The notes under the pieces: generated by a model
Told to the model about the DNA's origin: nothing
The model's input: only the letters and a program-made list of their open reading frames with translations
The model's database searches: none
Shown: positions 1 through 64,000 of the stretch, one piece after another
Layout of the letters: each line of letters opens with the position of its first letter
Position numbering within the stretch: the stretch's first letter is position 1
Assembly (NCBI RefSeq): GCF_026341125.1
Contig: NZ_JAPEOR010000001.1
Location: 3,596,001-3,660,000, forward strand
Direction: 5' to 3'
Source of the DNA: Streptomyces sp. NBC_01142
GTDB taxonomy: Bacteria; Actinomycetota; Actinomycetes; Streptomycetales; Streptomycetaceae
Length of the DNA: 64,000 nt
Made by a program: the position numbers and the translations under genes

Positions 1-2
1 TG

Positions 3-209
3 TCCGGCCCGGACGCAGTAGACTCCGCCGAGCGCACGGCGCGCCGTAAGGCCGCCTACCGTCTCACGGCCGCCGACGGGCTTCCCCACCACATTCGTGA
101 GGCCGCGGCCGCCGCTCTCGAAGCAATCGATGACGCGCGAGACCACGACACCCAGTCCGCCATCGAGGACCTGATGAAGGCCGTCCACGAGCAGCGCCGC
201 AGCATGTGA
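3..209 (+). CDS. Hypothetical protein, C-terminal part (gene starts before the window)
   Basis: The window opens inside this gene and only the last 68 codons are visible, ending at TGA 207-209. The tail is hydrophilic and probably helical, with a basic stretch (AERTARRKAAYR) followed by an acidic, His-containing one (DDARDHDTQ). The reading frame has good third-position GC bias, which supports it as real. I recognise no family and assign no function. Confidence 0.55.
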   Translation, partial: SGPDAVDSAERTARRKAAYRLTAADGLPHHIREAAAAALEAIDDARDHDTQSAIEDLMKAVHEQRRSM

Positions 210-588
210 CCGCAGCCGCCCGGGACAGCAGTCCCTGCGCGAGGCGGCCCGGTCCTCGGCCGTGGCGGGCACCGCTGCGTGCACTGCGTTCGGCCGGCCC
301 ACTCCAAGTGGTAACTCGTTGTCGGGGCCTGCCTGCTCGCTCGAAGCCCAGTCACGCCGAGACGCCGCGCTGCAACGTCATTCAGAGTTGGATGACACTT
401 GCTCAACTTTTGATGGCACAGCACACAGAAGGCGTACGGGCCCGCCGACGGGCTGAGCGGGCTTCGAACCGGCCTTTCCCGTCAGACCGTTCAACGCGTG
501 CAAGGGGCGAGCGTGGGCGGGTGCCGGCTGAGCACCAATGCCCGCGCCGGTTCCGCCCGCACGTCGGCCCATTCGCCGCGGGTCGGAG
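210..588. other. Intergenic, no gene seen
   Basis: These 379 bases lie between two convergent genes. Open frames exist on both strands but are Arg/Pro-rich with poor codon bias. No clear terminator hairpin or operator was found. Confidence 0.5.
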
Positions 589-1662
589 TCAAGCCGCGTA
601 CTGGTGGGCCGAGTAGGTCAGGTAGCCCGCATCACCGCCCTGGTAGTACGTGGCCTCGTCGACGGGGGCGATCGGAAGCCCGCCGCGAAGCCGCTCGACC
701 AGGTCGGGGTTGGCGATGAAAGCGCGGCCGAAGCTGATGAGGTCGGCACCCAGCGCGAGCCAGTGGTCGGCGTCGTCCCGGCCGGTCTGCTTGGGCCCCA
801 TCGGAACCACGGGGTTGACGACGAGGGTGCCCGGCCATGCCCGGCGCAGGGTGAGGAGCACCTCTTCGTCGGCGGTGGCCTCGAGGTGCACGTAGGCCAC
901 TTCAAGACGGGCCAGTTCGGTCAGCAGCGCGGTGTAGAGCTCGAGGACGTCGGTCTCCTCGACTCCCCAGAACGTCCCGTGCGGTGAGAGCCGGATGCCG
1001 GTCCTGGCGCTGCCGACGGCCTCGACGGTGGCGGCGACGGCCTCGACGGCGAAGCGGATCCGGTTGGCCACCGGGCCTCCGTAGCGGTCGGTGCGCAGGT
1101 TGGCGTTGGACGAGAGGAACTGCGAGATCAGGTAGCCGTTGGCGCCGTGCAGTTCCACGCCGTCGAAGCCCGCATCGACGGCGCGGCGGGCGGCCCGGGC
1201 GTACGACTGCGCGTGCTCGGGCACTTCGGCGGTGTCCAGAGCGCGCGGCACCGGAGCGGGCTGAGGCCCGGTCGGGGTGAACACATCGCCTACGGCGGAG
1301 ACGGCCGAGGGCCCGACCGGCTGCATGCCGGTGGTGTCGGGATGCGAGACCCGGCCGCCATGCATGATCTGGGCGAAGATCCGTCCGCCGTTGGCGTGGA
1401 CGGCGGCGGTCACCGGGCGCCATGCGTCGACCTGCGCGTCGGTGTGCAGTCCCGGTGTCCCCGGGTTGGACTGTCCGATCGTGCTGGGTTGCACCCCCTC
1501 GCTCACGATCAGCCCTGCTGTGGCCCGCTGAGCGTAGTAGGCCGCCATCGACGGCGTCGCCAGACCGCCGGCGGCGGCCCGTACTCGGGTCATCGGAGCC
1601 ATGACCACCCGGTTGGGCAGTGTCAGGCCGCCGAGCCGGTAGCTGGTGAAAAGGGTCGTCAC
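589..1662 (-). CDS. Alkene reductase, Old Yellow Enzyme family (NADH:flavin oxidoreductase)
   Basis: A 357-aa FMN-dependent TIM-barrel ene-reductase, the usual length for the NemA/OYE branch; it should reduce activated C=C bonds using NAD(P)H in the cytoplasm. Visible hallmarks are the N-terminal LTLPNRVVMAPMTR strand, FAQIMHGGRVSH near residues 96-107, the substrate-binding His172/Asn175 pair in HGANGYLISQF, the YGGPVANRIRF motif, and the phosphate-binding GRAFIANPDLVERL near the C terminus. It is divergent from the MerR-type gene downstream; the start codons are about 116 bp apart with a dyad between them. That arrangement suggests the regulator controls this enzyme in response to an electrophile or redox signal (inference). 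Confidence 0.93.
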   Translation of the reverse strand: MTTLFTSYRLGGLTLPNRVVMAPMTRVRAAAGGLATPSMAAYYAQRATAGLIVSEGVQPSTIGQSNPGTPGLHTDAQVDAWRPVTAAVHANGGRIFAQIMHGGRVSHPDTTGMQPVGPSAVSAVGDVFTPTGPQPAPVPRALDTAEVPEHAQSYARAARRAVDAGFDGVELHGANGYLISQFLSSNANLRTDRYGGPVANRIRFAVEAVAATVEAVGSARTGIRLSPHGTFWGVEETDVLELYTALLTELARLEVAYVHLEATADEEVLLTLRRAWPGTLVVNPVVPMGPKQTGRDDADHWLALGADLISFGRAFIANPDLVERLRGGLPIAPVDEATYYQGGDAGYLTYSAHQYAA

Positions 1663-1721
1663 GTCAGGACTCCTTCGCGATCCGCAGCGCCCGTACGTCG
1701 GGCATGGCAGTTACGCTAAAA

Positions 1722-1741
1722 CCTCACACTGATGTCAGAGG
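1722..1741 (+). promoter_or_regulatory. Candidate MerR-family operator
   Basis: An imperfect 20-bp dyad of the form CCTCnnACnnnnGTnnGAGG lies in the 116-bp divergent gap between the ene-reductase and the MerR gene. MerR proteins bind dyads of this length within unusually long promoter spacers. The position fits control of both genes, but no matching -35/-10 pair is clear enough to annotate. Confidence 0.55.
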
Positions 1742-1778
1742 CAAGCCCTGTGACGCAGAACATGGCCGGGAGGGCTTC

Positions 1779-2156
1779 GTGCGGATCGGGGAACTCGCGT
1801 CACGGGCCGGAGTCAGCATCCGGTCCGTGCGCTACTACGAGGAGCAGGGTCTGCTCACCAGCACCCGCAGCCCCAGCGGGCAGCGGCACTACACGGACGT
1901 CGAGATCGAGCGGGTCGCGCTCATCCAGCGGCTGTACGCCGCGGGTCTGTCCAGCCGCACCATCACCGAACTGCTGCCCTGCGTCGACGCGCCCAGCGAG
2001 GAGAACTCCGACTCTGCACTGGAGCGGCTGGCGCAGGAGCGCGAGCGACTCTCCACGCACATCGCCGACCTCCTGCGGACCCGGGACACACTCGACGGGC
2101 TGATGGCCACGGCACGGGCCCACCGGGAGCAGCTGGGGGCGGCCGTCGCCGGCTGA
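1779..2156 (+). CDS. MerR family transcriptional regulator
   Basis: A 125-aa regulator with a complete N-terminal winged HTH (IGELASRAGVSIRSVRYYEE), the QRHYTDVEIERVALIQRLYAAG helices and a C-terminal coiled coil (ALERLAQERERLSTHIADLL). This is the compact form without a large effector domain. I start it at GTG 1779 because GGGAGG at 1768-1773 sits 5 nt upstream and the HTH begins immediately. An in-frame ATG at 1704 would add 25 residues and place the divergent operator inside the coding region. No cysteine cluster typical of metal sensors is present, so a small-molecule or redox signal is more likely. Confidence 0.9.
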   Translation: MRIGELASRAGVSIRSVRYYEEQGLLTSTRSPSGQRHYTDVEIERVALIQRLYAAGLSSRTITELLPCVDAPSEENSDSALERLAQERERLSTHIADLLRTRDTLDGLMATARAHREQLGAAVAG

Positions 2157-2540
2157 CTGGTGCCCCTCGGCCGGCAGGCCACCACCCCCCGGGCGTCCGG
2201 ACGGTGACCGAATGGCGCCTTCCTGCCCCCTGCCGTCCTGCAGCTGTGGCAGTGGGGGAAGCCGTCACACGCGGCAGCACCGCTCGAAGCCAAGCGCACG
2301 CGTCGGCCGCGCATGTGCCGACGAGTTCTCAACTCCTGTGCCAAGTACGCCTCCCCGGCATCCAGGAGACGTCCAGCCGCTTCAGCAACCCCGGCTGGGG
2401 CCCGTACGAAAGCGAGCGCCGGGCCACGATGCGCATCGACGCAGAGTGGACTCAGGTCGACGACCCCCGTGGCCCGGAACGACAGGCCTGGTGGACCGGG
2501 CGTATGCATCGCTCCGCACACACCCCTTCAAGGACACACC
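2157..2540. other. Intergenic, no gene seen
   Basis: This 384-bp gap follows the MerR gene. Frames in it are short and lack codon bias. I saw no hairpin with a T-tract. Confidence 0.4.
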
Positions 2541-2705
2541 ATGACCAGAACCGTCATCACCACCGAGAACGCGACCACCCTGGCAGCTGCTTCGTACTGG
2601 CGCTGTCCGCCCGGACGGGGCGGTGGCAGGGGTGATGAGACGCCTGCCGGCAGCGCGAGGAGTCGCACGGGCCCGCGAGAGCTTCGTCGCGTGCGGTGTC
2701 CCTGA
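2541..2705 (+). pseudogene. Possible 5' remnant of an unidentified gene
   Basis: An ATG at 2541 is preceded by AAGGA (2530-2534, 6 nt spacing) and opens a plausible bacterial N terminus (MTRTVITTENATTLAAASYW). After about 20 codons the composition turns Arg/Gly/Pro-rich and the frame ends at 2705. This looks like the 5' end of a gene whose remainder was lost. It could equally be a chance frame. Confidence 0.25.
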
Positions 2706-2746
2706 CCGTTGGGGTCCACCCGTCCCAGCGTCGGCACGGGGGCGGG

Positions 2747-3304
2747 CTATCGCAGTGCAGCCGCCACCAGCCCGCGGATCTCCTCCCCGGACACGCTTCC
2801 GCCGCCCACCAGACGGTCGAAAACCAGACCGTCCACACAGGCCAGCAACGTGACCGTGCGGGCCTCGACATCCGCAACGCCTTGCGCGGTGAGGAAGCTG
2901 CGTACGGCTTCTCGCGCCGCGTTCTCGCGCGGTACGAGAATTTCTCGCAGCTCGGAATGGTGCACGCTTTCGACAGCGCACGCATAACGCGCGAGGGAGC
3001 GTCTTCGTCCGTCTCCGTTGAGCCGTTGCTCAACGAGGGCGGTGATCCCGGCCACCAGTTCATCGGCGTTCTCCGGCACTGGCGTCTGTGTCCCCACGCC
3101 CTGGAGTTCCGCCTGGTCGAGTGCGACCAGGCGTCGGACGAGCGCGGTGAGCAGCGCCTGGCGGGTGCGGTGGTACGCGGACGTGGTGCCGGGCGGCATG
3201 TCCGCAGCCCGGTCCACGGCGCGGTGGGTCAGGCCTCGCATCCCCGCCTCGGCAAGCACGCTGATGGCCGCATCGGCAAGGACGGTACGTCGATCGGTGG
3301 ACAT
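2747..3304 (-). CDS. TetR/AcrR family transcriptional regulator
   Basis: A 185-aa repressor with an N-terminal TetR HTH (LADAAISVLAEAGMRGLTHRAV, then DMPPGTTSAYHRTR). The helical C-terminal domain has the EREILVPRE-like and RTVTLLACVDGLVFDRLVGG segments typical of ligand pockets in this family. It is divergent from the FAD monooxygenase at 3392. Two palindromes lie in the 87-bp gap, so it probably represses that gene and itself. The ligand is unknown. Confidence 0.92.
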   Translation of the reverse strand: MSTDRRTVLADAAISVLAEAGMRGLTHRAVDRAADMPPGTTSAYHRTRQALLTALVRRLVALDQAELQGVGTQTPVPENADELVAGITALVEQRLNGDGRRRSLARYACAVESVHHSELREILVPRENAAREAVRSFLTAQGVADVEARTVTLLACVDGLVFDRLVGGGSVSGEEIRGLVAAALR

Positions 3305-3313
3305 CCCCCCTTT

Positions 3314-3360
3314 CTACACCTGTAGGTGAGCGGAGTACTCTCCTTCTACACCTGTAGAAG
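3314..3360 (+). promoter_or_regulatory. Twin TetR operators in divergent promoter
   Basis: The 12-bp palindrome-like core CTACACCTGTAG occurs twice, at 3314-3325 and 3346-3357 (32 bp, about three helical turns, apart). The second copy extends to an 18-bp near-perfect dyad (CTTCTACA-CC-TGTAGAAG, 3343-3360). Their position between tetR and the monooxygenase makes them the likely repressor sites. Confidence 0.8.
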
Positions 3361-3391
3361 ATCGTGGCGGGGACAGACGAAGGGAACTGGC

Positions 3392-4549
3392 ATGGGTGGC
3401 AGTGCGGTGGTTGTCGGCGGAGGAATCGGGGGGCTGTCCGCTGCACTCGGGCTTCGCCTGATCGGCTGGGAGGTGACGGTCGTCGAACGCGCCCCCGTCC
3501 TCGCCGACGCGGGCGCGGGCATCTCCCTGCATGCCAACGGTCTCCGCGCCCTGGATGCTCTCGGCGTCGGCGAGGCCGTACGCGCGGCCGCACGGCCCCA
3601 GTACACCGGGGGCACCCGCACCCCTGGCGGCGGCTGGCTTGCCCGGATGGACGGAGCCGCGCTCGAGCGCGAACTGGGCACGCCGATCGTCGGCATCCCC
3701 CGTGCCGTGCTGCACCGCCTGCTGCGCACCGCCTTGCCGGCCGAGGCCGTGGTCGTCGGAGCCGAGGTGACGTCCGTTGACCACTCCGATCCCGCCCGGG
3801 TGCGCATTCCCCTGGGCGACACCGTCCTCGACGCGGATCTGGTCGTGGCCGCCGACGGAGTCAACAGCCGGCTGCGCGCCCGGCTGTTCCCCGACCACCC
3901 CGGCCCCGCCTACAGCGGATCGACGGTCCTGCGCGCCATCACCGAGCGCCCCGTCGACCTGCGCACCGATTTCGAACTGACCTGGGGGAAAGGCGCCGAG
4001 TTCGGCCACATCGCGTTCGCCGACGGCCGGGCCGAGTGGCACGCGGTCCTCAACTCGCCCGTCGGCGTACGGCACTCGGACGCCCTTGCCGAGATGCGCC
4101 GCCGGTTCGGCGACTGGCACGCCCCGATCCCCGCGTTGCTGGAGGCGACCCGGCCCGATGCCGTCCTGCATCACGACATCAACGAACTGGCCACTGACCT
4201 GCCCACCTTCACGGCGGGCCGGATCGTCCTCCTCGGCGATGCGGCCCACGCCATGACCCCGAACCTCGGCCAGGGAGCCTGCCAGGCACTGGAGGACGCG
4301 GCCACACTGGCCGGCGCGCTCGCCACCGAACGCACCGTGGATTCGGCGCTGACCCGTTACGACACCGAGCGCCGCCCGCGCAGTCAGTCCGTCGCCCGCG
4401 CCGCTCGCCAGGCCGGGCGGATGGGCCAGCAACTGACCCACCCGCTGGCCATCGCTGTGCGCAACACCGCTCTCCGGCTGGCTCCGTCCGGCGCGACCGT
4501 TCGCACGATCCTGCGGCATGCCGACTGGACGCCACCGAGCCTGGACTGA
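3392..4549 (+). CDS. FAD-dependent monooxygenase (class A aromatic hydroxylase family)
   Basis: A 385-aa flavoprotein of the 3-hydroxybenzoate/salicylate hydroxylase type. It has the N-terminal dinucleotide fold VVVGGGIGGLSAALGL, the mid-protein VVAADGVNSRLR (DG motif) and the FAD ribityl-binding GDAAHAMTPNLGQGACQALE. It should hydroxylate an aromatic or related substrate with NAD(P)H and O2. I start it at ATG 3392 because GAAGGGA (3379-3385) is 6 nt upstream and the Rossmann strand follows directly; upstream in-frame codons would run into the operators. It is divergent from and probably repressed by the TetR gene. The substrate cannot be read from sequence. Confidence 0.92.
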   Translation: MGGSAVVVGGGIGGLSAALGLRLIGWEVTVVERAPVLADAGAGISLHANGLRALDALGVGEAVRAAARPQYTGGTRTPGGGWLARMDGAALERELGTPIVGIPRAVLHRLLRTALPAEAVVVGAEVTSVDHSDPARVRIPLGDTVLDADLVVAADGVNSRLRARLFPDHPGPAYSGSTVLRAITERPVDLRTDFELTWGKGAEFGHIAFADGRAEWHAVLNSPVGVRHSDALAEMRRRFGDWHAPIPALLEATRPDAVLHHDINELATDLPTFTAGRIVLLGDAAHAMTPNLGQGACQALEDAATLAGALATERTVDSALTRYDTERRPRSQSVARAARQAGRMGQQLTHPLAIAVRNTALRLAPSGATVRTILRHADWTPPSLD

Positions 4550-4864
4550 CCGGCCGATGCCGTTTCGGCGTGCGCCGAAGGTGCCCGGCGAGCTTGCGGA
4601 TCGACCAGCGGGTGAAGGGCTTGCAGGCCTGGAGTGGCGGGTGGTGGCCGTCCTGACGACGCAGACCTCGTCCGGTCCCAGCTCTGGCCGGAGAAGCTTC
4701 ACCACCTCCAACGGCACCTCAGCTCCCCTCCGCCGAGTTCACGGGAGGTGGTCGGAGGGCGCTTGGGTTGGGCCGGTGAGCGCCCGAGCCGGCCGAACCC
4801 GTGCTCAGCCATTGACACCGGTGAGGGCCGTCGGGCCGGGGACGGCACTCACCGGAGCCATCGG
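4550..4864. other. Intergenic with a short IS630-like remnant
   Basis: On the minus strand, about 4556-4655, a frame reads PPLQACKPFTRWSIRKLAGHL, resembling the HTH-side segment of IS630-family transposases (FTRWSIRKLA). It has no start and no continuation, so it can only be a scrap. The rest of this 315-bp gap between convergent genes shows nothing. Confidence 0.35.
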
Positions 4865-5446
4865 TCACATGGGGAGCGAGAGCAGGCGTACCGCTCCAGT
4901 AGGCCAATTCGCCCGGGCGTGCAGTGGCGTCCACATGGTCCGCAGCGGCATGATCACGGGTCCCTCGGGTTGCTCGACGCGGACGTCCTGCTCAAGCGTT
5001 CGCCAGCCGAGTCGCTGGTAGAGCGGGACGAGGGGCGGCCGGCAGAAGAGAAGTCCGTGCTGCGGCCCCATGGTGCGTGCGTGGTCCAGGGCCGCCGATA
5101 CGACCAACCGTGCCAGTCCGTGCCCCCGTAGATCAGGCGCGACAGCCACCCCGCCGACGCCCACGACCTGTGTGCCGGTTCCGCCGATCGATATGGGTAA
5201 CCGCAGCAGACCGGCGTGTGCGACGAGGCGGCCCTTCCGCCTGACACCGAAATGATCCTCTTTGGGCAGCCACGTCAAGCCGGCGTCTGCCACGCCGAAG
5301 GGATCGGCACTGTCGCCGAGGATTTCGATCTGGTCGGTCTTCGTATATTCCTTGAGCCGCACCACGGTTGGCAGTGCGGAAGAGAGGCGGTCCGTCATCT
5401 CGCCATGATCTGTTCGTGCCGGATCTCGGTCAACCGAAGCGTTCAT
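4865..5446 (-). CDS. GNAT family N-acetyltransferase
   Basis: An acetyl-CoA-dependent acyltransferase of about 193 aa. The core motif A is clear: VVGVGGVAVAPDLRGHGLARLVVSAAL, with the R-G-H-G-L-A pyrophosphate loop, then LLFCRPPLVPLYQRLGW as motif B. Motif layout recalls AAC(2')-like acetyltransferases, but the substrate is not assignable. Start choice is uncertain: ATG 5446, ATG 5398 (MTDRLSSALP, a natural-looking N terminus) and ATG 5470 are all in frame and none has a strong ribosome site. Confidence 0.85.
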   Translation of the reverse strand: MNASVDRDPARTDHGEMTDRLSSALPTVVRLKEYTKTDQIEILGDSADPFGVADAGLTWLPKEDHFGVRRKGRLVAHAGLLRLPISIGGTGTQVVGVGGVAVAPDLRGHGLARLVVSAALDHARTMGPQHGLLFCRPPLVPLYQRLGWRTLEQDVRVEQPEGPVIMPLRTMWTPLHARANWPTGAVRLLSLPM

Positions 5447-5838
5447 GTACGCCCCGAGCGGCACGACCATCGCCGAGAACTCGGCGGAGATGACATGCCC
5501 GTCGTCACCGATTCCTTTGATTCTCAGCGGAGAGGTGCCGATCTTGACCAGCCCACCGGGACGTAACGCGAGCTCGGGGGAGTAGGGATGCCGTGGCCCA
5601 CTGGCCTGCGCCCCGGCCGCGAGCAGTACGTGGACCGCGCCAGTAGCAGACGCTCCCGCTCTGCACCGAGCACCATCGCCAGTTCCTCAGCTCTCTGTGA
5701 GGTGGGCTTCGGCTCCTGGAGTGCCCGGGTCACATGAGCAATGGGCGAATTCCTCGGCAGCGTCGGCAACGACTGCGTGCACTCCCCGCCTAAGCTCGGT
5801 GCGAGAGCGGGGGCGCTCAGAGCAGGAAAGCGGGTGGC
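5447..5838. other. Intergenic, divergent promoter region
   Basis: These 392 bases separate divergent acetyltransferase and antiporter genes and should hold promoters for both. No operator dyad or riboswitch-like fold stands out. Confidence 0.4.
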
Positions 5839-7080
5839 ATGCTTGCTGTCGCGGTCATCGCGGGAATTCTGTTCGTCTGGTCGCTTCTCGCGCACCGGCT
5901 TTCGCGATGGAGTATCACCGCGCCCATCGTGATGATGGTGGCGGGTATCGCGCTGACCGGAGGATCGGACCCCCCGCTTCGTTTCGATCTCGACACGGCC
6001 GTGTTCGAGCACGCGGTGGAAGTCGTCCTGGCCCTGCTGCTCTTCGTGGACGCCATCGAGGTTCCCGGCGGAATCCTCGGGCGGGAGAAGGGCCTGGTTC
6101 TGCGCCTGCTCGCCGGTGCGCTCCCGCTCACCCTGTGCGCCGCGTTCCTGGCCGGGTACCTGATCTTTCCCGGGCAGTCGGGCTGGCTGCTGGCGGTCCT
6201 GGCGACCGTCGTCGTCCCGCTGGATCTGGCCCCCACAGCGGCCGTCGTCCGGGACCACAGAATCCCGGCCCGGCTGCGTGAGGTGCTCAACGTCGAAGGG
6301 GGCCTCAACGACGGAATCATCTCGCCCGTCTTTCTCCTCTGCATTGCCGTCGCTGCCGAATCACATGGCGCGCATGCCGACTACGCGGACGCGCTGCTGG
6401 CAGCGGTCGAGGCAGCCGCGTGGGCCCTCGCCGCAGGCCTGGCCGTCGGCGGTGCGGCCGGCTGGCTGCTGCGCACATCGTGGTCGTACGGGTGGACCCA
6501 GCCGTCGGCGATGAGGCTCGGCATGCTCGCCGTCCCGGTGGCGGCCTACACCCTGTCCGGTGCTCTGGGAGGGAACGGGTTCGTCGCCTCCTTCGTGGCC
6601 GGTATCTGCTTCGCCCCGGCCGTGCGGCGGCTTCCTGGGAGCACGGTGGAGATGACCGACGACCTGGTCGTCCTCATGACCCTCGCGCTCTGGTTCCTGT
6701 TCGGACAGATCGTCAACAACGCGTTCTGGGGCGGCTTCGAGGTCTCGGTCATCCTCTATGCGCTGCTCGCCGTCACGGTGGTCCGCATGCTTCCCGTCCT
6801 GCTGATGCTCACGGGGACGGGATTGAGGACGGCGGACAAACTGTTCCTGGGCTGGATGGGCCCGAGAGGCGTGACATCCATCGTGTTCGGGTCGCTCGCG
6901 GTCATCGATCTGCCGGACGGCAGCGCGGACTTCATCGCCCAGGTCATGGTGATCACCGTCATGTTCAGCATTGTGCTGCACGGACTGAGCAGCGAGCCGA
7001 TCGGCCGACTCTACGCCCGGCGCGCCGGCGACGGCCGGGCCGGTGTGCTCGCGGAATCACGCCGGGACGACGAACCGTGA
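5839..7080 (+). CDS. Cation/proton antiporter, CPA1 family
   Basis: A 413-aa polytopic membrane protein with roughly 11-12 hydrophobic helices and a short hydrophilic tail. The NhaP/CPA1 pattern is visible: a helix ending FVDAIEVPGGILGREKG, then VVPLDLAPTAAVVRDH, then NVEGGLNDGIISPVFLL, the region where the ion-binding Asp of CPA1 exchangers lies, and late LFLGWMGPRGVTSIVFGSLA. It should exchange Na+ or K+ for H+. ATG 5839 has AGGAAAG at 5824-5830 as ribosome site. No regulatory domain follows the membrane part. Confidence 0.92.
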   Translation: MLAVAVIAGILFVWSLLAHRLSRWSITAPIVMMVAGIALTGGSDPPLRFDLDTAVFEHAVEVVLALLLFVDAIEVPGGILGREKGLVLRLLAGALPLTLCAAFLAGYLIFPGQSGWLLAVLATVVVPLDLAPTAAVVRDHRIPARLREVLNVEGGLNDGIISPVFLLCIAVAAESHGAHADYADALLAAVEAAAWALAAGLAVGGAAGWLLRTSWSYGWTQPSAMRLGMLAVPVAAYTLSGALGGNGFVASFVAGICFAPAVRRLPGSTVEMTDDLVVLMTLALWFLFGQIVNNAFWGGFEVSVILYALLAVTVVRMLPVLLMLTGTGLRTADKLFLGWMGPRGVTSIVFGSLAVIDLPDGSADFIAQVMVITVMFSIVLHGLSSEPIGRLYARRAGDGRAGVLAESRRDDEP

Positions 7081-7231
7081 CGGGCTCGGCACCGGCTGGT
7101 CCACCCAACAGGTGGACGCGCCTGCGGCCACCGGCGTCGGCTCACCACTGCAGCCACGGACCAGCGCGGCCCGAGAGGTCGTCGGCCGGCCCGGGCGCCC
7201 CGGTCAGCGATGGACCACGAACGCGGGCTCG

Positions 7232-7801
7232 TCAGCCCGTCAGCCCGTCGGTCATCAGCGGGAGCGTCATCAGCAGCCGGTCGGCGCCGGGGCCGAAGTA
7301 GTCGTCGCGATGCCCGAGGCGGGTGAAGCCCATTGCCGCGTAGAGCTTGATGGCCGTGGTATTGGCGGGTTCCACGGTGAGCCAGACCTCGCCGACCCCC
7401 TCCGCGCGCAGCCGGTGCAGTGCCTCTCCCATCAGCCACCGGCCGAGGCCATGACCTCGCCGCTGCTGGTGTATGGCCAGGCCCAGTATCCAACTGCGGC
7501 TCTTGTCCGGCTTGGTGCCCGCCAGTACGTAGCCGTGGAACGTCCTGCCGTCGTCCAGCACGAACAGGTCGTCCCGGTAGAGGTCATAGAATTGCCTCAG
7601 TACGAAGTACGGGTACGCCTCCTCCTGGAATATCTCTTTGTCCAGGCGGTGCAGTTCGGGCAGGTCCTCCTCGGTGACCGCTCTCAGCCGCAGGAGCCGG
7701 CCGTCCGGCCCGGCGAAACGCATCGGGGCGGGGACAGGAACGGGGACGCGTGAGGCGAGGCCGTCGTCGGTGCCGGTGTCGGTGCGGGGAAGAAAAGTCA
7801 T
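7232..7801 (-). CDS. GNAT family N-acetyltransferase
   Basis: A 189-aa acetyltransferase. Motif A is WILGLAIHQQRRGHGLGRWLM (Q-R-R-G-H-G-L-G acetyl-CoA loop) and motif B is VEPANTTAIKLYAAMGF, the standard ending of the fold. The first 30 residues are a low-complexity Pro/Val linker. I place the start at ATG 7801 because GAGGA sits about 7 nt upstream; a longer frame to 7852 adds residues without a ribosome site. It is convergent with the antiporter and divergent from the methyltransferase at 8065. Substrate unknown. Confidence 0.88.
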   Translation of the reverse strand: MTFLPRTDTGTDDGLASRVPVPVPAPMRFAGPDGRLLRLRAVTEEDLPELHRLDKEIFQEEAYPYFVLRQFYDLYRDDLFVLDDGRTFHGYVLAGTKPDKSRSWILGLAIHQQRRGHGLGRWLMGEALHRLRAEGVGEVWLTVEPANTTAIKLYAAMGFTRLGHRDDYFGPGADRLLMTLPLMTDGLTG

Positions 7802-8052
7802 GCCGCATCCTCGAGAGGTGGTCAAGGTGACATGGGCTCGTACGGGTGACACGAGTGGAGCGGCGTGCGTCCGGTCCGTCGGGGTGCCGACAGCTGCCGG
7901 ATCGGACCAGCATCACCCGCCCGACCTGGCCGTTCAAGGCAGGATCAGGACGGAAATGCATACACGCCGCAGTGCGCCCCCCGTGCGCCCTCGTTCGCGC
8001 GCGGTCACTCACAAGGCAGGCACAACGCGGGACGGGGAGGGAGTTGTGGCCC

Positions 8053-8064
8053 TATCATTGAAAG
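8053..8064 (+). promoter_or_regulatory. Candidate -10 element of a leaderless transcript
   Basis: TATCAT at 8053-8058 ends 6 nt before ATG 8065, and no Shine-Dalgarno sequence precedes that ATG. This spacing would put the transcription start at or next to the A of the start codon. The -35 is weak, so this is a moderate call. Confidence 0.45.
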
Positions 8065-8916
8065 ATGGATCTGAGGTCGCCCGACGTCGCGGACGGGAAA
8101 TCGCGAGAAGTCCAGCAGGAGCTGAATGCCGAGGCTTCCTGGGACTTGTTCGACTCCGCTGCCTACGTTGATCGAAACTATCGCTTTCTGCGATCCGACG
8201 ACGCGCAGATCCTGCACATGGTCCGGGACCATTTCAGCGACTACTTCCGTGAGAGGCCGGGCAGATCCGGGGAGGCGGGAGCGACCGGGACGGGGCGGTC
8301 CGGCGGTCCTGTCCTCGGGATCGACGTGGGCGCTGGGGCCAACCTCTACCCCGCCCTCTCCATGCTCCCCTGGTGCGACGCCATCACCCTCTTCGAACGC
8401 TCCGCCGCCAACGTCGAGTACCTCGAAGGCCAGCGCCCTCACTACGACGCGCACTGGAACGACTTCTGGGACGTGCTGTGCGAGGAGGACGCCTACCGCG
8501 ACCTGCCCGGCGACGAGGAACCGCGGGCCAGGTTCAGGCGCACCGTCGAGGTCCAACAGGGCGATCTCTTCTCCCTCGATCGCTACCGGGGGCGGTGGTC
8601 CATGGGGACCATGTTCTTCGTCGCCGAGTCGATGTCGACGTCCCATCAGGAATTCGAGACCGGTGTCGAGCGCTTCATGCACGCCCTGGCGCCGGGAGCT
8701 CCCTTCGCGGCCGCTTTCATGGAGGGGTCGCGGGGATACAAGGTCGGCGAGCAGTTCTTCCCGGCGTGCAGCGTGACCGCGGCCGAGGTCCGGGACAGCG
8801 TGGTCCCGTACGCCGAGGGGGACGTCAGGATCGCGTCCATCGGCATGCCTGGCGGCGCGCTGCGGCCCGGCTACGAAGGCATGATCGTGGCCTGCGGTCG
8901 GCGCAATTCCGCATAA
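8065..8916 (+). CDS. SAM-dependent methyltransferase (SCO2525-like)
   Basis: A 283-aa class I methyltransferase of the NNMT/PNMT/TEMT-like type. The SAM motif is PVLGIDVGAGANLYPAL (about residues 90-106), followed by the acidic end of strand 2 (ITLFERSAANVEYL) and a late MFFVAESMSTSHQEFE segment. It opens a six-gene same-strand run (8065-14742). From memory it corresponds to the Streptomyces SCO2525 family, which heads a conserved cluster with SCO2524 to SCO2521. The methyl acceptor is unknown. The gene lacks a ribosome site and may be translated from a leaderless message. Confidence 0.85.
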   Translation: MDLRSPDVADGKSREVQQELNAEASWDLFDSAAYVDRNYRFLRSDDAQILHMVRDHFSDYFRERPGRSGEAGATGTGRSGGPVLGIDVGAGANLYPALSMLPWCDAITLFERSAANVEYLEGQRPHYDAHWNDFWDVLCEEDAYRDLPGDEEPRARFRRTVEVQQGDLFSLDRYRGRWSMGTMFFVAESMSTSHQEFETGVERFMHALAPGAPFAAAFMEGSRGYKVGEQFFPACSVTAAEVRDSVVPYAEGDVRIASIGMPGGALRPGYEGMIVACGRRNSA

Positions 8917-9015
8917 CCGGCGGCCGGGTGGCCGACGGGGGACCGAGTGATCTGAAAAACAACTGATGATCGCTTCCCGACTTATGGCACGGGGGCCTGT
9001 ACAAGGGATATGGGG

Positions 9016-10857
9016 ATGCAGATCAAGCCACGCCAGCATCTGCTGGATATCTGGCAGGCAATTGCACGCCACTCGTTCGAGGACGGTGAATGGGAGTGGG
9101 GCGAGTGGGGCGGGAGGAGCAGTGTCGCGGATGCCGAACGTCTGCTCTGCCTCATGTATCCGGCCACCGAGATCCCGGCGTTCCGGCTCGACGACCCGGA
9201 CACGACGGAACGTGACGTCCAGTCGGCGCTGAAGAACGTCGGAGGGCGTCTGGAACTCCCCGGCAAGCTCGTCACGGCCCTCGCGGAGTTCATGCGCACC
9301 CACGCGGCGGAGGACAAGAGGCCGAGCTTCGCGGGCGGTAACTACTTCATCTCCGGCGATCCCGAGCAGGACCTCACCCCTGAGCAGCGGGAACTGGGCG
9401 TCGTCGACTCCTTCTCGATGTCGATCACCCTCTCCCTCGCCACCCTCGGCTTCCTCAAGGTCTACGAGACGAAGACGCGCCGCGCCGAGGTACGGGCCCT
9501 GATCGACGAGCTGAAGACCGCCACCGAGACCCGGCTCACCGCCGCGATGGTCAGCCTGCTGCGCTCGTTCACCGTGAACGTCTTCGACCCCGAGGAGCCC
9601 CAGGGCCGTACCCTCGGCAAGCTCCTCGGCCAGGGACAGATCTCCGAGCGGATCGTCCTCCAGCAGTTCCAGCGCCGGTTCAAGGCGCTGCGCGCCACGG
9701 TCAGCGAGAGTTTCATCCTCGGTGTCGATGTAGCCGACCGCATCAAGGACGACAACCAGCTCTTCGAGATCGGCTGGGCCTGGAGCCTGGTGCGGGACGC
9801 CCCGCCGGTGGAGACGGTCGAGCCGATCGGCCCGCAGCCGGACGGGGTCGCGGACCCCATTCCGTACCTCTACTTCACCGTGGTCGCCCTCGACGGCATC
9901 CAGGACCTGTTCTCCGACCGCACGCTCACGCTCGGTCTGCTCAATACCGAACAGCAGCGGCTGGCCGAGGCGTTACGACTGCGCTGGGAGGTCACCCAGC
10001 AGTACTGGTCGGGCATCGCCCGGTTCGGCGACGGCAGTTGGCCGCTGGAGGACATCCCCTGGCGTACGACGGGACAGCGGCTGGAGTCCGAGTACTTCTC
10101 GCTCTCCGTCGCCGCCATCCTCGTCCAGGACCTCGTGCGCCGCCGCGCCACCGACGACGACCTCACCCGTACCGTCGGCATCATGGAACGCCTCGCCGAG
10201 CGGGGCCGTATCACCAGCCGTATGACCCAGAACGACCCGGCCATCGGACTGCATCAGCCCGGTGTCCGGCTGCCGCTCCAGGGCAGCCAGACCATCGGAC
10301 CTCCGATGCAGTGGACAATGGGTGACTTCTCGGCACAGCTGCTCAAGCGGAGCATCCAGCTCTGCGCGCTGTCCCGGAACATATCCGCACACGACCGGCT
10401 GCTCCGCCTCGCCGAACGGATCTTCGACCACGTCTGGATCCGCCGGATCAGGAACGGCGACGGCGCCGGCCTGTGGGACCACATCCAGGCCGCCTATCCC
10501 GAGGCGCCGCCCAACGAGGGCCCGCTGTCGTGGAGCATCACCGAGCGCGTCACTGAGTGCATGGTCGCCGCGCGCCAGCTCTACACCCAGCCGCCGATCC
10601 GCAGCGCCGAACTGGCCACCCTCGCCGCCGCCCTGCTGAGCGAGGCCACGCACCTCCTCGGCAACGAACAACTGGAACCCACCTCCCAGGCCGACGGCTC
10701 CCACGGCATCGCACTCAAGAGCGTCGAGGTCAAACTCCGCCGTGCCCGGCTCCTTCTCGACGACCAGCCCGGTACGGCCGTCGCGCTGACCCTGGACGTG
10801 CTCGGCGAACTGGACACCCTGGCGCTGGCCAGGCATACCGCCTCCCGGGGAGTGTGA
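9016..10857 (+). CDS. SCO2524-like conserved actinobacterial protein
   Basis: A 613-aa soluble protein, mostly alpha-helical, with no signal peptide, membrane segment or catalytic motif that I can name. It starts MQIKPRQHLLDIWQAIARHS and contains long acidic/basic helices (RAEVRALIDELKTATETRLT, VQDLVRRRATDDDLTRTV). By length and position, directly after the methyltransferase and before the variant P-loop protein, it matches the family called SCO2524 (recall). ATG 9016 is preferred over ATG 9010 because AAGGGA (9003-9008) is then 7 nt away rather than 1. A scaffold or partner role is plausible but unproven. Confidence 0.8.
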   Translation: MQIKPRQHLLDIWQAIARHSFEDGEWEWGEWGGRSSVADAERLLCLMYPATEIPAFRLDDPDTTERDVQSALKNVGGRLELPGKLVTALAEFMRTHAAEDKRPSFAGGNYFISGDPEQDLTPEQRELGVVDSFSMSITLSLATLGFLKVYETKTRRAEVRALIDELKTATETRLTAAMVSLLRSFTVNVFDPEEPQGRTLGKLLGQGQISERIVLQQFQRRFKALRATVSESFILGVDVADRIKDDNQLFEIGWAWSLVRDAPPVETVEPIGPQPDGVADPIPYLYFTVVALDGIQDLFSDRTLTLGLLNTEQQRLAEALRLRWEVTQQYWSGIARFGDGSWPLEDIPWRTTGQRLESEYFSLSVAAILVQDLVRRRATDDDLTRTVGIMERLAERGRITSRMTQNDPAIGLHQPGVRLPLQGSQTIGPPMQWTMGDFSAQLLKRSIQLCALSRNISAHDRLLRLAERIFDHVWIRRIRNGDGAGLWDHIQAAYPEAPPNEGPLSWSITERVTECMVAARQLYTQPPIRSAELATLAAALLSEATHLLGNEQLEPTSQADGSHGIALKSVEVKLRRARLLLDDQPGTAVALTLDVLGELDTLALARHTASRGV

Positions 10858-10860
10858 ACG

Positions 10861-11778
10861 GTGCTCGTCTTCGCCGCTTCCGACAAGGGAGGCACCGGCC
10901 GCTCCGTCACCAGCGCCAATGTCGCCTACCGCAGGGCGCTCGCCGGAGACGATGTCTGCTACCTGGACTTCGACTTCGGATCACCCACCGCCGCCGCGGT
11001 CTTCGACGTTCCGAGCGCGCTGCGCGGCATCGAGCAGGGCGGTCTCCACTCGTACCTCCAGGGCAAGGCCACCGAGCCGGTACGGATCGACGTATGGGCC
11101 GAGACCGAGCACGAGGTGCTGCGCTACCGGCCGACCGGCTCGGGCAGTCTGGTGCTCCTCCCCGGCGACCGCAGCGGGGGCGAATTCGCCGTCGGCAAGG
11201 ACGCGTTGAGTCGGTGCGTCGACCTGTTCCTGCGGCTGAACAGCGAGTTTGACCTGGTCGTGGTCGATCTGAGCGCGGGCCGCAGTTATGCGACGGACAT
11301 GGTGCTCGAAGCCACCTCACGGCCGGAACTGCGGGACGTCGACGCCCGCTGGCTCGTCTACCACCGCTGGACCCGGCAGCATGTGATCGCCGCCGCCGGG
11401 CTGGTGTTCGGTACGCGGGGCATCATCGCCGGCGGCGTGGCCCGCGGACATGACGAGGACCGGCTGCGGGGCAGTATCCGCTTCGTACGGGCCGCGGTGC
11501 CCGACCCCGAGTCGGCACTGTGGTCCCAGGTGCCGCCCGCGCAGTCCGCGTGGATGCGCAAGTGCGACCAGGACCTCAACAAGCTCGCGGCCGAACTGGA
11601 CATCGGCTTCAGCCGGGTGCTGGGGGCCGTGCCGCTGGAGCCCGTGCTCCAGTGGCGCGAGCAGCTGATCACCGACGAGGACGTCCTCGCCAGCCGGGTC
11701 GCGAACATGGAGACCCGGCAGGCACTCGAAGACCTCGCGACCCGGCTGACCGACGACGACGCGTGGGGGCAGCGATGA
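10861..11778 (+). CDS. Variant P-loop ATPase, ParA/MinD-like (SCO2523-like)
   Basis: A 305-aa protein with the N-terminal layout of SIMIBI/ParA ATPases: VFAASDKGGTGRSVTSANVA (about residues 3-22) at the deviant Walker A site, then CYLDFDFGSPTAAAVFDV and LVVVDLSAGRS as the later strands. The signature Lys is present, but the canonical GK[ST] is GRS, so nucleotide binding or hydrolysis may be altered; this explains the family label 'variant P-loop'. GTG 10861 lies 3 nt after the preceding stop, with GGGGAG upstream. The next gene overlaps it by 4 bp (ATGA), indicating translational coupling. A partition-like or GTPase-switch role in this cluster is inference. Confidence 0.85.
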   Translation: MLVFAASDKGGTGRSVTSANVAYRRALAGDDVCYLDFDFGSPTAAAVFDVPSALRGIEQGGLHSYLQGKATEPVRIDVWAETEHEVLRYRPTGSGSLVLLPGDRSGGEFAVGKDALSRCVDLFLRLNSEFDLVVVDLSAGRSYATDMVLEATSRPELRDVDARWLVYHRWTRQHVIAAAGLVFGTRGIIAGGVARGHDEDRLRGSIRFVRAAVPDPESALWSQVPPAQSAWMRKCDQDLNKLAAELDIGFSRVLGAVPLEPVLQWREQLITDEDVLASRVANMETRQALEDLATRLTDDDAWGQR

Positions 11779-12791
11779 CGGACACCACGGGCAAAGCCGT
11801 GCCGAGTGCCGGTCCGGACGCCCTCTCCGGAGGCATGTCCGCAGCGGTGTTCCGGGAGACCGCCGCGGAACCGCGCACGCAGTCCGTGCCGCTCGCCCAT
11901 GTCTCCCTCGAACTCGGCCACCTCTACATGGAGGACTTCGAAGCCGGCCCGGAGCGGCTGCGCGAGCACTTCGCCCGGGTACGGCCCTGGGCAGACGCGG
12001 TACGCGCGTCCGCCGCGGTGGGCGGCCGGCAGCCCAGGATCAGCACGTGCTTCCTGATCGACGACTACTTCACCCGCTTCTCCTCGCCCGCCGAACTCGT
12101 ACCGACCCTGCTCGCGGAGGCCGAGAAGGCCGGGCTGACGATCGACTACCTGGCCCGTGAGTCCGGCTGCGCCGTCGCCGACGGTATCGGCGTCGCCGAA
12201 GCCGTGGAGCACCGTCTCGTCGAGTCACCGCCCACCGGCAGCGACGGCTCCCGGCCGCCGGCCGGGGAGACCGGCTGGCTCGCCAACGGCGAACGCGGCC
12301 CGGACGCCGGGACCTTGGAGGCCATGGCCCAGGTCCCGTCCTGGCGGCCCCCCGCCGAGACCGCGGCCCGCCGCCACTCCGTCTTCGTGGACGTGGAGCT
12401 GTGGGACAACCGGAACGACCGCCGCACCTGGTCCTGCCCCTTCCTCGCCGCCGTCTGGCAGCTGGCGCGGCTCGGCCTGCTGCGGCACCACGGCGAGCCC
12501 GTGCTGCGGCCCCGGCCCTGGTCCGGAGGTGCGTTCCCGAGCCAGTGGGACGACTTGCCGTCGCTCGTCCAGCTCAACGCCACGGCGGCACCCTTCTCCG
12601 CGTACCGCACCGCCTCCGTACTGCCGTCCCGGTTCCTGCCCGTCGAGCACGCCGTCCGGGTCATCCTCGACCAGGTCGACGCCGACCCGGGCGCGCTGCG
12701 TCAGGTCGCCGAGCGCTCCGCCCGCGAGGGCATGGCGGTCCCGGACGAGATCGCGGACCGTGCCTCCTACGTCTTCTACGCAGGACCCTGA
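11775..12791 (+). CDS. SCO2522-like conserved protein
   Basis: A 338-aa soluble protein with no motif I can assign. After a Ser/Thr/Pro-rich N terminus it has VSLELGHLYMEDFEAGPERL, TCFLIDDYFTRFSSPAEL, a Pro/Gly-rich linker, VFVDVELWDNRNDRRTWSCP and a C-terminal helical part ending DRASYVFYAGP. The start ATG overlaps the stop of the P-loop gene (ATGA at 11775-11778), and the next gene starts 1 nt after its stop. It matches the SCO2522 family by place and length (recall). Function unknown. Confidence 0.8.
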   Translation: MTDTTGKAVPSAGPDALSGGMSAAVFRETAAEPRTQSVPLAHVSLELGHLYMEDFEAGPERLREHFARVRPWADAVRASAAVGGRQPRISTCFLIDDYFTRFSSPAELVPTLLAEAEKAGLTIDYLARESGCAVADGIGVAEAVEHRLVESPPTGSDGSRPPAGETGWLANGERGPDAGTLEAMAQVPSWRPPAETAARRHSVFVDVELWDNRNDRRTWSCPFLAAVWQLARLGLLRHHGEPVLRPRPWSGGAFPSQWDDLPSLVQLNATAAPFSAYRTASVLPSRFLPVEHAVRVILDQVDADPGALRQVAERSAREGMAVPDEIADRASYVFYAGP

Positions 12792-12792
12792 C

Positions 12793-13761
12793 ATGACTGT
12801 CCCGGGGGACACCATGGAGTTGGTACTGGCCTGCGGGGAGGTGCGGACCTGTCTGCTCCAGCACTCACAGTCGCTGCCCGGCCGCGCCGCCGCCGACCTG
12901 CTGCGGTTGCGCGCCGACGAACGGGTCCGGGTCTCCGAACGCCCCAATCCCTACGCCGTCTCGGCGGACGTGCTCACCGGCGTGGACTGCCGGCTGCCCA
13001 CCACCTCCGGTGCCAGGATCCGGGCCGTCGGGACCGTCTCGGCCCGTGCCGTGCTCACCGGGGGCCGCGTCCTTCAGTCCGGCGCCCTCTTCCGGTCCCC
13101 GGCCTCCGGACCCGACCAGCGGCAGCCATGGGGCCACTACCTGGCCCGGCCGGGAGTGGTCGAACCCTTCGGGAAGCTGTCCGACCGGGCGGTCGCCGAC
13201 GGATTCCTGATCCCGACCCGGCAGCCCGGCGAACTGGACGTCGGAGCGATCGCCGAACGACTGCTCGGCAAGGTCCTGAGGCATCAACTGCTCGACCAGC
13301 GGGCACCCTTCAAGTCCCAGCGCACTCGGCTGCGCTGGGTCGCGTTGGAAGCTCTGGACGGCGAGGGCCCTTCGATCGAACGCTTCACCCTTGCCGAGGA
13401 CGGGCTGCGCACCTTGGAGCTGCGCCTGCCGGCGGCTACGGGACCCGCCGCCGCGGGACTCTGCGAGGACCTGGCCCTGCACGACTGGCTGCTCACGACC
13501 CTCGTACGGATGGTCGAGCGCAGCCGGCTCGGGTCGGTCGACGGACGCGACGCTGTCATAGCGCTGCGTCCGGCCGTCGATCACCTACTGCACCTGTGGA
13601 TGCCGAAAGCTCGCGTGGACCGGACTCTGGGCCCGCTGTGGGAGGTGTTGGAGCGGGAACCGGGATTCACCCGGCAGTGGCAGACCCTGGTCCAGCGGAT
13701 CAGGGACCAACTTGCCCTGCAGGCCATTCCCATGCAGCGCGATGCCCTGACAAGCCGCTGA
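12793..13761 (+). CDS. SCO2521-like conserved protein
   Basis: A 322-aa soluble protein with an N-terminal beta-rich part (MELVLACGEVRTCLLQHS, ISARAVLTGGRVL-like) and a helical C-terminal half ending in VQRIRDQLALQAIPMQ. No catalytic motif is apparent. It starts 1 nt after the stop of the previous gene, so the two are almost certainly translated together. It matches the SCO2521 family by order and length (recall). A role as a binding partner of the variant P-loop ATPase is inference only. Confidence 0.8.
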   Translation: MTVPGDTMELVLACGEVRTCLLQHSQSLPGRAAADLLRLRADERVRVSERPNPYAVSADVLTGVDCRLPTTSGARIRAVGTVSARAVLTGGRVLQSGALFRSPASGPDQRQPWGHYLARPGVVEPFGKLSDRAVADGFLIPTRQPGELDVGAIAERLLGKVLRHQLLDQRAPFKSQRTRLRWVALEALDGEGPSIERFTLAEDGLRTLELRLPAATGPAAAGLCEDLALHDWLLTTLVRMVERSRLGSVDGRDAVIALRPAVDHLLHLWMPKARVDRTLGPLWEVLEREPGFTRQWQTLVQRIRDQLALQAIPMQRDALTSR

Positions 13762-13803
13762 CGGGCGGACACGCGCACGATCCCAACGGGGGGATTCAGA
13801 CAT

Positions 13804-14742
13804 ATGGACGGATCGTCGAGAACGCAAGGCTCGGGGAGCACCTCCGGACCGCTGGGCTTACCACCGTTCCTGCTGAAGACGCTGATCACGGCGCTCATCG
13901 GCGGGACGGCGTACCTCCTCACGAACATCACCGATCAGCCCGAGGTGTGGAAACTGACCGCTTCCATCTTTCTGGGAGGCGCGGCGCTGATCATCCAGTA
14001 CATGATCGACTTCGAGCGGCGGCTCGGCGGGGTGGAAGGCACCCTCACCGATCACAACGCCGAGATGCGGCGGCTGGTCGCCCGCGGCTTCGCCCGTATC
14101 AACGAGGTCACCGAACTCTTCGGCCTGGTGGACCGGTCGGCGCTGCCGCCGGACGGAGTCACCCGCCTGGTACGCAGTGCGACCCAGGTCGGGTCGAGCG
14201 CTCCCGCGATCATGCAGGCCTTCGCGCGGGAGGAGATCAGCAGGCTCACCACGCTGATGGAGAACCTCAACCAGAAGCTCGTCGACTACGAGGGTGAGGA
14301 CCACGACTGGATCGTGAGCCTCACCCACTGCGCCGCCACGACCATCGACGCCACCAGCACCTCCGTGGACCGCGACTTCTGGCCGAGCGAGCTGGGTCAG
14401 CGGTATCTGCGGGCGCAGCGCGACGCGGTCAAGGAGCGGCAGGTGCGGATCCGGCGGCTGTTCATTGTGGAGACGCCCGAGCAGAACAGCCCCGAACTCC
14501 AGCAGTTCTGCGACAACCAGCAGAGCCTGGGGATCGAGGTACGCGTCCTCGCGCTGTCGGAACTCTCGCCGATCGCCCGGATGGACGAGACCAACGACTT
14601 CATCGTCTTCGACGAGTCGTTGTCGTACGAGATCGGCTTCGACCTGCGCGGCGTGAACACGAAGACGATCATGGACCTGCGTGCCGACCGGGTGTCCAAG
14701 CGTGTCCAGCGATTCAAGGCGCTGTGGGAAGCCGGGGAGTAG
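13804..14742 (+). CDS. Membrane-anchored protein with C-terminal PLD-like/DUF6879-like domain
   Basis: A 312-aa protein with two N-terminal membrane helices (LLKTLITALIGGTAYLLT, residues about 23-41, and LTASIFLGGAALIIQYMI, about 51-68) that form a hairpin. A coiled-coil cytoplasmic stretch follows (RLGGVEGTLTDHNAEMRRLV), then a C-terminal domain of alternating strands and helices. That domain has the REVQIRRLFIVE-like block around residue 215, LGIEVRVLALSEL and NDFIVFDES, typical of inactive phospholipase-D-like sensor domains found on actinobacterial regulators. A G-rich ribosome site (GGGGGG) is 9-12 nt upstream. It closes the methyltransferase/P-loop cluster with a 42-bp gap, and could tether the complex to the membrane (inference). 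Confidence 0.8.
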   Translation: MDGSSRTQGSGSTSGPLGLPPFLLKTLITALIGGTAYLLTNITDQPEVWKLTASIFLGGAALIIQYMIDFERRLGGVEGTLTDHNAEMRRLVARGFARINEVTELFGLVDRSALPPDGVTRLVRSATQVGSSAPAIMQAFAREEISRLTTLMENLNQKLVDYEGEDHDWIVSLTHCAATTIDATSTSVDRDFWPSELGQRYLRAQRDAVKERQVRIRRLFIVETPEQNSPELQQFCDNQQSLGIEVRVLALSELSPIARMDETNDFIVFDESLSYEIGFDLRGVNTKTIMDLRADRVSKRVQRFKALWEAGE

Positions 14743-14808
14743 GCCCCGGCCGTACGAGGAAGGCCCCGACCAGGAGCGCATGCTGTCGGTGAATCGGGAG
14801 GCCTGCGT

Positions 14809-14853
14809 GACGACGGCCTGTACGACCTCGTTGGGGTTGTGCAGGCCGTCGTC
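14809..14853 (+). terminator. Stem-loop after the SCO252x-like cluster
   Basis: GACGACGGCCTGTAC at 14809-14823 pairs with GTGCAGGCCGTCGTC at 14839-14853, with one G-U pair and a 15-nt loop. There is no T-run, as is common in Streptomyces. It sits 66 bp after the last stop codon and may end the transcript. Confidence 0.6.
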
Positions 14854-14945
14854 GTGTTCAGGGCCGGGGTTCGTGTCGTTGCGTGGGGTTGATCCGGCGG
14901 AAATCCCGGAGGAGCCCCGTCATCCCCGAACCGGCGGGAGCGTTG

Positions 14946-16544
14946 ATGAGGCAACGCCTGGACACGATCGACAACCGGCAGCAGCTCGTCCGTGAGACCG
15001 CCGAGCGGCTGGGTGCGCAGATCACCCTGCTCACAACGGCAGTTGACAGCTCGAACGCAGCACGTCAGAGTCCCGGCGTGAGCGAGACCAACGATCTGAC
15101 GCCTGCCGAGGTGCGTGTATGGCGGGCCTTTCCGCGAGGCGAGCCCGTGGACTTCCGCGCCGCCGAGAACGAGGATCCGGCGCTCGGCAACACGTGGGGC
15201 GCCGAGCGGACTGTACGGGCGAGTGTGCTGCGGGCGTTGCTGCTCAAGGCTCCGCAGGAGGAGGGGGAGATCGCCGCGCTCAAGATCACGGGGGCGCGGA
15301 TCACCGGCGTACTGGACCTGAAGTACGCCACGATCGACGCCGCCATCCGGCTGAGCCACTGCCAATTCGACGGTGTTCCCAACCTGTACGGTGCCCAGCT
15401 GCGCCAGCTCAATCTGAGCAAGTCCGTTCTGCCGGGCTTGACCTCGGCGACCTTGCGGGTCGAGGGGGTGCTGCGGATGACGGACTGCCGTGTGCGGGGG
15501 CCGGTGCGGCTCGGCGGGGCGCAGATCTCCGGGGCGCTTTTCATGGAACGCGCGGAGTTCACGGCGCCGGACGACTCCGAGCCGGTGCTGCAGCTCAACC
15601 AGGCCGCGATCGGGGACGACGTGTGGGCGCCAGAGATGCGCGCACACGGACAGGTACGGCTCACCGGCGCCTCCGTCGCCGGGCGGATCAACGTTCAGGA
15701 CGCCGAGTTCAACAAGCCCGATGGCACCGCGCTGGACGCGCAGAACCTCACCGTGGGAGCCCATGTACGGGCGCGGTGCGTACGAGCGCAGGGCCGGGTC
15801 GAGCTCCGAGGTTCGCGCATATCGGGCCGTCTCGACCTGCTCCACGCCCACCTGTCGAATCCGGGCGACACGGCACTGCGTGCGAGCAGTTGTGTCATTG
15901 GTGAACTCTGGCTGCGCAGGGGCGATCGCATCGAGGGCGCCCTGAATCTGCGGCGTTCTCACATAGAGATCCTGACCCTTGAACCGGAGATGCTGCCGGA
16001 CCAGGTGCATCTCAGCAATCTCACGTACACCGTACTCACCCCGCACGAGCCGGCCGAACGCCGCCTTCCGATGCTGGAGCGGGACGGCGACCGGTATGAG
16101 CCGTACGGCTATGAGCAACTGACGGCCGCCTACCGTCACGTCGGTGACGACGACGCGGCCCGGCTCGTCCAACTCGCCAAGCAGCGCCGCCGACGCGCCA
16201 CGCTCACCTGGTACGGGCGGCTGTGGGGGTACGTCCAGGACGCCACCGTCGGCTACGGCTTCCGCCCGTTGCGCGCGGCCGTCTGGCTGCTGTCCCTCAT
16301 GACGATCGGATCGATCGCGTACGGCCTGGACCACCCACGCCCCATCAAGGCGGACGAGGCCCCTGACTTCAACCCGGTCTTCTACACCCTCGACCTGCTC
16401 CTGCCGGTCATCAACTTCGGCCAGGAGTCGGCGTTCGCCCCTGACGGCCGGCACCAGTGGCTGTCGTACACCCTGATCATCACCGGCTGGATCCTGGCGA
16501 CGACGATCGTCACGGGCGTGACCCGTACGGTCAGCCGCCAATGA
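14946..16544 (+). CDS. Membrane-associated protein with pentapeptide-like repeats
   Basis: A protein of about 532 aa. The core opens ETNDLTPAEVRVWRAFPRGE and continues with a long series of 20-25-residue repeats alternating hydrophobic strands with G/A/R turns (ITGARITGVLDLKYATID, VRGPVRLGGAQISGALFMER, ELRGSRISGRLDLLHAHL), as in a right-handed beta-helix. Two or three membrane helices lie near the C terminus (AAVWLLSLMTIGSIAYGL, LSYTLIITGWILATTIVTG). Such proteins are often labelled 'membrane-associated oxidoreductase' in Streptomyces; I see no redox motif. ATG 14946 has GGGAG 5 nt upstream; GTG 15078 (VSETNDLTP) is an alternative that matches the conserved core. Confidence 0.75.
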   Translation: MRQRLDTIDNRQQLVRETAERLGAQITLLTTAVDSSNAARQSPGVSETNDLTPAEVRVWRAFPRGEPVDFRAAENEDPALGNTWGAERTVRASVLRALLLKAPQEEGEIAALKITGARITGVLDLKYATIDAAIRLSHCQFDGVPNLYGAQLRQLNLSKSVLPGLTSATLRVEGVLRMTDCRVRGPVRLGGAQISGALFMERAEFTAPDDSEPVLQLNQAAIGDDVWAPEMRAHGQVRLTGASVAGRINVQDAEFNKPDGTALDAQNLTVGAHVRARCVRAQGRVELRGSRISGRLDLLHAHLSNPGDTALRASSCVIGELWLRRGDRIEGALNLRRSHIEILTLEPEMLPDQVHLSNLTYTVLTPHEPAERRLPMLERDGDRYEPYGYEQLTAAYRHVGDDDAARLVQLAKQRRRRATLTWYGRLWGYVQDATVGYGFRPLRAAVWLLSLMTIGSIAYGLDHPRPIKADEAPDFNPVFYTLDLLLPVINFGQESAFAPDGRHQWLSYTLIITGWILATTIVTGVTRTVSRQ

Positions 16545-16890
16545 CCCCCACCAGAACCCGCGAGAACCTCGCTGAACGCCCTCTGAGGACGTCCTTGCGC
16601 TGGAGGAGTTCGTCATCGTGCAGCTGGGTCGGGTGTATGGGGAGGTGAGCGAAACCGGTAAGACCTCCTTCGCGGTGCGGTCCCTGCTCACCTGGCTTTC
16701 CGCAGCGCTCACGACCGTCACGGGCAGCGCGGCAACGAACTCGGGCGTTGAGCACACCTGCGCCGTCCTCTCAGAGGGGAGCCGTTTGTGCTGGCGATTG
16801 ACGATCAGCACGCCTCAGTGACCGGATCGTTGGCCTGTCAGCCCTGCGACGGGATCGCAGGAACGCCTGCTCACCCCCGGCCGACGTACG
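16545..16890. other. Intergenic, no gene seen
   Basis: A 346-bp gap between convergent genes. Short frames on both strands have no motif. No strong hairpin terminator was found. Confidence 0.4.
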
Positions 16891-17559
16891 TCAGCCTTGC
16901 TGTCGCAGGTCTCGTAGTCCTTGCACGAGCAGGCGAAGACCGAACTCGAAGTGCGCAGCGAAGTCCGAGCCTGTGAGCAGGGGCAGTGTGGCCGTCAGGT
17001 GTGGGTACCCTTCGTCGGCCACGGCCTCGCGCAAGCGGTTGGCGTCCGCCGGGGCGCCGTTGTGGTGACCCAGGGCTGCTTGCTCTTCCAAGGTGTGGCC
17101 AACAGTGAAGCTGGTCACCGTCAACAGAGTGCGTGCGGCGGCGTCGTCGTCGAAGCCGGCGTCGCGCAGAACGCCGATCACGGTGTCGGCGAAGGTCAAG
17201 GTATGGGTGCCGGTCGAGTGCGTTCCGGCGAAGACGCGAGCACCATCGCGTCGCGCGAGGAGCGCCGCGCGCATTCCCCTCGCCAGGGCAGGTAGCCGAC
17301 TGTCCCAGTCTCCGTCCGTGGAGCCTTCAGGGGCGAGGGCTTCGGCGAGTATCCGCTCCGCCATGGCCGTCAGCAGGTCCTGCTTGGTGGCGAAGTAGCG
17401 GTAGAGGGCGCCTGCCTGGACACCCATCGCATCGGCCAGGCGCCGCATGGTCAAGGCATCCAGTCCTGCCTCGTCGAGCAGGTCGAGGGCGGTCTCGACG
17501 GTGGCCGCGGGGTCCAGGCGTGCCGGGCGGCCTCGGGCGGGGGTTGACGGATTGCTCAT
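16891..17559 (-). CDS. TetR family repressor with classical TetR-type C-terminal domain
   Basis: A 222-aa repressor. The HTH is RLADAMGVQAGALYRYFATKQDLLTAM, close to tetracycline-type TetR, and the C-terminal part (FTVGHTLEEQAALGHH, FGLRLLVQGLRDL) is the TetR_C-like ligand domain. It is divergent from a FAD monooxygenase with a perfect 32-bp palindrome between them. It should repress both genes until a ligand, perhaps an aromatic polyketide-like compound, releases it; the ligand is inference from the partner enzyme. Confidence 0.93.
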   Translation of the reverse strand: MSNPSTPARGRPARLDPAATVETALDLLDEAGLDALTMRRLADAMGVQAGALYRYFATKQDLLTAMAERILAEALAPEGSTDGDWDSRLPALARGMRAALLARRDGARVFAGTHSTGTHTLTFADTVIGVLRDAGFDDDAAARTLLTVTSFTVGHTLEEQAALGHHNGAPADANRLREAVADEGYPHLTATLPLLTGSDFAAHFEFGLRLLVQGLRDLRQQG

Positions 17560-17571
17560 GGGGCCGATTAT

Positions 17572-17603
17572 AGTGAACAGCGTTCACGTGAACGCTGTTC
17601 ACT
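17572..17603 (+). promoter_or_regulatory. Perfect 32-bp palindromic TetR operator
   Basis: Bases 17572-17603 are identical to their reverse complement; the half is AGTGAACAGCGTTCAC. Each half contains its own GTGAACnnnGTTCAC dyad, so two overlapping operators are nested. A rightward promoter TTGACG (17544-17549) with GATTAT (17566-17571) runs into the palindrome, so repressor binding would block RNA polymerase. The tetR and monooxygenase starts flank it at 17559 and 17622. Confidence 0.9.
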
Positions 17604-17621
17604 AAATGGGAGAGGTTCGGA

Positions 17622-19145
17622 ATGGACACCGATGTGCTGGTCGTCGGAGCTGGTCCGACAGGGCTGATGATCGCCTGCGAGCTGGCGTTGGCCGGCGTAC
17701 GCACCCGGGTACTGGAGCGCCGCACCGAACGCCGACGGGACTCCCGGGCGTTGACCCTGCACCCGCGCAGCATGGAACTGATGGACATGCGCGGGCTCGC
17801 ACCGCGCTTCCTCGCACTCGGCAGGCCGGTGCCCGGCTGGCACTTCGCCGGGCTCCCGACCCGGCTGGACTTCACCGCGCTGGACACGCGGCACGGCTAC
17901 ACTCTCTTCCTCGCCCAGGCTCACACCGAGGCATTGCTGGAGCAGCGGGCGGGTGAACTGGGTGTGGAGATCAGCCGTGGGTACGAGACCACCGATCTGC
18001 GCCAGGATGACGACGGCGTCGTGTTGCAGGCGCACGGGCCCGCCGGCGCCGAGACTCTGCGGGCACGATACGCGGTCGGGTGCGACGGCGCCCGGAGCAC
18101 CGTGCGACAGGCGGCCGGTATCGCCTTCCCGGGAACGGGCGAGACACTGACGGGGGTCCTCGGAGACTTCGCCGCTGTCGGAGCGGACCCCGCCGCACTC
18201 GAGGCAGCGCGCGCCCAGGGCGTGTTGATCGCGCCTCTGGAGCACGGACTCACCCGATTCGTCTACATCGATCCTGACAGGATGCGGATCCCTTCGAAGG
18301 AGCCGGTGACGCTCGAGGAGTTCCGAACCTCACTGGAGCGGATCTGCGGCTCCGACTGCGCCGTGGCGGATCCTCAGTGGCTCTCCCGCTTCGGTAATGC
18401 GACCCGCCTCGCCGACACCTACCGTTCAGGCCGTGTCCTTGTCGCCGGGGACGCCGCGCACATCCACTTCCCCGCGGCCGGACAGGGCCTCAACACCGGC
18501 CTCCAGGACGCGATGAACCTGGGCTGGAAGCTCGCGGCCACGGCACAGGGCCGGGCCCCGGTCGGGCTGCTCGACACCTACAACACCGAACGCCGCCCCG
18601 CTGGACGGGCCGTTACCGAGAACACCGAAGTCCAGACCCTGCTGGCCGAGCTCACCCTCCTGCCGCAGTACCAGCGGCCCGCCGCCGCACTGCGCGCCCT
18701 CCTCGACCAACTTCTGCAGCTGGGGGAGGTCAACCATCTGCTCGCGGAACAGATTTCGGCGCTGGGCACCGCCTACCCGCCCGCGGAGCCCTCGGCGGAC
18801 CCGCTCATAGGGCGGCGGATGCCCGACGTGGGGCTCACCGTCGCCGACTCGGAGGCGGAGCGGGTCCACGAACTGCTGGTCCGAGGCCGCTTCCTCCTGC
18901 TGGACCTCACCGGCAGCATCCCTCGTTCGCCGGCCCCTGCTCTCGGCCAGAACTCACACCTCACCGCCCATACCGTCCTGCGACATGACGAACACGCCGA
19001 CCTCAACGGAGTGACGGAAATCCTCGTCCGTCCCGACGGACACATCGCCTGGGCCACCCGAACGTCCGATGCCCATACGCTCGTCTCGCAGCGGACCACA
19101 GCCCTGGCCACCTGGACCGGCGCAACGGCGGAAGCCGACGTCTGA
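17622..19145 (+). CDS. FAD-dependent monooxygenase (rifampicin/polyketide hydroxylase-like)
   Basis: A 507-aa class A flavin monooxygenase of the PheA/TfdB-like group. It shows VLVVGAGPTGLMIACELAL at the N terminus, YAVGCDGARSTVRQAAGI at about 150-167, and VLVAGDAAHIHFPAAGQGLN near 275-295. A C-terminal thioredoxin-like half follows (GRFLLLDLTGSIP, ITEILVRPDGHIAWA), typical of 500-aa polyketide hydroxylases and of rifampicin monooxygenase Rox. ATG 17622 has GGGAGAGG at 17608-17615. It likely hydroxylates an aromatic polyketide or drug. The dedicated TetR partner suggests inducible detoxification rather than a biosynthetic cluster, since no PKS genes are nearby. Confidence 0.93.
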   Translation: MDTDVLVVGAGPTGLMIACELALAGVRTRVLERRTERRRDSRALTLHPRSMELMDMRGLAPRFLALGRPVPGWHFAGLPTRLDFTALDTRHGYTLFLAQAHTEALLEQRAGELGVEISRGYETTDLRQDDDGVVLQAHGPAGAETLRARYAVGCDGARSTVRQAAGIAFPGTGETLTGVLGDFAAVGADPAALEAARAQGVLIAPLEHGLTRFVYIDPDRMRIPSKEPVTLEEFRTSLERICGSDCAVADPQWLSRFGNATRLADTYRSGRVLVAGDAAHIHFPAAGQGLNTGLQDAMNLGWKLAATAQGRAPVGLLDTYNTERRPAGRAVTENTEVQTLLAELTLLPQYQRPAAALRALLDQLLQLGEVNHLLAEQISALGTAYPPAEPSADPLIGRRMPDVGLTVADSEAERVHELLVRGRFLLLDLTGSIPRSPAPALGQNSHLTAHTVLRHDEHADLNGVTEILVRPDGHIAWATRTSDAHTLVSQRTTALATWTGATAEADV

Positions 19146-19615
19146 CGGCCACGAGGCGGCCCACACCACACGCAGCGCCTCCCCTTCCGACGGCGATTCA
19201 TTGCCCTGGAAGCCGTCACGAGCACAGGTGATCGTGAAGACGGCTGGGCGTGCAGCCGCTGAACGCCTCTCGGCCGTCACCGCTCACACGTTTCTGGAAC
19301 ACCCCGACGGCATCACGATCGCTGCCCGCCGACCTCACCGGGACCCGGCTGCGCCCCCGACCGGCTACCACGCGCTATCGCCTGGGGCGGGGTCAGGCGT
19401 GCTGAGCGGCTGCGCCGCGCTCAAGCTGGGGCGTGCGGTTGCGCGGCTGCGCAGGGGGACCGCATGTGTCGCGTACTGCACGCGGAAGGGACGATGCTGT
19501 GCACCGCGGGGGAGATGGCCTGCTCCTTGTCCCACCATCGTCCCAACCGCCTCACTCGGTGCAGGCATCATCGCAGCGTGAAATGCCGGACCTCGGATGC
19601 GGTGAGGGCGACGTG
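19146..19615. other. Intergenic, no gene seen
   Basis: A 470-bp stretch after the monooxygenase. Frames here lack codon bias and recognisable motifs. It leads into the decayed permease fragment. Confidence 0.4.
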
Positions 19616-19942
19616 CGCCTGTCCCTCACCGGGACGGCCCTCCGGCAGGACGTGGTCGCCATCGCGGCGGCAGCAACAGTGGTCCGGGGCGCTGCGACAG
19701 CGATCAGCCTCCTCCTGGGACTGCTCCACGTCTTCCCGGTCGTGGCGCATGCGGTCGACGCCCCCGCGTGGCAGACGCCATCTCCAGCAGATTGCCCCAA
19801 TGCCGACGGGGCCTGCCGTCCAGGCAACGGCCGGCCTGGAGCGTCTGCCCATCATCCCTGGCCGGTCTCGGCGTCCTGGCTGCCTGGGTCGCGGCCGCCC
19901 TGCTGGTGCGCATGCGTGACGTGCGGGTCAGAGACAGGACGC
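19616..19942 (+). pseudogene. ABC-2 type transporter permease, C-terminal remnant with frameshifts
   Basis: Three reading frames in succession spell the end of an ABC exporter permease: TALRQDVVAIAAAATVVRGA then ISLLLGLLHVFPVVAHAVDA in one frame, RRHLQQIAPMPTGPAVQATAG in the next, and LAGLGVLAAWVAAALLVRMR in the third. Two frameshifts (near 19776 and 19855) break the gene and the N-terminal part is absent. It is dead debris, possibly of a drug-efflux system once linked to the neighbouring TetR gene. Confidence 0.65.
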
Positions 19943-20017
19943 CGGGGCACACCACCGAGAGCCCAGGCCGGCGACCTGGGCCCTCGGCTCCTGTGTGCAC
20001 ACCCACGCCCGCCGTGT

Positions 20018-21503
<1,486 letters not shown>

Positions 21504-21797
21504 CCGGGGCGGCGGGCAGCACACCCACATCGGCGAGGTGGATGCCGTCCTGCGACAGAAGCGGTAGTTGTACGAGGTTCGCCCACCGGGCCGGGGTACT
21601 TCGCCGATACCCCGCGCCCGCTGTACACCGGCGCCTCCGCCGTCCAGCCCGGATACCGGGGACGGGGGTGACGGAAGGGGCTGTGGAGTGGGGCGGGATC
21701 TGGGTCTGGACGGCTGGTGGACCAGGTCGGTGTGCGGTCCGTGGAGCGGTGGCGCCGGTCTTGTTCCTTAGCCGGCCCGTCCAGCCAAGCTCGGCGC

Positions 21798-22190
21798 CGC
21801 ACGACACCAATGTCGTCGGCGCCGCGCGCGTCACGCACGCCTTCCTGCCGCTCCTGGAAGCCGGCGACACCCCGGTCGTCGTCAATGTCAGTAGCGGTCT
21901 GGGCTCGCTGGCGGCGACCGCCGACCCCAACCGCATCGAGTTCCATGTGGCGCTGCTGGACTACAACTCCTCCCAGACCGCCCTGGTGATGATCACCTCG
22001 CAGTACGCCAGGGCTTGTCCCGCCATCACGTTCAACGCCGTCGACCGCGGCTACACCGCCACCGACCTCAACGGCCACCAGGGCACCCAGAGCGTCGAAG
22101 AGGGCACGGACGCGATCGTTCGCATGGCCTCCATCGGCGCCGACGGCCCGACCGGCGGCTTCTTCGACAGGACCGGCCCGGGGTGTCTGG
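21798..22190 (+). pseudogene. Short-chain dehydrogenase/reductase remnant
   Basis: The frame reads the second half of an SDR: TNVVGAARVTHAFLPLLEAG, VVVNVSSGLGSLAATAD, then FNAVDRGYTATDLNGHQGTQ and ending DGPTGGFFDRTGP. The nucleotide-binding N terminus (TGxxxGxG) is missing, and the catalytic YxxxK is replaced by YNSSQTALV, so Lys is lost. A transposase fragment abuts its 3' end. It cannot be an active enzyme. Confidence 0.75.
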
Positions 22191-22395
22191 TAACCAGACC
22201 CACTCCTCCTTCGCCACCGGGGCCGGGGCGAACCTGGCTCTGTTCGAGTACATCGACGGCTTCTGCAACACCAGATGCCTCCAGCAACGCCTTGGCTTCC
22301 TCAATCCCATCGGGTTCGAGGAGAGGTAATACGCCGACCAGGCAACGGCCGAACAAGTAGACCTGAAACCCCGTCACCCTGCCCCGACCAGTGAT
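22190..22395 (+). pseudogene. IS3 family transposase (orfB) C-terminal remnant
   Basis: Translation gives ANLALFEYIDGFCNTRCLQQ then RLGFLNPIGFEER, the classic C-terminal block of IS3 OrfB (FEYIDGFYNTRRxHxxLGYLSPxEFE). It then meets an in-frame TAA and continues YADQATAEQVDLKPR, so the stop lies inside the old gene. Only about 65 codons survive. It is fused to the broken SDR and marks an old insertion or deletion. Confidence 0.7.
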
Positions 22396-22576
22396 CAGAA
22401 CTTCCCACGCAGCGGGGAACCCCTCAGCCCGCGTCGGGAGCGGAGGGCAACCGCATAGGGAAGCATGGCCCAAACAGTAATGCGACAGTATGAGTTATGG
22501 CTTTAGCATTCCGCTATCTTGCTGGCTGGGTGGATAGTTGACGGGCAATGCTGGAATCCGAATAGGGAGGTTCCTC

Positions 22577-22789
22577 ATGTCCTGTCCCCCACCCGTTGAT
22601 GCGCGTAAAGCGCTGGATTTCCTGAGGACCAGTGGGCTGGTAGACCTCAGCGTTCCTCTGGAGCGCATCGTCGGCCAGGTCAGCCAGCTCGACGATGTCG
22701 CAGGCTACGTGCTGGCCTGGGAACGCTACGTTCTGGTCGTCGCCAACGAGGTAGCGGACGGTTCCGCGCCTACGCCTGCGGACCGCTGA
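22577..22789 (+). CDS. Small 70-aa protein paired with a DUF6895-like gene
   Basis: A short acidic protein opening MSCPPPVDARKALDFLRTSG with a helical middle (VPLERIVGQVSQLDDVAGYV, YVLVVANEVADG). GGGAGG at 22565-22570, 6 nt before ATG 22577, makes the start convincing, and the region upstream is unusually AT-rich, as for a promoter. It ends 34 bp before the next gene on the same strand. The two probably form one transcript. I do not recognise the family; a precursor peptide, chaperone or partner protein are all possible. Confidence 0.7.
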   Translation: MSCPPPVDARKALDFLRTSGLVDLSVPLERIVGQVSQLDDVAGYVLAWERYVLVVANEVADGSAPTPADR

Positions 22790-22823
22790 CCCACACATCA
22801 AGGTGACTGCCGGGAGGACCGAA

Positions 22824-24488
22824 GTGAAGACAGAGTATCCCGGCGTCCGGTCATCTCGAAGGCGCGCGGTGGAGGACCGGGCAGTCGCCTGGCTCGCTGC
22901 GCGCCGGGTCATGCTGGACCCGCGCAACGCCCGGCCGGACACAGTGCTTTTTGCCCGCAAAGCATTGATCGAGACGGCGTTCCTTGTGGGGCTTCGCGCC
23001 CGCCTTGACGAGGCTCCTCTTGCCGGCGATTTTGCGGCCATTCTGGAGCAGGTTGAGGACGTCGCCCGGCAGCCCTCCTATCGGGAACTCATCGCACGGG
23101 ACGAAGCCGCCCTCCTGCTGTATGCAGGAACGTATGCTGCGCTGCGGCTCTGTGGCCGTGACGACCCTGAATTCCGGCGTATCATCCAGCAAGCCGCTGC
23201 CGGCGGGTACGCCGCGGCGTTCGAGCGGGTTCCTTACCGGCAGCTGGACCTGCTCCACACGCTGCACCTGTGCGGGATCGAGCATGGTCTGCCTGCTATG
23301 GATGACGTTCTGCCTTTCACGGTCCTGTGCCGTCGTCCGAACGTGCTCAAGATGGCCGACCGCGACATCTACGCCATCACCCACACCATCTTCTACGTCA
23401 CGGACTTCGGTCGGCGCGAGCCTGTATGGCCCCGCGGATACAGCCTCGGTGAGGCTGTCGAACTCCTGGAAGCACTTCTCGTCCTCGCCGAGGCCCGTGC
23501 GAACGCCGACCTGGTCGGGGAGCTGCTGTGCTGTCTGCTCTGCCTCGGTGTCACCGACTCCGACGCAGCAGACCAGGCATGGAGGTTCCTGGAATCCGTC
23601 CAGGAGGACAACGGCCGCGTGAACGGACCCAAGGGCGTCATTCATCCCGGACTCGAGAGTGAGAACGACGACTTCCGTCACTGGGCGGAGGGATACCACA
23701 CCACCATCGTCGCCGCCCTGGCCGGTTTGCTGGAACGGAGTCCCCGACGAGTCGCGAAGCCACGCCCAGGCCTGCCGGTAACGGACGTCGTACTGGTGGA
23801 GCCGCTCCGGCGCGCCGTCCTGTGGCTGTGCGACAGGAGCATGACGCAAGATCCACGTACCGGACTGCCCGGAGTCACGGCCGCCGCTGTCGGGGCTTCG
23901 GCAATCGAGGAACACCGACTTGTCCGGCCGGCGCTCGAACACTACGCAGCGAGCCTTGCTGATGCGGACCCGGAGGTCTGGCAGGAACAAGGCATGGAAA
24001 TTGCAGGAGAGTTCGCCATGGCTCTCCGTACAGCTGAAGTCAGCTGTCCTTCCCTGGAAGAGTTCCTCAAAGCAACAGCCACGGTGGTCGACTCACTCGA
24101 CAGCGTCCCCGCCGACGTCATGGACAACGTGCAACGACTCGTCAGCCTCGGCCTCACCCGTCCTTCACCAGGCACGGTCATCCCCGAGCAGCCCCTGACA
24201 CGCGAGCACCACGCATACCCTCTTCACGCCGCCACCACCCTGTGTGAAGCCAGAGGGACTTACCACCTCGGCCAGCTCGCAGCCACCGTCCGCACCCTTG
24301 TCCATGACGGATGGCGGCAGCACCGCATCACCCGAGACGCCATCGCGTTCCTCATCGGACAACAAAGCGCTGACGGAGCCTTCGGCTATCCCGCTTGCGA
24401 CGACCAGGCACAGCGGGAGAAGGCCCAGTTCTCCTGGACCCGGAGCGTGGTAACAGCCCTGGCCTCCGCGACCAGGAACGGTGAGTGA
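22824..24488 (+). CDS. DUF6895-like protein, predicted alpha/alpha barrel
   Basis: A 554-aa soluble helical protein. The N-terminal half has an alternating helix pattern with the block DIYAITHTIFYVTDFGRR that I associate with DUF6895-type proteins. The C-terminal half has TRDAIAFLIGQQSADGAFGY and RAVLWLCDRSMTQDPRTGLP, repeats reminiscent of prenyltransferase/terpene-cyclase toroids (LxxQxxDGxFG). No DxDD or Cys/His zinc motif is obvious, so catalysis is not assigned. GTG 22824 is preferred over GTG 22803 because GGGAGG (22812-22817) lies 6 nt upstream. It is probably co-transcribed with the 70-aa gene. Confidence 0.8.
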   Translation: MKTEYPGVRSSRRRAVEDRAVAWLAARRVMLDPRNARPDTVLFARKALIETAFLVGLRARLDEAPLAGDFAAILEQVEDVARQPSYRELIARDEAALLLYAGTYAALRLCGRDDPEFRRIIQQAAAGGYAAAFERVPYRQLDLLHTLHLCGIEHGLPAMDDVLPFTVLCRRPNVLKMADRDIYAITHTIFYVTDFGRREPVWPRGYSLGEAVELLEALLVLAEARANADLVGELLCCLLCLGVTDSDAADQAWRFLESVQEDNGRVNGPKGVIHPGLESENDDFRHWAEGYHTTIVAALAGLLERSPRRVAKPRPGLPVTDVVLVEPLRRAVLWLCDRSMTQDPRTGLPGVTAAAVGASAIEEHRLVRPALEHYAASLADADPEVWQEQGMEIAGEFAMALRTAEVSCPSLEEFLKATATVVDSLDSVPADVMDNVQRLVSLGLTRPSPGTVIPEQPLTREHHAYPLHAATTLCEARGTYHLGQLAATVRTLVHDGWRQHRITRDAIAFLIGQQSADGAFGYPACDDQAQREKAQFSWTRSVVTALASATRNGE

Positions 24489-24658
24489 CGTCGATCGGAC
24501 CCAGCCCGTGGCGGCCCGGTCCGGACGTGGGCGACGGATGGTTCAGCCGCCCGACCAACGAGCGGGAACCATCAGTTTCGGCTCAACAAGCAGGTCCGGA
24601 CCAAGTGGCGGGACCTGCGCGAGCGGCCGGAGAAATCCGCCGAACCGCGTACTGGTCA

Positions 24659-25087
24659 ATGGATGATCGGCACAATGTGAGGGTGTCCACCTTTACTGAG
24701 CTCCAACTCGCCGACGGCACCGCCATCCGCTTCGAACTGGCCCCGGCGCAGGGCGCTCCGTCCGGTGCCGAGCCTGCCGACGGCCGTGCCGCCGATCCGG
24801 CGAACGAGCTGCCCGACGGCATGGGGCAGAGCGTGCCCGTGGCCCGCGGCGGGCAGACCGTCTCGGCCTTCGCCGTCGAGACGCTGCGCCGGACCCTGCA
24901 GCCGCTGAGCACCCTCCTCGAGGAGGTGCACGACGCAGTTCTCGCCGCGGAGCACCCGCCCCAGGAGGTGAACGTCTCCTTCGGCATCCAGGTAGGCCAC
25001 GACCTCAAGCTCGGCATCGTCGGCGGGAACGGGCAGGCGCACATCACCGTCTCGGCGACCTGGCAGCCCGCCGCGCCCCGGACCTGA
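24659..25087 (+). CDS. Trypsin-co-occurring domain protein (Trypco1 / CU044_2847-like)
   Basis: A protein of about 142 aa. The pattern ELQLADGTAIRFELAPA, a variable linker, VSAFAVETLRRTLQPLSTLL then PPQEVNVSFGIQVGHDLKLG and GQAHITVSATW matches the small Trypco1 family: beta strands flanking a central helix, ending in an I/V-T-V-x-x-x-W strand. These proteins accompany trypsin-like effector proteases in bacterial conflict systems, and the next gene, 3 nt downstream, is exactly that. Start is uncertain: ATG 24659 or GTG 24683 (VSTFTELQL); neither has a good ribosome site. It may act as an adaptor or substrate of the protease (inference). Confidence 0.82.
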   Translation: MDDRHNVRVSTFTELQLADGTAIRFELAPAQGAPSGAEPADGRAADPANELPDGMGQSVPVARGGQTVSAFAVETLRRTLQPLSTLLEEVHDAVLAAEHPPQEVNVSFGIQVGHDLKLGIVGGNGQAHITVSATWQPAAPRT

Positions 25088-25090
25088 CGG

Positions 25091-27244
25091 ATGGGCTGGT
25101 TCCACGACACCCACGGGCCGGCGTCCGCGGATCCGCGTCGGTCGGTCGTCACCGTCCTGCGCGTCCACGACGGCAGGACGGCAGGGGCCGGTGTGCTGCT
25201 GGCCGCGGACCAGCTGCTGACCTGTGCCCATGTCGTCAACGACGCACTGGGCAGACCCCTGTTCGAGGCCCGGAGCCCCGGCCGCCCGGTTGAGGTGATC
25301 CTGCACGGCGCGACCAGCACCACCCGGTACGACGCCACGGTCACCCACTGGGTGCCGCCCCGCCGGATCGACGGAGCGCCGGGTGTTCGCGAACGGGAGG
25401 ACCAGGAGTGGCTCGGCGACCTCGCCGTCCTGCGGATCGAGTCGCCGCCCGAGGAGCAGGCGCCGGCCCCCCGGTGGCAGCCCATGAGCGAAGGGCAGGC
25501 ACTGCGCGCCTGGCACAGCACCGGGTTGCGCAGCTCGTTCGCCGACGTACGGGTCAAGTCCTGTGACGAGACCATCGGTTACCTCGACGGCGAGGCGACC
25601 GGCATGCCGATTGGCCCTGCGTACAGCGGCGGCCCCCTGTGGGAGGCCACCGGGCACGCCGTCGTGGGCATCGTCGCCGCCCACATCATGCCGCCCGTCG
25701 ACCCCGCGACGGGCCGCCCCGCGGCGTACAGCACGCAGCACATCGCGCGCCGCAGCTGGGGCATCCCGTGGCAGCGCATCCAGAGCGAGTTACGGGCGGT
25801 GGGCGCCGACCGGCTGTTCGACTCGCACGAGGCGGACCCGGACGACCCTGCCCTGCTGCTCCTTGTCGACCTGCTGGAGGCCGTCATGCCCTCGCCGATG
25901 CTCAGGGGCGAGCATGCGGCGGCCGTCGCCGAGCGGTGCGGACTCGGACACAGCGGCCACGGGTCGGCACCCACCTTCGAGGAGTTCGCGGAACTGCTGG
26001 TGGTCCGCCCGCGCGCACTGGCCGCGCTGACAGAGGTACTGCGCCGGGGGGACCCCGGCGCCGCCGACCAACTGCTCGCCGCCGGGCTGCTGTCCCGGAC
26101 GCCCAAGCTGCTCTCCCCGCGGGAACACCGCAAGCTGCGGGTCCTGCTGCGCGCCGTCCCCGCACCCGTCACGGCCCGGCTCCCGGAGGCCGTACGGGCG
26201 GCGCTGCCGCTGGCCGCCGAGCTCCCGTCGGACGAGACACTCGAGGGCCTCCTCGACCGGCTGGAGAGCCTGCCGGGCGACAGCCGTACCGAAGCGGGCG
26301 GGCCACGCGTTCCCGGGCTGCTGCGCGTCATGGAGTACTTCGCCGTTCTGTGCTCCGCAGCGCCCCGGGCCGGGTTTCGGATCTGGGCGGACGCGGTCGC
26401 CGGACGGCTCGGCATTCCCCGTTCCGCGCTGGCCGAGCGCCGGTCGGACGCGGAGGACTGGGCGCGGGCGCTCAGCACCCGAACGGCACCCCTGCGCGTC
26501 CTGGTGCAGGTTACCGGGGACGACAACGGCCGCTACCGGCTGCGGATGTGGTGCGACGAGGGCGCGGGGCCCCGCCGGCTGTCCGTCGAGGGCGGCGCCA
26601 CCTACAGCGGAGCCGAGGCGGCGCACGAGCTGCTGAGAGTGCTCGAATCGCTGTACCGGGCCGCACCGGACGACCGCCGGCCGCTGGTCGAGGCGCTGGT
26701 GGACCGGGCCGGGCTGAACCTCCCGATCGACGAATGGGACAGCTTCGGTCCCGACGACTTGGTCCCCGGGGTCCTGGGCGCGGAGTACCCGCTCGTGGTC
26801 AACTGCCCGGAACTCTTGCGCCGCAACGAGCGTTTCCTCCCTGACTGGCGCCGAAGATGGCGACAGGTCGATTCGGGCACCTCCCTGCGGTTCAGCGACG
26901 ACGCCGCGAGCCCGCGCGAGGTCTACGGCACGCTGATGGACCAGCGCGACGCCGCCCGGGTCAGCGTCGACGTACCGCCGCGGCTGCGTGACGAGATCGT
27001 CCAGGTGTGTCTGGCCGTGGGCGTGCCCGTGGTGGTGTGGGACCGGGGCGCCGACAGGGAGTCGCACGCCGTCGACCACATGACCGAGGTGACCACCCGC
27101 GACCTGCCCGAAGGGGTGCGGTCCTACCGCGCCAAGACAGTGCACCGGCCGCACGACTTTCCGGGACGGCCCGTGCTGGCCTGGGCGGACGCGGACCGGA
27201 CCGTACCGCAGCTGCATCTGTCCGAACCCCAGGAGAGCCTATGA
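25091..27244 (+). CDS. Trypsin-VMAP protein of a vWA-MoxR conflict system
   Basis: A 717-aa protein with no signal peptide, so it acts in the cytoplasm. Residues 15-215 are a trypsin-like serine protease with an intact triad: His47 (LLTCAHVVND), Asp110 (EWLGDLAVLRIE) and Ser179 (PAYSGGPLWE). Residues about 250-330 form a helical effector-associated-like domain (LLVDLLEAVMPSPMLRG). From about 465 on it resembles VMAP-C (LRVLVQVTGDDNGRYRLRMW, VDRAGLNLPIDEWDSFG, LGAEYPLVVNCPELL). VMAP proteins are the third partner of vWA and MoxR ATPases, both encoded just downstream. Its stop overlaps the MoxR start (ATGA). The protease is presumably held inactive until the NTPase module senses a trigger. Confidence 0.87.
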   Translation: MGWFHDTHGPASADPRRSVVTVLRVHDGRTAGAGVLLAADQLLTCAHVVNDALGRPLFEARSPGRPVEVILHGATSTTRYDATVTHWVPPRRIDGAPGVREREDQEWLGDLAVLRIESPPEEQAPAPRWQPMSEGQALRAWHSTGLRSSFADVRVKSCDETIGYLDGEATGMPIGPAYSGGPLWEATGHAVVGIVAAHIMPPVDPATGRPAAYSTQHIARRSWGIPWQRIQSELRAVGADRLFDSHEADPDDPALLLLVDLLEAVMPSPMLRGEHAAAVAERCGLGHSGHGSAPTFEEFAELLVVRPRALAALTEVLRRGDPGAADQLLAAGLLSRTPKLLSPREHRKLRVLLRAVPAPVTARLPEAVRAALPLAAELPSDETLEGLLDRLESLPGDSRTEAGGPRVPGLLRVMEYFAVLCSAAPRAGFRIWADAVAGRLGIPRSALAERRSDAEDWARALSTRTAPLRVLVQVTGDDNGRYRLRMWCDEGAGPRRLSVEGGATYSGAEAAHELLRVLESLYRAAPDDRRPLVEALVDRAGLNLPIDEWDSFGPDDLVPGVLGAEYPLVVNCPELLRRNERFLPDWRRRWRQVDSGTSLRFSDDAASPREVYGTLMDQRDAARVSVDVPPRLRDEIVQVCLAVGVPVVVWDRGADRESHAVDHMTEVTTRDLPEGVRSYRAKTVHRPHDFPGRPVLAWADADRTVPQLHLSEPQESL

Positions 27245-28191
27245 ACCCCGCACCGAACGGAAGTTGGCGGATCTTCCGCGGCGACGGCCTGCAACGCCGC
27301 GTGACGATGCCACCGTCGCCCCCGTGGCGGCGGTTCACGACCCCGGAACGGGCGGCCGCACCGTTGCCGTATCTGATCTCCCCCGAGCACGCCGACGTGG
27401 TCAACGCCGCGCTGCATCTGCGCCGGCCGCTGCTGGTGACCGGACCGGCCGGCACCGGCAAGTCGTCGCTCGCCCGGGCCGTCACCCATGAGCTCGCTCT
27501 CGGCGAACTGCTGCGCTGGCCCGTCAACAGCCGCTCCGGCGTCCAGGACGCGCTCTACCAGTACGACGCCATCGGACGGTTGCGGGAGACGACCCTCAAC
27601 CGGGACCGCGGCGAGACGGAACCCTCCATCGGCAGCTTCATCCGGCTGGGGCCGCTCGGCACCGCGCTGGTGCCCGCAGGGACGCCGCGGGTGCTCCTGG
27701 TCGACGAGATGGACAAGGGCGATGTGGACCTGCCCAACGACCTGCTGACGGTCTTCGAGGAGGGCGTCTTCGAGATTCCCGAGCTGGTACGGCTGCCGGC
27801 GGACACACCGGTCGTCGACGTCGTGACGGCCGATCACGAGGGGACCGTGAGCGTCGAGCGGGGACGGGTGCAGTGCACCGAGTTCCCGGTCGTCGTCATC
27901 ACCAGCAACGGTGAGCGGGACTTCCCGCCCGCCTTCCTGCGCCGCTGCATCCGGCTGGACTTCCCGGTGCCGGACGAGGAGCGGCTGCGCGCGATCGTCA
28001 CCGCGCACCTGGGCCCCGACGCGCTGCTCGACGTCGACGACCTGCTCCAGGCGTTCCTGCGCCGGAGGGCGCCGGGCGAGCTCGCCACCGACCAGTTGCT
28101 CAACGCCGTGTTCCTGCGGGCCGGCGGCGTGGACCTGGACGCGGAAGGGCTGCTGGACGCCGTACTGCACCAGTTGACGGGGGCCGTCTGA
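27241..28191 (+). CDS. MoxR-like AAA+ ATPase of the conflict system
   Basis: A 316-aa AAA+ ATPase. Walker A is VTGPAGTGKSSLAR (about residues 66-79), Walker B LLVDEMDKGD (about 151-160), sensor-1 VVVITSNGERDFPPAFL with the following RRC arginine region. The C-terminal lid helices carry a DxDDLLQAFLRRR segment. The insert before Walker B (EPSIGSFIRLGPLGTAL) is typical of MoxR/CbbQ-like proteins. It overlaps the VMAP gene by 4 bp and is 2 nt from the vWA gene, so all three are translated together. MoxR ATPases work with vWA proteins to remodel targets, here probably the protease or its regulator. Confidence 0.9.
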   Translation: MNPAPNGSWRIFRGDGLQRRVTMPPSPPWRRFTTPERAAAPLPYLISPEHADVVNAALHLRRPLLVTGPAGTGKSSLARAVTHELALGELLRWPVNSRSGVQDALYQYDAIGRLRETTLNRDRGETEPSIGSFIRLGPLGTALVPAGTPRVLLVDEMDKGDVDLPNDLLTVFEEGVFEIPELVRLPADTPVVDVVTADHEGTVSVERGRVQCTEFPVVVITSNGERDFPPAFLRRCIRLDFPVPDEERLRAIVTAHLGPDALLDVDDLLQAFLRRRAPGELATDQLLNAVFLRAGGVDLDAEGLLDAVLHQLTGAV

Positions 28192-28193
28192 CC

Positions 28194-31100
28194 ATGACGG
28201 ACCCGGCCCGGCGACTCGGTGCGGTCCTGCGGATCCTCAAGGGCGCGGGCCAGGACCTCGACCCGCACGAGGCACTCGACGTGCTCTGGCTGGCCCGTGT
28301 GCTGTCCGCGGACGGCGACGCCGATACGGCAGAGCTGCCACTGACCCGGACGCAGGCCACGGCCACCCCGCGCCGGGAGAGCGGCGGGCCGGGCTCCGGC
28401 CGTACGGCCGTGGCGGCCGGACGAGACGGCGGCGGGCCCGGCGGGACCCAGGAGCCCGGTGGGTCCTCGCTCGCCGACCCGGAGCTGCATGCGGCCTCAC
28501 TGCGCGACCCTCTGCCGGACAGTCCGGGAGCGTACGACTCTCCAGACCCTCCCGAGCCGCCCCAGCAGGACCGCTTCCCCCCGCCCCCGAAGGAGAAGTC
28601 GGCGCTGCCGCTGCGGGTGCCCGAGGGCAAGGCCCTGCCGCTGCAACTGGAGATCGGCAGGGCCTTGCGGCGGCTGAAGGTCAAGCAGCCCAGCCGCCGA
28701 CGCCAGGAGCTGGACGAGCGGGCCACGGCGGCCGCCTTGGCGGAGACGCGGCTGCCGGACGTCGTGATGCGGCCCGCCCGCGAACGGTGGCTCCATCTGG
28801 TGATGGTGGTGGACGACGGGCTGTCCATGCTGCTGTGGCACCGGCTCGCCACGGAACTGCGGACGACGATGCAGCGCCTCGGTGCGTTCCGCTCGCTCCG
28901 CGTACTCGGCATCGACACCCGCACCGGCGGTGGTACGCCACAACTGCGCGGGCGCCCCTTCGACCCGGGCAGCTCCACGATGTCGCCCTCGGTGCTCACC
29001 GACCCTTCCGGTCAGACCCTGGTCCTGGTCCTCAGTGACGGCATGGGCGCGGCCTGGCGGCGGGGCAGCATGCACGACGTACTGCTGCAGTGGGCGGCCG
29101 CCGGACCGGCGGCCGTCGTGCACGCCCTGCCGCCCACGCTGTGGGCCGGCTCCGGTATCCAGGCCGACCGCTGGCAGGCCACCACCCGGCGGCCGGGAGG
29201 CGCCAATACGTCGTGGGACATCACCGACAGGGTGCTGCCCGCAGCTCTGGTGGACTTCGCAGGGGTGCCGATTCCCGTGCTCGAACCGACCCCGGAAGCG
29301 CTGCGCGACTGGGCCGGGCTCATCACCTCACCGGGCACCACCGTGGAGTTGCCGCTGCTTTCCCGTCCTCGCGCGCACGAGGCGGTGGCGAGGCCCCGGA
29401 CGGCCGGGCGCCTCCAGCACTTCCGGGACGCGGCGTCGCCCGAGGCGTACCGGTTGGCCGCGCATCTGGCCGCCGTGTCGCCCGTCTCCGTACCGGTGAT
29501 GAGGCTGGTGCAGTCCGCGGTGCCCTGGCAGGCCACTACCGCGCACCTGGCGGAAGTCTTCCTGGGCGGGCTCATCCACCCGTACCCCGCGCCCACGCCC
29601 GGGCCACTGCCCGTACAGCACCGGATCTTCGACTTCACAGAGGAGTCGAAGAACGCGCTCCTCGACGCCGTTCCCAGCGCCGAACTACTGCGTACCGGCC
29701 ACCGGATCGGCCGTCGCCTGGAGCAACTGGCGGGCCGCTCACCGGACTTCCCCGCATGGCTGGCCCACCCGGACGGAGCGGACACCCTGCCCTCGGCGTT
29801 CCGCTCCTTCACCGCTGTCGAGCGGCGGCTCATGGCCCGGTTCGGGGTGTCGATGGAGCTGCCCCGCTCGGCCCGGCCGGCGGCACGCCCCGACCGCGCG
29901 GCCCAGTGGAGCCCGCTCACCCCGGAGGACCCCCGGCGCCTGGGACAGTTCGACCTGCGCGGCCGCCAAGTCGGCAACCGTACGATCGTCTACCTCGGCC
30001 GCGACTCTGCCGGCAGGCAGGCCGCACTGCGTGTGGTCCGGCCCGATCAGCCCGCGTCCACCGGGCAGTTGCTCGTCACCGAGGCGGAGGCGCTGCGGCG
30101 GATGGGCGGCCGGTACGCCCCGGAGCTGCTGGCCACCGGGTTGCACGAACGTACGGCCTGGATCGCGATGGGCCTGCTGACCCCGGCCGGCCGCTCGGAC
30201 GCCCCCCTGCCGCGGCTGAGCGACCTGGTCGGCCCCGATGTGCCGTACGGCAGCGGGTACCTCGACATCATCACCAGCCTCACCCTCGGCTGGCAGCTGG
30301 CGAGCGCCCTCAACATATGCCATCTGATGGGACTGGCACCGGCCGATCTCTCCGCCGACTCGGTGTTCGTCCTGAGCCGCCGCTCAGTTGTCCTGGGCGG
30401 TCTGTCGGACTGCGCCGTGGACGGGGAGTACGCAGGGCAGGGGCCCCTGCCGACACCGGCCGGCAATGTTGCGTCCCTCGGCCGGCTGCTCCAACTGGTC
30501 AGCAGCAAACCGCTCGCCGCGCTGCCCGGCGCGCCGGAGGGGATGCACCTGTGGCAGGGGGACACCTGGCAGCCGCTGCGCGAGCTGGTGCTGAGCTGTC
30601 TCGCCCCGGATGCCGAACAGCGGCCCACCCCGAGCGAGGTGGCGGACGTGCTGGCCCGGTACGTGGCGATCGCGCGCGCCCTACAGGGCGGGGCACCGGC
30701 ATCGTCCGCCCCCCGCCCGGCCGGCGGGAGCACGGCGGCCCCGCCGCGCCCGCCGCTCGCGACGGCGGCCCAGGCCCCGTCCGGTACCGTCCGGCCCGGC
30801 CCCGAGCCGTCGCAGTCAGTGCAGGGCGTCCCGACCGCTCAGCCCCGGCCCCCCGCGCCGCGCATCGGCCGGCGGACCATGCTGCGGGGCATCGGGCTGG
30901 GCCGGGCCGCCCACCATCACCTCGTCTCCCTCGCCCGGCGCCCCCTCACGTACAGCCGCCGCATCACTCTCACCGGCGTCCAACCGAGCTGTGGCCGGGC
31001 CACCACGACCTTGACGCTGGGAGCAGTCCTCGCTGCGTTGCGCGGGGAGCCGGTGCTGGCGCTCGACGGCGCCCCGGCTGGAGGGGACCTTCATCACCGG

Positions 31101-31706
31101 CTCGGGCTCGACCAGCGGCGGGCGCTGACGAGCAGCGGCCGTTCGCCACTGCGCGAGGTGATGACGCTGCCAGTGGACGCGCCGCACGACGCCATCCGGC
31201 GGTTGGCGAGCACCACCCCGTCCGGTCTGGAGGTCCTCACACACGGCGCGATCCACTCCGCCCAGAGCCCGGCGTACGGCGACGAGTACCGGCGGCTCAT
31301 GGCGATGACGGCGCCGCACTATCCGGCCGTGCTGACCGACTGGGCCGGGCTCCGGCTGGATCCGACCGCCGATGTCGTACTGGATCTGACCGATGTCCTG
31401 ATCGTCTGCTGCACCACGTCGGAGGAGTCGGTCGAAACCACCAAGCGGCTCCTCGACCGGCTGCGCAACGCGGGCCGGGGGGCTCTGGCGGACAACGCGA
31501 TCGTGGTGGCCACACGGCTCGGCGGGGTCCTCAGGGACGCGCACATCCGCGACCGCTTCGGCGACCGGCCGGGTCGTTGCCTGACCGTGCCCTTCGACAG
31601 CCATCTGGCCGGCGACCGGGAGATCCGTCTCGACCGGATCAAGCCCCACGCCGCGGAGGTGTTCGTGGAGCTCGCGGCGCGGGTCACCGACGATCCGAGC
31701 GGGTGA
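28194..31706 (+). CDS. Giant fusion: SAV_2336-type vWA, pseudokinase and ParA-like domains
   Basis: An 1170-aa protein. Residues 1-42 are a helical SAV_2336-like N terminus; 43-190 a Pro-rich linker and basic helices. About 195-392 is a vWA-like fold (LHLVMVVDDGLSMLLWHRL, LVLVLSDGMGAAW) with a degenerate metal site, DDGLS in place of DxSxS. About 395-560 is helical. About 582-822 looks like a protein kinase (YLGRDSAGRQAALRVVR) but the HRD/DFG motifs are changed to APADLSADSV and GLSDCA, so it is a pseudokinase. After a Pro-rich linker (825-900), about 921-1165 is ParA/MinD-like with GVQPSCGRATTT replacing the KGGVGKT loop. It supplies the vWA partner of the ternary system and probably senses or scaffolds. 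Confidence 0.85.
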   Translation: MTDPARRLGAVLRILKGAGQDLDPHEALDVLWLARVLSADGDADTAELPLTRTQATATPRRESGGPGSGRTAVAAGRDGGGPGGTQEPGGSSLADPELHAASLRDPLPDSPGAYDSPDPPEPPQQDRFPPPPKEKSALPLRVPEGKALPLQLEIGRALRRLKVKQPSRRRQELDERATAAALAETRLPDVVMRPARERWLHLVMVVDDGLSMLLWHRLATELRTTMQRLGAFRSLRVLGIDTRTGGGTPQLRGRPFDPGSSTMSPSVLTDPSGQTLVLVLSDGMGAAWRRGSMHDVLLQWAAAGPAAVVHALPPTLWAGSGIQADRWQATTRRPGGANTSWDITDRVLPAALVDFAGVPIPVLEPTPEALRDWAGLITSPGTTVELPLLSRPRAHEAVARPRTAGRLQHFRDAASPEAYRLAAHLAAVSPVSVPVMRLVQSAVPWQATTAHLAEVFLGGLIHPYPAPTPGPLPVQHRIFDFTEESKNALLDAVPSAELLRTGHRIGRRLEQLAGRSPDFPAWLAHPDGADTLPSAFRSFTAVERRLMARFGVSMELPRSARPAARPDRAAQWSPLTPEDPRRLGQFDLRGRQVGNRTIVYLGRDSAGRQAALRVVRPDQPASTGQLLVTEAEALRRMGGRYAPELLATGLHERTAWIAMGLLTPAGRSDAPLPRLSDLVGPDVPYGSGYLDIITSLTLGWQLASALNICHLMGLAPADLSADSVFVLSRRSVVLGGLSDCAVDGEYAGQGPLPTPAGNVASLGRLLQLVSSKPLAALPGAPEGMHLWQGDTWQPLRELVLSCLAPDAEQRPTPSEVADVLARYVAIARALQGGAPASSAPRPAGGSTAAPPRPPLATAAQAPSGTVRPGPEPSQSVQGVPTAQPRPPAPRIGRRTMLRGIGLGRAAHHHLVSLARRPLTYSRRITLTGVQPSCGRATTTLTLGAVLAALRGEPVLALDGAPAGGDLHHRLGLDQRRALTSSGRSPLREVMTLPVDAPHDAIRRLASTTPSGLEVLTHGAIHSAQSPAYGDEYRRLMAMTAPHYPAVLTDWAGLRLDPTADVVLDLTDVLIVCCTTSEESVETTKRLLDRLRNAGRGALADNAIVVATRLGGVLRDAHIRDRFGDRPGRCLTVPFDSHLAGDREIRLDRIKPHAAEVFVELAARVTDDPSG

Positions 31707-32090
31707 CCTCGATGGCATCTCTGCGCCATGCCCGTCGGGCGGTGACAGCCCATACCGTACGGGTGAGATGGCCGCGGGCTCCGGCAGGCGCGGGGCGCGG
31801 CGGCCGGGGGTGAGCGAGCCGAGGATGCCCGGCAGGGTCCTGAACGCCTTTGTCCGTGTGGAGCGCGCTGTGTTCACCCCGCCCGTCCCTGAATCTGCGT
31901 GGGCCCTGATGAAATTCCGCTTCCCATGAGCGAAGGGCTCAACCAAGGTCCTGGCCGATCGTCTGGGCGTCTCCCGCCCCGCACGGCCGGCTCCGTTCAC
32001 TTCCCGGAGCAGGTGTTTGTCCGTGACGTCCGCACCAGTGGTCGGAGGCCAACCGCTCCCCGGATCACGGAAGATGACAGCGCTTCTCTG
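31707..32090. other. Intergenic, no gene seen
   Basis: A 384-bp gap between the conflict operon and a convergent acetyltransferase. No hairpin terminator with clear stem was recognised and no frame has support. Confidence 0.4.
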
Positions 32091-32597
32091 TCACAGGGCT
32101 CGGCGCATGCAGGCCCGCGGCCACCTGTCCAAGCCGTGTGCCGCTTCGCGCTCGCGGATCTCCCGCAGGCCAGGAGTAAGCATGGTTTCGTTCATGGGCC
32201 GGAAACCGCAGCGCGCGTAATAGGGGGCATTCCACGGGACTTCGGTGAACGTGGTGAGAGTCAGGGCGGGTATCCCGTTGCCTGCGCCGTGAACCGCCAG
32301 ATGTTCCAGCAGGGACCTTCCGATACCGCGGCGTGCACTGTCCGGGTGCACTGAGACCTGCTCGACGTGGAGGTTGCCGTCGACGAGGTCGGCGATCAGG
32401 TAGGCGATGGGGGCATGGGCGTCGTTGGCCGCGACCCAGGCCAGTCCGGCCTTCTGGTATCGGGCGAGTTCGCCGAGCGGGAGCGGCTCGTCGTCGGCGA
32501 TCTCCGGCATGCCGATGTCTCGGAAGCACCGCCCGGCGGCCCTCTCGATGTCCTGGAGGAAGAGCAGCTCGTCCGGCTGCACTGCTCGAATATGCAT
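32091..32597 (-). CDS. GNAT family N-acetyltransferase
   Basis: A 168-aa acetyltransferase. Motif A is VEQVSVHPDSARRGIGRSLLEHLA (A-R-R-G-I-G acetyl-CoA loop), and motif B is VPWNAPYYARCGFRPM. The N terminus MHIRAVQPDELLFLQDIER is normal for the family, and I start at ATG 32597; a TTG at 32612 is possible but less likely. It lies between the two conflict operons on the opposite strand and has no evident partner. Substrate unknown. Confidence 0.9.
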   Translation of the reverse strand: MHIRAVQPDELLFLQDIERAAGRCFRDIGMPEIADDEPLPLGELARYQKAGLAWVAANDAHAPIAYLIADLVDGNLHVEQVSVHPDSARRGIGRSLLEHLAVHGAGNGIPALTLTTFTEVPWNAPYYARCGFRPMNETMLTPGLREIREREAAHGLDRWPRACMRRAL

Positions 32598-33005
32598 GAA
32601 CACATTGTCCAAGGCCGGCCGGCTGGTGCCACCGGTTTCGACTTCTACGCGGTACTTGGTGCGATCTTCTTGAGCGGATGGATGCTGCTCGGAAGTGTCT
32701 GGTGGGAACTGCGTGTCGGGGATCGCCCGCGCGAGGCGAATGTGCGTACGCTCTGCGGCCTGCCTCCTGTCTCATTCCAAGATGTACCGTCGCTTGGGCT
32801 TTGTGCCGGCGGGAAGTGCCGTACGCCTGGGCGCACTTGGCGTTGGGGGACACCCGGGACATGAGCGAGCGCCGACTTGGGCCTTCCGCCCACTAGAGGC
32901 GCACATGCGAGATATCGTCGCCGCGCAAGAGGCCTGTTGTGCCGAGGCCTTGAGCCGAGATGTCGTTCCTGACGAATTGACCGGTTCTTCCTGGGGGTGG
33001 GGTGC
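32598..33005. other. Intergenic, with a possible GNAT tail remnant
   Basis: This gap separates divergent genes and must carry promoters for both. Around 32770-32835 the plus strand reads SHSKMYRRLGFVPAGSAVRL, similar to the last strand-helix of a GNAT protein, without the rest of a gene. Nothing else is visible. Confidence 0.35.
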
Positions 33006-33353
33006 ATGGACGCGCAGGAGCGTGCAGCGCTTGGCTGGCTGTGTGCAGAGTTACCCGAACTGTCGGACGAATGTGCCCGCCAGCCCGCAGCCCAGCAGGC
33101 CCTGTTGGAGCGCATTGAGCAGCGGGCTCGGAACCGCCGGCCTCTGGCGGAACTGTTCGCGGAACTGCTCGGACGGGATCCCGAGAGCGTCCGCGGCCTT
33201 CTCGGCTCCGGCCTGCCGGGACAAGGGACGGGGCGAGCCAACGAGGAACGGTTCGGCTGCCCGGACGGCGCCTGCGACCGGAGAGCCGGCACGACCCCGG
33301 CCGGGCCACTGCCCCGGTGCCACGTGACTGGTACGCCGATGCGGCGGGTCTGA
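33006..33353 (+). CDS. Small accessory protein of the TPR-CHAT operon
   Basis: A 115-aa protein. Residues 1-60 are helical (MDAQERAALGWLCAELPEL, LLERIEQRARNRRPLAELF). The C-terminal 35 residues are a Cys-containing module, FGCPDGACDRR then PLPRCHVTGTPMRRV, that could bind a metal or fold as a small beta hairpin. It is the first gene of a three-gene run ending in a CHAT protease and stops 5 nt before the membrane gene. Small proteins in this position are known in actinobacterial caspase/CHAT-TPR (CATRA-like) conflict operons; the exact family is recall and unverified. It may be an adaptor. Confidence 0.72.
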   Translation: MDAQERAALGWLCAELPELSDECARQPAAQQALLERIEQRARNRRPLAELFAELLGRDPESVRGLLGSGLPGQGTGRANEERFGCPDGACDRRAGTTPAGPLPRCHVTGTPMRRV

Positions 33354-33358
33354 CGGAC

Positions 33359-34249
33359 ATGACCGGGTTCTTCCAGGCGCTCGCCTCCCAACTGGCCGCG
33401 AAGTGGGTGTCGCTCCTGCTGCTACCCGGGGCTCTGTTCACCGCGACCGCCTGGATCGCCGCGCACCTCGGCCACGCGCACGCCCTGGACGTCGGCCGAC
33501 TCGACGACACGGTGTCCGTCAACTACCGGTCGCTGTCCCACGGCAGTACCGGCGCCCAGATCCTCACCGTGATCGTGTTCCTGCTGGCGGCCACCGGCGT
33601 CGGTCTCGTCGTACAGGCCTTGGCCGGACCGACCAGGGCGCTATGGCTGGGCCGCTGGCCCGGCTGGGCAGCGGCTCGGCTCGTTCGGCACCGGCGGAAC
33701 CGGTGGAACTCGCTTGTACAACGACGTCGCAGCGCGGCGGGAATCACCGACGCCGTCGCGCGGCAGGCGGCGGTTGACGCGGCAGCGGCTCGAATCAACC
33801 GCATGGCATTGGCCGAGCCGGGTCGGCCGACGTGGATGGGTGACCGCATCCACGCCGTCGAACAGGTCAGCTTCGACCGGTACGGGCTGGACTTGACGTT
33901 CTGCTGGTCGCGGCTGTGGCTGGTGTTGCCGGACTCGGTCCGGACGGAGATCACCGTCGCCAACAGTGCCTTTGCCGGCGCAGTCGCCGTGGGTGCCTGG
34001 ACCGTGCCCTACCTGGGGCTGGCGTGCGTATGGTGGCCGGCTGCGGTGGTCGCCGTCTTCGTGGGAGTCACCGGTTGGGCGCGCGGGCGGAGTGCGGTCG
34101 CCGACCTGGGTGCCCTCGCCGAGGCCGCCGTCGACCTGCACGGCCGGAGCCTGGCGCAGGCACTCGGCGTGGGCGGGACTGATGCGACGATGCCGCTGGA
34201 CACCACAGAGGGCAAGGCCGTGACGGACATCGTGCGCAAGGGACGGTGA
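33359..34249 (+). CDS. Membrane protein of the TPR-CHAT operon
   Basis: A 296-aa integral membrane protein with about four helices: WVSLLLLPGALFTATAWIAA (about 15-35), ILTVIVFLLAATGVGLVVQA (about 68-88) and a C-terminal hairpin (AGAVAVGAWTVPYLGL, AAVVAVFVGVTGWA). The loop between pairs is a basic, cytoplasm-facing stretch of about 110 residues (RHRRNRWNSLVQRRRSAAG). I start at ATG 33359, 5 nt after the preceding stop. Its own stop overlaps the GTG of the CHAT gene (GTGA), showing tight coupling. A pore-forming or anchoring effector role in the system is inference. Confidence 0.82.
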   Translation: MTGFFQALASQLAAKWVSLLLLPGALFTATAWIAAHLGHAHALDVGRLDDTVSVNYRSLSHGSTGAQILTVIVFLLAATGVGLVVQALAGPTRALWLGRWPGWAAARLVRHRRNRWNSLVQRRRSAAGITDAVARQAAVDAAAARINRMALAEPGRPTWMGDRIHAVEQVSFDRYGLDLTFCWSRLWLVLPDSVRTEITVANSAFAGAVAVGAWTVPYLGLACVWWPAAVVAVFVGVTGWARGRSAVADLGALAEAAVDLHGRSLAQALGVGGTDATMPLDTTEGKAVTDIVRKGR

Positions 34250-37200
34250 CCGTGCCCCGTCTGCAGGAGCTGATAACCGCCTGGTCCGAGACCGGGGACG
34301 AGTCGGCGCTCCTCGAAGCCACTGCCCTGGCCCGGGATCAGTTCGAGACGGAGTCGACGGCCGACCACCGGATCATCTATGGGCAGTTGCTCATTGCGAG
34401 GTACCTGGTCGCCGCCAAACGGACGCCGTCCGACAACGTCCGGGACGAAGCGATGCAGGTCCTGGTGACAGGGGCTGCGGACCAGGTGGATCCGCTCGAC
34501 TCGCTGGCGATCGGTCTGCCACCGGCCGGCCGGGAAACGCCCCGCGATCGGTTCCTCACCACGGCCATCGACGTGCTGGGACCCGACGACGCCGATATTC
34601 ACCCGGTCCAGGCCGCTGTGCTCGCCTCTGCGCACAGGACGCGTTACGAGGACAGGAACGACCCGGAGGCGCTGCGGCGCAGCCTCGCCGTGCACGAGCG
34701 GCTGCTCGCGGACTTCCCCCAGGATCCCGAGCTGCAGTACGGGGTGGCGAGGGACCTGCTCGCGCTCGACGCGTGGACGAACGACTCAGCCGCGCTGAAG
34801 CGGGCGGTGACGCTGTCCTACGGGGCCGCGGCCAGTGATGACGACCTCGACCCGGACGTCCGCGTGCTGTTCCTGATCACGTTGACCACTGCATACCGGA
34901 CCAGCTACGACCGGACGTCCGATCCGGAAGACCTCGCGAGGGCCCAGGACATCATGGCCAGGGTCGTCGCAGCGATCGGCGCAGGGCAGGTGCTCAGCGG
35001 CGTGTGCGCGCACCTGCTGGGCACGCTGCTCGTCCGGCGGCACCGGAGGTCCGGTGAGGCCGGGGCGCTGCACGCCGCGATCGTCTGCCTGCGCACGGCA
35101 GCCGACGAGGAGGACACGCCGGAGCACTTGGCCGACCTCGCCGACGCGCTGCTGCTGCGGTCGTCGTCGGAGGCGGACGACTCCTCACGCGCCGAGGCGT
35201 CCACGGCCACCCACCGCTGCGCCGGACTCACCGGAGCGCAGCAGGCCGACGCTCATCTCGCGCTGTTCGCCCACGGCTGCTCCCTGCTCGCCGCCTACGA
35301 GAACGCGGCGGGCGGGACGCCGATTATCGAGACCGCAGTGCTCTTCCTCCGCCTTGCCCTGGGCCGGCTGCCCACCGAGCACCCTGCCAGGGCCGAGTAC
35401 ACCGGGAGACTGGCCGAGGCGTGGCTGTTGAAGTACGACGTCACGCAGACCGATCGCGACCTGGCCGGCGCCCTGGAGGCGACCGCGGCCGCAGCACGGC
35501 TGACCCCACGCGACCACCCCGACCGACCACGACGCCTGGACCGGTTCGGTCAAGGCCTGGTCATGTGCTTCTTCGTCACCCACGACGAGGCGTACCTGAC
35601 GAAGGCAGTTCGGCTCCTCAACGACGCGTGGGAACTCCTGCCGGAGGAGCACCCCTACCGATGCGAGGTGCTGTTCGACCTGGCCCGGACGACGCTACTC
35701 CTCGCCGACCACCTCGATGACGACGAACTGCGCGAAGGCGCCCAGGGCATGCTGCGCAAGGTGGTGCTGTCCCACCTCGCAGTGGCGCCGGTGCAGTTGG
35801 AGGCGAGCCTCGCCTGGGGCGACTTGGCCGCCGCCCGGAGGAAGTGGCCCGAAGCATCGGTGGCCTACCAGAACGGCATCATGGCCCTTCGCGAGCTGAT
35901 GATCCTGCAGCTCACCCGGGACGTCCAGGAGACCCGGGCCGCCCAGTTCGCGGGGCTGGCCGGAGATGCGGCGGCCAGCGCACTGCACGCCGGCGCAGTG
36001 GGTTTCGCCACGCTGGCGCTGGAGACAGGCCGCGGTGTCATGCTGGGGCGCCAACTGGACCTCACCGCACAACAGAACCTGTTGGCAACCGGCGATCCCC
36101 GACAAGCGGCCCGCATGACCGAGCTGCTGCACGAGCGGCGGGAGGCCGCGGCAGTGCTGGACCAGATGCACGCTCGGGGCCGATTCCTGCCCCACCGCGC
36201 CGCCGACGCAGCCCGCCGGCTCCGGAACGCCTCCGAACGCCTGACCGGTCTGCTGGCCGAGCAGCGGGACCTGATCACCGGAGACCTCGGCCGCGTGTGG
36301 TCGGTCGAGCAGATGATCGCGGCGGCGGAGCAGGGACCACTGGTCCTGGTGAACATCAACCGGTACCGCTCCGACGCAATCATCGTCCGGTCCACCGGGA
36401 TCACGGTGCTGCCTCTCACGAGCGAGGAGTGCACCCTTGAGAAGGCAGCGTCGTGGGCCGAGGAGCTGACCGGGGCAAGCAGTGGATCGTTGACCGCAAG
36501 CCTCAAGCTGCGCCGTGTCGTGCCGCAGATCCAGGCGTGGCTGTGGACGGCTGTGGCGGGACCGGTCCTCGACGAGCTCGGGTATCCGCAGTTACCCGGG
36601 GATCTCACCGCGCGGCCGAGGGTCTGGTGGCTGCCCAGTGGCCCGCTGGCGCTGTTGCCGCTCCACGCAGCCGGCCTGCCCGGCGGTCCCAACGCGCTGG
36701 ACGCAGTGGTGTCGTCGTACACGCCCACGTTCCGATCGCTGCGCGACGCCCGCCGTCCGGGCGGCGGCGGGCGGGTCCAAGCCACCGTGGGAATGCGGCA
36801 CACCCAAGGCGCCCAGGAGCTGCCGAACACGGTCGCAGAGGCGGAGGCAGTGCAGGCCGGCCAACCGGGCGACCCGCTGGTCGACTCCGACGCCACAGCC
36901 GACCGGGTACTCACTGCGTTCTCGGAGTCGACGTGGATCCACCTGGCCTGCCACGGGCTCGTCGATGCGGGCACGCCATCGATGAGTGGTCTGGTGCTCC
37001 ACGACCGGGTCCTGACAGTGGGAGAGATCGTGCAGGTGCGGTACGAGAAGGCGGCGCTGGCGTATCTGTCGGCGTGCTCGACGGCACGGTCGAGTACGGC
37101 ACACGCGGACGAGGCGATCCACCTGACGTCGGCTTTCCAGGTGGCGGGCTTCCGGCATGTGATCGGTACGCTGTGGCCGGTGCGCGACGAGGTCGCCGCC

Positions 37201-37344
37201 GAAGCCGCCCGGCTCTTCTACACCGTCCTGGGCGACGAAGCCCACCACGCGGCCGAGGCCCTGCACCGTGTCACCCGCCGGCTGCGCATGGTCCACCCGG
37301 ACTCCCCGGAGATCTGGTCGATGCTGGTCCACGGCGGAGCATGA
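34246..37344 (+). CDS. TPR-CHAT protease (caspase-like) protein
   Basis: A 1032-aa protein. Residues 1-640 are tandem helical repeats of TPR type (ARDQFETESTADHRIIYGQL, LAGALEATAAAARLTPRDHP, ALETGRGVMLGRQLDL). From about 690 to the end is a CHAT domain: RVWWLPSGPLALLPLHAAG is the usual entry strand, His903 lies in WIHLACHGLVDAG and Cys944 in YLSACSTARSS, followed by the family's IGTLWPVRDEVAAEAARLFY. The catalytic His/Cys pair is intact. CHAT proteins are caspase-like peptidases activated through their TPR sensor in antiphage or programmed-death systems. GTG 34246 overlaps the upstream membrane gene. Confidence 0.92.
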   Translation: MTVPRLQELITAWSETGDESALLEATALARDQFETESTADHRIIYGQLLIARYLVAAKRTPSDNVRDEAMQVLVTGAADQVDPLDSLAIGLPPAGRETPRDRFLTTAIDVLGPDDADIHPVQAAVLASAHRTRYEDRNDPEALRRSLAVHERLLADFPQDPELQYGVARDLLALDAWTNDSAALKRAVTLSYGAAASDDDLDPDVRVLFLITLTTAYRTSYDRTSDPEDLARAQDIMARVVAAIGAGQVLSGVCAHLLGTLLVRRHRRSGEAGALHAAIVCLRTAADEEDTPEHLADLADALLLRSSSEADDSSRAEASTATHRCAGLTGAQQADAHLALFAHGCSLLAAYENAAGGTPIIETAVLFLRLALGRLPTEHPARAEYTGRLAEAWLLKYDVTQTDRDLAGALEATAAAARLTPRDHPDRPRRLDRFGQGLVMCFFVTHDEAYLTKAVRLLNDAWELLPEEHPYRCEVLFDLARTTLLLADHLDDDELREGAQGMLRKVVLSHLAVAPVQLEASLAWGDLAAARRKWPEASVAYQNGIMALRELMILQLTRDVQETRAAQFAGLAGDAAASALHAGAVGFATLALETGRGVMLGRQLDLTAQQNLLATGDPRQAARMTELLHERREAAAVLDQMHARGRFLPHRAADAARRLRNASERLTGLLAEQRDLITGDLGRVWSVEQMIAAAEQGPLVLVNINRYRSDAIIVRSTGITVLPLTSEECTLEKAASWAEELTGASSGSLTASLKLRRVVPQIQAWLWTAVAGPVLDELGYPQLPGDLTARPRVWWLPSGPLALLPLHAAGLPGGPNALDAVVSSYTPTFRSLRDARRPGGGGRVQATVGMRHTQGAQELPNTVAEAEAVQAGQPGDPLVDSDATADRVLTAFSESTWIHLACHGLVDAGTPSMSGLVLHDRVLTVGEIVQVRYEKAALAYLSACSTARSSTAHADEAIHLTSAFQVAGFRHVIGTLWPVRDEVAAEAARLFYTVLGDEAHHAAEALHRVTRRLRMVHPDSPEIWSMLVHGGA

Positions 37345-37831
37345 TCACCCGGAAACGCCCTGCTGACTGCTGGTTTCAGAATGACTCGTGGTGTCTGCGG
37401 GTCCAGGCGAGTTTGGCCTCGTCAGCCCCGGTCTTGCCGTAGACCGGGTGAGCAGCGCCGAGCCCGCATGGGGGACCAAACCTTCGCCGTCCGCCGTGAC
37501 TTCTACGGTGAATGAGCGGCCATCGCGCTGCATCTTCAAGGTGAATCCTCCTGGGTTCGATCTTCGATCTGGACAACCGAAGAATTGCTGTTCGGGTGGA
37601 CGAAACGGCGCCTCGGGAGACCCGGGGCGCTTCACCTTGGTGCAAGATCACGGCCAGCCCGAACAAAAGGAACGAAAACCGCCGTAATGGATCATTGCGG
37701 ACACCGGGTCCGTCGATCATAATCCGCGTGTCAGGTCGAGTCCTGCCTCCGGCATCGGGAAGTGGCTCCGGAGACCACGACAGTGCAACCGCCCGCCCCA
37801 ACGCCTTGACCAAGGAAAAGAGCTGACCAGG
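37345..37831. other. Intergenic with an IS1380-like 5' remnant
   Basis: Apart from the transposase scrap described separately, this 487-bp stretch shows only the promoter side of the downstream lipoprotein gene, with a comparatively AT-rich patch around 37660-37730. Confidence 0.4.
37436..37539 (-). pseudogene. IS1380 family transposase, N-terminal remnant
   Basis: On the minus strand, AGGAGG (37547-37552) precedes TTG 37539 and a frame reading MQRDGRSFTVEVTADGEGLV then PHAGSALLTRSTARPGLTR. This matches the conserved start of IS1380 transposases (VxADGxGLVxHxGxxLL). The similarity stops after about 35 codons. Only the 5' end of the element's gene survives. Confidence 0.5.
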
Positions 37832-38788
37832 GTGCTGAGCAGTGGTGGGTACTCGGCCGTGTTGAGGACTGCTTTCGCGGGGGCGCTGCTCGTCGCCGGC
37901 TTCGCAGTCGTCTCGTGCGGCGGCGACGGCAACAAGGCTGGCGCGAACGGCAAGGTCACGGTCGTCTACGAGGACAATGCGATCAAGCAGGAGGACCGGC
38001 AGGCCGTAGCGGTGATCCGGAAGTCCCGCGTGCTCGAGCAGGTCGCCGACTGGGTGAACAAGTCGGTCGCCCTCCCGCATGACCTGGTCGTGAAAGTCAC
38101 CGGCAAGGTCCCACCGGGGGTTACGGATGCGGTCACCCAGCCGGACGGCAGGACGATCTTTGTGCCCCCGGCGTTCCTGACCCAGATCGAAGGGGTCCTC
38201 AGCAACGTGGTCAAGACCGTCGAGCGTCCCGCCCTGTTCCCCGAGGCCATGTTCAACGCCGACGACCTGACCGCGCTGTCGACCCAGTTCATCTTCGGCC
38301 ACGAGATGGGCCACACTCTGCAGCGTCAGCTTCTGCTTCCGAACCTCGGCCTCGAGGAGGTCGCCGCCGACGGGTTCGCGTCGTTCTACACCGTCAACGA
38401 GGTTGGACCGGGTCCGTCGCTGGCAGCCGCAATCCTTTTCGACGAGATCGCCCGCGAGGAGGGCAAGCTGACGCTGGAGGGGCTCTCGAGCGATCACCCC
38501 GTCACTCAGCAACGGGTCTTCAACTTCCTTTGCTACCTAGAGGGGAGCGACCCGAAGAGGTTCTACGAGCCCCTGGTCGGTGCCGGCTATCTGCCGAAAA
38601 CCCGCGCTCCGTTGTGTCCGCAGGCCTGGGCGATGCTGGACTTCGGCTGGTGGACCCAACTCCAGCCACATTTCAGTGGGGCATTCAAGGATCAGGGTGA
38701 CAAGACGCAGGAGAACGCACGCGACCAGCTGATCGCGGAGACGAAGGCCTTCGAGAAGCAGCTCGACAAACTCCGCAGCGGGCAATGA
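37832..38788 (+). CDS. Putative lipoprotein metallopeptidase (DUF4344-like)
   Basis: A 318-aa exported lipoprotein. The signal (LRTAFAGALLVAGFAVVSC) ends in a lipobox with the lipidated Cys in VVSCGG. The enzyme domain carries an HExxH zinc motif, His157-Glu158-x-x-His161 in FGHEMGHTLQRQ, with a likely third ligand acidic residue in LEEVAADGFASFY. This is the arrangement of DUF4344 metallopeptidases, which also keep a Trp-rich C-terminal part. GTG 37832 is the listed start; GTG 37859 (VLRTAFAG) would give a shorter, more typical signal peptide. Role unknown, probably extracytoplasmic protein turnover. Confidence 0.85.
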   Translation: MLSSGGYSAVLRTAFAGALLVAGFAVVSCGGDGNKAGANGKVTVVYEDNAIKQEDRQAVAVIRKSRVLEQVADWVNKSVALPHDLVVKVTGKVPPGVTDAVTQPDGRTIFVPPAFLTQIEGVLSNVVKTVERPALFPEAMFNADDLTALSTQFIFGHEMGHTLQRQLLLPNLGLEEVAADGFASFYTVNEVGPGPSLAAAILFDEIAREEGKLTLEGLSSDHPVTQQRVFNFLCYLEGSDPKRFYEPLVGAGYLPKTRAPLCPQAWAMLDFGWWTQLQPHFSGAFKDQGDKTQENARDQLIAETKAFEKQLDKLRSGQ

Positions 38789-39021
38789 GCATTCAGGGCC
38801 ATCGGTCGCATCTCCGGCCGTCCCTCAGCCCGATCGTGCAGCAAGTGCCGCGGAGGCAGGTCGCGTAGGTAGGAGGACACGTGTGTCGCTGGAAGATGCG
38901 GCGGTGACTCCACGGAACCCTTGGCCGCGGCGGCGCCCTGGGCTACCTGGCCGCGCGGGTTCACTGCCGGTACTGGCGCCCGCGCGGGCCGCGCGAGCTC
39001 GGCGGGCTGCCGGCCGCCCAC

Positions 39022-39786
39022 TCAACCGGAGTGCCTGTCGCCTGTGACGGAGGGACACATGGACTCGAAGTGGAAGGCGTTGATGTAACAGTCGCGTGGC
39101 TGCTGGATAGCGAAGGTGATGCAATTGAGCAGTGACTGCGCGGCGAGAGGGTCCTGAGGGCCACGTGGTGTCGTGTCCCATTCCGGGGAAAGGGGGTCGC
39201 GGCTGCTGTCGAAGTCCGGCGGGAACAGAGAGATCACGCGTACGCCCTGGGGGCGCAGCCGACGCGAGAGGGCTTCGGTGAAGCCCCGCTGGGCGTGCTT
39301 GGCTGCGTAGTAGGCCTCATGTGCCAGGGGGTGCTGGGCGCCCGGCACACCACAGTCGGAGACCATCGTGACCACGTCGGGGCCGTCGGAGGCCAGCAGC
39401 AGCGGCAGGAGGTTCTTCGTCACCAGGATGGTGCCGGTGCCGCCCGAGGCGAGGGTATCGGCGACGTCCTCGTCGGATGCCGACAGGAAGTCCGGGCCTT
39501 CCAGCCAGCGGGCACCGTTGTTGACGAGGACGTCGATGAGATCGGTGCGTTGGCCAACCGCCTTGGCGAACTCGCGGATCGAGGCGGGGTCGGACAGGTC
39601 ACAGGCGAAGGCGTGCACCCGGCCGTGCCCGCGGTCGAGGATCTCGCCGCGGGTGCGCTCGGCTGCTTCCAGTGTGCGTGCGGCGAGGAAGACTTCGGCT
39701 CCGAGGCCGGCGAAGTGATGGGCGAGGGCCCGGCCGAAGTCGCGGCCAGCACCGGTTATGACCACACGGCGGTCGGTGAGGTTCAT
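39022..39786 (-). CDS. Short-chain dehydrogenase/reductase
   Basis: A 254-aa NAD(P)-dependent SDR. Rossmann motif VVITGAGRDFGRALAHHF, the NNGA-like VLVNNGARWLEGP, the catalytic Tyr-Lys in EAYYAAKHAQRGF with a preceding Ser in MVSDCGVPGA, and PxxF at the usual place (ISLFPPDFDSS). Cofactor preference is likely NADP, from the basic ARTLEAAERT loop. Substrate unknown. It stands alone between intergenic gaps. Confidence 0.92.
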   Translation of the reverse strand: MNLTDRRVVITGAGRDFGRALAHHFAGLGAEVFLAARTLEAAERTRGEILDRGHGRVHAFACDLSDPASIREFAKAVGQRTDLIDVLVNNGARWLEGPDFLSASDEDVADTLASGGTGTILVTKNLLPLLLASDGPDVVTMVSDCGVPGAQHPLAHEAYYAAKHAQRGFTEALSRRLRPQGVRVISLFPPDFDSSRDPLSPEWDTTPRGPQDPLAAQSLLNCITFAIQQPRDCYINAFHFESMCPSVTGDRHSG

Positions 39787-40168
39787 GTCGTTCTTTCGAT
39801 CAAGTGAACGGCCAGGTGAGGCAGCGTTAGGAGGTTAGTCCAGGAGCAAGTCGGGCTCTGACGTCGGGGGATCGGAGCCATGTCCAGGGCAGTTGCGGTT
39901 CCCCGATGTCGGCGCTCGCAGCAGCCATCGAAGGTGCAGGCGGCCAGTTTCGAGAGCGCCGATTGGCCAACAGGCTCCCACCGATCAGCGCGGGACCGGC
40001 CCCAGATGAAGTACGCACTGGTCAGAGGCTGTGACCGCGCTTCAGCGAACCCTCCGCTCAGCAACGTGTTGGCGGCCATGTGCAGTCTGCGTGCCTACGT
40101 GCCTGCATCGGTCTCAGGTCGGCAGCGGTGTCAACGATCCCATTCCTCGCAGCGGGCCGGAGCCGGAG
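39787..40168. other. Intergenic, no gene seen
   Basis: A 382-bp gap between two minus-strand genes. A minus-strand frame ends IGEPQLPWTWLRSPDVRARL, but it has no start site or recognisable domain. Confidence 0.35.
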
Positions 40169-40621
40169 CTACGCCACGCAGAACTCGTTGCCCTCAGGGT
40201 CCTGCATGATCCACCAGTGCCCGGCCGGCCCCTTGTTCACTTCGCGGATGCGGGTTGCCCCCAGGTCTTCGAGTCGTGTCATCAGCTTGTCGAGCCCACC
40301 GGGCTCACTGTGGACGTCCAGGTGCAGACGGTTCTTGCCCGACTTGCCCTCGGGTACCTCCTGGAAGAGCAGGCGGCGGCCATGGCCGATGCCGCTGATC
40401 TCGTCGTACGGGTCCTCGGGATGGCGGATTGCGGCGTAGCCGCGGAACGTCTTGCGGCCGTTGTGCTCAGCGACCGCGTCCTCGCTGATGTGTCCGGCGG
40501 TCAGCAGGCGCTCGATGAGGGAACTTGGGTCTTCCACCTCGTAGTCCAGCGCCGCGGCCCAGAAGTCCGCGAGGGCGGGTGCGTTCGTGCTGTCGATGAC
40601 GAGCTTCCAGTGCAATGCCAT
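40169..40621 (-). CDS. VOC family protein (glyoxalase/dioxygenase superfamily)
   Basis: A 150-aa single-domain vicinal oxygen chelate protein. It opens LHWKLVIDSTNAPALADFW and ends HWWIMQDPEGNEFCVA, the typical betaalphabetabetabeta pattern with the late PEGNEF strand. The central NRLHLDVHSEPGGLDKLMTR provides a His that could bind metal. Actinobacterial members of this group have unknown substrates and some confer resistance by binding or modifying drugs. The start is ATG 40621 (MALHWKLV); ATG 40639 adds six residues. Confidence 0.9.
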   Translation of the reverse strand: MALHWKLVIDSTNAPALADFWAAALDYEVEDPSSLIERLLTAGHISEDAVAEHNGRKTFRGYAAIRHPEDPYDEISGIGHGRRLLFQEVPEGKSGKNRLHLDVHSEPGGLDKLMTRLEDLGATRIREVNKGPAGHWWIMQDPEGNEFCVA

Positions 40622-41110
40622 GTAACCACTGTCTCTCATAAGCGGTCATCTGTGAGAGTTCTGCGAGAACCCCGGTGATCCGTTTCCGCAGGTGGCCGCT
40701 CACAAGAGTCTCCTCAGGTCGGACTTCCGCACCAGCATCCTGCGCCGCCACCTGGGCTCCGCCGTCACTGCCGCCCTCCAGAGCCCAAGCGGGAGGGAAG
40801 CGTGAAACGCAAGGTTGTGCGCCGTTACCGGAACCCCGGCCTGGGGGACGCACGCGGACCTTCCTGCCGACCTCTCAGCACCGCAAGCCGGCCCCTATGC
40901 CGCGGCTGAGTTCACCCTGAAGGACCTTCGCCCTTGACGTCGGCCAGTCACCCGCGACTGGCCGACGGACACCGTTCGCTGAGGGTGCAAGCTTGGGCAC
41001 TGCCCGGATTCGTGACACGAGCGGGGTGTGCTGGTCGGGGTAGCCGAACCGTATCTCCGGGCCGTAGCGTCTGCCCGTCTCAGGAGAAGCAGATCAGGGG
41101 GGCAGCAGCA
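40622..41110. other. Intergenic, no gene seen
   Basis: A 489-bp divergent gap. It holds the promoter of the lipoprotein gene and a G-rich ribosome site near its end. A short plus-strand tail (GPYAAAEFTLKDLRP, ending about 40937) could be debris of a lost gene. Confidence 0.35.
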
Positions 41111-41830
41111 GTGTGGACGAGGTGCTGGAAGGTGGCGAGTGCGGGGGTGGCTGCCGGGGTGTTCGTCGTCTCCGGGTGTTCGGCACAGGATTCGGTCGAT
41201 GACGCAAAGGGGACCGATGCGGCATCGGCGTTCGTGGAGCCGTCGCCGTCGCCGTCGGGGCCTCGGCCGCTGACGACCGCACAGGTGAAGTCACTCCTGC
41301 TACGGGAGAAGGACGTGCCGCAGGCTGACAGCGTGACCGTGCAGGGCCCGGTTCCCAAGTACGATCCGCGGGTTGTGGTAGCGAGCCCGGACTGCCAGAA
41401 GGTGTTCGACGCGCTCGTCGCACACGATGCGTCCACGTCCGTGATCCAGGACTTCTGGTGGAAGAACAACCGCTGGGGCGCCCGGACCTGGCTGGCCTCG
41501 TACAGCGGCGCCGAGGCGCCAGAGCAGTTCCAGAGACTCAAGGAAGGACTCAAGACCTGCAAGGCCCTTCTCGGGGAAACCCCCGAGGGGAAGCTCAATT
41601 CCCGTATCACCGTGGCGAAGGCCCCCGCGATCGGTGACGAGGCCGTCGCCTTCGACCTGAGCATGAACGGCCCAGATCGCACGGTGCTGATCGACCACCA
41701 CATCCTGGTGCGTGTGGGCAGCCTCACTGTGGACTTCAGCGACCGCGGCGTGCAGCGCACACCCAGGTTCCCGCTCGACGTGGTGGTCGACGAGCAGCTC
41801 GACCGGCTCACGCAAGGGCCGAGCACCTGA
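41111..41830 (+). CDS. Secreted lipoprotein of unknown function
   Basis: A 239-aa lipoprotein. The signal runs VWTRCWKVASAGVAAGVFVV with lipobox SGC, followed by a Ser/Pro/acidic linker (AFVEPSPSPSGPRPL). The mature domain contains VKSLLLREKDVPQADSVTVQ, an FWWKNNRWGARTWLASYSG segment and strand-rich C terminus (ILVRVGSLTVDFSD), resembling extracellular sensor domains of PknH type. Four Cys may form disulfides. GTG 41111 follows AGGGGGG at 41096-41102. It may be a small surface sensor or binding protein; not assigned. Confidence 0.83.
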   Translation: MWTRCWKVASAGVAAGVFVVSGCSAQDSVDDAKGTDAASAFVEPSPSPSGPRPLTTAQVKSLLLREKDVPQADSVTVQGPVPKYDPRVVVASPDCQKVFDALVAHDASTSVIQDFWWKNNRWGARTWLASYSGAEAPEQFQRLKEGLKTCKALLGETPEGKLNSRITVAKAPAIGDEAVAFDLSMNGPDRTVLIDHHILVRVGSLTVDFSDRGVQRTPRFPLDVVVDEQLDRLTQGPST

Positions 41831-42136
41831 CGCGCCACTGGCCCAGCTCCCGGCAGCGTGGACGTTACGGGCCTGGACTGCGAAGCGCGGCGCCGCCGAA
41901 CCACCGCGCACCGCACGGAATGTGACGGCGGTGCGCACGGCCCCGACCCTGCTCCGGATTCCACGCGCACCCGGGCTTTCACGGATGCACGCGAAGGCAA
42001 CGAACTGTGCGCTGACGGCCAACGACTCTCGGCACGGTGCAGGCCAGACTCCTGGAGCTGGCTCGTGGGCTGCCCGTCGGCGGGCTGCCCGGCCAGGCGC
42101 CTGTCAGCGCTCGAAACCGGCCCGAGGGGGGCACAC
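41831..42136. other. Intergenic, no gene seen
   Basis: A 306-bp gap between two same-strand secreted-protein genes. It ends in the strong GAGGGGGG ribosome site of the protease gene. No hairpin or operator was recognised. Confidence 0.4.
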
Positions 42137-43489
42137 ATGAAGCGTGCAGGGAAATGCTGGTCCATATCCGCGGCACTCGCCGCGGCCACGTCACTCAGCC
42201 TGACCGTGGGCGCCCCAGCGGCCTCGGGGGCCCTGGGGAACTCGGGGACGCCGGGCGACGTGCGTGTCGCGCAGCGGAACGTCCAGCCGGGCGACTCGGC
42301 GCGGGACCGTCGCATACACGAGAACCAGGTCGCACTGAATCAACTCGCCAACCGCTTGGTGCCTGTTCCGGAGGACCGGAGACGCTACGTACCCGGATTC
42401 GCCGGTATTGTCCTGGATGCCGAGAAGGCTACTCTGGTCGTGTACTGGAAGGGCAGGGTCCCCGCGAGAATCTCGCGTATTCTCGCCAGCGCTCCCCGTG
42501 GCGTGGCGGCTCGCCTGGGCTCGGCGAAGTATTCGAAGGGCGAACTCAGCCGGGCGAGGGACACGCTCCTCGCGCGGGAAGACGCACGGAGCTCCACCTC
42601 GCTGGCCGCCCAAGGCCTGTCTGTGGGCGCGGTGTCCGTCCTGGCGGACGGGAGCGGGCTCGAAGCGCAGTACGAGAGGACCGCTGCGCGGCGGCCGTCG
42701 TCGACCGAGACCGGTACACCGTCCCAGACGGCGCTCGAAAGAGACATCCGCACGGCAACGGGAGTTCCCGTCGACCTGACGCTCAGCGCCGCCCCGAGGG
42801 CCGCCAACAGAGTCGACGACTCCTCTCCCTGGTACGGCGGCGGGCTCCTCACCAATCCCAACAGCAAGTCGTGCACGGCTGGTTTCGGCGCGACCTCGCC
42901 GGCGGGGAACCTGCTCATAACGGCGGCCCACTGCGGAGCCTCCGGGCAGTATTCCGACGGCGTGGGGGAAACCATCGGGCCCGTCCAAGCGGTGAAGGGC
43001 TCCCTCGACACCACGGTCATCCGTGTCACGAACGGCACCTCCTCCTGGCGCTACTTCGACGGCCCCTGGGACACCCAGGCGAGCAAGTACATCGACGGGT
43101 CCGCGACGAACTGGACGGGCGACTACGTCTGTGGCTCCGGTGCGGCGACCGGAATCCGCTGCAACCTGAAGATCATCAATGACGACACCTACACCATCCA
43201 GGACGGCGTCCGCATCTCCCCGGTGGTCCAGGCCGAGCGCAGTTTCCCCGCGGACATCGCCCTCGGCAAGGGAGACAGCGGCGGCCCCGTCGTCGCCTCC
43301 ACGGACGGCAAGTACGGCGAGAACATGACGGCACGCGGCCTCATCAGCGGAGGGTCCAACGAGATCCCCTGCCCCGTCGGGGGAACGAGCGCGCCGACCA
43401 CCTGCTACGCCACGCTGTGGTACGTGCCGATCCGGCCCATCCTCAGTCACTTCGGCTTGACGTTGCGTACCGACACGTCCCGTCCTTAG
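42137..43489 (+). CDS. Secreted trypsin-like serine protease with pro-region
   Basis: A 450-aa secreted enzyme. It has a signal peptide (SISAALAAATSLSLTVGAPA), a pro-region of about 190 residues, then a chymotrypsin-fold domain with His265 (ITAAHCGASG), Asp291 (SLDTTVIRV) and Ser381 (KGDSGGPVVAS). It resembles Streptomyces S1 family proteases with large propeptides. Two Cys pairs (SCTAGF/AAHC and VCGSG/IRCNL) probably make disulfides. ATG 42137 has GAGGGGGG about 5 nt upstream. It should be autoprocessed outside the cell and degrade proteins. Confidence 0.9.
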   Translation: MKRAGKCWSISAALAAATSLSLTVGAPAASGALGNSGTPGDVRVAQRNVQPGDSARDRRIHENQVALNQLANRLVPVPEDRRRYVPGFAGIVLDAEKATLVVYWKGRVPARISRILASAPRGVAARLGSAKYSKGELSRARDTLLAREDARSSTSLAAQGLSVGAVSVLADGSGLEAQYERTAARRPSSTETGTPSQTALERDIRTATGVPVDLTLSAAPRAANRVDDSSPWYGGGLLTNPNSKSCTAGFGATSPAGNLLITAAHCGASGQYSDGVGETIGPVQAVKGSLDTTVIRVTNGTSSWRYFDGPWDTQASKYIDGSATNWTGDYVCGSGAATGIRCNLKIINDDTYTIQDGVRISPVVQAERSFPADIALGKGDSGGPVVASTDGKYGENMTARGLISGGSNEIPCPVGGTSAPTTCYATLWYVPIRPILSHFGLTLRTDTSRP

Positions 43490-43864
43490 CGGCTCCTCGC
43501 GCCCCTACTCGGAAGCGGGCGGCCACGGCTCGGCTCGTACCCATGAGCAGGTGCCTAGGTGAGAGGTGAGAGGTGAGAGGTGAGCGAGGGCATGGGCACT
43601 GGGCGGTCACCGGTGGGCAGCCACGGACTGGGCGTCGGCTGTCGCTCCCGCTCCTTGCCCGTCGCCCCGGCGTGGCGCCACGCGCTGGGCATCACGCCGG
43701 GCGTGCAGTGGATTTGGTGCTCGTTCTGCACCCCTCGCAACCAGGTTCTTCAGTGTGACGGCGGTCCGGGAGGGCAGCCGGGGCGGCCGGTTGCGTACTG
43801 TCCGTCGGCCAACATGTACCCATATGCTCCTGCCTTGGCCTGCCCGCCCGTTTCAGGAGGTGTC
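43490..43864. other. Intergenic, contains a 7-bp tandem repeat
   Basis: No gene is visible. The sequence AGGTGAG is repeated four times without interruption (43557-43584). The zinc-ribbon gene begins directly after an AGGAGG site at the end of this stretch. Confidence 0.45.
43557..43584 (+). repeat. Tandem 7-bp repeat, four copies
   Basis: Four exact, uninterrupted copies of AGGTGAG. There are no spacers, so it is not a CRISPR array. It may be a slippage-prone microsatellite. Confidence 0.9.
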
Positions 43865-44077
43865 GTGCCACGCAATATGATGTTCTGCTACACCTGCGAC
43901 TCTGACGAACTGCATCGTCCTCTCACTGCCCTGGAGAAGACCTGGCTCAAGGAGCGCACGAGCCGGAAGAACGTCGAGGGGTTCTTCATGTGCAAGGCGC
44001 CGGACTGCCGGAATGTGCGCGCCGGGTTCAACAAGCGCCCCTTCGACCCCGTCATCCGTGTTCCCCTGCCCGAGTGA
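43865..44077 (+). CDS. Small zinc-ribbon-like protein
   Basis: A 70-aa protein with two Cys pairs: FCYTCDSDE near the N terminus and MCKAPDCRNVR in the second half, a C-x2-C ... C-x4-C arrangement that could bind zinc. It ends in FNKRPFDPVIRVPLPE. Proteins of this look are common in Streptomyces and unassigned. AGGAGGT sits 2-3 nt before GTG 43865, which is short; ATG 43877 is the other candidate. A decayed copy of its C-terminal tail exists at 55922-55975 on the other strand. A broken IS5 follows. Confidence 0.72.
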   Translation: MPRNMMFCYTCDSDELHRPLTALEKTWLKERTSRKNVEGFFMCKAPDCRNVRAGFNKRPFDPVIRVPLPE

Positions 44078-44271
44078 TCCATTGCGGGGGCAGCAGCGCC
44101 CTGCAGCAGACACCTTTCTGTTGCACGGCGCTGCTGCGTCTGCTGCACGGTCGCGACGCGGCCTACTGCACGAGCAGCAGCCGTGTGCCGTCTGGGGCGG
44201 GCCACGGTGTGTCGTCGCTTGTTGGCAGTAGGCCGTGTCTCTTCGATCAGGGAGCTCGTTGTTCTGCTCAT

Positions 44272-45174
44272 GATGAGTCGGGGGGGATCTGACTGACGAC
44301 GAGTGGGCTGTGCTGGAGCCTCTGCTACCGGTGAGCAATAACCGGTCTGGCCGGTGGCGGGACCACCGCCAGGTAATCAACGGGTTCATTCACCGGCTGA
44401 GCACCGGCGTGCAGTGGCGCGAGCTGCCTGAACGCTTCGGCCCGTGGAAGACCGTCCACAAACGCCACCTGCTGTGGTCGGCCGACGGCACCTGGGAGAG
44501 GCTCCTCCAGCACGTCCAGGCTGTCGCCGACGCCGAGGGCGACATCGACTGGAACATCAACGTTGCTCCACAGTCGCGCGCGCCCACCAGCCCGCCGCCG
44601 GCGCGCCCAAAAGGGGCCCCAAAAAGATCGGTTCAGCCCCGGACGGCGGCGGCGAGCCTGCGCGACGTGCTGGAGGAGGTGGTGCGGCAGGCGAGGCCCT
44701 TGGCCGGTCCCGTGGCGGGCTTACCAGCAAAATCCATATCGCCGGGGTCGCTGCCGCCCGTTGTCCCTGCTCATCACGCCGGGCCAGCGGGCGGACTGCA
44801 CACAGTTCGAGCCGATCATGGACAAGATCCGCGTCCCCCGCAGGAGATCTGGTCGCCCGCGCCGCACGCCGGACAGCGTCGGAGCAGACAAGGCGTACAG
44901 CAACCGCAAGATCCGCAGCTACCTCCGCAAGCGTGGGATCCGGCATGTGATCCCGGAGAAGAAGGACCACAAGGCCGCCCGCCTGCGCCGGGGTTCACAC
45001 GGCGGACGGCCTCCGGGATTCGACAAGGCGCGGTACAAAGATCGCAACATGGTGGAACGGGCCATCGGAAAGCTAAAACAGTTCAGAGCCGTGGCCGCCC
45101 GTTATGACAAGCGCGGATACGTCTGCCTTGGCACCGTGACTGCCGCTGCCCTCCTCATCTGGCTCCGATCATGA
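44272..45174 (+). mobile_element. IS5 family transposase, broken by frameshifts
   Basis: About 300 codons of an IS5-type DDE transposase are present in pieces: EWAVLEPLLPVSNNRSGRWR, VINGFIHRLSTGVQWRELPE in one frame, then STVARAHQ-like (VARAHQPAAGAPKRGPKK) and GGLTSKIHIAG in a second, and DKAYSNRKIRSYLRKRG, KARYKDRNMVERAIGKLKQF in a third. Shifts occur near 44563 and 44762. The expected start MSRGDLTDDEW is also out of frame by one base in a run of seven G (44280-44286). The catalytic acidic residues are spread over broken frames, so no full transposase can be made. Terminal inverted repeats were not resolved. Confidence 0.85.
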
Positions 45175-45198
45175 CCCTCGCGGTGGGACGTTAATCAG

Positions 45199-45227
45199 TT
45201 GTCGTCAGCCCATGGGCGACGGATACC
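45199..45227 (+). promoter_or_regulatory. Promoter of the AAC(3) gene
   Basis: TTGTCG (45199-45204) and GATACC (45222-45227) are separated by 17 bp. ATG 45237 follows 9 nt after the -10 with no Shine-Dalgarno sequence between, so the transcript is probably leaderless. It lies just outside the broken IS5. Confidence 0.6.
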
Positions 45228-45236
45228 GTCGCGTTC

Positions 45237-46091
45237 ATGGACGAACAGGCCCTGCTCAAGCGCTCCGATGGCCCAGTCACCCGCAGTCGGCTCATCCATG
45301 ACCTGACCGCGCTCGGCCTCACCGACGGCGACATCGTGATGTTCCACACGCGGATGTCCGCCCTCGGGTACGTGGCAGGCGGCCCTCAGACGGTCATCGG
45401 TGCCCTCCGCGATGTCGTGGGAGAGCAGGGAACCTTGATGGTGACCTGCGGCTGGAACGACGCCCCGCCCTATGACTTCACCGACTGGCCGCAAGCCTGG
45501 CAGGACGCCCTGCGCGCAGGGCACCCCGCATACGACCTCGAACTCAGCGAGGCAGACCACAACAACGGACGGCTCCCAGAAGCACTGCGCCGCTGGCCAA
45601 GCGCTGTACGCAGCCGACACCCCGACGCCAGCTTCGCCGCACTCGGTGCGGCGGCAACCATGCTGATGGCCGACCATCCCTGGGACGACCCGCACGGCCC
45701 CGACAGCCCGCTGGCCCGGCTGGTCACGATGGGCGGCCGGGTTCTTCTCCTGGGCGCCCCGCTGGACTCCCTCACGCTCCTGCATCAGGCCGAGGCGCTC
45801 GCCGAAGCCCCCGGCAAGCGATTCGTAGACTATGAGCAGCCGATCCTCGTTGATGGGGAGCGGGTCTGGCGGCGTTTCCACGACATCGACTCGGAAGACG
45901 GGGCCTTTGACTACTCCTCTGTAGTGCCTGAGAGACAGGACCCCTTCGAGGCCATCGCCCAGGACATGCTCGCCGCCGGAATCGGCAGCATGGGCATGAT
46001 CGGCGCCGCCGAAAGTTACTTGTTCGAAGCTGGCGAAGTCGTGAACTTCGGCATCACCTGGATCGAAGAGAAACTGGGCAAATCCCGGTAA
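45237..46091 (+). CDS. Aminoglycoside N(3)-acetyltransferase family protein
   Basis: A 284-aa acetyltransferase of the antibiotic-NAT (AAC(3)) fold, unrelated to GNAT. The signature order is present: VMFHTRMSALGYVAGGPQTV near the start, TLMVTCGWNDAPPYDF, RSRHPDASFAALGAAA with the catalytic-region His, DSPLARLVTMGGRVLLLGA and the LHQAEALAEAP block. Members transfer acetyl from acetyl-CoA to N-3 of 2-deoxystreptamine aminoglycosides and give resistance in producing Streptomyces; some homologues have other targets. The gene has its own promoter and no ribosome site. Confidence 0.92.
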   Translation: MDEQALLKRSDGPVTRSRLIHDLTALGLTDGDIVMFHTRMSALGYVAGGPQTVIGALRDVVGEQGTLMVTCGWNDAPPYDFTDWPQAWQDALRAGHPAYDLELSEADHNNGRLPEALRRWPSAVRSRHPDASFAALGAAATMLMADHPWDDPHGPDSPLARLVTMGGRVLLLGAPLDSLTLLHQAEALAEAPGKRFVDYEQPILVDGERVWRRFHDIDSEDGAFDYSSVVPERQDPFEAIAQDMLAAGIGSMGMIGAAESYLFEAGEVVNFGITWIEEKLGKSR

Positions 46092-46139
46092 CCCGGCCAA
46101 CGACAGACTGTTCACTCGGCTCTGCCCGTGATCGACGAG

Positions 46140-46756
46140 ACAGGACCTGGGAGCAGCAGCCCACAGACCGGCGAGCAGCACCACATCCACCGGCGGCGGG
46201 GTCTGCGGATGCTCGGCCAGCTCCCGGGCGTCGGCCTTTGCCTCGACCAGTTGCTCCAGGGCGTGCGCGTACTCGGCGTGCAGCTCGCGCGTCTCGATGC
46301 CGACAAGTTCCCTGATCAAGACCTCGGCCGGCTCCAGTTCCCGGTCCGTACCGGCACGGAGGGGGCAAGGTCGCCCGGTTCACACAGCCCGTCCTCCCAG
46401 AGCAGGGTCTGCAGAACGGGCACTCTGTGCCGTGGCCGCAACAGCGCCAGGCCTTCGCGACTCCTGATGGCGATCTTGGCCACGCCCACGCAGCCGGTAC
46501 GGGCGAGGACCTCAACGAGCAGGGCGTACGGACGGTGGGCACGCGGGCCGACGGGCACCGTGTAGTACGGCTTGCCGTACGTGATCGGGGCGATGTTCTG
46601 TCCGGGGACGAAGCCGAGTACCTCGAAGGCACGTTTCGTCGGGAGCGGAAGGTGGGCCAGGTCCTCTTCCGTGAGCGGCACCATGTGGCCGTCCGGGAGC
46701 GCGAAGCCGCGGCCGACTTCCTCGTACGGGATTTCTCCGAACTGGGCCGTGTTTGA
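46140..46756 (-). pseudogene. ku: Broken Ku gene (non-homologous end joining)
   Basis: The minus strand reads the middle and end of a bacterial Ku protein: YEEVGRGFALPDGHMVPLTE, LPLPTKRAFEVLGFVPGQNI, YYTVPVGPRAHRPYALLVEV, RSREGLALLRPRHRVPVL, then in another frame VGIETRELHAEYAHALEQLV and EAKADARELAEHPQ. A frameshift near 46350 splits it. The first ~100 codons of a normal ~300-aa Ku are missing and are replaced by IS5 debris. Intact Ku clamps DNA ends and recruits LigD; this copy cannot be made whole. Confidence 0.8.
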
Positions 46757-46803
46757 GATGTGGTCACAGTGGCTGCCGTATGAGGGTGAGTTGGACGGGG
46801 GCT

Positions 46804-46926
46804 TTCGTAGCGGACAGCGAGCCTGTCGTACCTCGTGGCGACCCCGCGGGCCTGCTTCAGCAGGCCGATCCGGCACTCGATCTTGCGTCGGCGTTTGTAG
46901 AGCTCGCGGCCGAAGCCGGGCGGGCG
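46804..46926 (-). pseudogene. IS5-type transposase C-terminal remnant
   Basis: A minus-strand frame reads RPPGFGRELYKRRRKIECRI then GLLKQARGVATRYDRLAVRY, the family's C-terminal YxxRxxxE and LK-RGxATRYDK-LAxRYE block. It stops at the Ku fragment junction. The element probably inserted into, or recombined with, the 5' part of ku. Confidence 0.65.
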
Positions 46927-47023
46927 GAGACTGCCGCATGTCGCTGGGCATGTCGAATGCGCCGGTTCCCGATCGACGCGAGAGTGAAGGCACCACATCC
47001 CAGGACTTCAGGAGCACCCCATC

Positions 47024-47638
47024 GTGACCGTAACCGCGGATTTGGCCATTTCCCTCGACGGCTACATCGCCGGCACCAACGTCGCCATCGACAACCCGGG
47101 AGGCGACGGCGCCGAGCCGCTCTTCGAGTGGATCCACAACCTGGCGAGCTGGCGGGAGCGCCAGGGGATGACCGGCGGGGAGGAGAACCGCGACTCCGAG
47201 CTGATGCGCGAGTGGTTCGACGCCACCGGAGCGGTGGTCATGGGCCGGATGATGTACGACACGGGCGAGGAGTTCTGGGGCGACAACCCGCCGTTCCGGG
47301 TCCCGGTCTTCGTGCTCACCCACCGCCCCCGGCCGTCCCTGGTCAAGGAGGGCGGCACCACCTTCACCTTCGTCACCGACGGTATCCACAGCGCCCTCGA
47401 CCAGGCGAAGGCCGCCGCCGGGGACAGGAACGTCGACATCGCGGGCGGGGCGAGCACGGTGCAGCAGTACCTCAGGGAGGGGCTCATCGACGAGCTGCAG
47501 CTGCACGTGGTGCCCGCGCTCCTCGGAGCGGGGCTGCGGCTCTTCGAGGGACACGGCGCCGGGCGGTGGGACCTCGAGCCGGTCAGGGTGGTCGGCACGC
47601 CCCTCGCCACCCACCTGAAGTACCGCTTCCTGAAGTGA
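47024..47638 (+). CDS. Dihydrofolate reductase family protein (RibD C-terminal-like)
   Basis: A 204-aa protein: VTADLAISLDGYIAGTNVAI at the start, AVVMGRMMYDTGEEFWGD as the G-R-x-x-Y-x motif, VFVLTHRPRP, then VDIAGGASTVQQYLREGL and DELQLHVVPALLGAGLRLF. This is the typical layout of RibD_C-type NADPH reductases widespread in actinobacteria. The physiological substrate is unknown. GTG 47024 has AGGAG at 47010-47014. A strong terminator follows. Confidence 0.92.
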   Translation: MTVTADLAISLDGYIAGTNVAIDNPGGDGAEPLFEWIHNLASWRERQGMTGGEENRDSELMREWFDATGAVVMGRMMYDTGEEFWGDNPPFRVPVFVLTHRPRPSLVKEGGTTFTFVTDGIHSALDQAKAAAGDRNVDIAGGASTVQQYLREGLIDELQLHVVPALLGAGLRLFEGHGAGRWDLEPVRVVGTPLATHLKYRFLK

Positions 47639-47654
47639 CCCGGCACGGGTAGAG

Positions 47655-47691
47655 CTCGGCCCCGGCAGCCCGCTACTGCTGCCGGGGCCGA
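47655..47691 (+). terminator. Strong intrinsic-type hairpin
   Basis: Perfect 14-bp stem CTCGGCCCCGGCAG (47655-47668) / CTGCCGGGGCCGAG (47678-47691) with a 9-nt loop, 17 nt after the reductase stop codon and followed by GGCTTTCG. It should end the reductase transcript and insulate the next gene. Confidence 0.85.
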
Positions 47692-47756
47692 GGGCTTTCG
47701 GCGGTCCAGGTGTACTGACCGATGGGGCAGTCGTCAGCGCGACAGGGGAGACTCTG

Positions 47757-48240
47757 GTGTCGTCGCTTGTGACTGAATCCTCCCCGCACCTCTGTGCGAC
47801 AGCGGATGCCTACGATGCCGTCGCAGTCCGCTACGCCGAATTCGCCCGCAATGAGCTTGACGCTCTTCCGCTGGATCGCGCGGTGCTCGCTGCGTTCGCC
47901 GAGCTCGCGCGGACCACCGGTGCCGGGCCGGTTGCCGGGCCCGTTGCCGAGCTGGGGTGCGGCGCTGGACGTGTGACCGCGCACCTGCGGGACCGGGGCT
48001 GGATGTCTTCGGCGTCGACCTGTCGCCGGTGATGATCGATCTCACCCGCGAGGCATACCAAGACCTGCGGTTCGAGGTCGGATCCATGGACGCCCTGGAC
48101 CTGGCCGACGGCAACCTGAACGGCATCGTGTTCTGGTATTCGGTCATTCACACCCCACCGCAGGACATGTCCTCGTACTTCGCCGAATTCCGGCGGGTAC
48201 TCGCGTCGCGGGGCCGCGTCGTAGTTCAACGGCCGACACG
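47757..48240 (+). pseudogene. SAM-dependent methyltransferase, frameshifted and truncated
   Basis: GTG 47757 (GGGGAG 6 nt upstream) opens VSSLVTESSPHLCATADAYD, YDAVAVRYAEFARNEL and the SAM motif VAELGCGAGRVTAHLRDRG. The continuation DVFGVDLSPVMIDLTREAY, GSMDALDLADGNLNGIVFWY, and YFAEFRRVLASRGRVVV lies in a different frame, so there is a shift near 47998. The C-terminal third is missing after about 48240. A class I methyltransferase once stood here. Confidence 0.78.
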
Positions 48241-48547
48241 GGCGGTGCAGAGTCCAGCAGAGTGGCTGCCTGGGACCACGGGGACTCCCTTTCGCCAGGC
48301 TTCCTCCAGATTGAGCGCAGCCAGACAAATGCGTCGGGTGTGGCGGGCAGTTCCTGGTAGTCGCGTGTGCCCTCGCGGATCACGCCGACGGTCTGCCGGC
48401 CAACGATCGCATCGCCTTGGCGAGAGGTGAGCAGCTCTTCCGCGCGGGCGCCGGCAGCTCGCCTTCAACGCGGGAAGTGGCATGGGTTCGCCGCCCACAC
48501 GTTACGCAAGCGGGTACTACTCGCCTGAGCGGCTGAACGAGTTCCAG
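48241..48547. other. Junk between a broken methyltransferase and a convergent gene
   Basis: No frame with codon bias or a recognisable motif. It probably represents rearranged sequence that replaced the methyltransferase 3' end. Confidence 0.35.
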
Positions 48548-49090
48548 CTATTTCAGGAGCCGGAAACCAGGCTGCTGGACCCACGCTCTGAGGAACTCCG
48601 CCGAGCCGTACGCGGCAGGCCATGGATCGGTCGTCGTTGCGACGATGCCCGGAAGGCCGGCCACGATGGGCACCTGGTCCTCCCGTAGTTCGGCGTTGGC
48701 AACGCCACCGATCACGTCCATGACGGCGGCGGTCAACAGAGCCGTGACGACGTGGTCGACTGGGCTGCTGCAGAACGCGATGACGTCGACGGCGTGGGTC
48801 GGGGTGAAGCCGACGAGAGGTTCCTGGTCGACTTCGTCGGCGCGCTCGGCGTCGAAAATGGCTTCGTCGCCGATGCCGGGCCCCATGAGAGAGACAAGGA
48901 CGGGTCGACGTCCGTCGACGCCTCCGGTGTTCGTGATGCCGAGGCTCTCTGCGTGAACGTGCAGGTCGTACTCGCCGACCCGCTTCTCCTCAAACCGTGC
49001 CGAGGTGCAAGCCAGAGAGTTGCGGAGCCGCTGGATCGCCGCGCGGGGGACGGCCTCCGCCAACTCGATCACCAATACCGGTCCACTCAT
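48548..49090 (-). CDS. Conserved hypothetical protein (DUF6368-like)
   Basis: A 180-aa cytoplasmic protein: MSGPVLVIELAEAVPRAAIQ, FTPTHAVDVIAFCSSPVDHV, TAAVMDVIGGVANAEL and the end SAEFLRAWVQQPGFRLLK. The last block (FLRAWxxxPGFRLLK) is typical of actinobacterial DUF6368-type proteins, some of which look like immunity proteins (recall). No catalytic motif is visible. It stands alone among debris. Confidence 0.75.
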   Translation of the reverse strand: MSGPVLVIELAEAVPRAAIQRLRNSLACTSARFEEKRVGEYDLHVHAESLGITNTGGVDGRRPVLVSLMGPGIGDEAIFDAERADEVDQEPLVGFTPTHAVDVIAFCSSPVDHVVTALLTAAVMDVIGGVANAELREDQVPIVAGLPGIVATTTDPWPAAYGSAEFLRAWVQQPGFRLLK

Positions 49091-49296
49091 GGCTCGGAGC
49101 CTGGCCAGCCGGGACTGTAACCCCCAACCGAATACTCAGCGTGCCGGCGCCACAGAAGTTGAGCCAGAACCCGACTTCCGGCAGCGGATGTTCAGCACTT
49201 CGGGAGGCGCTCAATCTGGGCCGTGCTCGATGCTCACCAGAATGGACAGCACCCGGCCGGCGGCTCTCCTGCCGGGCACCCGTCTCAGCGCCGGAG

Positions 49297-49968
49297 TCAC
49301 CAGTCGACGTGTGCGGTGACCCATCTGACCAGACCGTCTTCGTCGTCCGCAGGGGGCAGGCGGGGACCGCAGGCGAGTGGGGTGCAGGACAGCTGCAGGT
49401 GGGTGAGGAAGCCGTAGGGGCCGTTGTCGGCCGCCGGTCCGAGTACCAGGGCGTGGGTGGGGGTGCGCCAGATGCGGTGCGTCAGCGCGGGACCGGTGAC
49501 CACGGCTACGGACGACAGAATCGTCCGCTCAGGGGCTGTGCCCAGGTGTTCGGTCACCGCCTGCGCTGCCTGCGCGAGCACGGCCTCGCAGTCCTGGTCG
49601 GTGCATGGTCTGCGGCCACTCCAGCCGGGCAGCTGCTGCCAGTCGTCCATGAGGTCGTACAGCCACGGTCCATTGGTCATGCTCTCGTCGTCCGGGTCGA
49701 GGGGGTACAGCTCGCCGAAGACGAGGAAGCGCCGGGCGTCCGGGTGCCCGAACGGGTTGCCGCCGTCGCTGCACAGCACGTGTCCGTATCCGGTGCGGAA
49801 GGAGTCGCAGACCAGTTCGTGATCCCAGCTCCATCCGCGTTGTTGCAGCTCCGCGTCCATGGCATCGACGTCGTCGGGGACCTGCGGTACGGCCGGCAGG
49901 GCGACGAGCTCGGCAACGGCCGCAGCGGTCAACGGTCGGTGGGCGAGGGCATGTACGGGTATCGGCAT
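49297..49968 (-). CDS. Hypothetical protein
   Basis: A 223-aa protein starting MPIPVHALAHRPLTAAAVAE at ATG 49968; the frame runs further upstream but loses codon bias there. It contains DDVDAMDAELQQRGWSWDHE, GGNPFGHPDARRFLVFGELY, DPDDESMTNGPWLYDLMDDW and a C-terminal RWVTAHVDW. Acidic and aromatic-rich with several Trp; no signal peptide. I do not recognise the family. Its shape is like SUKH/Imm-type small globular proteins, but that is only an impression. Confidence 0.7.
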   Translation of the reverse strand: MPIPVHALAHRPLTAAAVAELVALPAVPQVPDDVDAMDAELQQRGWSWDHELVCDSFRTGYGHVLCSDGGNPFGHPDARRFLVFGELYPLDPDDESMTNGPWLYDLMDDWQQLPGWSGRRPCTDQDCEAVLAQAAQAVTEHLGTAPERTILSSVAVVTGPALTHRIWRTPTHALVLGPAADNGPYGFLTHLQLSCTPLACGPRLPPADDEDGLVRWVTAHVDW

Positions 49969-50052
49969 ACAGATCACTCTAGAAGCGGCCGATGCTGTCG
50001 AGACTCCTGAACATTGCGTCCTGGCCGCGGTGAGCAATACAGCTGGGGCGTG

Positions 50053-50169
50053 CATCGGAAGCAGATCTTGGATCTCCAGAGGCACCGGGCAGTCGCCCCC
50101 CGCTACGAGAAGCTCGCCGTCCCCTATGAGGCGACCACCCTCGTCGCGGCCATCAACGAGTGGCTGTAG
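50053..50169 (+). pseudogene. IS5-type transposase C-terminal remnant
   Basis: The frame HRKQILDLQRHRAVAPRYEK, LAVPYEATTLVAAINEWL ends at TAG 50167-50169. This is the last 38 codons of the same kind of transposase seen at 46804-46926, in the opposite orientation. Everything upstream is gone. Confidence 0.7.
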
Positions 50170-50225
50170 CCCCCCACGTACGCGCATCTTGTGCAACGCC
50201 GGCGCTCAAGCACAAGCGCACGGAG

Positions 50226-50732
50226 TCACCTGCCGACGGAACCGTCAGCCTGTTCCCGGAGGATGTCGGCATGGCCCGCATGGCGGGCGGTCTCTTCAAT
50301 CATATGTACCAGCACCCAACGCATCGATCGCATAGCCTCGGCTTTGCCGGCCGCCCGAGCGCACGGACGGTTCAAGTCGTCACAACCCTCGATGATTTCG
50401 TTGGATCGCTCGATGGCGCCGCGATAGGCGGCAAGAAGACTCTCAGCGCTGTCACCCTCGGCGAGCTCCATGCCGAAGTCCGGATGCGCGACGTCGGCGC
50501 CCTCGAAGGCCCAGACGAACCAGTAGAGCTCCGCCGAAGTCAGGTGTTTGACCAGGCCGAAGACGCTGGTGCCAGAGGGCACTCCAGAAGTACGTCCTTG
50601 CTCGTCGTCAAGGCCCTGCGTCTTAGCAGCCACCGCATCCCGGACGTAGTTCAGGAACGCGAGCAGAGTCGACTTCTCATCGGAGTCATTGCCGGGTGGA
50701 CCTACGTCGCGGCGCGGTTGAGTGTCTGTCAC
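50226..50732 (-). CDS. DinB family protein (DUF664-like)
   Basis: A 168-aa four-helix-bundle protein: STLLAFLNYVRDAVAAKTQG, SVFGLVKHLTSAELYWFVWA with a first His, and RWVLVHMIEETARHAGHADI with the other two His. The three His are spaced as in metal-binding DinB/MDMPI proteins. Mycothiol- or bacillithiol-dependent transferases belong here; a thiol transferase role is possible. It starts at GTG 50732. Confidence 0.9.
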   Translation of the reverse strand: MTDTQPRRDVGPPGNDSDEKSTLLAFLNYVRDAVAAKTQGLDDEQGRTSGVPSGTSVFGLVKHLTSAELYWFVWAFEGADVAHPDFGMELAEGDSAESLLAAYRGAIERSNEIIEGCDDLNRPCARAAGKAEAMRSMRWVLVHMIEETARHAGHADILREQADGSVGR

Positions 50733-50794
50733 CGAGGCACCCTAGCTTGATCCACTTCCGAAACACACCCTGGAACGGGTCGGCTTCGACGCCG

Positions 50795-50819
50795 TGATCA
50801 CACAGTCGTTGTGTGATCA
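50795..50819 (+). repeat. Perfect inverted repeat
   Basis: TGATCACACA (50795-50804) and TGTGTGATCA (50810-50819) with a 5-nt centre. It sits upstream of the DinB gene on its minus strand, about 60 bp before its start. It could be an operator or a hairpin. Confidence 0.75.
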
Positions 50820-50981
50820 TCCACTGCTTCAGGTGCTCCCTGCCCGAACGCGAGGCGGCAGCGTTCAACCTGCTCGGCCACCTGCTCCACGAACCAGCAC
50901 ATGATCTTGTAGGGGATGACGTGCTCGTCTTGGCTGTGGATGTGGACGGCTGGCTCCAGGCTACGAGTTCACAGACTGCTT

Positions 50982-51539
50982 TCAGCGCAGATCGAGCAGC
51001 ATCACGTCATGGAGCTCCGCGCCCTCGCCCCATGGCCGCGCCTCGCCGATCTTGCGGTATCCCCACGCCCGGTAAGCGGCCGACGCCGCCTTGCTCGCCG
51101 GGTGGACGTTCAACAGCACCCGCTCGGCTCCGATGCCGTCGAGCAGCGTCTTGTGCAGACGCCGCGCAACACCCTGTCCGCGCCACGGTCCGCGCACGGC
51201 TAGTTCCATGAGCCCGAAGGTGCGGTGCCCGTCCTCGCGCCGCATGTCGTCGGGCACGGGCTCGGTCAGTTCGTCCCACCACACCGTATCGGGCCCGAGC
51301 GGGTAGCCGTACGCCATGCCGATCGGCTCGCCCTCCGAGGTACGGGCCAAGACAGCGCGAAAGGTGCGGTTGCGAGCCTGTACGGGGAAGCGGCGGAAGG
51401 CGGCGGCGATGTCGTCCTCGGTCTCGTTGTACGGAGGCTCCGCGAACGCTTCGGCGTAGATCAGCTTGAACGCGTCCTCGGCCTGCACTGCGGCCGATCC
51501 ATCCATGCGCCCTATCGCGATGATCCCTTGCTGCGTCAT
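50982..51539 (-). CDS. GNAT family N-acetyltransferase
   Basis: A 185-aa acetyltransferase with LMELAVRGPWRGQGVARRLH as motif A (W-R-G-Q-G-V-A) and LLNVHPASKAASAAYRAWGY as motif B. The N-terminal half carries AEAFAEPPYNETEDDIAAAF. ATG 51539 has GAGGGGGA 6 nt upstream; the longer in-frame start at 51566 lacks one. Substrate unknown. Confidence 0.92.
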   Translation of the reverse strand: MTQQGIIAIGRMDGSAAVQAEDAFKLIYAEAFAEPPYNETEDDIAAAFRRFPVQARNRTFRAVLARTSEGEPIGMAYGYPLGPDTVWWDELTEPVPDDMRREDGHRTFGLMELAVRGPWRGQGVARRLHKTLLDGIGAERVLLNVHPASKAASAAYRAWGYRKIGEARPWGEGAELHDVMLLDLR

Positions 51540-51978
51540 GTGGTTCCCCCTCGAACGGTCACGCAAATGCGCTCGGCGCGCACTCGCGGCCGCTGAAACT
51601 CCCGGATCTTACCCACCAAGGGCAGTGAGACGGTGCTGGGCCAGTATGGGCAGACGGTTGAGGAAGGACAGACGTCGATCACTCGGCTGATCGTCGGCAG
51701 GACGCAACCGGCGCCGGGACGGCCTCGCTCAGCTCTACACACCAGCCGTCGTCCGGCAAGGCGTAGTGGCACTGGATGGCGCAGTGGCGGCCTGCATGAA
51801 CGCGCAGCTCAGGCATGTCCGCAGGCTGCCACAGCTGCCCCGTCGGAGTCTCGCGAGTATCCGCTCAGCACTTGATGCGCGCCCAACCGCCATGGGCGGG
51901 ACAAGCCTTAGGTCTGCGAGCATGGGGCGGAGGCGGGTAGCGAATGGCCGATCCACAGATTCCAGGCATTGCTCACCG
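51540..51978. other. Intergenic, no gene seen
   Basis: A 439-bp gap between two minus-strand genes. Frames are short and without motif; it must carry the promoter of the acetyltransferase. Confidence 0.35.
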
Positions 51979-52305
51979 CTACACGCCAGGAGCCCGGTAC
52001 TGGACTCGCTCGGCTGTGCGCAGGGCATCCACCGTTTCATCGACGGTCAGGAGAACGGTCGTCTCGAACGAGCTAAGCGCGCCGCCTCCACTAATCGCCA
52101 GTGCAACTGCGGCCATGGACACGTTGTCCGGAGCTTCCCACAGGTTATAGCCGTCGTGCGTGCCAAAGGCATACCAGAAGCCATGGAGCTTCCCACCGAC
52201 GGACTCGATGTACGACTGAGCTGCCTTTGCGCGGTCCTCGGGGTGGCCGATCAGCCTCGCCCAAGTCTCCGGTGTGTAGCTGAACCTCGATAGATAGAGC
52301 GGCAT
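51979..52305 (-). CDS. GYD domain protein
   Basis: A 108-aa protein with the family layout: MPLYLSRFSYTPETWARLIG, VGGKLHGFWYAFGTHDGYNL (the G-x-D-G-Y-N core) and PDNVSMAAVALAISGGGALS. It is a small ferredoxin-like fold, function unknown. Start ATG 52305 has AAGGGAG 5 nt upstream. Confidence 0.92.
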   Translation of the reverse strand: MPLYLSRFSYTPETWARLIGHPEDRAKAAQSYIESVGGKLHGFWYAFGTHDGYNLWEAPDNVSMAAVALAISGGGALSSFETTVLLTVDETVDALRTAERVQYRAPGV

Positions 52306-52761
52306 TGTGTCTCCCTTTCGTTTCATCAAGGGATGCCCCCGCTGGGCGGGAGAAGCGCCGGAGCGTCCCGCGCGTCCCCCGAACGGCCGGGGACGATGAC
52401 CGGCGTGGCCCACTGTCGACAGGTGAGTGGGGCCGCCCCGGCAGTGTGAAGGGGCTTTGGGCGGGAGCTGTGATGGGGCGAGAGATCGGGGGCCCGTACC
52501 TCCACACCATGGTCCACGTACGCAGCCACACCGGATCATTGCTGAGCTGGCTGACGGCCTCCACGGGGACGGCGTACGGCAGGGAGAGCTCGTCCATGGC
52601 GCAAGCGCGCGACCAGACGGGACTGGCGTCGTGTACGGCAACGCCATCCGAGGAGTCCATGCCTCCGGGACACCGCAGCCGCGTCGCTCTACCACGGGAG
52701 ATCACCGGAATCCGTCCAATGGCCTCGGTAGGCGCCACCCTGCCCGCGCACACGCTCAACT
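52306..52761. other. Intergenic, no gene seen
   Basis: A 456-bp divergent region upstream of the GYD gene, ending at the left copy of the inverted repeat. No supported frame. Confidence 0.4.
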
Positions 52762-52853
52762 GGCCAACTGGAACGCTCAGTCACACGGCTGTGACTGAGC
52801 GCTTCACTTGGCGGACGAGCGCTGGGTTTGGGGGGTGAGCGTCTGAGTTGGCA
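52762..52853 (+). repeat. Long inverted repeat, left copy
   Basis: About 92 bp that matches, in inverse orientation, 55644-55736. Shared landmarks are CAACTGnAACGCTCAGTCAC, TGTGACTGAGCG, TTCACTTGGCGG and TGAGCGTCTGAGTTGGC. Each copy holds its own inner dyad (CGCTCAGTCACA/TGTGACTGAGCG) and three degenerate 19-20-bp direct repeats starting GAGCG. Confidence 0.85.
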
Positions 52854-52976
52854 GGCAGGGTGACGGCGCGCGAACCCGCGTCAGTTGATCGACCCGCGCG
52901 TGGCGTGCAACCTTTTATGGGGTTGATCAGTCTTCTCAGCGACCACCGTCGTGGTCGCGCCTACGAGGAGATCGTC

Positions 52977-54053
52977 ATTTCCGCCATACGCAAGACTCTG
53001 ACCGCCACTGCCGTCGCCACTGTGGTCCTGGCCGGCTCCGCCGCCTGCGGCACGGTGGAAAACCTGTCCGCCGGGCAGAAGCTCGACCGGGCCTTCGACA
53101 AGCTCGGCAAGGAGCACTCGCTCTCCTTCGAGCTCGACCTGGACGCCGACGCCAAGACACTGAAGGCGCTGGATGCCGACGCGGAGCCTGGCGAGGAGAT
53201 TCCGGACGAGGTCGCCGAGTTGCTCAGTGGTGGGCGGATCTCCGTCTCCATGCAGTCCAAGAAGCCTTTGGCCGAGTCCGGCGACAAGGACATCACCGGC
53301 ATGGCCATGAAGTTCAGCAGCCCGGACGGTGACCTGTTCGAGTACCGGCTCGTCGGCAAGTACACGTATTTCCGCGCCGACGTGGACGGCTTCGAGAAGA
53401 TGACCGGCAGCCCCATGCCGTCCGCCGACGACCTGCCCGAGAGCGCTGGAGCCTTCAAGAAGCTGCTTGAGGGCGAATGGGTCAAGGTCGCGACGAAGGA
53501 CCTTGAGAAAACCCGCGACGAGATGGACGAAATGCAGGGCCCGGAGGGTGGGAAGCCGTCGGCGGAACCCACGCTCGACGCCAAGACGCAGAAGAAGCTC
53601 ATGAAGGCCCTCCGGGAGGTCATCGCTCGCAAGGTCGACTTCCAGACCGCCGACGGGAAGGACGGCACCGAGCGCATCACCGCCACCGCTCCCTTCCGCA
53701 CCCTGCTCGCCGAGCTGATCGACGAGATCCGCCCGCTGTCGAAGGACCTGCCGCCGGGTGTCGAGCTGCCAACGGACAAGGACCTCAAGGAGGCGCCGAA
53801 CAAGAAGGTCACGGCCCACTTCACGCTCCGCAACGGTGCGCTGACCGAGGTGTCCGTGGATCTTGCCAAGCTGGCGGAAGACGCGAAGGTGAAGAAGCTC
53901 GCACTTGTGCTGCGCATGGGCAAGGGCGAAGAGGCCACGGCTCCGGCCGGAGCTACCGAGGTGAAGATGGACGAGCTGATGGAGAGCTTCGTCGGGGGAG
54001 CCTCGGACGCGGCCTTTGAGGATGAGGAGTTCCCGGAGGATGCACAGGGGTGA
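52977..54053 (+). CDS. Secreted lipoprotein with an apparent ATT start
   Basis: A 358-aa lipoprotein. The signal is AIRKTLTATAVATVVLAGSA followed by the lipobox Cys in SAACGTV; the mature part is charged (LDRAFDKLGKEHSLSFELDL, LVGKYTYFRADVDGFEKMTG) and looks like LprG/LolA-type Streptomyces lipoproteins. The natural start lies where GAGGAG (52965-52970) is followed 6 nt later by ATT, exactly in frame, where an ATG would be expected. The next upstream in-frame ATG (52917) has no ribosome site and spoils the signal peptide. Either ATT is used or the start has mutated. Lies inside the inverted-repeat bounded segment. Confidence 0.78.
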   Translation: MSAIRKTLTATAVATVVLAGSAACGTVENLSAGQKLDRAFDKLGKEHSLSFELDLDADAKTLKALDADAEPGEEIPDEVAELLSGGRISVSMQSKKPLAESGDKDITGMAMKFSSPDGDLFEYRLVGKYTYFRADVDGFEKMTGSPMPSADDLPESAGAFKKLLEGEWVKVATKDLEKTRDEMDEMQGPEGGKPSAEPTLDAKTQKKLMKALREVIARKVDFQTADGKDGTERITATAPFRTLLAELIDEIRPLSKDLPPGVELPTDKDLKEAPNKKVTAHFTLRNGALTEVSVDLAKLAEDAKVKKLALVLRMGKGEEATAPAGATEVKMDELMESFVGGASDAAFEDEEFPEDAQG

Positions 54054-54118
54054 CGCCCGGCGGCAGGTGGAGCCAGTGCCGCCTGTGTCGGCGTCGGAGG
54101 AGGATGCTCTTATGGATG

Positions 54119-55198
54119 TCAAGCGGCGGTTGTGAGGTGACTCGGGGCCGCTGCTGTGGCGTTGGTGGTGGTCAGGACGTGGAAGATCTCGCGGGCGATG
54201 AACCGCTTGAGGCAGCGGATGATCTCCTTCTTCGAGAGGCCTTCTTTGGTGCGTCGTTCCATGTAGGTGCGGGTGCGCTGGTCCCAGCGCAGCCGGCAGA
54301 GAACGATTCGGTAGAGGGCGGCGTTCGCGGCGCGGTCGCCGCCCCGGTTGAGGCGGTGGCGGTGGGTGCGGCCGGATGAGGCCGGCAGTGGGGCGACGCC
54401 GCAGAGCATCGCGAACGCGGCCTCGGAGCGGAGCCGGCCGGGGTTGTCGCCCGCGGTGACCAGCAGTTGGCCCGCGACGTCCGGGCCGACGCCGTTGAGC
54501 TCGCTCAGGACCGGGTTGATCTCCTGGGTGAGTGGGGCTATGAGCTCGTCCAGTTCGTCGATCTCCTGGCCCAGGTCGCGGTGGCGGCGGGCGAGGGAGC
54601 GCAGGGCGATCTTCGTCGCGGTGACCGGGTCGCCCGCCTGGCCGGGGCTGGGGCGGAATGCCGCGCAGATGGTCAGCAGGTCCTTGTCCTTCAGGTGCCG
54701 CAGCATGGTGCGGACCCCTTCCGGTGCGGTGATGATCAGGGTCTTGATCTGCCGGGTGACGTCGGCCCTTTGCTGGACCGCGCTGCGGCGGGCGACCCGC
54801 AGGGCCCGCAGGGCCTCGACGCGGCCGTCACGAAACTTCGGGGTGCCGGTGCGGCGTTCGGCCAGCGCGGCCCGGGCCGCTGCCTCGGCGTCGACCGGGT
54901 CGGACTTGCCCTGCCAGCGACGGGTCTTGCGGTCCGGGCGGTCGATCTCGACCACCGTCACGTCGTGTTCACGCAGGTGGCGGGACAGGCCCGCGCCGTA
55001 GGCTCCGGTGCCCTCAACTCCGACCAGGACCAGGACGCCGAAGGAGCGGAGCCAGGTCAGGAGCTTGCGGTATCCGAGCGCGGAGGCGGGGAACTGGGCC
55101 GAGCCCAGGACCCGGCCGGCCGCGTCGACCGCGGCCGCGGTGTGGGTGTCCTTGTGGGTGTCGACGCCGCCGGTGACCTCGACCTCATGCTGTGCCAT
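54119..55198 (-). mobile_element. IS110 family transposase, apparently intact
   Basis: A 359-aa IS110-type recombinase. The N-terminal DEDD domain shows VTGGVDTHKDTHTAAAVDAA, VLVGVEGTGAYGAGLSRHLR and GKSDPVDAEAAARAALA; the C-terminal Transposase_20 domain has LSELNGVGPDVAGQLLVTAG and FAMLCGVAPLPASSGRTHRH with the catalytic Ser region. No frameshift is seen. It starts at ATG 55198 (MAQHEVEV). IS110 elements lack terminal inverted repeats and use a bridge RNA, so exact ends cannot be read here. Confidence 0.92.
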
Positions 55199-55643
55199 CG
55201 TGGATCGTGCCGTCCTCTCCATTCGACCGGGCAGGATGGCACCCGTCGGCCGGGAGGGCGGACAAGACAGTGATGGGGCCTCTGGCCAGGCTCTTATGAA
55301 GTCACGCCCCCCGGTCCGGCGGATGCACGCGAGCGCCCCCCGGCCGGAGCCGACAAATCCCGTTGAGGACCCGAAGTCAGTCAGTCGGTGGGTCAGACCC
55401 CGCCGGGGAACGCTCACGTACATCCTCACTGTCAGTCGGGCATACCGGCCGAACCTGCGGTACGACCACGTTCCGTGAGGATGCTGGGCCGGTGAGGTGG
55501 AGGCCGGCGTGGGCAGAGGGGTTCGAACAGTGCCGAGGTTCCTGAACGAGCGACTCGGTGATCGCATCGCCTTCCCAGCGCCGTCCGGCCCCTGAACCGA
55601 ACGCCCACAAGGCCCCTGACCGGCCCGTGCCGGCGGCCACTTC
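55199..55643. other. Upstream region of IS110 (possible bridge RNA)
   Basis: A 445-bp non-coding stretch 5' of the transposase on its strand. In IS110 elements with upstream ncRNA the bridge RNA is encoded between the left end and the start codon, so it could lie here. I see no supported protein gene. Confidence 0.35.
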
Positions 55644-55736
55644 GCCAACTCAGACGCTCATCCCCGCCAAGCGAAGCGCTCCACCGCCAAGTGAATCGCT
55701 CAGTCACACGAGGTGTGACTGAGCGTTTCAGTTGCC
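55644..55736 (-). repeat. Long inverted repeat, right copy
   Basis: The inverse partner of 52762-52853, with an estimated four fifths of positions identical. It bounds, with the left copy, a 2.8-kb segment holding the lipoprotein gene and IS110. Confidence 0.85.
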
Positions 55737-55921
55737 CTTACGTTCCTGGGACAGCATGGTCGGAGCCAGCCCCTGCTTGCGGGCCGCTTCTTCGTGCGTT
55801 TTCTGCGCGTTGCTGCTGGGGGCCGCCGCGCTCTGGTTCTCCACCACCGGTCTGCCGGTCCTCGGCCCGGTGACGGCCGTGGTCGTGCCGCGTTGCTGCC
55901 CCGCGAGGGGGGCAGTCTGGC

Positions 55922-55975
55922 AAGGGCACGCGGATGACAGGGTCCAAGGAGCGCCTGTTGAAACCGGCCTGCAGA
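55922..55975 (-). pseudogene. Decayed tail of a zinc-ribbon gene copy
   Basis: The minus strand reads LQAGFNRRSLDPVIRVPLPD, matching RAGFNKRPFDPVIRVPLPE at the end of the intact gene at 43865-44077. No Cys pairs or start are present, so only the last 18 or so codons of a former paralogue survive. Confidence 0.65.
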
Positions 55976-55989
55976 TCCAGAGCGGCCAG

Positions 55990-56128
55990 CCGTTGCCTGT
56001 GCATACCACTGCTGTGCTGCTGGCCTTCGGGGCTGACCCGGAGCTCGCAGATCCAGAGGGTCACACCCCCATGGTCGTGGCCGATCATTACGGCCACGAC
56101 CTGGCGGTGAAGCTACTGCGGGCCCACA
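55990..56128 (+). pseudogene. Ankyrin-repeat protein remnant
   Basis: The frame TTAVLLAFGADPELADPEGH, TPMVVADHYGHDLAVKLLRA is one and a half ankyrin repeats (GADPxxxDxxGxTPxxxA). There is no start, and it runs into the transposase fragment on the opposite strand at about 56129. Confidence 0.6.
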
Positions 56129-56329
56129 TCAGCGGGCGAGCCGCCGGTAACAGATGAGGGTGCACGCGATGCTCGTGAAGGCGAGGAAGTGCTCGGCCTT
56201 GCGCTCGTATCGACGGTGGAGACGGCGGCGGCCGGCGAGCCAGGACATGGTGCGTTCGATGGTCCAACGGTGACGTCCCAACCGCTGCGAGGTCTCAACT
56301 CCCTTGCGGGCGATGCGGTGCCGGATGCC
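56129..56329 (-). pseudogene. IS5-type transposase C-terminal remnant
   Basis: Sixty-six codons ending at a stop (minus strand): RHRIARKGVETSQRLGRHRW, TIERTMSWLAGRRRLHRRYE, RKAEHFLAFTSIACTLICYR. This is the C-terminal block of an IS5 subgroup (VERTxxWLxxxRRLxxRYER). The other end abuts an SDR fragment. Confidence 0.78.
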
Positions 56330-56331
56330 TC

Positions 56332-56558
56332 GGCTGCATCCGCGTCAACGCCGTCGCGCCGGGTTCGACCCGCACCCGGATCGCCGACAACGCCTTCGAG
56401 CGGTTCCCCGAGGTCATCCCGGCCTCGCGGCGAAGACCGCGCTCGGCCGGGTCGGCCAACCCGACGACATCGGCATGGTGATCGCCACCCTGCTCTCCGA
56501 GGAGAGCCGCTAAATCACCGCACAGAACATTGAGGTGGCCGGCGGCTGCAACCTCTAA
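56332..56558 (+). pseudogene. SDR C-terminal remnant with frameshift and stop
   Basis: CIRVNAVAPGSTRTRIADNA, FERFPEVIPA in one frame, then GLAAKTALGRVGQPDDIGMV, IATLLSEESR in the next, then TAA, then ITAQNIEVAGGCNL. This is the end of a classical SDR (RVNAVAPG, GRVGQPDDI, ITAQxIEVxGG). Its N-terminal half is absent. A second broken SDR lies at 21798-22190. Confidence 0.75.
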
Positions 56559-56693
56559 GCACCCCTGACGGAATGATCCTGGAGGCCGGTGTTCTTGCTC
56601 GCTGGTGCGTACGACGTCGGGCTGCTGCCGCGGAACTCGCGGAGTATGCCGGTCTCTTCGGGTCTCTTCGGGCACGCCGAGTCGGCGGTGCAA

Positions 56694-56739
56694 CCCGGCG
56701 CCGGGCACCGGCTGGACCCGGCGCCGGGCACCGGCTGGA
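56694..56739 (+). repeat. Tandem 23-bp duplication
   Basis: Two exact copies (56694-56716 and 56717-56739) beginning CCCGGCGCCGGGCACC and ending GGCTGGA. Ten-base units GGTCTCTTCG at 56651 and 56661 are also duplicated. Both look like slippage events in non-coding sequence. Confidence 0.9.
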
Positions 56740-56753
56740 CGATCCCGTGTGGT

Positions 56754-57992
56754 TCACGTGGACATGGGCGGCCCTTCTTGGCTGACGGCGGCGAGCAGCA
56801 GTTTCGCGGCCACCGTTGTCCCGTCGGTGCGGATCGTGCCGGCCACGGCGGTTGCTCGTGCGCGGGTCTCGGGGGTCAGGGCCGTCTTGAGTGCGGCTGA
56901 CAGGGACTCGGTGGTCGGGGTCGGACCGTCGTGTGCCGCGCCGATGCCCAGGTCGGCCACCCGGCCGGCCCAGTACGGCTGGTCTCCTCCCTGGGGTACC
57001 ACCACCTGAGGCGCGCCGGCCCGGGTGGCGGTCGTCGTGGTGCCCGCGCTGCCGTGGTGTACGGCGGCGGCCACCCGGCGGAACAGTGCCTGATGGTTGA
57101 CCTCGCCGACGGTGAAGCAGTCGTCCTGGTCGTCGATCAGGGGCAGGTCGGCCCAGCCGCGGGAGACGACGGCGCGGCGCCCGTGCGCGCGGATCGCCTC
57201 GATGGTCACCCGGGCGACGTCCTTCGGGGCGCTCATGGGCGTGCTGCCGAAGCCCACGTACACGGGTGGTGTGCCGGCGTCCAGGAACGCCACCAGCTCG
57301 GCCTGGAGCGGGCGTTCGTCGGTCAGGGTCCACGCGCCGGTCTGCACCACGTCGAGGTCCGTCGGCTGCCACGGGGCCAGGATCGGGTCCGTGGCCAGCC
57401 ACGGGTGGTCGGTGAAGGCGTAGTCGCGGATGTTGTCCACCGGTGGCAGGCCGACCGATGCCCGGTGGGTGTTGAGCACCTCGCCGAACATCGCGTTCGC
57501 GATCTGGGCGTCCTGGTCCCACAGTGCCTGGTTGTCGGTCGCCTCCGGTGGCAGCGGCTGCCCGCGCCGCACGGGCGGTCGGCGGTACGGCGACGGCAGG
57601 CTGACCGGCTGGTGGCTCGCGTGCACGTAGCGGATGCCCAGTTTCTCGGCCACCGACCGCGCGCCGGCCGTGACCGGCAACGGGCCGGTCGCCACCAGCG
57701 CATCACATCCCTCAGCCGCCGCGGCGACCGTGTCGAACTGTGCGGCCATCAACTCGGCCGCACGCTGCGCCAGGCCCACCACCGACCCCGGCGTCACCGA
57801 GGTCACCAGCGGGCGCACCGGCCGGCCGGTCGGCACCACCTCCACGCCGACCTCGGCCAGCCGCTCCGTGAACTCCTCGTCCGGCGGCGCGCACACCCGC
57901 ACCTCCGCGCCCAGTTCCCGCAACCGCACCGCGAGTCCCGCTATCGGTTCGACGCTCCCGCGCGACCCGTACGTCGAAAACAACACACGCAT
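56754..57992 (-). CDS. Glycosyltransferase family 1 (glycopeptide/macrolide type)
   Basis: A 412-aa GT-B enzyme. MRVLFSTYGSRGSVEPIAGL opens it; the C-terminal nucleotide-sugar site is AAAVHHGSAGTTTTATRAGA then PQVVVPQGGDQPYWAGRVAD, the signature of vancosaminyl/glucosyl transferases acting on antibiotics. The middle (PPVYVGFGSTPMSAPKDVAR) is also typical. It could glycosylate or inactivate a natural product. No biosynthetic cluster surrounds it. ATG 57992 is preceded by GAGAG at 7-8 nt. Confidence 0.92.
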   Translation of the reverse strand: MRVLFSTYGSRGSVEPIAGLAVRLRELGAEVRVCAPPDEEFTERLAEVGVEVVPTGRPVRPLVTSVTPGSVVGLAQRAAELMAAQFDTVAAAAEGCDALVATGPLPVTAGARSVAEKLGIRYVHASHQPVSLPSPYRRPPVRRGQPLPPEATDNQALWDQDAQIANAMFGEVLNTHRASVGLPPVDNIRDYAFTDHPWLATDPILAPWQPTDLDVVQTGAWTLTDERPLQAELVAFLDAGTPPVYVGFGSTPMSAPKDVARVTIEAIRAHGRRAVVSRGWADLPLIDDQDDCFTVGEVNHQALFRRVAAAVHHGSAGTTTTATRAGAPQVVVPQGGDQPYWAGRVADLGIGAAHDGPTPTTESLSAALKTALTPETRARATAVAGTIRTDGTTVAAKLLLAAVSQEGPPMST

Positions 57993-58232
57993 TTCGTGAC
58001 TCTCATTTCCGCAGGTTCTGGCTTCGGTGGGCGATTCTGCGGTATCACCCGGGTCTTGCCGCAAGCCCCCCGGTGCGCTATATGTTGATCATGCAAAAGG
58101 AGTGAGTGCCCTCCTTTGCCTTCACGTCCGCTGTGGAACGACAGCTTCCTCGCGATGCGGCGGTGCGCCGCGTACGGCGGTAGTGTCGCCCAGGAGGGAC
58201 CTCCCATGCGTCGCACGCCGTCTCAGGAGCCC

Positions 58233-58469
58233 CTATCGCAGTGAGTTCAGGCGTCGCCGGCAGATCAGTGCGCATCCCAGGTTGAGGAACGCTTCGTGGA
58301 TGTCGTCGCGTCTCTCCCAGCGGATTCGCAGGCGTCGGAACCAGTGCCGGTGAGCGAACGCCCGCTCCACAACCCAGCGTTGCGTGCCCAGGCCGGAACC
58401 GTGCTCGGTGCCCCTGCGGGCGATCAGTGGCACCGGGGCCCGGGCGCGCTCCGCGACCCTGGTGCCCAA
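58233..58469 (-). pseudogene. IS5-type transposase C-terminal remnant
   Basis: IARRGTEHGSGLGTQRWVVE, RAFAHRHWFRRLRIRWERRD, DIHEAFLNLGCALICRRRL ends the element on the minus strand. This is a different IS5 subgroup from the one at 56129. The N-terminal half is missing. Confidence 0.75.
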
Positions 58470-59008
58470 CTCCCCATTGGTGCCCGCGATACACGGATCA
58501 TAGAATCAATCACTCCTGTCTCCGCGCAAGAGCATCGCGATCACCGCGCTCTTCTTCACCCTCCGCGGCCTCGAGCTGCACCCGTTCACGAGAACCCGCC
58601 GCTCGGCGGTCAGGCCCCCGCCTTGTGCGTACCGCATACCACCGGCATACCGCAGGGGTCACCAAACCGTCACTACCCGACGCCTATCCGGAACCCCGGG
58701 TAGGGGTGTCCTGTGGCCGGTGACGGTCGATGGGTTGCCGTGGTGGCTGTATTACACGGTTCATTGGACGGATCAAAATGGGATGCTCAACCGTTCGGCC
58801 ACGTCTATACGGCTCCTCGCAGAGGCTGATCTCGGCTGGCTCCGGCAGTGTGATCTGGCCCGCATGTCCGCGGGTTTCGACCTCACTTAGCGATCATTCG
58901 GGCATGATCTGTCAGTGCGATTTGGGCCCCACCTGGGCGTCGCTGTGTGCTGTCTGGACATGGCCGTGCCCGGGGCGCGGGCGCCCGACGACGGGGTGGG
59001 AGAAGCGT
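58470..59008. other. Intergenic, no gene seen
   Basis: A 539-bp gap between the IS5 fragment and the TmrB-like gene. It contains an AT-richer patch (58740-58800) that may serve as promoter. No supported frame. Confidence 0.4.
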
Positions 59009-59560
59009 GTGATCGTCTGGGTGAACGGTGCGTTCGGCAGCGGGAAAAGCACTCTGGTGAATGAACTGCGTATGCGCTGGCCCGAGGCGTTGGTCTATGA
59101 CCCGGAGCTTGTCGGGTACGCGTTGCGCGAGATCGTGGAGGTGCCGACCGGTGATTTCCAGGATCTGCGGCTGTGGCGGAGACAGGTAGCGGACCTGGCC
59201 GTGGGTCTGGTCGAGGAGTATCAACGCCCCATCCTGGTCCCCATGACGTTGGTCAACCGCGGGTATGTCTGCGAGATCTTCGGTGCACTGAAGGACGCGA
59301 ACATCGTCGTCCACCACTTCTTCCTCAAAGTCTCTGCAGAAGTCTTGGTAAAGAGGATCGACGGACGAAGCTTCACCCCCGGTGATCACGCCACGGATGA
59401 GCGGGTCCGGCAGTGGTGCAAGGCCAGGATCGAGACGTGCACGGCCGCAGTCGACACCTTACCCAGTGACACCGTGTTCTTGGACGGTGAGCTGACTCCG
59501 GGGGAGCTGGCCGACAACGTGCTTGCCCGCGTCCGTACGGGTAGTCCGCCCTGCGCTTGA
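59009..59560 (+). CDS. P-loop ATPase, TmrB-like (tunicamycin-resistance family)
   Basis: A 183-aa nucleoside-triphosphate-binding protein. VIVWVNGAFGSGKSTLVNEL has the Walker A at residues 7-15; EALVYDPELVGYALREIVEV, GDFQDLRLWRRQVADLAVGL and ILVPMTLVNRGYVCEIFGAL follow the order of TmrB from Bacillus, which gives tunicamycin resistance. HHFFLKVSAEVLVKRIDGRS and WCKARIETC end the fold. GTG 59009 has GGGAG 6 nt upstream. Exact ligand in Streptomyces is unproven. Confidence 0.85.
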   Translation: MIVWVNGAFGSGKSTLVNELRMRWPEALVYDPELVGYALREIVEVPTGDFQDLRLWRRQVADLAVGLVEEYQRPILVPMTLVNRGYVCEIFGALKDANIVVHHFFLKVSAEVLVKRIDGRSFTPGDHATDERVRQWCKARIETCTAAVDTLPSDTVFLDGELTPGELADNVLARVRTGSPPCA

Positions 59561-60491
59561 GGAGCACTTCAGTCGGCGGGCTCGTGCTCCAGACCCGCGA
59601 TCCGCGGATCGATGGCGTACGGCACGACAAGAACGGCGTCGTGGAGGGTGCATGGCCGGTATGGGCGTCAACTTGCCGATGCTGCTGTGGGCACCGCGCC
59701 GGTGGTGATTCAGCTGATGGTCCGCAGGTTCAAGTGCCGCAGTTCCGGATCCCGAACGAGATGCGTTGGCGCTACGCGCCTTCTGGACACACCCCCTGTC
59801 GCGAATGGGGGACAGAGGGCGCGACCTCCGTCGGCTGGTGTTGAACCCCGCCACGTCGCTACGCGACCTTCTCTGATGCGAAGCGGCATCGCGCCCTGTG
59901 AGGGGATAGCCGTAATCGCTTCAGCGAGCTGCTCACACAGCAATCGACCCACATGTCTGGGCCCGGCCGCAGTGGTGGCCGTGTCCTGGACGTCCTGCTT
60001 CTGTCCGCTCTTGCCCGTGCCAGGTGCCTCCACGACTCAATCCGATGGTGCGTAGGTCAACGTGGCGCTGCCGCCGTGTCACCTGGCAGCTGCTCTCCGG
60101 GGCCGTCAGGGCGAGGGCGACGTTCGTCATCGCATGGCCTCGCTGCGAGACCGACCACCGCTCGGTACGTATCGCGTGACCGACGATTCACCGATCGTGT
60201 CGAACGGATGTGCCGAAGCGGCATCGTAACCACGGACATCTCAAGATCACGCCGCCCCGACCTGGCCCGCGAAGCCCGGCCCGGTGAAGCCCGATGGCCG
60301 GCGGATGAGGGGAAGAAGTCCAGGTGAACCGCCCTTCGTCGCGGGTGGGAGCGTGCCTGCAACGAGCACATCTGGCCCACAAGGCGTATATGTGAAGCCA
60401 TTGGAAGACAAACATGGTGCGGTAAGGCAAACCGTGCGGTGGCTCCGTTCCTTCCGGGTCGTGAGCGCGGCCTGGCAGCAGGAGAAGCACT
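59561..60491. other. Long gap with ISL3 scrap
   Basis: Other than the transposase piece at 59645-59756, these 931 bases hold no gene I can support. The last 100 bases before 60492 are AT-richer and end in AGGAG, so they form the promoter and ribosome site of the phosphatase gene. Confidence 0.45.
59645..59756 (+). pseudogene. ISL3 family transposase N-terminal remnant
   Basis: VHGRYGRQLADAAVGTAPVV then IQLMVRRFKCRSSG is the N-terminal piece of ISL3 transposases (R-Y-x-R-x-L-A-D ... V-R-R-F-x-C). No further part follows. Confidence 0.6.
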
Positions 60492-61592
60492 GTGAAAGTC
60501 CTGCAACCCACGCTGGCGAAGGTGCCGTGGATGCTCGCGGCGCTGGCCCTCGTGGCTGGCGTCCTGCTGAACCTTTTCGCGCCCGAGCCGTACACGGGAC
60601 TCCCGCTGCTGGCCGCCGCACCGCTCGTCGCGGGCGCCACGCTCTCCTTCCGCTCCGCGCTCGCCGTCGTGTGTGTCACGTGCGTGGTCTCGGTGGCGGT
60701 GGATATCGAACGCGGACGTCCGGCGACGCCATTGCTTGTCGATCTGTCCGTGGTCGGCCTGATCGGCGTGCTGGCTCTCGCGGTCAACCGGCTCATTGCG
60801 CGGCAAGGGCGCGATCTGGCGCTGGCCAGGGATGTCGCGGAGGCGGTCCAGCGGGCGGTGCTCCCGGACCCGCCGAGGGAGGTCGGGCCGCTGACCGTGG
60901 CTGCGGGGTATACGGCGGCGCAGGCCGAGGCGCGGATCGGCGGTGATCTCTTCGCGGTGCAGGAGACGCCGTTCGGGGTGCGGATGATCATCGGAGATGT
61001 GCGGGGCAAAGGTATTGCGGCTGTCGCGGCCGTGGCGGTCGCGATCGGAACGTTCCGTCAGGAGGCCGAGTACGCTCCCACCTTGGACACGCTGGGTCAG
61101 CGGATGGACGAGGCGCTGGCCAGGGCAGCAGCCCAGAGCGGCCCGGTGATCTCCACGGAGGGCTTCACCACCGCTGTGCTGGCCGAGGTCTCCGCCGACG
61201 GCGAGGTGCTGAGCCTGGTGAACCGCGGGCATCCGGCCCCGTACCTGGTTCACGACGGACGGCTCGTACGGCTCGACCCGACCGCCCCACAGCTGCCCCT
61301 CGGGGTGGGGCTGGGCGATATCACTCCTGTCGGCTCCGTGCCCGTCGATGTGGTGCGGCTGCCCCCGGGGGCCTCGCTGCTGCTGGTGACTGACGGTGTC
61401 ACCGAGGCGCGGGACAAGCGGGGGACCTTCTATGATCCGGTCTTCTCAGGGCGCATGCGCAGGCGGTTCAGAAACCCCGATGAACTGGTGGATGCCCTCA
61501 CCAAAGACGTCGGCCGCTGGACCGAGGGTGAGCACGAGGACGACATGGCCATCCTGGTGGTCACCCGGAGCCGCCCTCCCCGCGTCGCCTGA
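60492..61592 (+). CDS. PP2C-type serine phosphatase (SpoIIE domain) with membrane N terminus
   Basis: A 366-aa protein. Residues 10-105 are three to four membrane helices (WMLAALALVAGVLLNLFA, LAVVCVTCVVSVAVDIE, LSVVGLIGVLALAVNRLI). Residues 110-360 form the SpoIIE/PP2C domain with its acidic metal ligands: RIGGDLFAV, IIGDVRGKGIAAVAAVAV, LLVTDGVTEARDKRG, and HEDDMAILVVT. It probably dephosphorylates an anti-sigma antagonist, as RsbU-like proteins do, although no partner genes lie nearby. GTG 60492 has AGGAG at 60479-60483. Confidence 0.93.
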   Translation: MKVLQPTLAKVPWMLAALALVAGVLLNLFAPEPYTGLPLLAAAPLVAGATLSFRSALAVVCVTCVVSVAVDIERGRPATPLLVDLSVVGLIGVLALAVNRLIARQGRDLALARDVAEAVQRAVLPDPPREVGPLTVAAGYTAAQAEARIGGDLFAVQETPFGVRMIIGDVRGKGIAAVAAVAVAIGTFRQEAEYAPTLDTLGQRMDEALARAAAQSGPVISTEGFTTAVLAEVSADGEVLSLVNRGHPAPYLVHDGRLVRLDPTAPQLPLGVGLGDITPVGSVPVDVVRLPPGASLLLVTDGVTEARDKRGTFYDPVFSGRMRRRFRNPDELVDALTKDVGRWTEGEHEDDMAILVVTRSRPPRVA

Positions 61593-61715
61593 TCGAGAAG
61601 CAAGCCTCCATGGCCGGAGCGGCCTGGGCGGAAGCCTATGCCCATATGTTGGACTAGTTGGTCACTATGTGGACGCCTTGGCTGCTGTGATCTTCGTGCG
61701 GGGACGATGCCTGGC

Positions 61716-62357
61716 ATGACTGCGGAGATACGGAAGGCGTACCTACTGGCTGCCGAACGGGTTGTGCAGCTCCTGGCGACGGAAGAGGTGGCGCACTGTT
61801 GGGAGAAAGAGTCCGTGCTGCCGGGGATGTCGGTGGGCGGACTGGCTGGTCACCTTGCGCGCAGCGTTCTGCAGGTCGAGTGGTTCCTTGATGGTCAGGT
61901 GGTCGGTGCGGAGCCGGTGTCACCGGTGCGCTACTACGCCAGGCTCGTCGGCACCTCCGTGCCCGACTCCGCGCTCAACGTCGGCGTGCGTGCACGGAGC
62001 GAGGAAACGGCCGCAGCCGGCTCCACCATCGTTGCCGAGCAGGCGCAGGCTGCGTGGCAACGGCTGGCGCAGCGGTTGGACAAGGAGCCGGCCGATCGAC
62101 GAGTGGCCATCCTCCACCGACCAGGAGAGGAAATGCTGCTCGACGGCTACCTCCAGACCCGCTGTGTCGAACTGGCAGTTCACCTCGATGACTTGGCTTT
62201 GAGCGTGGGCGCTCGTTGCCAGGCGCCCGAAGCCGCACTCGCTGTCGCGGTTGACGTGCTTGTCGCAGCTGCCCGCGACCGGCATGGCGATCAGGCCGTG
62301 TTGCATGCGCTGGCCAGACGCGAACGTGATGTCGACCAGGTCTTGCGTGTGCTGTAG
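61716..62357 (+). CDS. Maleylpyruvate isomerase N-terminal/DinB-like, mycothiol-dependent family
   Basis: A 213-aa protein: YLLAAERVVQLLATEEVAHC, MSVGGLAGHLARSVLQVEWF with the first His, TRCVELAVHLDDLALSVGAR with the second. This is the MDMPI_N four-helix fold used by mycothiol-dependent enzymes in actinobacteria. Substrate unknown. ATG 61716 is chosen over ATG 61707 because GGGGA at 61700-61704 is then 11 rather than 2 nt away. Confidence 0.88.
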   Translation: MTAEIRKAYLLAAERVVQLLATEEVAHCWEKESVLPGMSVGGLAGHLARSVLQVEWFLDGQVVGAEPVSPVRYYARLVGTSVPDSALNVGVRARSEETAAAGSTIVAEQAQAAWQRLAQRLDKEPADRRVAILHRPGEEMLLDGYLQTRCVELAVHLDDLALSVGARCQAPEAALAVAVDVLVAAARDRHGDQAVLHALARRERDVDQVLRVL

Positions 62358-62826
62358 GCGGCCTCACCCTCAATTGGGCAAGAAGTCCGAGAGGGCCCAT
62401 CGGAAGCGACGGGCCCTCAGGGGCAGCCTGACTCTGCTCGCCGAACGTCTTCAGTCGGCAATGGCAGTCGTTCTGATCGTTGCGCTCCGGTGTTGGAGAT
62501 TCCCCTGACCGCCGGCAACCGGCACGACGTCACTCAGCTGATCCCCGCTCCTTGACGCCGTCCCACGCATCCGGGGTCGGCGCGGGCGCCCGCGCCACCG
62601 GCCGCACCGACTCTTCGCGGACCGAGCGGATGTTCGCGTGGCGGCACCGGCTCAAACGGCTACGGATCCGGTACGAGATTCGCGTCGATCTCCACCAAGG
62701 GCTCCTCGAACTCGCCTGCGCCATCATCTGCTTGAGGTTCCGTCGGCCGCATGGTCGTTGCGGTAGGCCGCCTCTTCAAGCGCAGGCTGACGTTACAGCG
62801 AGGCTCAGGATCTGGGCAGCGGCTTC
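62358..62826. other. Intergenic, with IS5 remnant
   Basis: The only recognisable content of this 469-bp stretch is the IS5 tail described separately. It lies between convergent genes. Confidence 0.5.
62600..62742 (+). pseudogene. IS5-type transposase C-terminal remnant
   Basis: The frame TDSSRTERMFAWRHRLKRLR, IRYEIRVDLHQGLLELACAI, ICLRFRR is the C-terminal end of an IS5 subgroup transposase (ERTFAWLHxFKRLRIRYE). Upstream part is lost. Confidence 0.72.
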
Positions 62827-63546
62827 CTATGGGGCAGGGGCCGTCCTCGCCAGGTAGACGGTGTTGGCCGACTCGCACTCCTGCAACGGATTGTCAAAGG
62901 TCACAACCTCGGCCTTCGCCTCGGCGAAGCTCTGGGTGAGCGCCGCCGTGAACTCCTCGTCCGGGGGTTCGTTCGACCAGAGCGCGAACACCCCACCAGG
63001 GACGAGCCGTTGCCCGAGGCGCTGCAACCCCGCAGGTTCGTAGAACTCGGCGTTGCCGGGATGCAGCAGATGGCTCGGCGAATGGTCGATGTCGACGACG
63101 ATCGCATGGAACCGCCGGCCGGGGTCGGCCGGGTCGAGCCCGCCGGGGGACCGAAGCATCGCGAAGAAGTCGCCGTGGACCAGCCTGCATCGGGGATCTG
63201 ATGCAACGCCGGAAGGTAGCAATTCCCGCTGATGCCATTCGATCACCTCGCTGAGCGCATCGACGACGATCAGTGAGCGGACGTCCGGGTTCTCCAGTAC
63301 CGCCTGCGCGGTACAGCCGAGACCGAGCCCACCCACAACCACGTCAAGAGCCGAGTCCGTCAGCTCCGCGAGAGCCAGCCGCCCCAACTCCACTTCGGCC
63401 ACAGTGAACAGACTTGACATCAGGAACTCGTCGTTGAGCTTGATCTCATAGACGTCCTTGCCGACTCCGGGGTACCACCGCCGACGAAGGGCGAGCTCCC
63501 CCAACGGCGTAAGGCGCCAGTCGAGCTCCTGGAACCGGGCACTCAT
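62827..63546 (-). CDS. Spermidine synthase-like SAM-binding protein
   Basis: A 239-aa class I Rossmann protein with the spermidine/spermine synthase fold: VVVGGLGLGCTAQAVLENPD (G-x-G-x-G SAM loop), SLIVVDALSEVIEWHQREL (acidic end of strand 2), RLVHGDFFAMLRSPG, AIVVDIDHSPSHLLHPGNAE and LVPGGVFALWSNEPPDEEFT. The D-x-x-x-H replaces the usual aminopropyl-acceptor Asp motif, so its acceptor may not be a polyamine. ATG 63546 is the chosen start; 63561 is alternative. Confidence 0.9.
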   Translation of the reverse strand: MSARFQELDWRLTPLGELALRRRWYPGVGKDVYEIKLNDEFLMSSLFTVAEVELGRLALAELTDSALDVVVGGLGLGCTAQAVLENPDVRSLIVVDALSEVIEWHQRELLPSGVASDPRCRLVHGDFFAMLRSPGGLDPADPGRRFHAIVVDIDHSPSHLLHPGNAEFYEPAGLQRLGQRLVPGGVFALWSNEPPDEEFTAALTQSFAEAKAEVVTFDNPLQECESANTVYLARTAPAP

Positions 63547-64000
63547 CCGATCTTCCCTCATCTCTTCAGCCGCCGCCGCAGACTATAGACAGCCCTGGCC
63601 GGTGCCGTTCACCCTTGGTAGCACCTGAAGTGCCCGCAGTGTGCTGCACGTCGATAGGAGCAGTGACATCGCAGCGGGATGTCTGCGAGCGGCTCGCTGC
63701 GCTCCGGCGGTCCACCTGGACCTGCGGCATCGCCGACGGCAAAGGCCCGCAGCTATCGAGGAAGAGGCCGCAGAGCCGCACGTTGACCTTCGACTGACGG
63801 GTGACTCCCGGTTTCGGTGTCCCGGGTCTGGAGGGTGCGGGTCTGGCGTCGCACGCACACGACTCTCGCGCTTGTCCTTGGCTGTCTCGTCCAGGGTGTA
63901 TGCGAAGTCCGCGGCCAGTCTGCGGCTATAGCCGTTTTGAGCAGACGCGTCCGGGCTCACCGTTGTCCTGGTTGCGGAGAGTGCCGCAGAAGGGGGCGTC
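63547..64000. other. End of window, no supported gene
   Basis: These 454 bases show no frame with codon bias and motif. A minus-strand tail (APFCGTLRNQDNGEPG, stop at 63929) could be the 3' end of a gene that lies beyond the window, but it is too short to annotate. Confidence 0.35.

Follow-up and report, generated by a model that had tools for sequence, protein, structure and literature searches.

A four-gene VMAP ternary cassette with a predicted intracellular trypsin-fold protease in Streptomyces sp. NBC_01142

Four genes in Streptomyces sp. NBC_01142 form an operon for Trypco1, a trypsin-fold VMAP protein, a MoxR-type AAA+ ATPase and a vWA protein of the SAV_2336 type. Judged by the excerpted text of Kaur et al. 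2020 (PMC7159879), this operon is a textbook example of a VMAP ternary system. The cassette is predicted to act as an intracellular conflict (alarm) system, with phages as the likely target. The preferred reading, to which we give a probability of roughly 0.4, is that a cytoplasmic HtrA-like VMAP protease, gated by the MoxR and vWA proteins, is released on sensing and acts on the cassette's own vWA protein. Genome analysis led to the prediction of VMAP ternary systems in 2020, and no bench test of any of them was found in the open-licence papers searched. The cassette is compact and complete with its four genes, its catalytic triad and ATPase motifs are intact, and no partner gene was seen to accompany it, which makes it a good example for such a test; the outcome would bear on whether VMAP systems defend against phages and on which protein the protease cuts.

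Gene layout and class assignment

The operon lies on the forward strand of the window, i.e. the whole stretch of 64,000 nt that was analysed (NZ_JAPEOR010000001.1, positions 3,596,001 to 3,660,000, forward strand), at 24659-31706 (+), and has the following features.

24659..25087 (+): Trypco1 (trypsin-co-occurring domain 1) gene; PF19493, 65.7 bits (cut-off 24.6), 91 homologues
25091..27244 (+): VMAP, 717 aa, with trypsin-fold protease, VMAP-M0-like middle and VMAP-C (profile search)
25091..25816 (+): protease domain, residues about 1-242, HtrA-like fold (structure search)
25229-25231, 25418-25420 and 25625-25627 (+): catalytic triad His47, Asp110 and Ser179
26111..26440 (+): VMAP-M0-like helical middle, residues 341-450, predicted sensor; 22.1 bits, under the cut-off of 25.9
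26528..27193 (+): VMAP-C domain, residues 480-701; PF20028, 137 bits (cut-off 27)
27241..27244 (+): ATGA overlap of VMAP stop and MoxR start (sequence); -4 overlap in 43/60 loci having all four genes
27241..28191 (+): MoxR-type AAA+ ATPase, 316 aa, Walker A K74 and Walker B D155/E156 intact; AAA_5, 25.9 bits (cut-off 22)
28194..31706 (+): SAV_2336-type vWA protein, 1170 aa; NF041121 (SAV_2336 N-terminal domain), 373 bits (cut-off 200)
28776..29363 (+): vWA domain, residues about 195-390, MIDAS-like D207, S211 and D282; conservation, weak VWA_CoxE
29931..30677 (+): pseudokinase, residues 580-828, Arg613; Arg conserved, no more than 3 of 40 homologues matched by kinase Pfam models
30936..31688 (+): MinD/ParA-like P-loop domain, residues 915-1165, Arg935 replacing the Walker A Lys; ParA 3ea0, E 6e-4

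All four reading frames are open, and the Trypco1, Trypsin_2, VMAP-C, AAA_5 and SAV_2336 profiles score above their cut-offs, which bears out the gene content proposed in the initial annotation. The tight packing that it described also holds; its junctions of 4 bp and 2 bp are corrected here to a 3-nt gap (Trypco1/VMAP, +3), a 4-nt overlap (VMAP/MoxR, -4) and a 2-nt gap (MoxR/vWA, +2). The start of Trypco1 is uncertain, as GTG 24683, which would give the 134 aa of database record P0246, is possible instead of ATG 24659. A scan for promoters and terminators found nothing. With regard to composition, the GC content of the operon is 0.734 vs 0.680 in the rest of the window; since in 51 of 57 loci the operon likewise exceeds its flanks, the difference seems to belong to the genes themselves, and a foreign origin deduced from composition was rejected.

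The comparison set comprised 62 relative loci and the window (63 in total), one of which, L090, ends inside MoxR. The VMAP-C score of 137 bits, well over the cut-off, and the order VMAP-MoxR-vWA, found in the window and in every relative whose three core genes were all matched (61 of 61), support the earlier assignment to the vWA-MoxR-VMAP ternary systems with trypsin and Trypco1. Furthermore, the ATPase carries the N-terminal motifs WRIFRG and PPWRRF, of which the W, F and G (WxxFxG) and the P, P, W, R and F (PPWRxF) are kept in 63/63 loci; the motifs WxhapG and PsWRxa are given as unique to VMAP ternary systems (PMC7159879). The Walker A lysine and the Walker B D/E are present in 62/62 readable rows. 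The sole MoxR-named model, bpMoxR, scores 14.1 on the ATPase vs a cut-off of 27.

Among the PADLOC models, Trypco1 and VMAP were unrecognised at E <= 0.01 and the other two proteins were matched weakly, while the candidate model PDC-M35A was matched by 3 of 45 VMAP homologues (best E 0.0009).

The protease and Trypco1

The triad His47/Asp110/Ser179 is intact, as first reported, and H, D and S are aligned in 62/63 loci; the exception, L093, is misaligned here, yet it has a GASGA stretch and is matched by Trypsin_2. Trypsin_2 (44.1 bits, cut-off 27.6) is found in the same 717-aa protein as VMAP-C. The earlier view that secretion signals are lacking is also supported to the extent that none is evident, judged by hydropathy, which over 19-residue stretches peaks at 1.57 in the four proteins and at 1.45 near any N-terminus. 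No PDZ domain was matched in VMAP at E <= 0.1. Asp occupies the position six before Ser179, a specificity position by S1 numbering, in no more than 6 of the 62 rows aligned, which does not point to a narrow trypsin specificity. Residues 240-470 of VMAP are the least conserved of six regions compared (mean identity 42.5%). In a structure search with the whole VMAP, the matches were dominated by the protease domain, and the sequence profiles of VMAP and Trypco1 gave no match against solved structures.

Either Trypco1 or Trypco2 is frequently found beside trypsin-type VMAPs (PMC7159879). Accordingly, Trypco1 lies upstream of VMAP in 60/62 relatives, as well as in the window, and L093 has Trypco2 in its place. 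In L033, neither was seen beside the system, with four Trypco1 matches elsewhere in the genome; as the system is retained there with no Trypco1 alongside, adjacency is not essential. The predicted structure of Trypco1 is poor (mean pLDDT 57.7), and its structure search, with no match at E <= 0.001, was uninformative.

The vWA protein

The vWA call itself is weak, as the window protein matched no Pfam model and of the 40 aligned homologues 10 matched VWA_CoxE at E <= 1, the best with an E of 0.004. The MIDAS-like residues D207, S211 and D282 are present in 60/60 loci and G209 in 58/60; in the 40 aligned homologues D282 is invariant, and D207, G209 and S211 reach at least 90%. Gly209 sits where a MIDAS motif usually has Ser. 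With regard to the C-terminal domains, Arg613, which occupies the VAIK-like lysine position, and Arg935 are Arg in all 40 aligned homologues and in 31/31 loci of the same architecture, a count that leaves out L053, where the match to the vWA protein stops at residue 840. In the MinD-like domain, D958 and D1049 are likewise kept in 40/40 aligned homologues. A relationship of this domain to the SCO2523 gene (10861-11778) found no support (hhalign probability 0.2%, vs a single sequence).

The description of the vWA protein as unusually large was not upheld. Its 1170 aa fall within the 1035-1542 aa of 60 loci (median about 1135); a length peak near 1125 aa, as well as a kinase followed by a C-terminal MinD/ParA domain as a recurrent architecture, have been reported for such proteins (PMC7159879). 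The vWA proteins of VMAP ternary systems are further described as having conserved S, E and R in a C-terminal extension and variable C-terminal effectors (PMC7159879). As to the N-terminal motif [D/E]xxx[D/E]xxxa described for the same proteins, D29 and W32 are kept in 57/58 loci, and the window protein does not clearly show its exact spacing. Among more distant relatives that share the same protease type, the C-terminus varies.

Between the window and L032, dN/dS is 0.205 for the protease, 0.13 for MoxR, 0.15 for the vWA core, 0.25 for the pseudokinase and 0.31 for the MinD-like domain; in four other pairs the two pseudo-enzymes, with values below 1 throughout, range over 0.14-0.42 and 0.18-0.43, respectively. 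The inter-domain linker 829-914 reaches 0.96 against L032 and 0.29-0.53 in the four other pairs, and with this drift no conserved cleavage motif was seen there.

Distribution and transfer

The homologues are not tied to one housekeeping locus; a consistent link to housekeeping metabolism would have counted against the proposal of the initial annotation. A VMAP relative is found in a patchy set of 79/392 genomes (own genome included), and the relatives occupy different genome sites in other Streptomyces, with other neighbours. None of the 62 relatives shares any called flanking gene with the window, and in the relative with an 87% identical VMAP the shared DNA is limited to the four genes. The neighbours argG, DUF6895, GNAT, the 33317 gene and CHAT had no tblastn match (E <= 1e-5) in the loci of the 62 relatives; DUF6895 (upstream) and the GNAT gene and CHAT pair (downstream) were rejected as system parts on this basis. 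The four genes of the cassette thus move together, and no further gene was seen to accompany them.

Pairwise distances over 58 loci correlate between MoxR and vWA (r 0.93), trypsin and vWA (0.88) and, at 0.58-0.68, Trypco1 and the others, with a maximum of at most 0.18 in 200 permutations; this is expected of any gene block moving together. In a search of 81 genomes for an empty site, none had the two flanks adjacent among the matches listed, and argG (20052-21503) was conserved. No direct or inverted exact repeats of at least 12 nt were found between 24301-24700 and 31651-32150. Phage records gave no match. Of the plasmid records, 16 matched; the single full-length match (56%) is on a 2.8-Mb replicon whose length and coordinates are those of L049.

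Proposed mechanism and alternatives

An antiphage function and proteolytic release are inferred here. Before an invader is sensed, MoxR together with the vWA protein would keep the VMAP protease switched off, and the variable VMAP middle may be the sensor (gating and sensing both extrapolated from PMC7159879). Trypco1 might dock or restrain the protease, as we suggest here. Once freed, the protease would act on the large vWA protein and deploy its C-terminal pseudokinase and MinD-like domains, proteolytic release being again extrapolated from PMC7159879. As nothing else was seen travelling with the cassette, we propose a substrate inside it, with the vWA protein first and Trypco1 or VMAP itself second. 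In the end the infected hyphal compartment would likely be arrested or killed, and the pseudo-enzymes may serve as decoys or blockers. The linker drift, L033 and the weak PADLOC recognition count against such a switch, as would host or phage substrates, which are equally possible.

In the order proposed in PMC10907252, the protease is instead the terminal effector: the vWA protein senses and MoxR relays to VMAP, which degrades host or phage proteins. This is a possible reading, if a somewhat doubtful one. It accommodates the hypermutated ligand-binding domain borne by the vWA protein of DGR-linked systems (PMC10907252), a vWA C-terminus that differs between distant relatives while the triad stays intact, the lack of any visible additional gene as a candidate for a dedicated pro-enzyme and the rarity of Asp six before Ser179. 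However, the VMAP middle is the least conserved region, as expected for a sensor, and MinD-like and kinase-like domains would be odd as a ligand-binding sensor.

A stress or developmental protein-quality module, made of an HtrA-like protease and an AAA+ chaperone and laterally exchanged by chance, seems unlikely. The fold of the protease would suit it, and MoxR-vWA pairs in other studies have roles in stress and in the insertion of cofactors, but the patchiness, varied sites and exchangeable C-terminal domains fit conflict systems better than housekeeping. We consider it rather improbable that the release on the vWA protein proposed above takes a form in which the Arg-containing P-loop of the MinD-like domain binds nucleotide without turnover and latches the effector, so that a protease cut would free it and it would then block division or chromosome segregation in the infected compartment, with the cassette's own pseudo-enzyme as the only dedicated substrate. 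An adjacent nuclease activated by the protease, as in HamM-HamAB or AVAST variants, where a larger protein of defence type also carries a trypsin-like protease (PMC12799240), is very improbable, as no MBL-type nuclease was found in the 13 neighbouring ORFs scanned and no window neighbour recurs beside the cassette in 62 relatives.

Comparison with known systems

Proteases of the HtrA/MucD/DegS type differ from the window VMAP, which has no PDZ match or evident export signal and is fused to VMAP-M0-like and VMAP-C regions. In the HamM-HamAB and AVAST nuclease-protease pairs, too, a larger defence protein carries a fused trypsin-like protease that is intracellular, but their substrate is an adjacent MBL-fold nuclease (PMC12799240), which is absent from the scanned window neighbours. 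The DGR-linked VMAP systems of Thiohalocapsa PB-PSB1 share the trypsin-VMAP, MoxR and vWA proteins, with Trypco1 in some loci (PMC10907252); the PB-PSB1 vWA protein has hypermutated C-type lectin domains (PMC10907252), whereas that of the window has kinase-like and MinD-like domains. No reverse transcriptase was found among the window ORFs scanned (a subset of the window's ORFs).

The closest likeness is to the classical VMAP systems (PMC7159879), which share the gene order, the MoxR N-terminal motifs, VMAP-C, the trypsin with Trypco1, and a mostly inactive kinase followed by a MinD/ParA domain predicted to be inactive. Relative to the excerpted text of that paper there is no categorical difference, and the invariant P-loop Arg, the cassette-wide transfer and the locus without a neighbouring Trypco are added details.

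Organisation of the cassette

Four ORFs of one direction make up the cassette, with intergenic distances, from gene 1 to gene 4, of +3, -4 and +2 nt:

24659-31706 (+), whole cassette
Gene 1: Trypco1, 65.7 bits (profile search)
Gene 2: VMAP protein, 717 aa, Trypsin_2 (44.1 bits) and VMAP-C (137 bits) in a single protein (profile search)
Gene 3: AAA+ protein, 316 aa (profile search)
Gene 4: SAV_2336-type vWA protein, 1170 aa, 373 bits

A GTG at 24683 may serve as an alternative start for Trypco1. With regard to the third gene, no MoxR-named profile scored above cut-off against the 316-aa AAA+ protein, and the MoxR label is used because of its N-terminal motifs and the gene order. The genome of the window contains a single VMAP-C match and three Trypco1 matches. 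The cassette is real and well formed, and its assignment in the initial annotation to the vWA-MoxR-VMAP ternary systems is borne out, such that membership of this class can be regarded as secure. The description of the fused vWA protein as unusually large was not upheld, as a large size is typical of these proteins.

Distribution and conservation of gene order

A relative of the VMAP protein was found in 79 of the 392 genomes of the genus (E <= 1e-20), a count that includes the window's own genome and in which part of the matches are partial. Among the matches listed, the homologues that carry organism names belong to Streptomyces. In a class-wide sample, VMAP-C scored above cut-off in 50 of 296 genomes. 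Sixty of the listed places, from 59 genomes, together with two named loci, L032 of S. beigongshangae and L033 of S. smaragdinus, formed the set of 62 relatives used for comparison.

The tblastn searches of these loci detected a MoxR match in all 62, a vWA match in 61 and Trypco1 5' of VMAP in 60. The one locus devoid of a vWA match (L090) lies at a contig end, and the match is short in two others (L077 and L092). The VMAP-MoxR-vWA order is kept in 61/61 relatives, and the 4-nt overlap between VMAP and MoxR also occurs in 43 of 60 loci. In one relative (L093), Trypco2 (87 bits) takes the place of Trypco1. Neither Trypco1 nor Trypco2 adjoins the operon of L033, whose genome has four Trypco1 matches elsewhere; this cassette thus provides a natural test of the need for Trypco adjacency. 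Upstream of position 10001 of the same locus, the cassette adjoins, by eye, apparent succinyl-CoA ligase and CoA-binding genes.

Mobility and flanking genes

When the 64-kb window was compared at the nucleotide level with locus L032 (22 kb), a single match was obtained, 24628-31697, at 86% identity, which comprises the four genes minus the last nine bases, plus about 30-55 bases upstream. None of the 62 relatives has a flanking gene in common with the window when genes are predicted with a simple ORF caller (E <= 1e-20, 40% identity), while at E <= 1e-5 four of the 62 have one short flank-gene match each, to differently placed genes. The DUF6895 and CHAT genes escaped this ORF caller, hence five window neighbours (argG, DUF6895, GNAT, the gene at 33317 and CHAT) were compared by tblastn, with no match in the 62 loci. 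Flank sharing was also scored over all 1953 locus pairs, binned by VMAP identity.

Flank sharing between pairs of cassette loci (VMAP identity: pairs with a shared near neighbour; pairs with at least two flank genes in common at any position)
At least 90%: 10/10; 10/10
80-90%: 19/22; 17/22
70-80%: 13/54; 11/54
60-70%: 26/152; 20/152
50-60%: 17/249; 15/249
40-50%: 13/492; 17/492
30-40%: 8/956; 41/956
Below 30%: 0/18; 0/18

These comparisons show that the cassette is accessory and transferable, its site being co-inherited mainly over short times. No fifth gene was seen to travel with it within roughly 7 kb 5' and 5 kb 3' of most loci, as called by a crude ORF caller. One full-length relative is found in a 2.8-Mb plasmid record.

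Further features of the window are as follows:

8065-11778: SCO2525-SCO2524-SCO2523 cluster (methyltransferase, protein of unknown function and P-loop protein of variant type, KGGTGR), with scores that exceed the NCBIfam cut-offs
21800-22420: short stretches with matches at many dispersed places in related genomes, perhaps mobile-element remnants
22803-24488: DUF6895 protein, 267 bits, immediately 5' of the cassette, unmatched beside the cassette in the 62 relatives
33317-37344: gene pair with a 4-nt overlap, 1.6 kb downstream of the cassette
45237-46088: aminoglycoside 3-N-acetyltransferase family protein, 229.5 bits
54122-55648: transposase, IS110 family

One product of the pair at 33317-37344 has hydrophobic stretches, as judged by eye, and the other is a CHAT-protease protein of 1032 aa (151.8 bits) whose ACHG and SACST motifs resemble, again by eye, a His/Cys dyad. 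The pair is a possible second peptidase-based module.

C-terminal variation of the vWA proteins

Across the more distant relatives, the vWA proteins combine a constant core with a differing C-terminus, while the kinase-MinD architecture is stable inside the close group. A Pfam scan of the vWA proteins of seven more distant relatives gave the following:

L063: zinc ribbons, above cut-off
L064: CbiA/ParA-type domain, above cut-off
L067: kinase and TPR, above cut-off
L081: kinase, above cut-off
L088: zinc ribbon, below cut-off
L072: AAA/STAND-like NTPase, below cut-off
L084: no Pfam domain

The vWA protein of L093 carries TPRs.

Comparison with known systems

None of the models in PADLOC-DB (2023) gives clear recognition of the cassette proteins, and no experimental test of any VMAP system was found among the open-licence papers searched, which is no proof of absence. 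The cassette is patchily distributed, mobile and a member of an already predicted kind, and its value lies mainly in being a clean test case.

In Kaur et al. (PMC7159879), VMAP ternary systems are proposed to be off by default, with a MoxR-vWA switch and effectors that are freed by proteolysis. Read in this manner, the cassette would pass from an off state, through the MoxR-vWA switch, to proteolytic effector release. The DGR study (PMC10907252) proposes the opposite roles, with the vWA protein as the sensor and the protease as the effector. Either order of roles would fit a transfer that is confined to the four genes. HamM-HamAB (PMC12799240) involves a separate linked pro-enzyme, and such a component is disfavoured in the present cassette because its four genes transfer alone.
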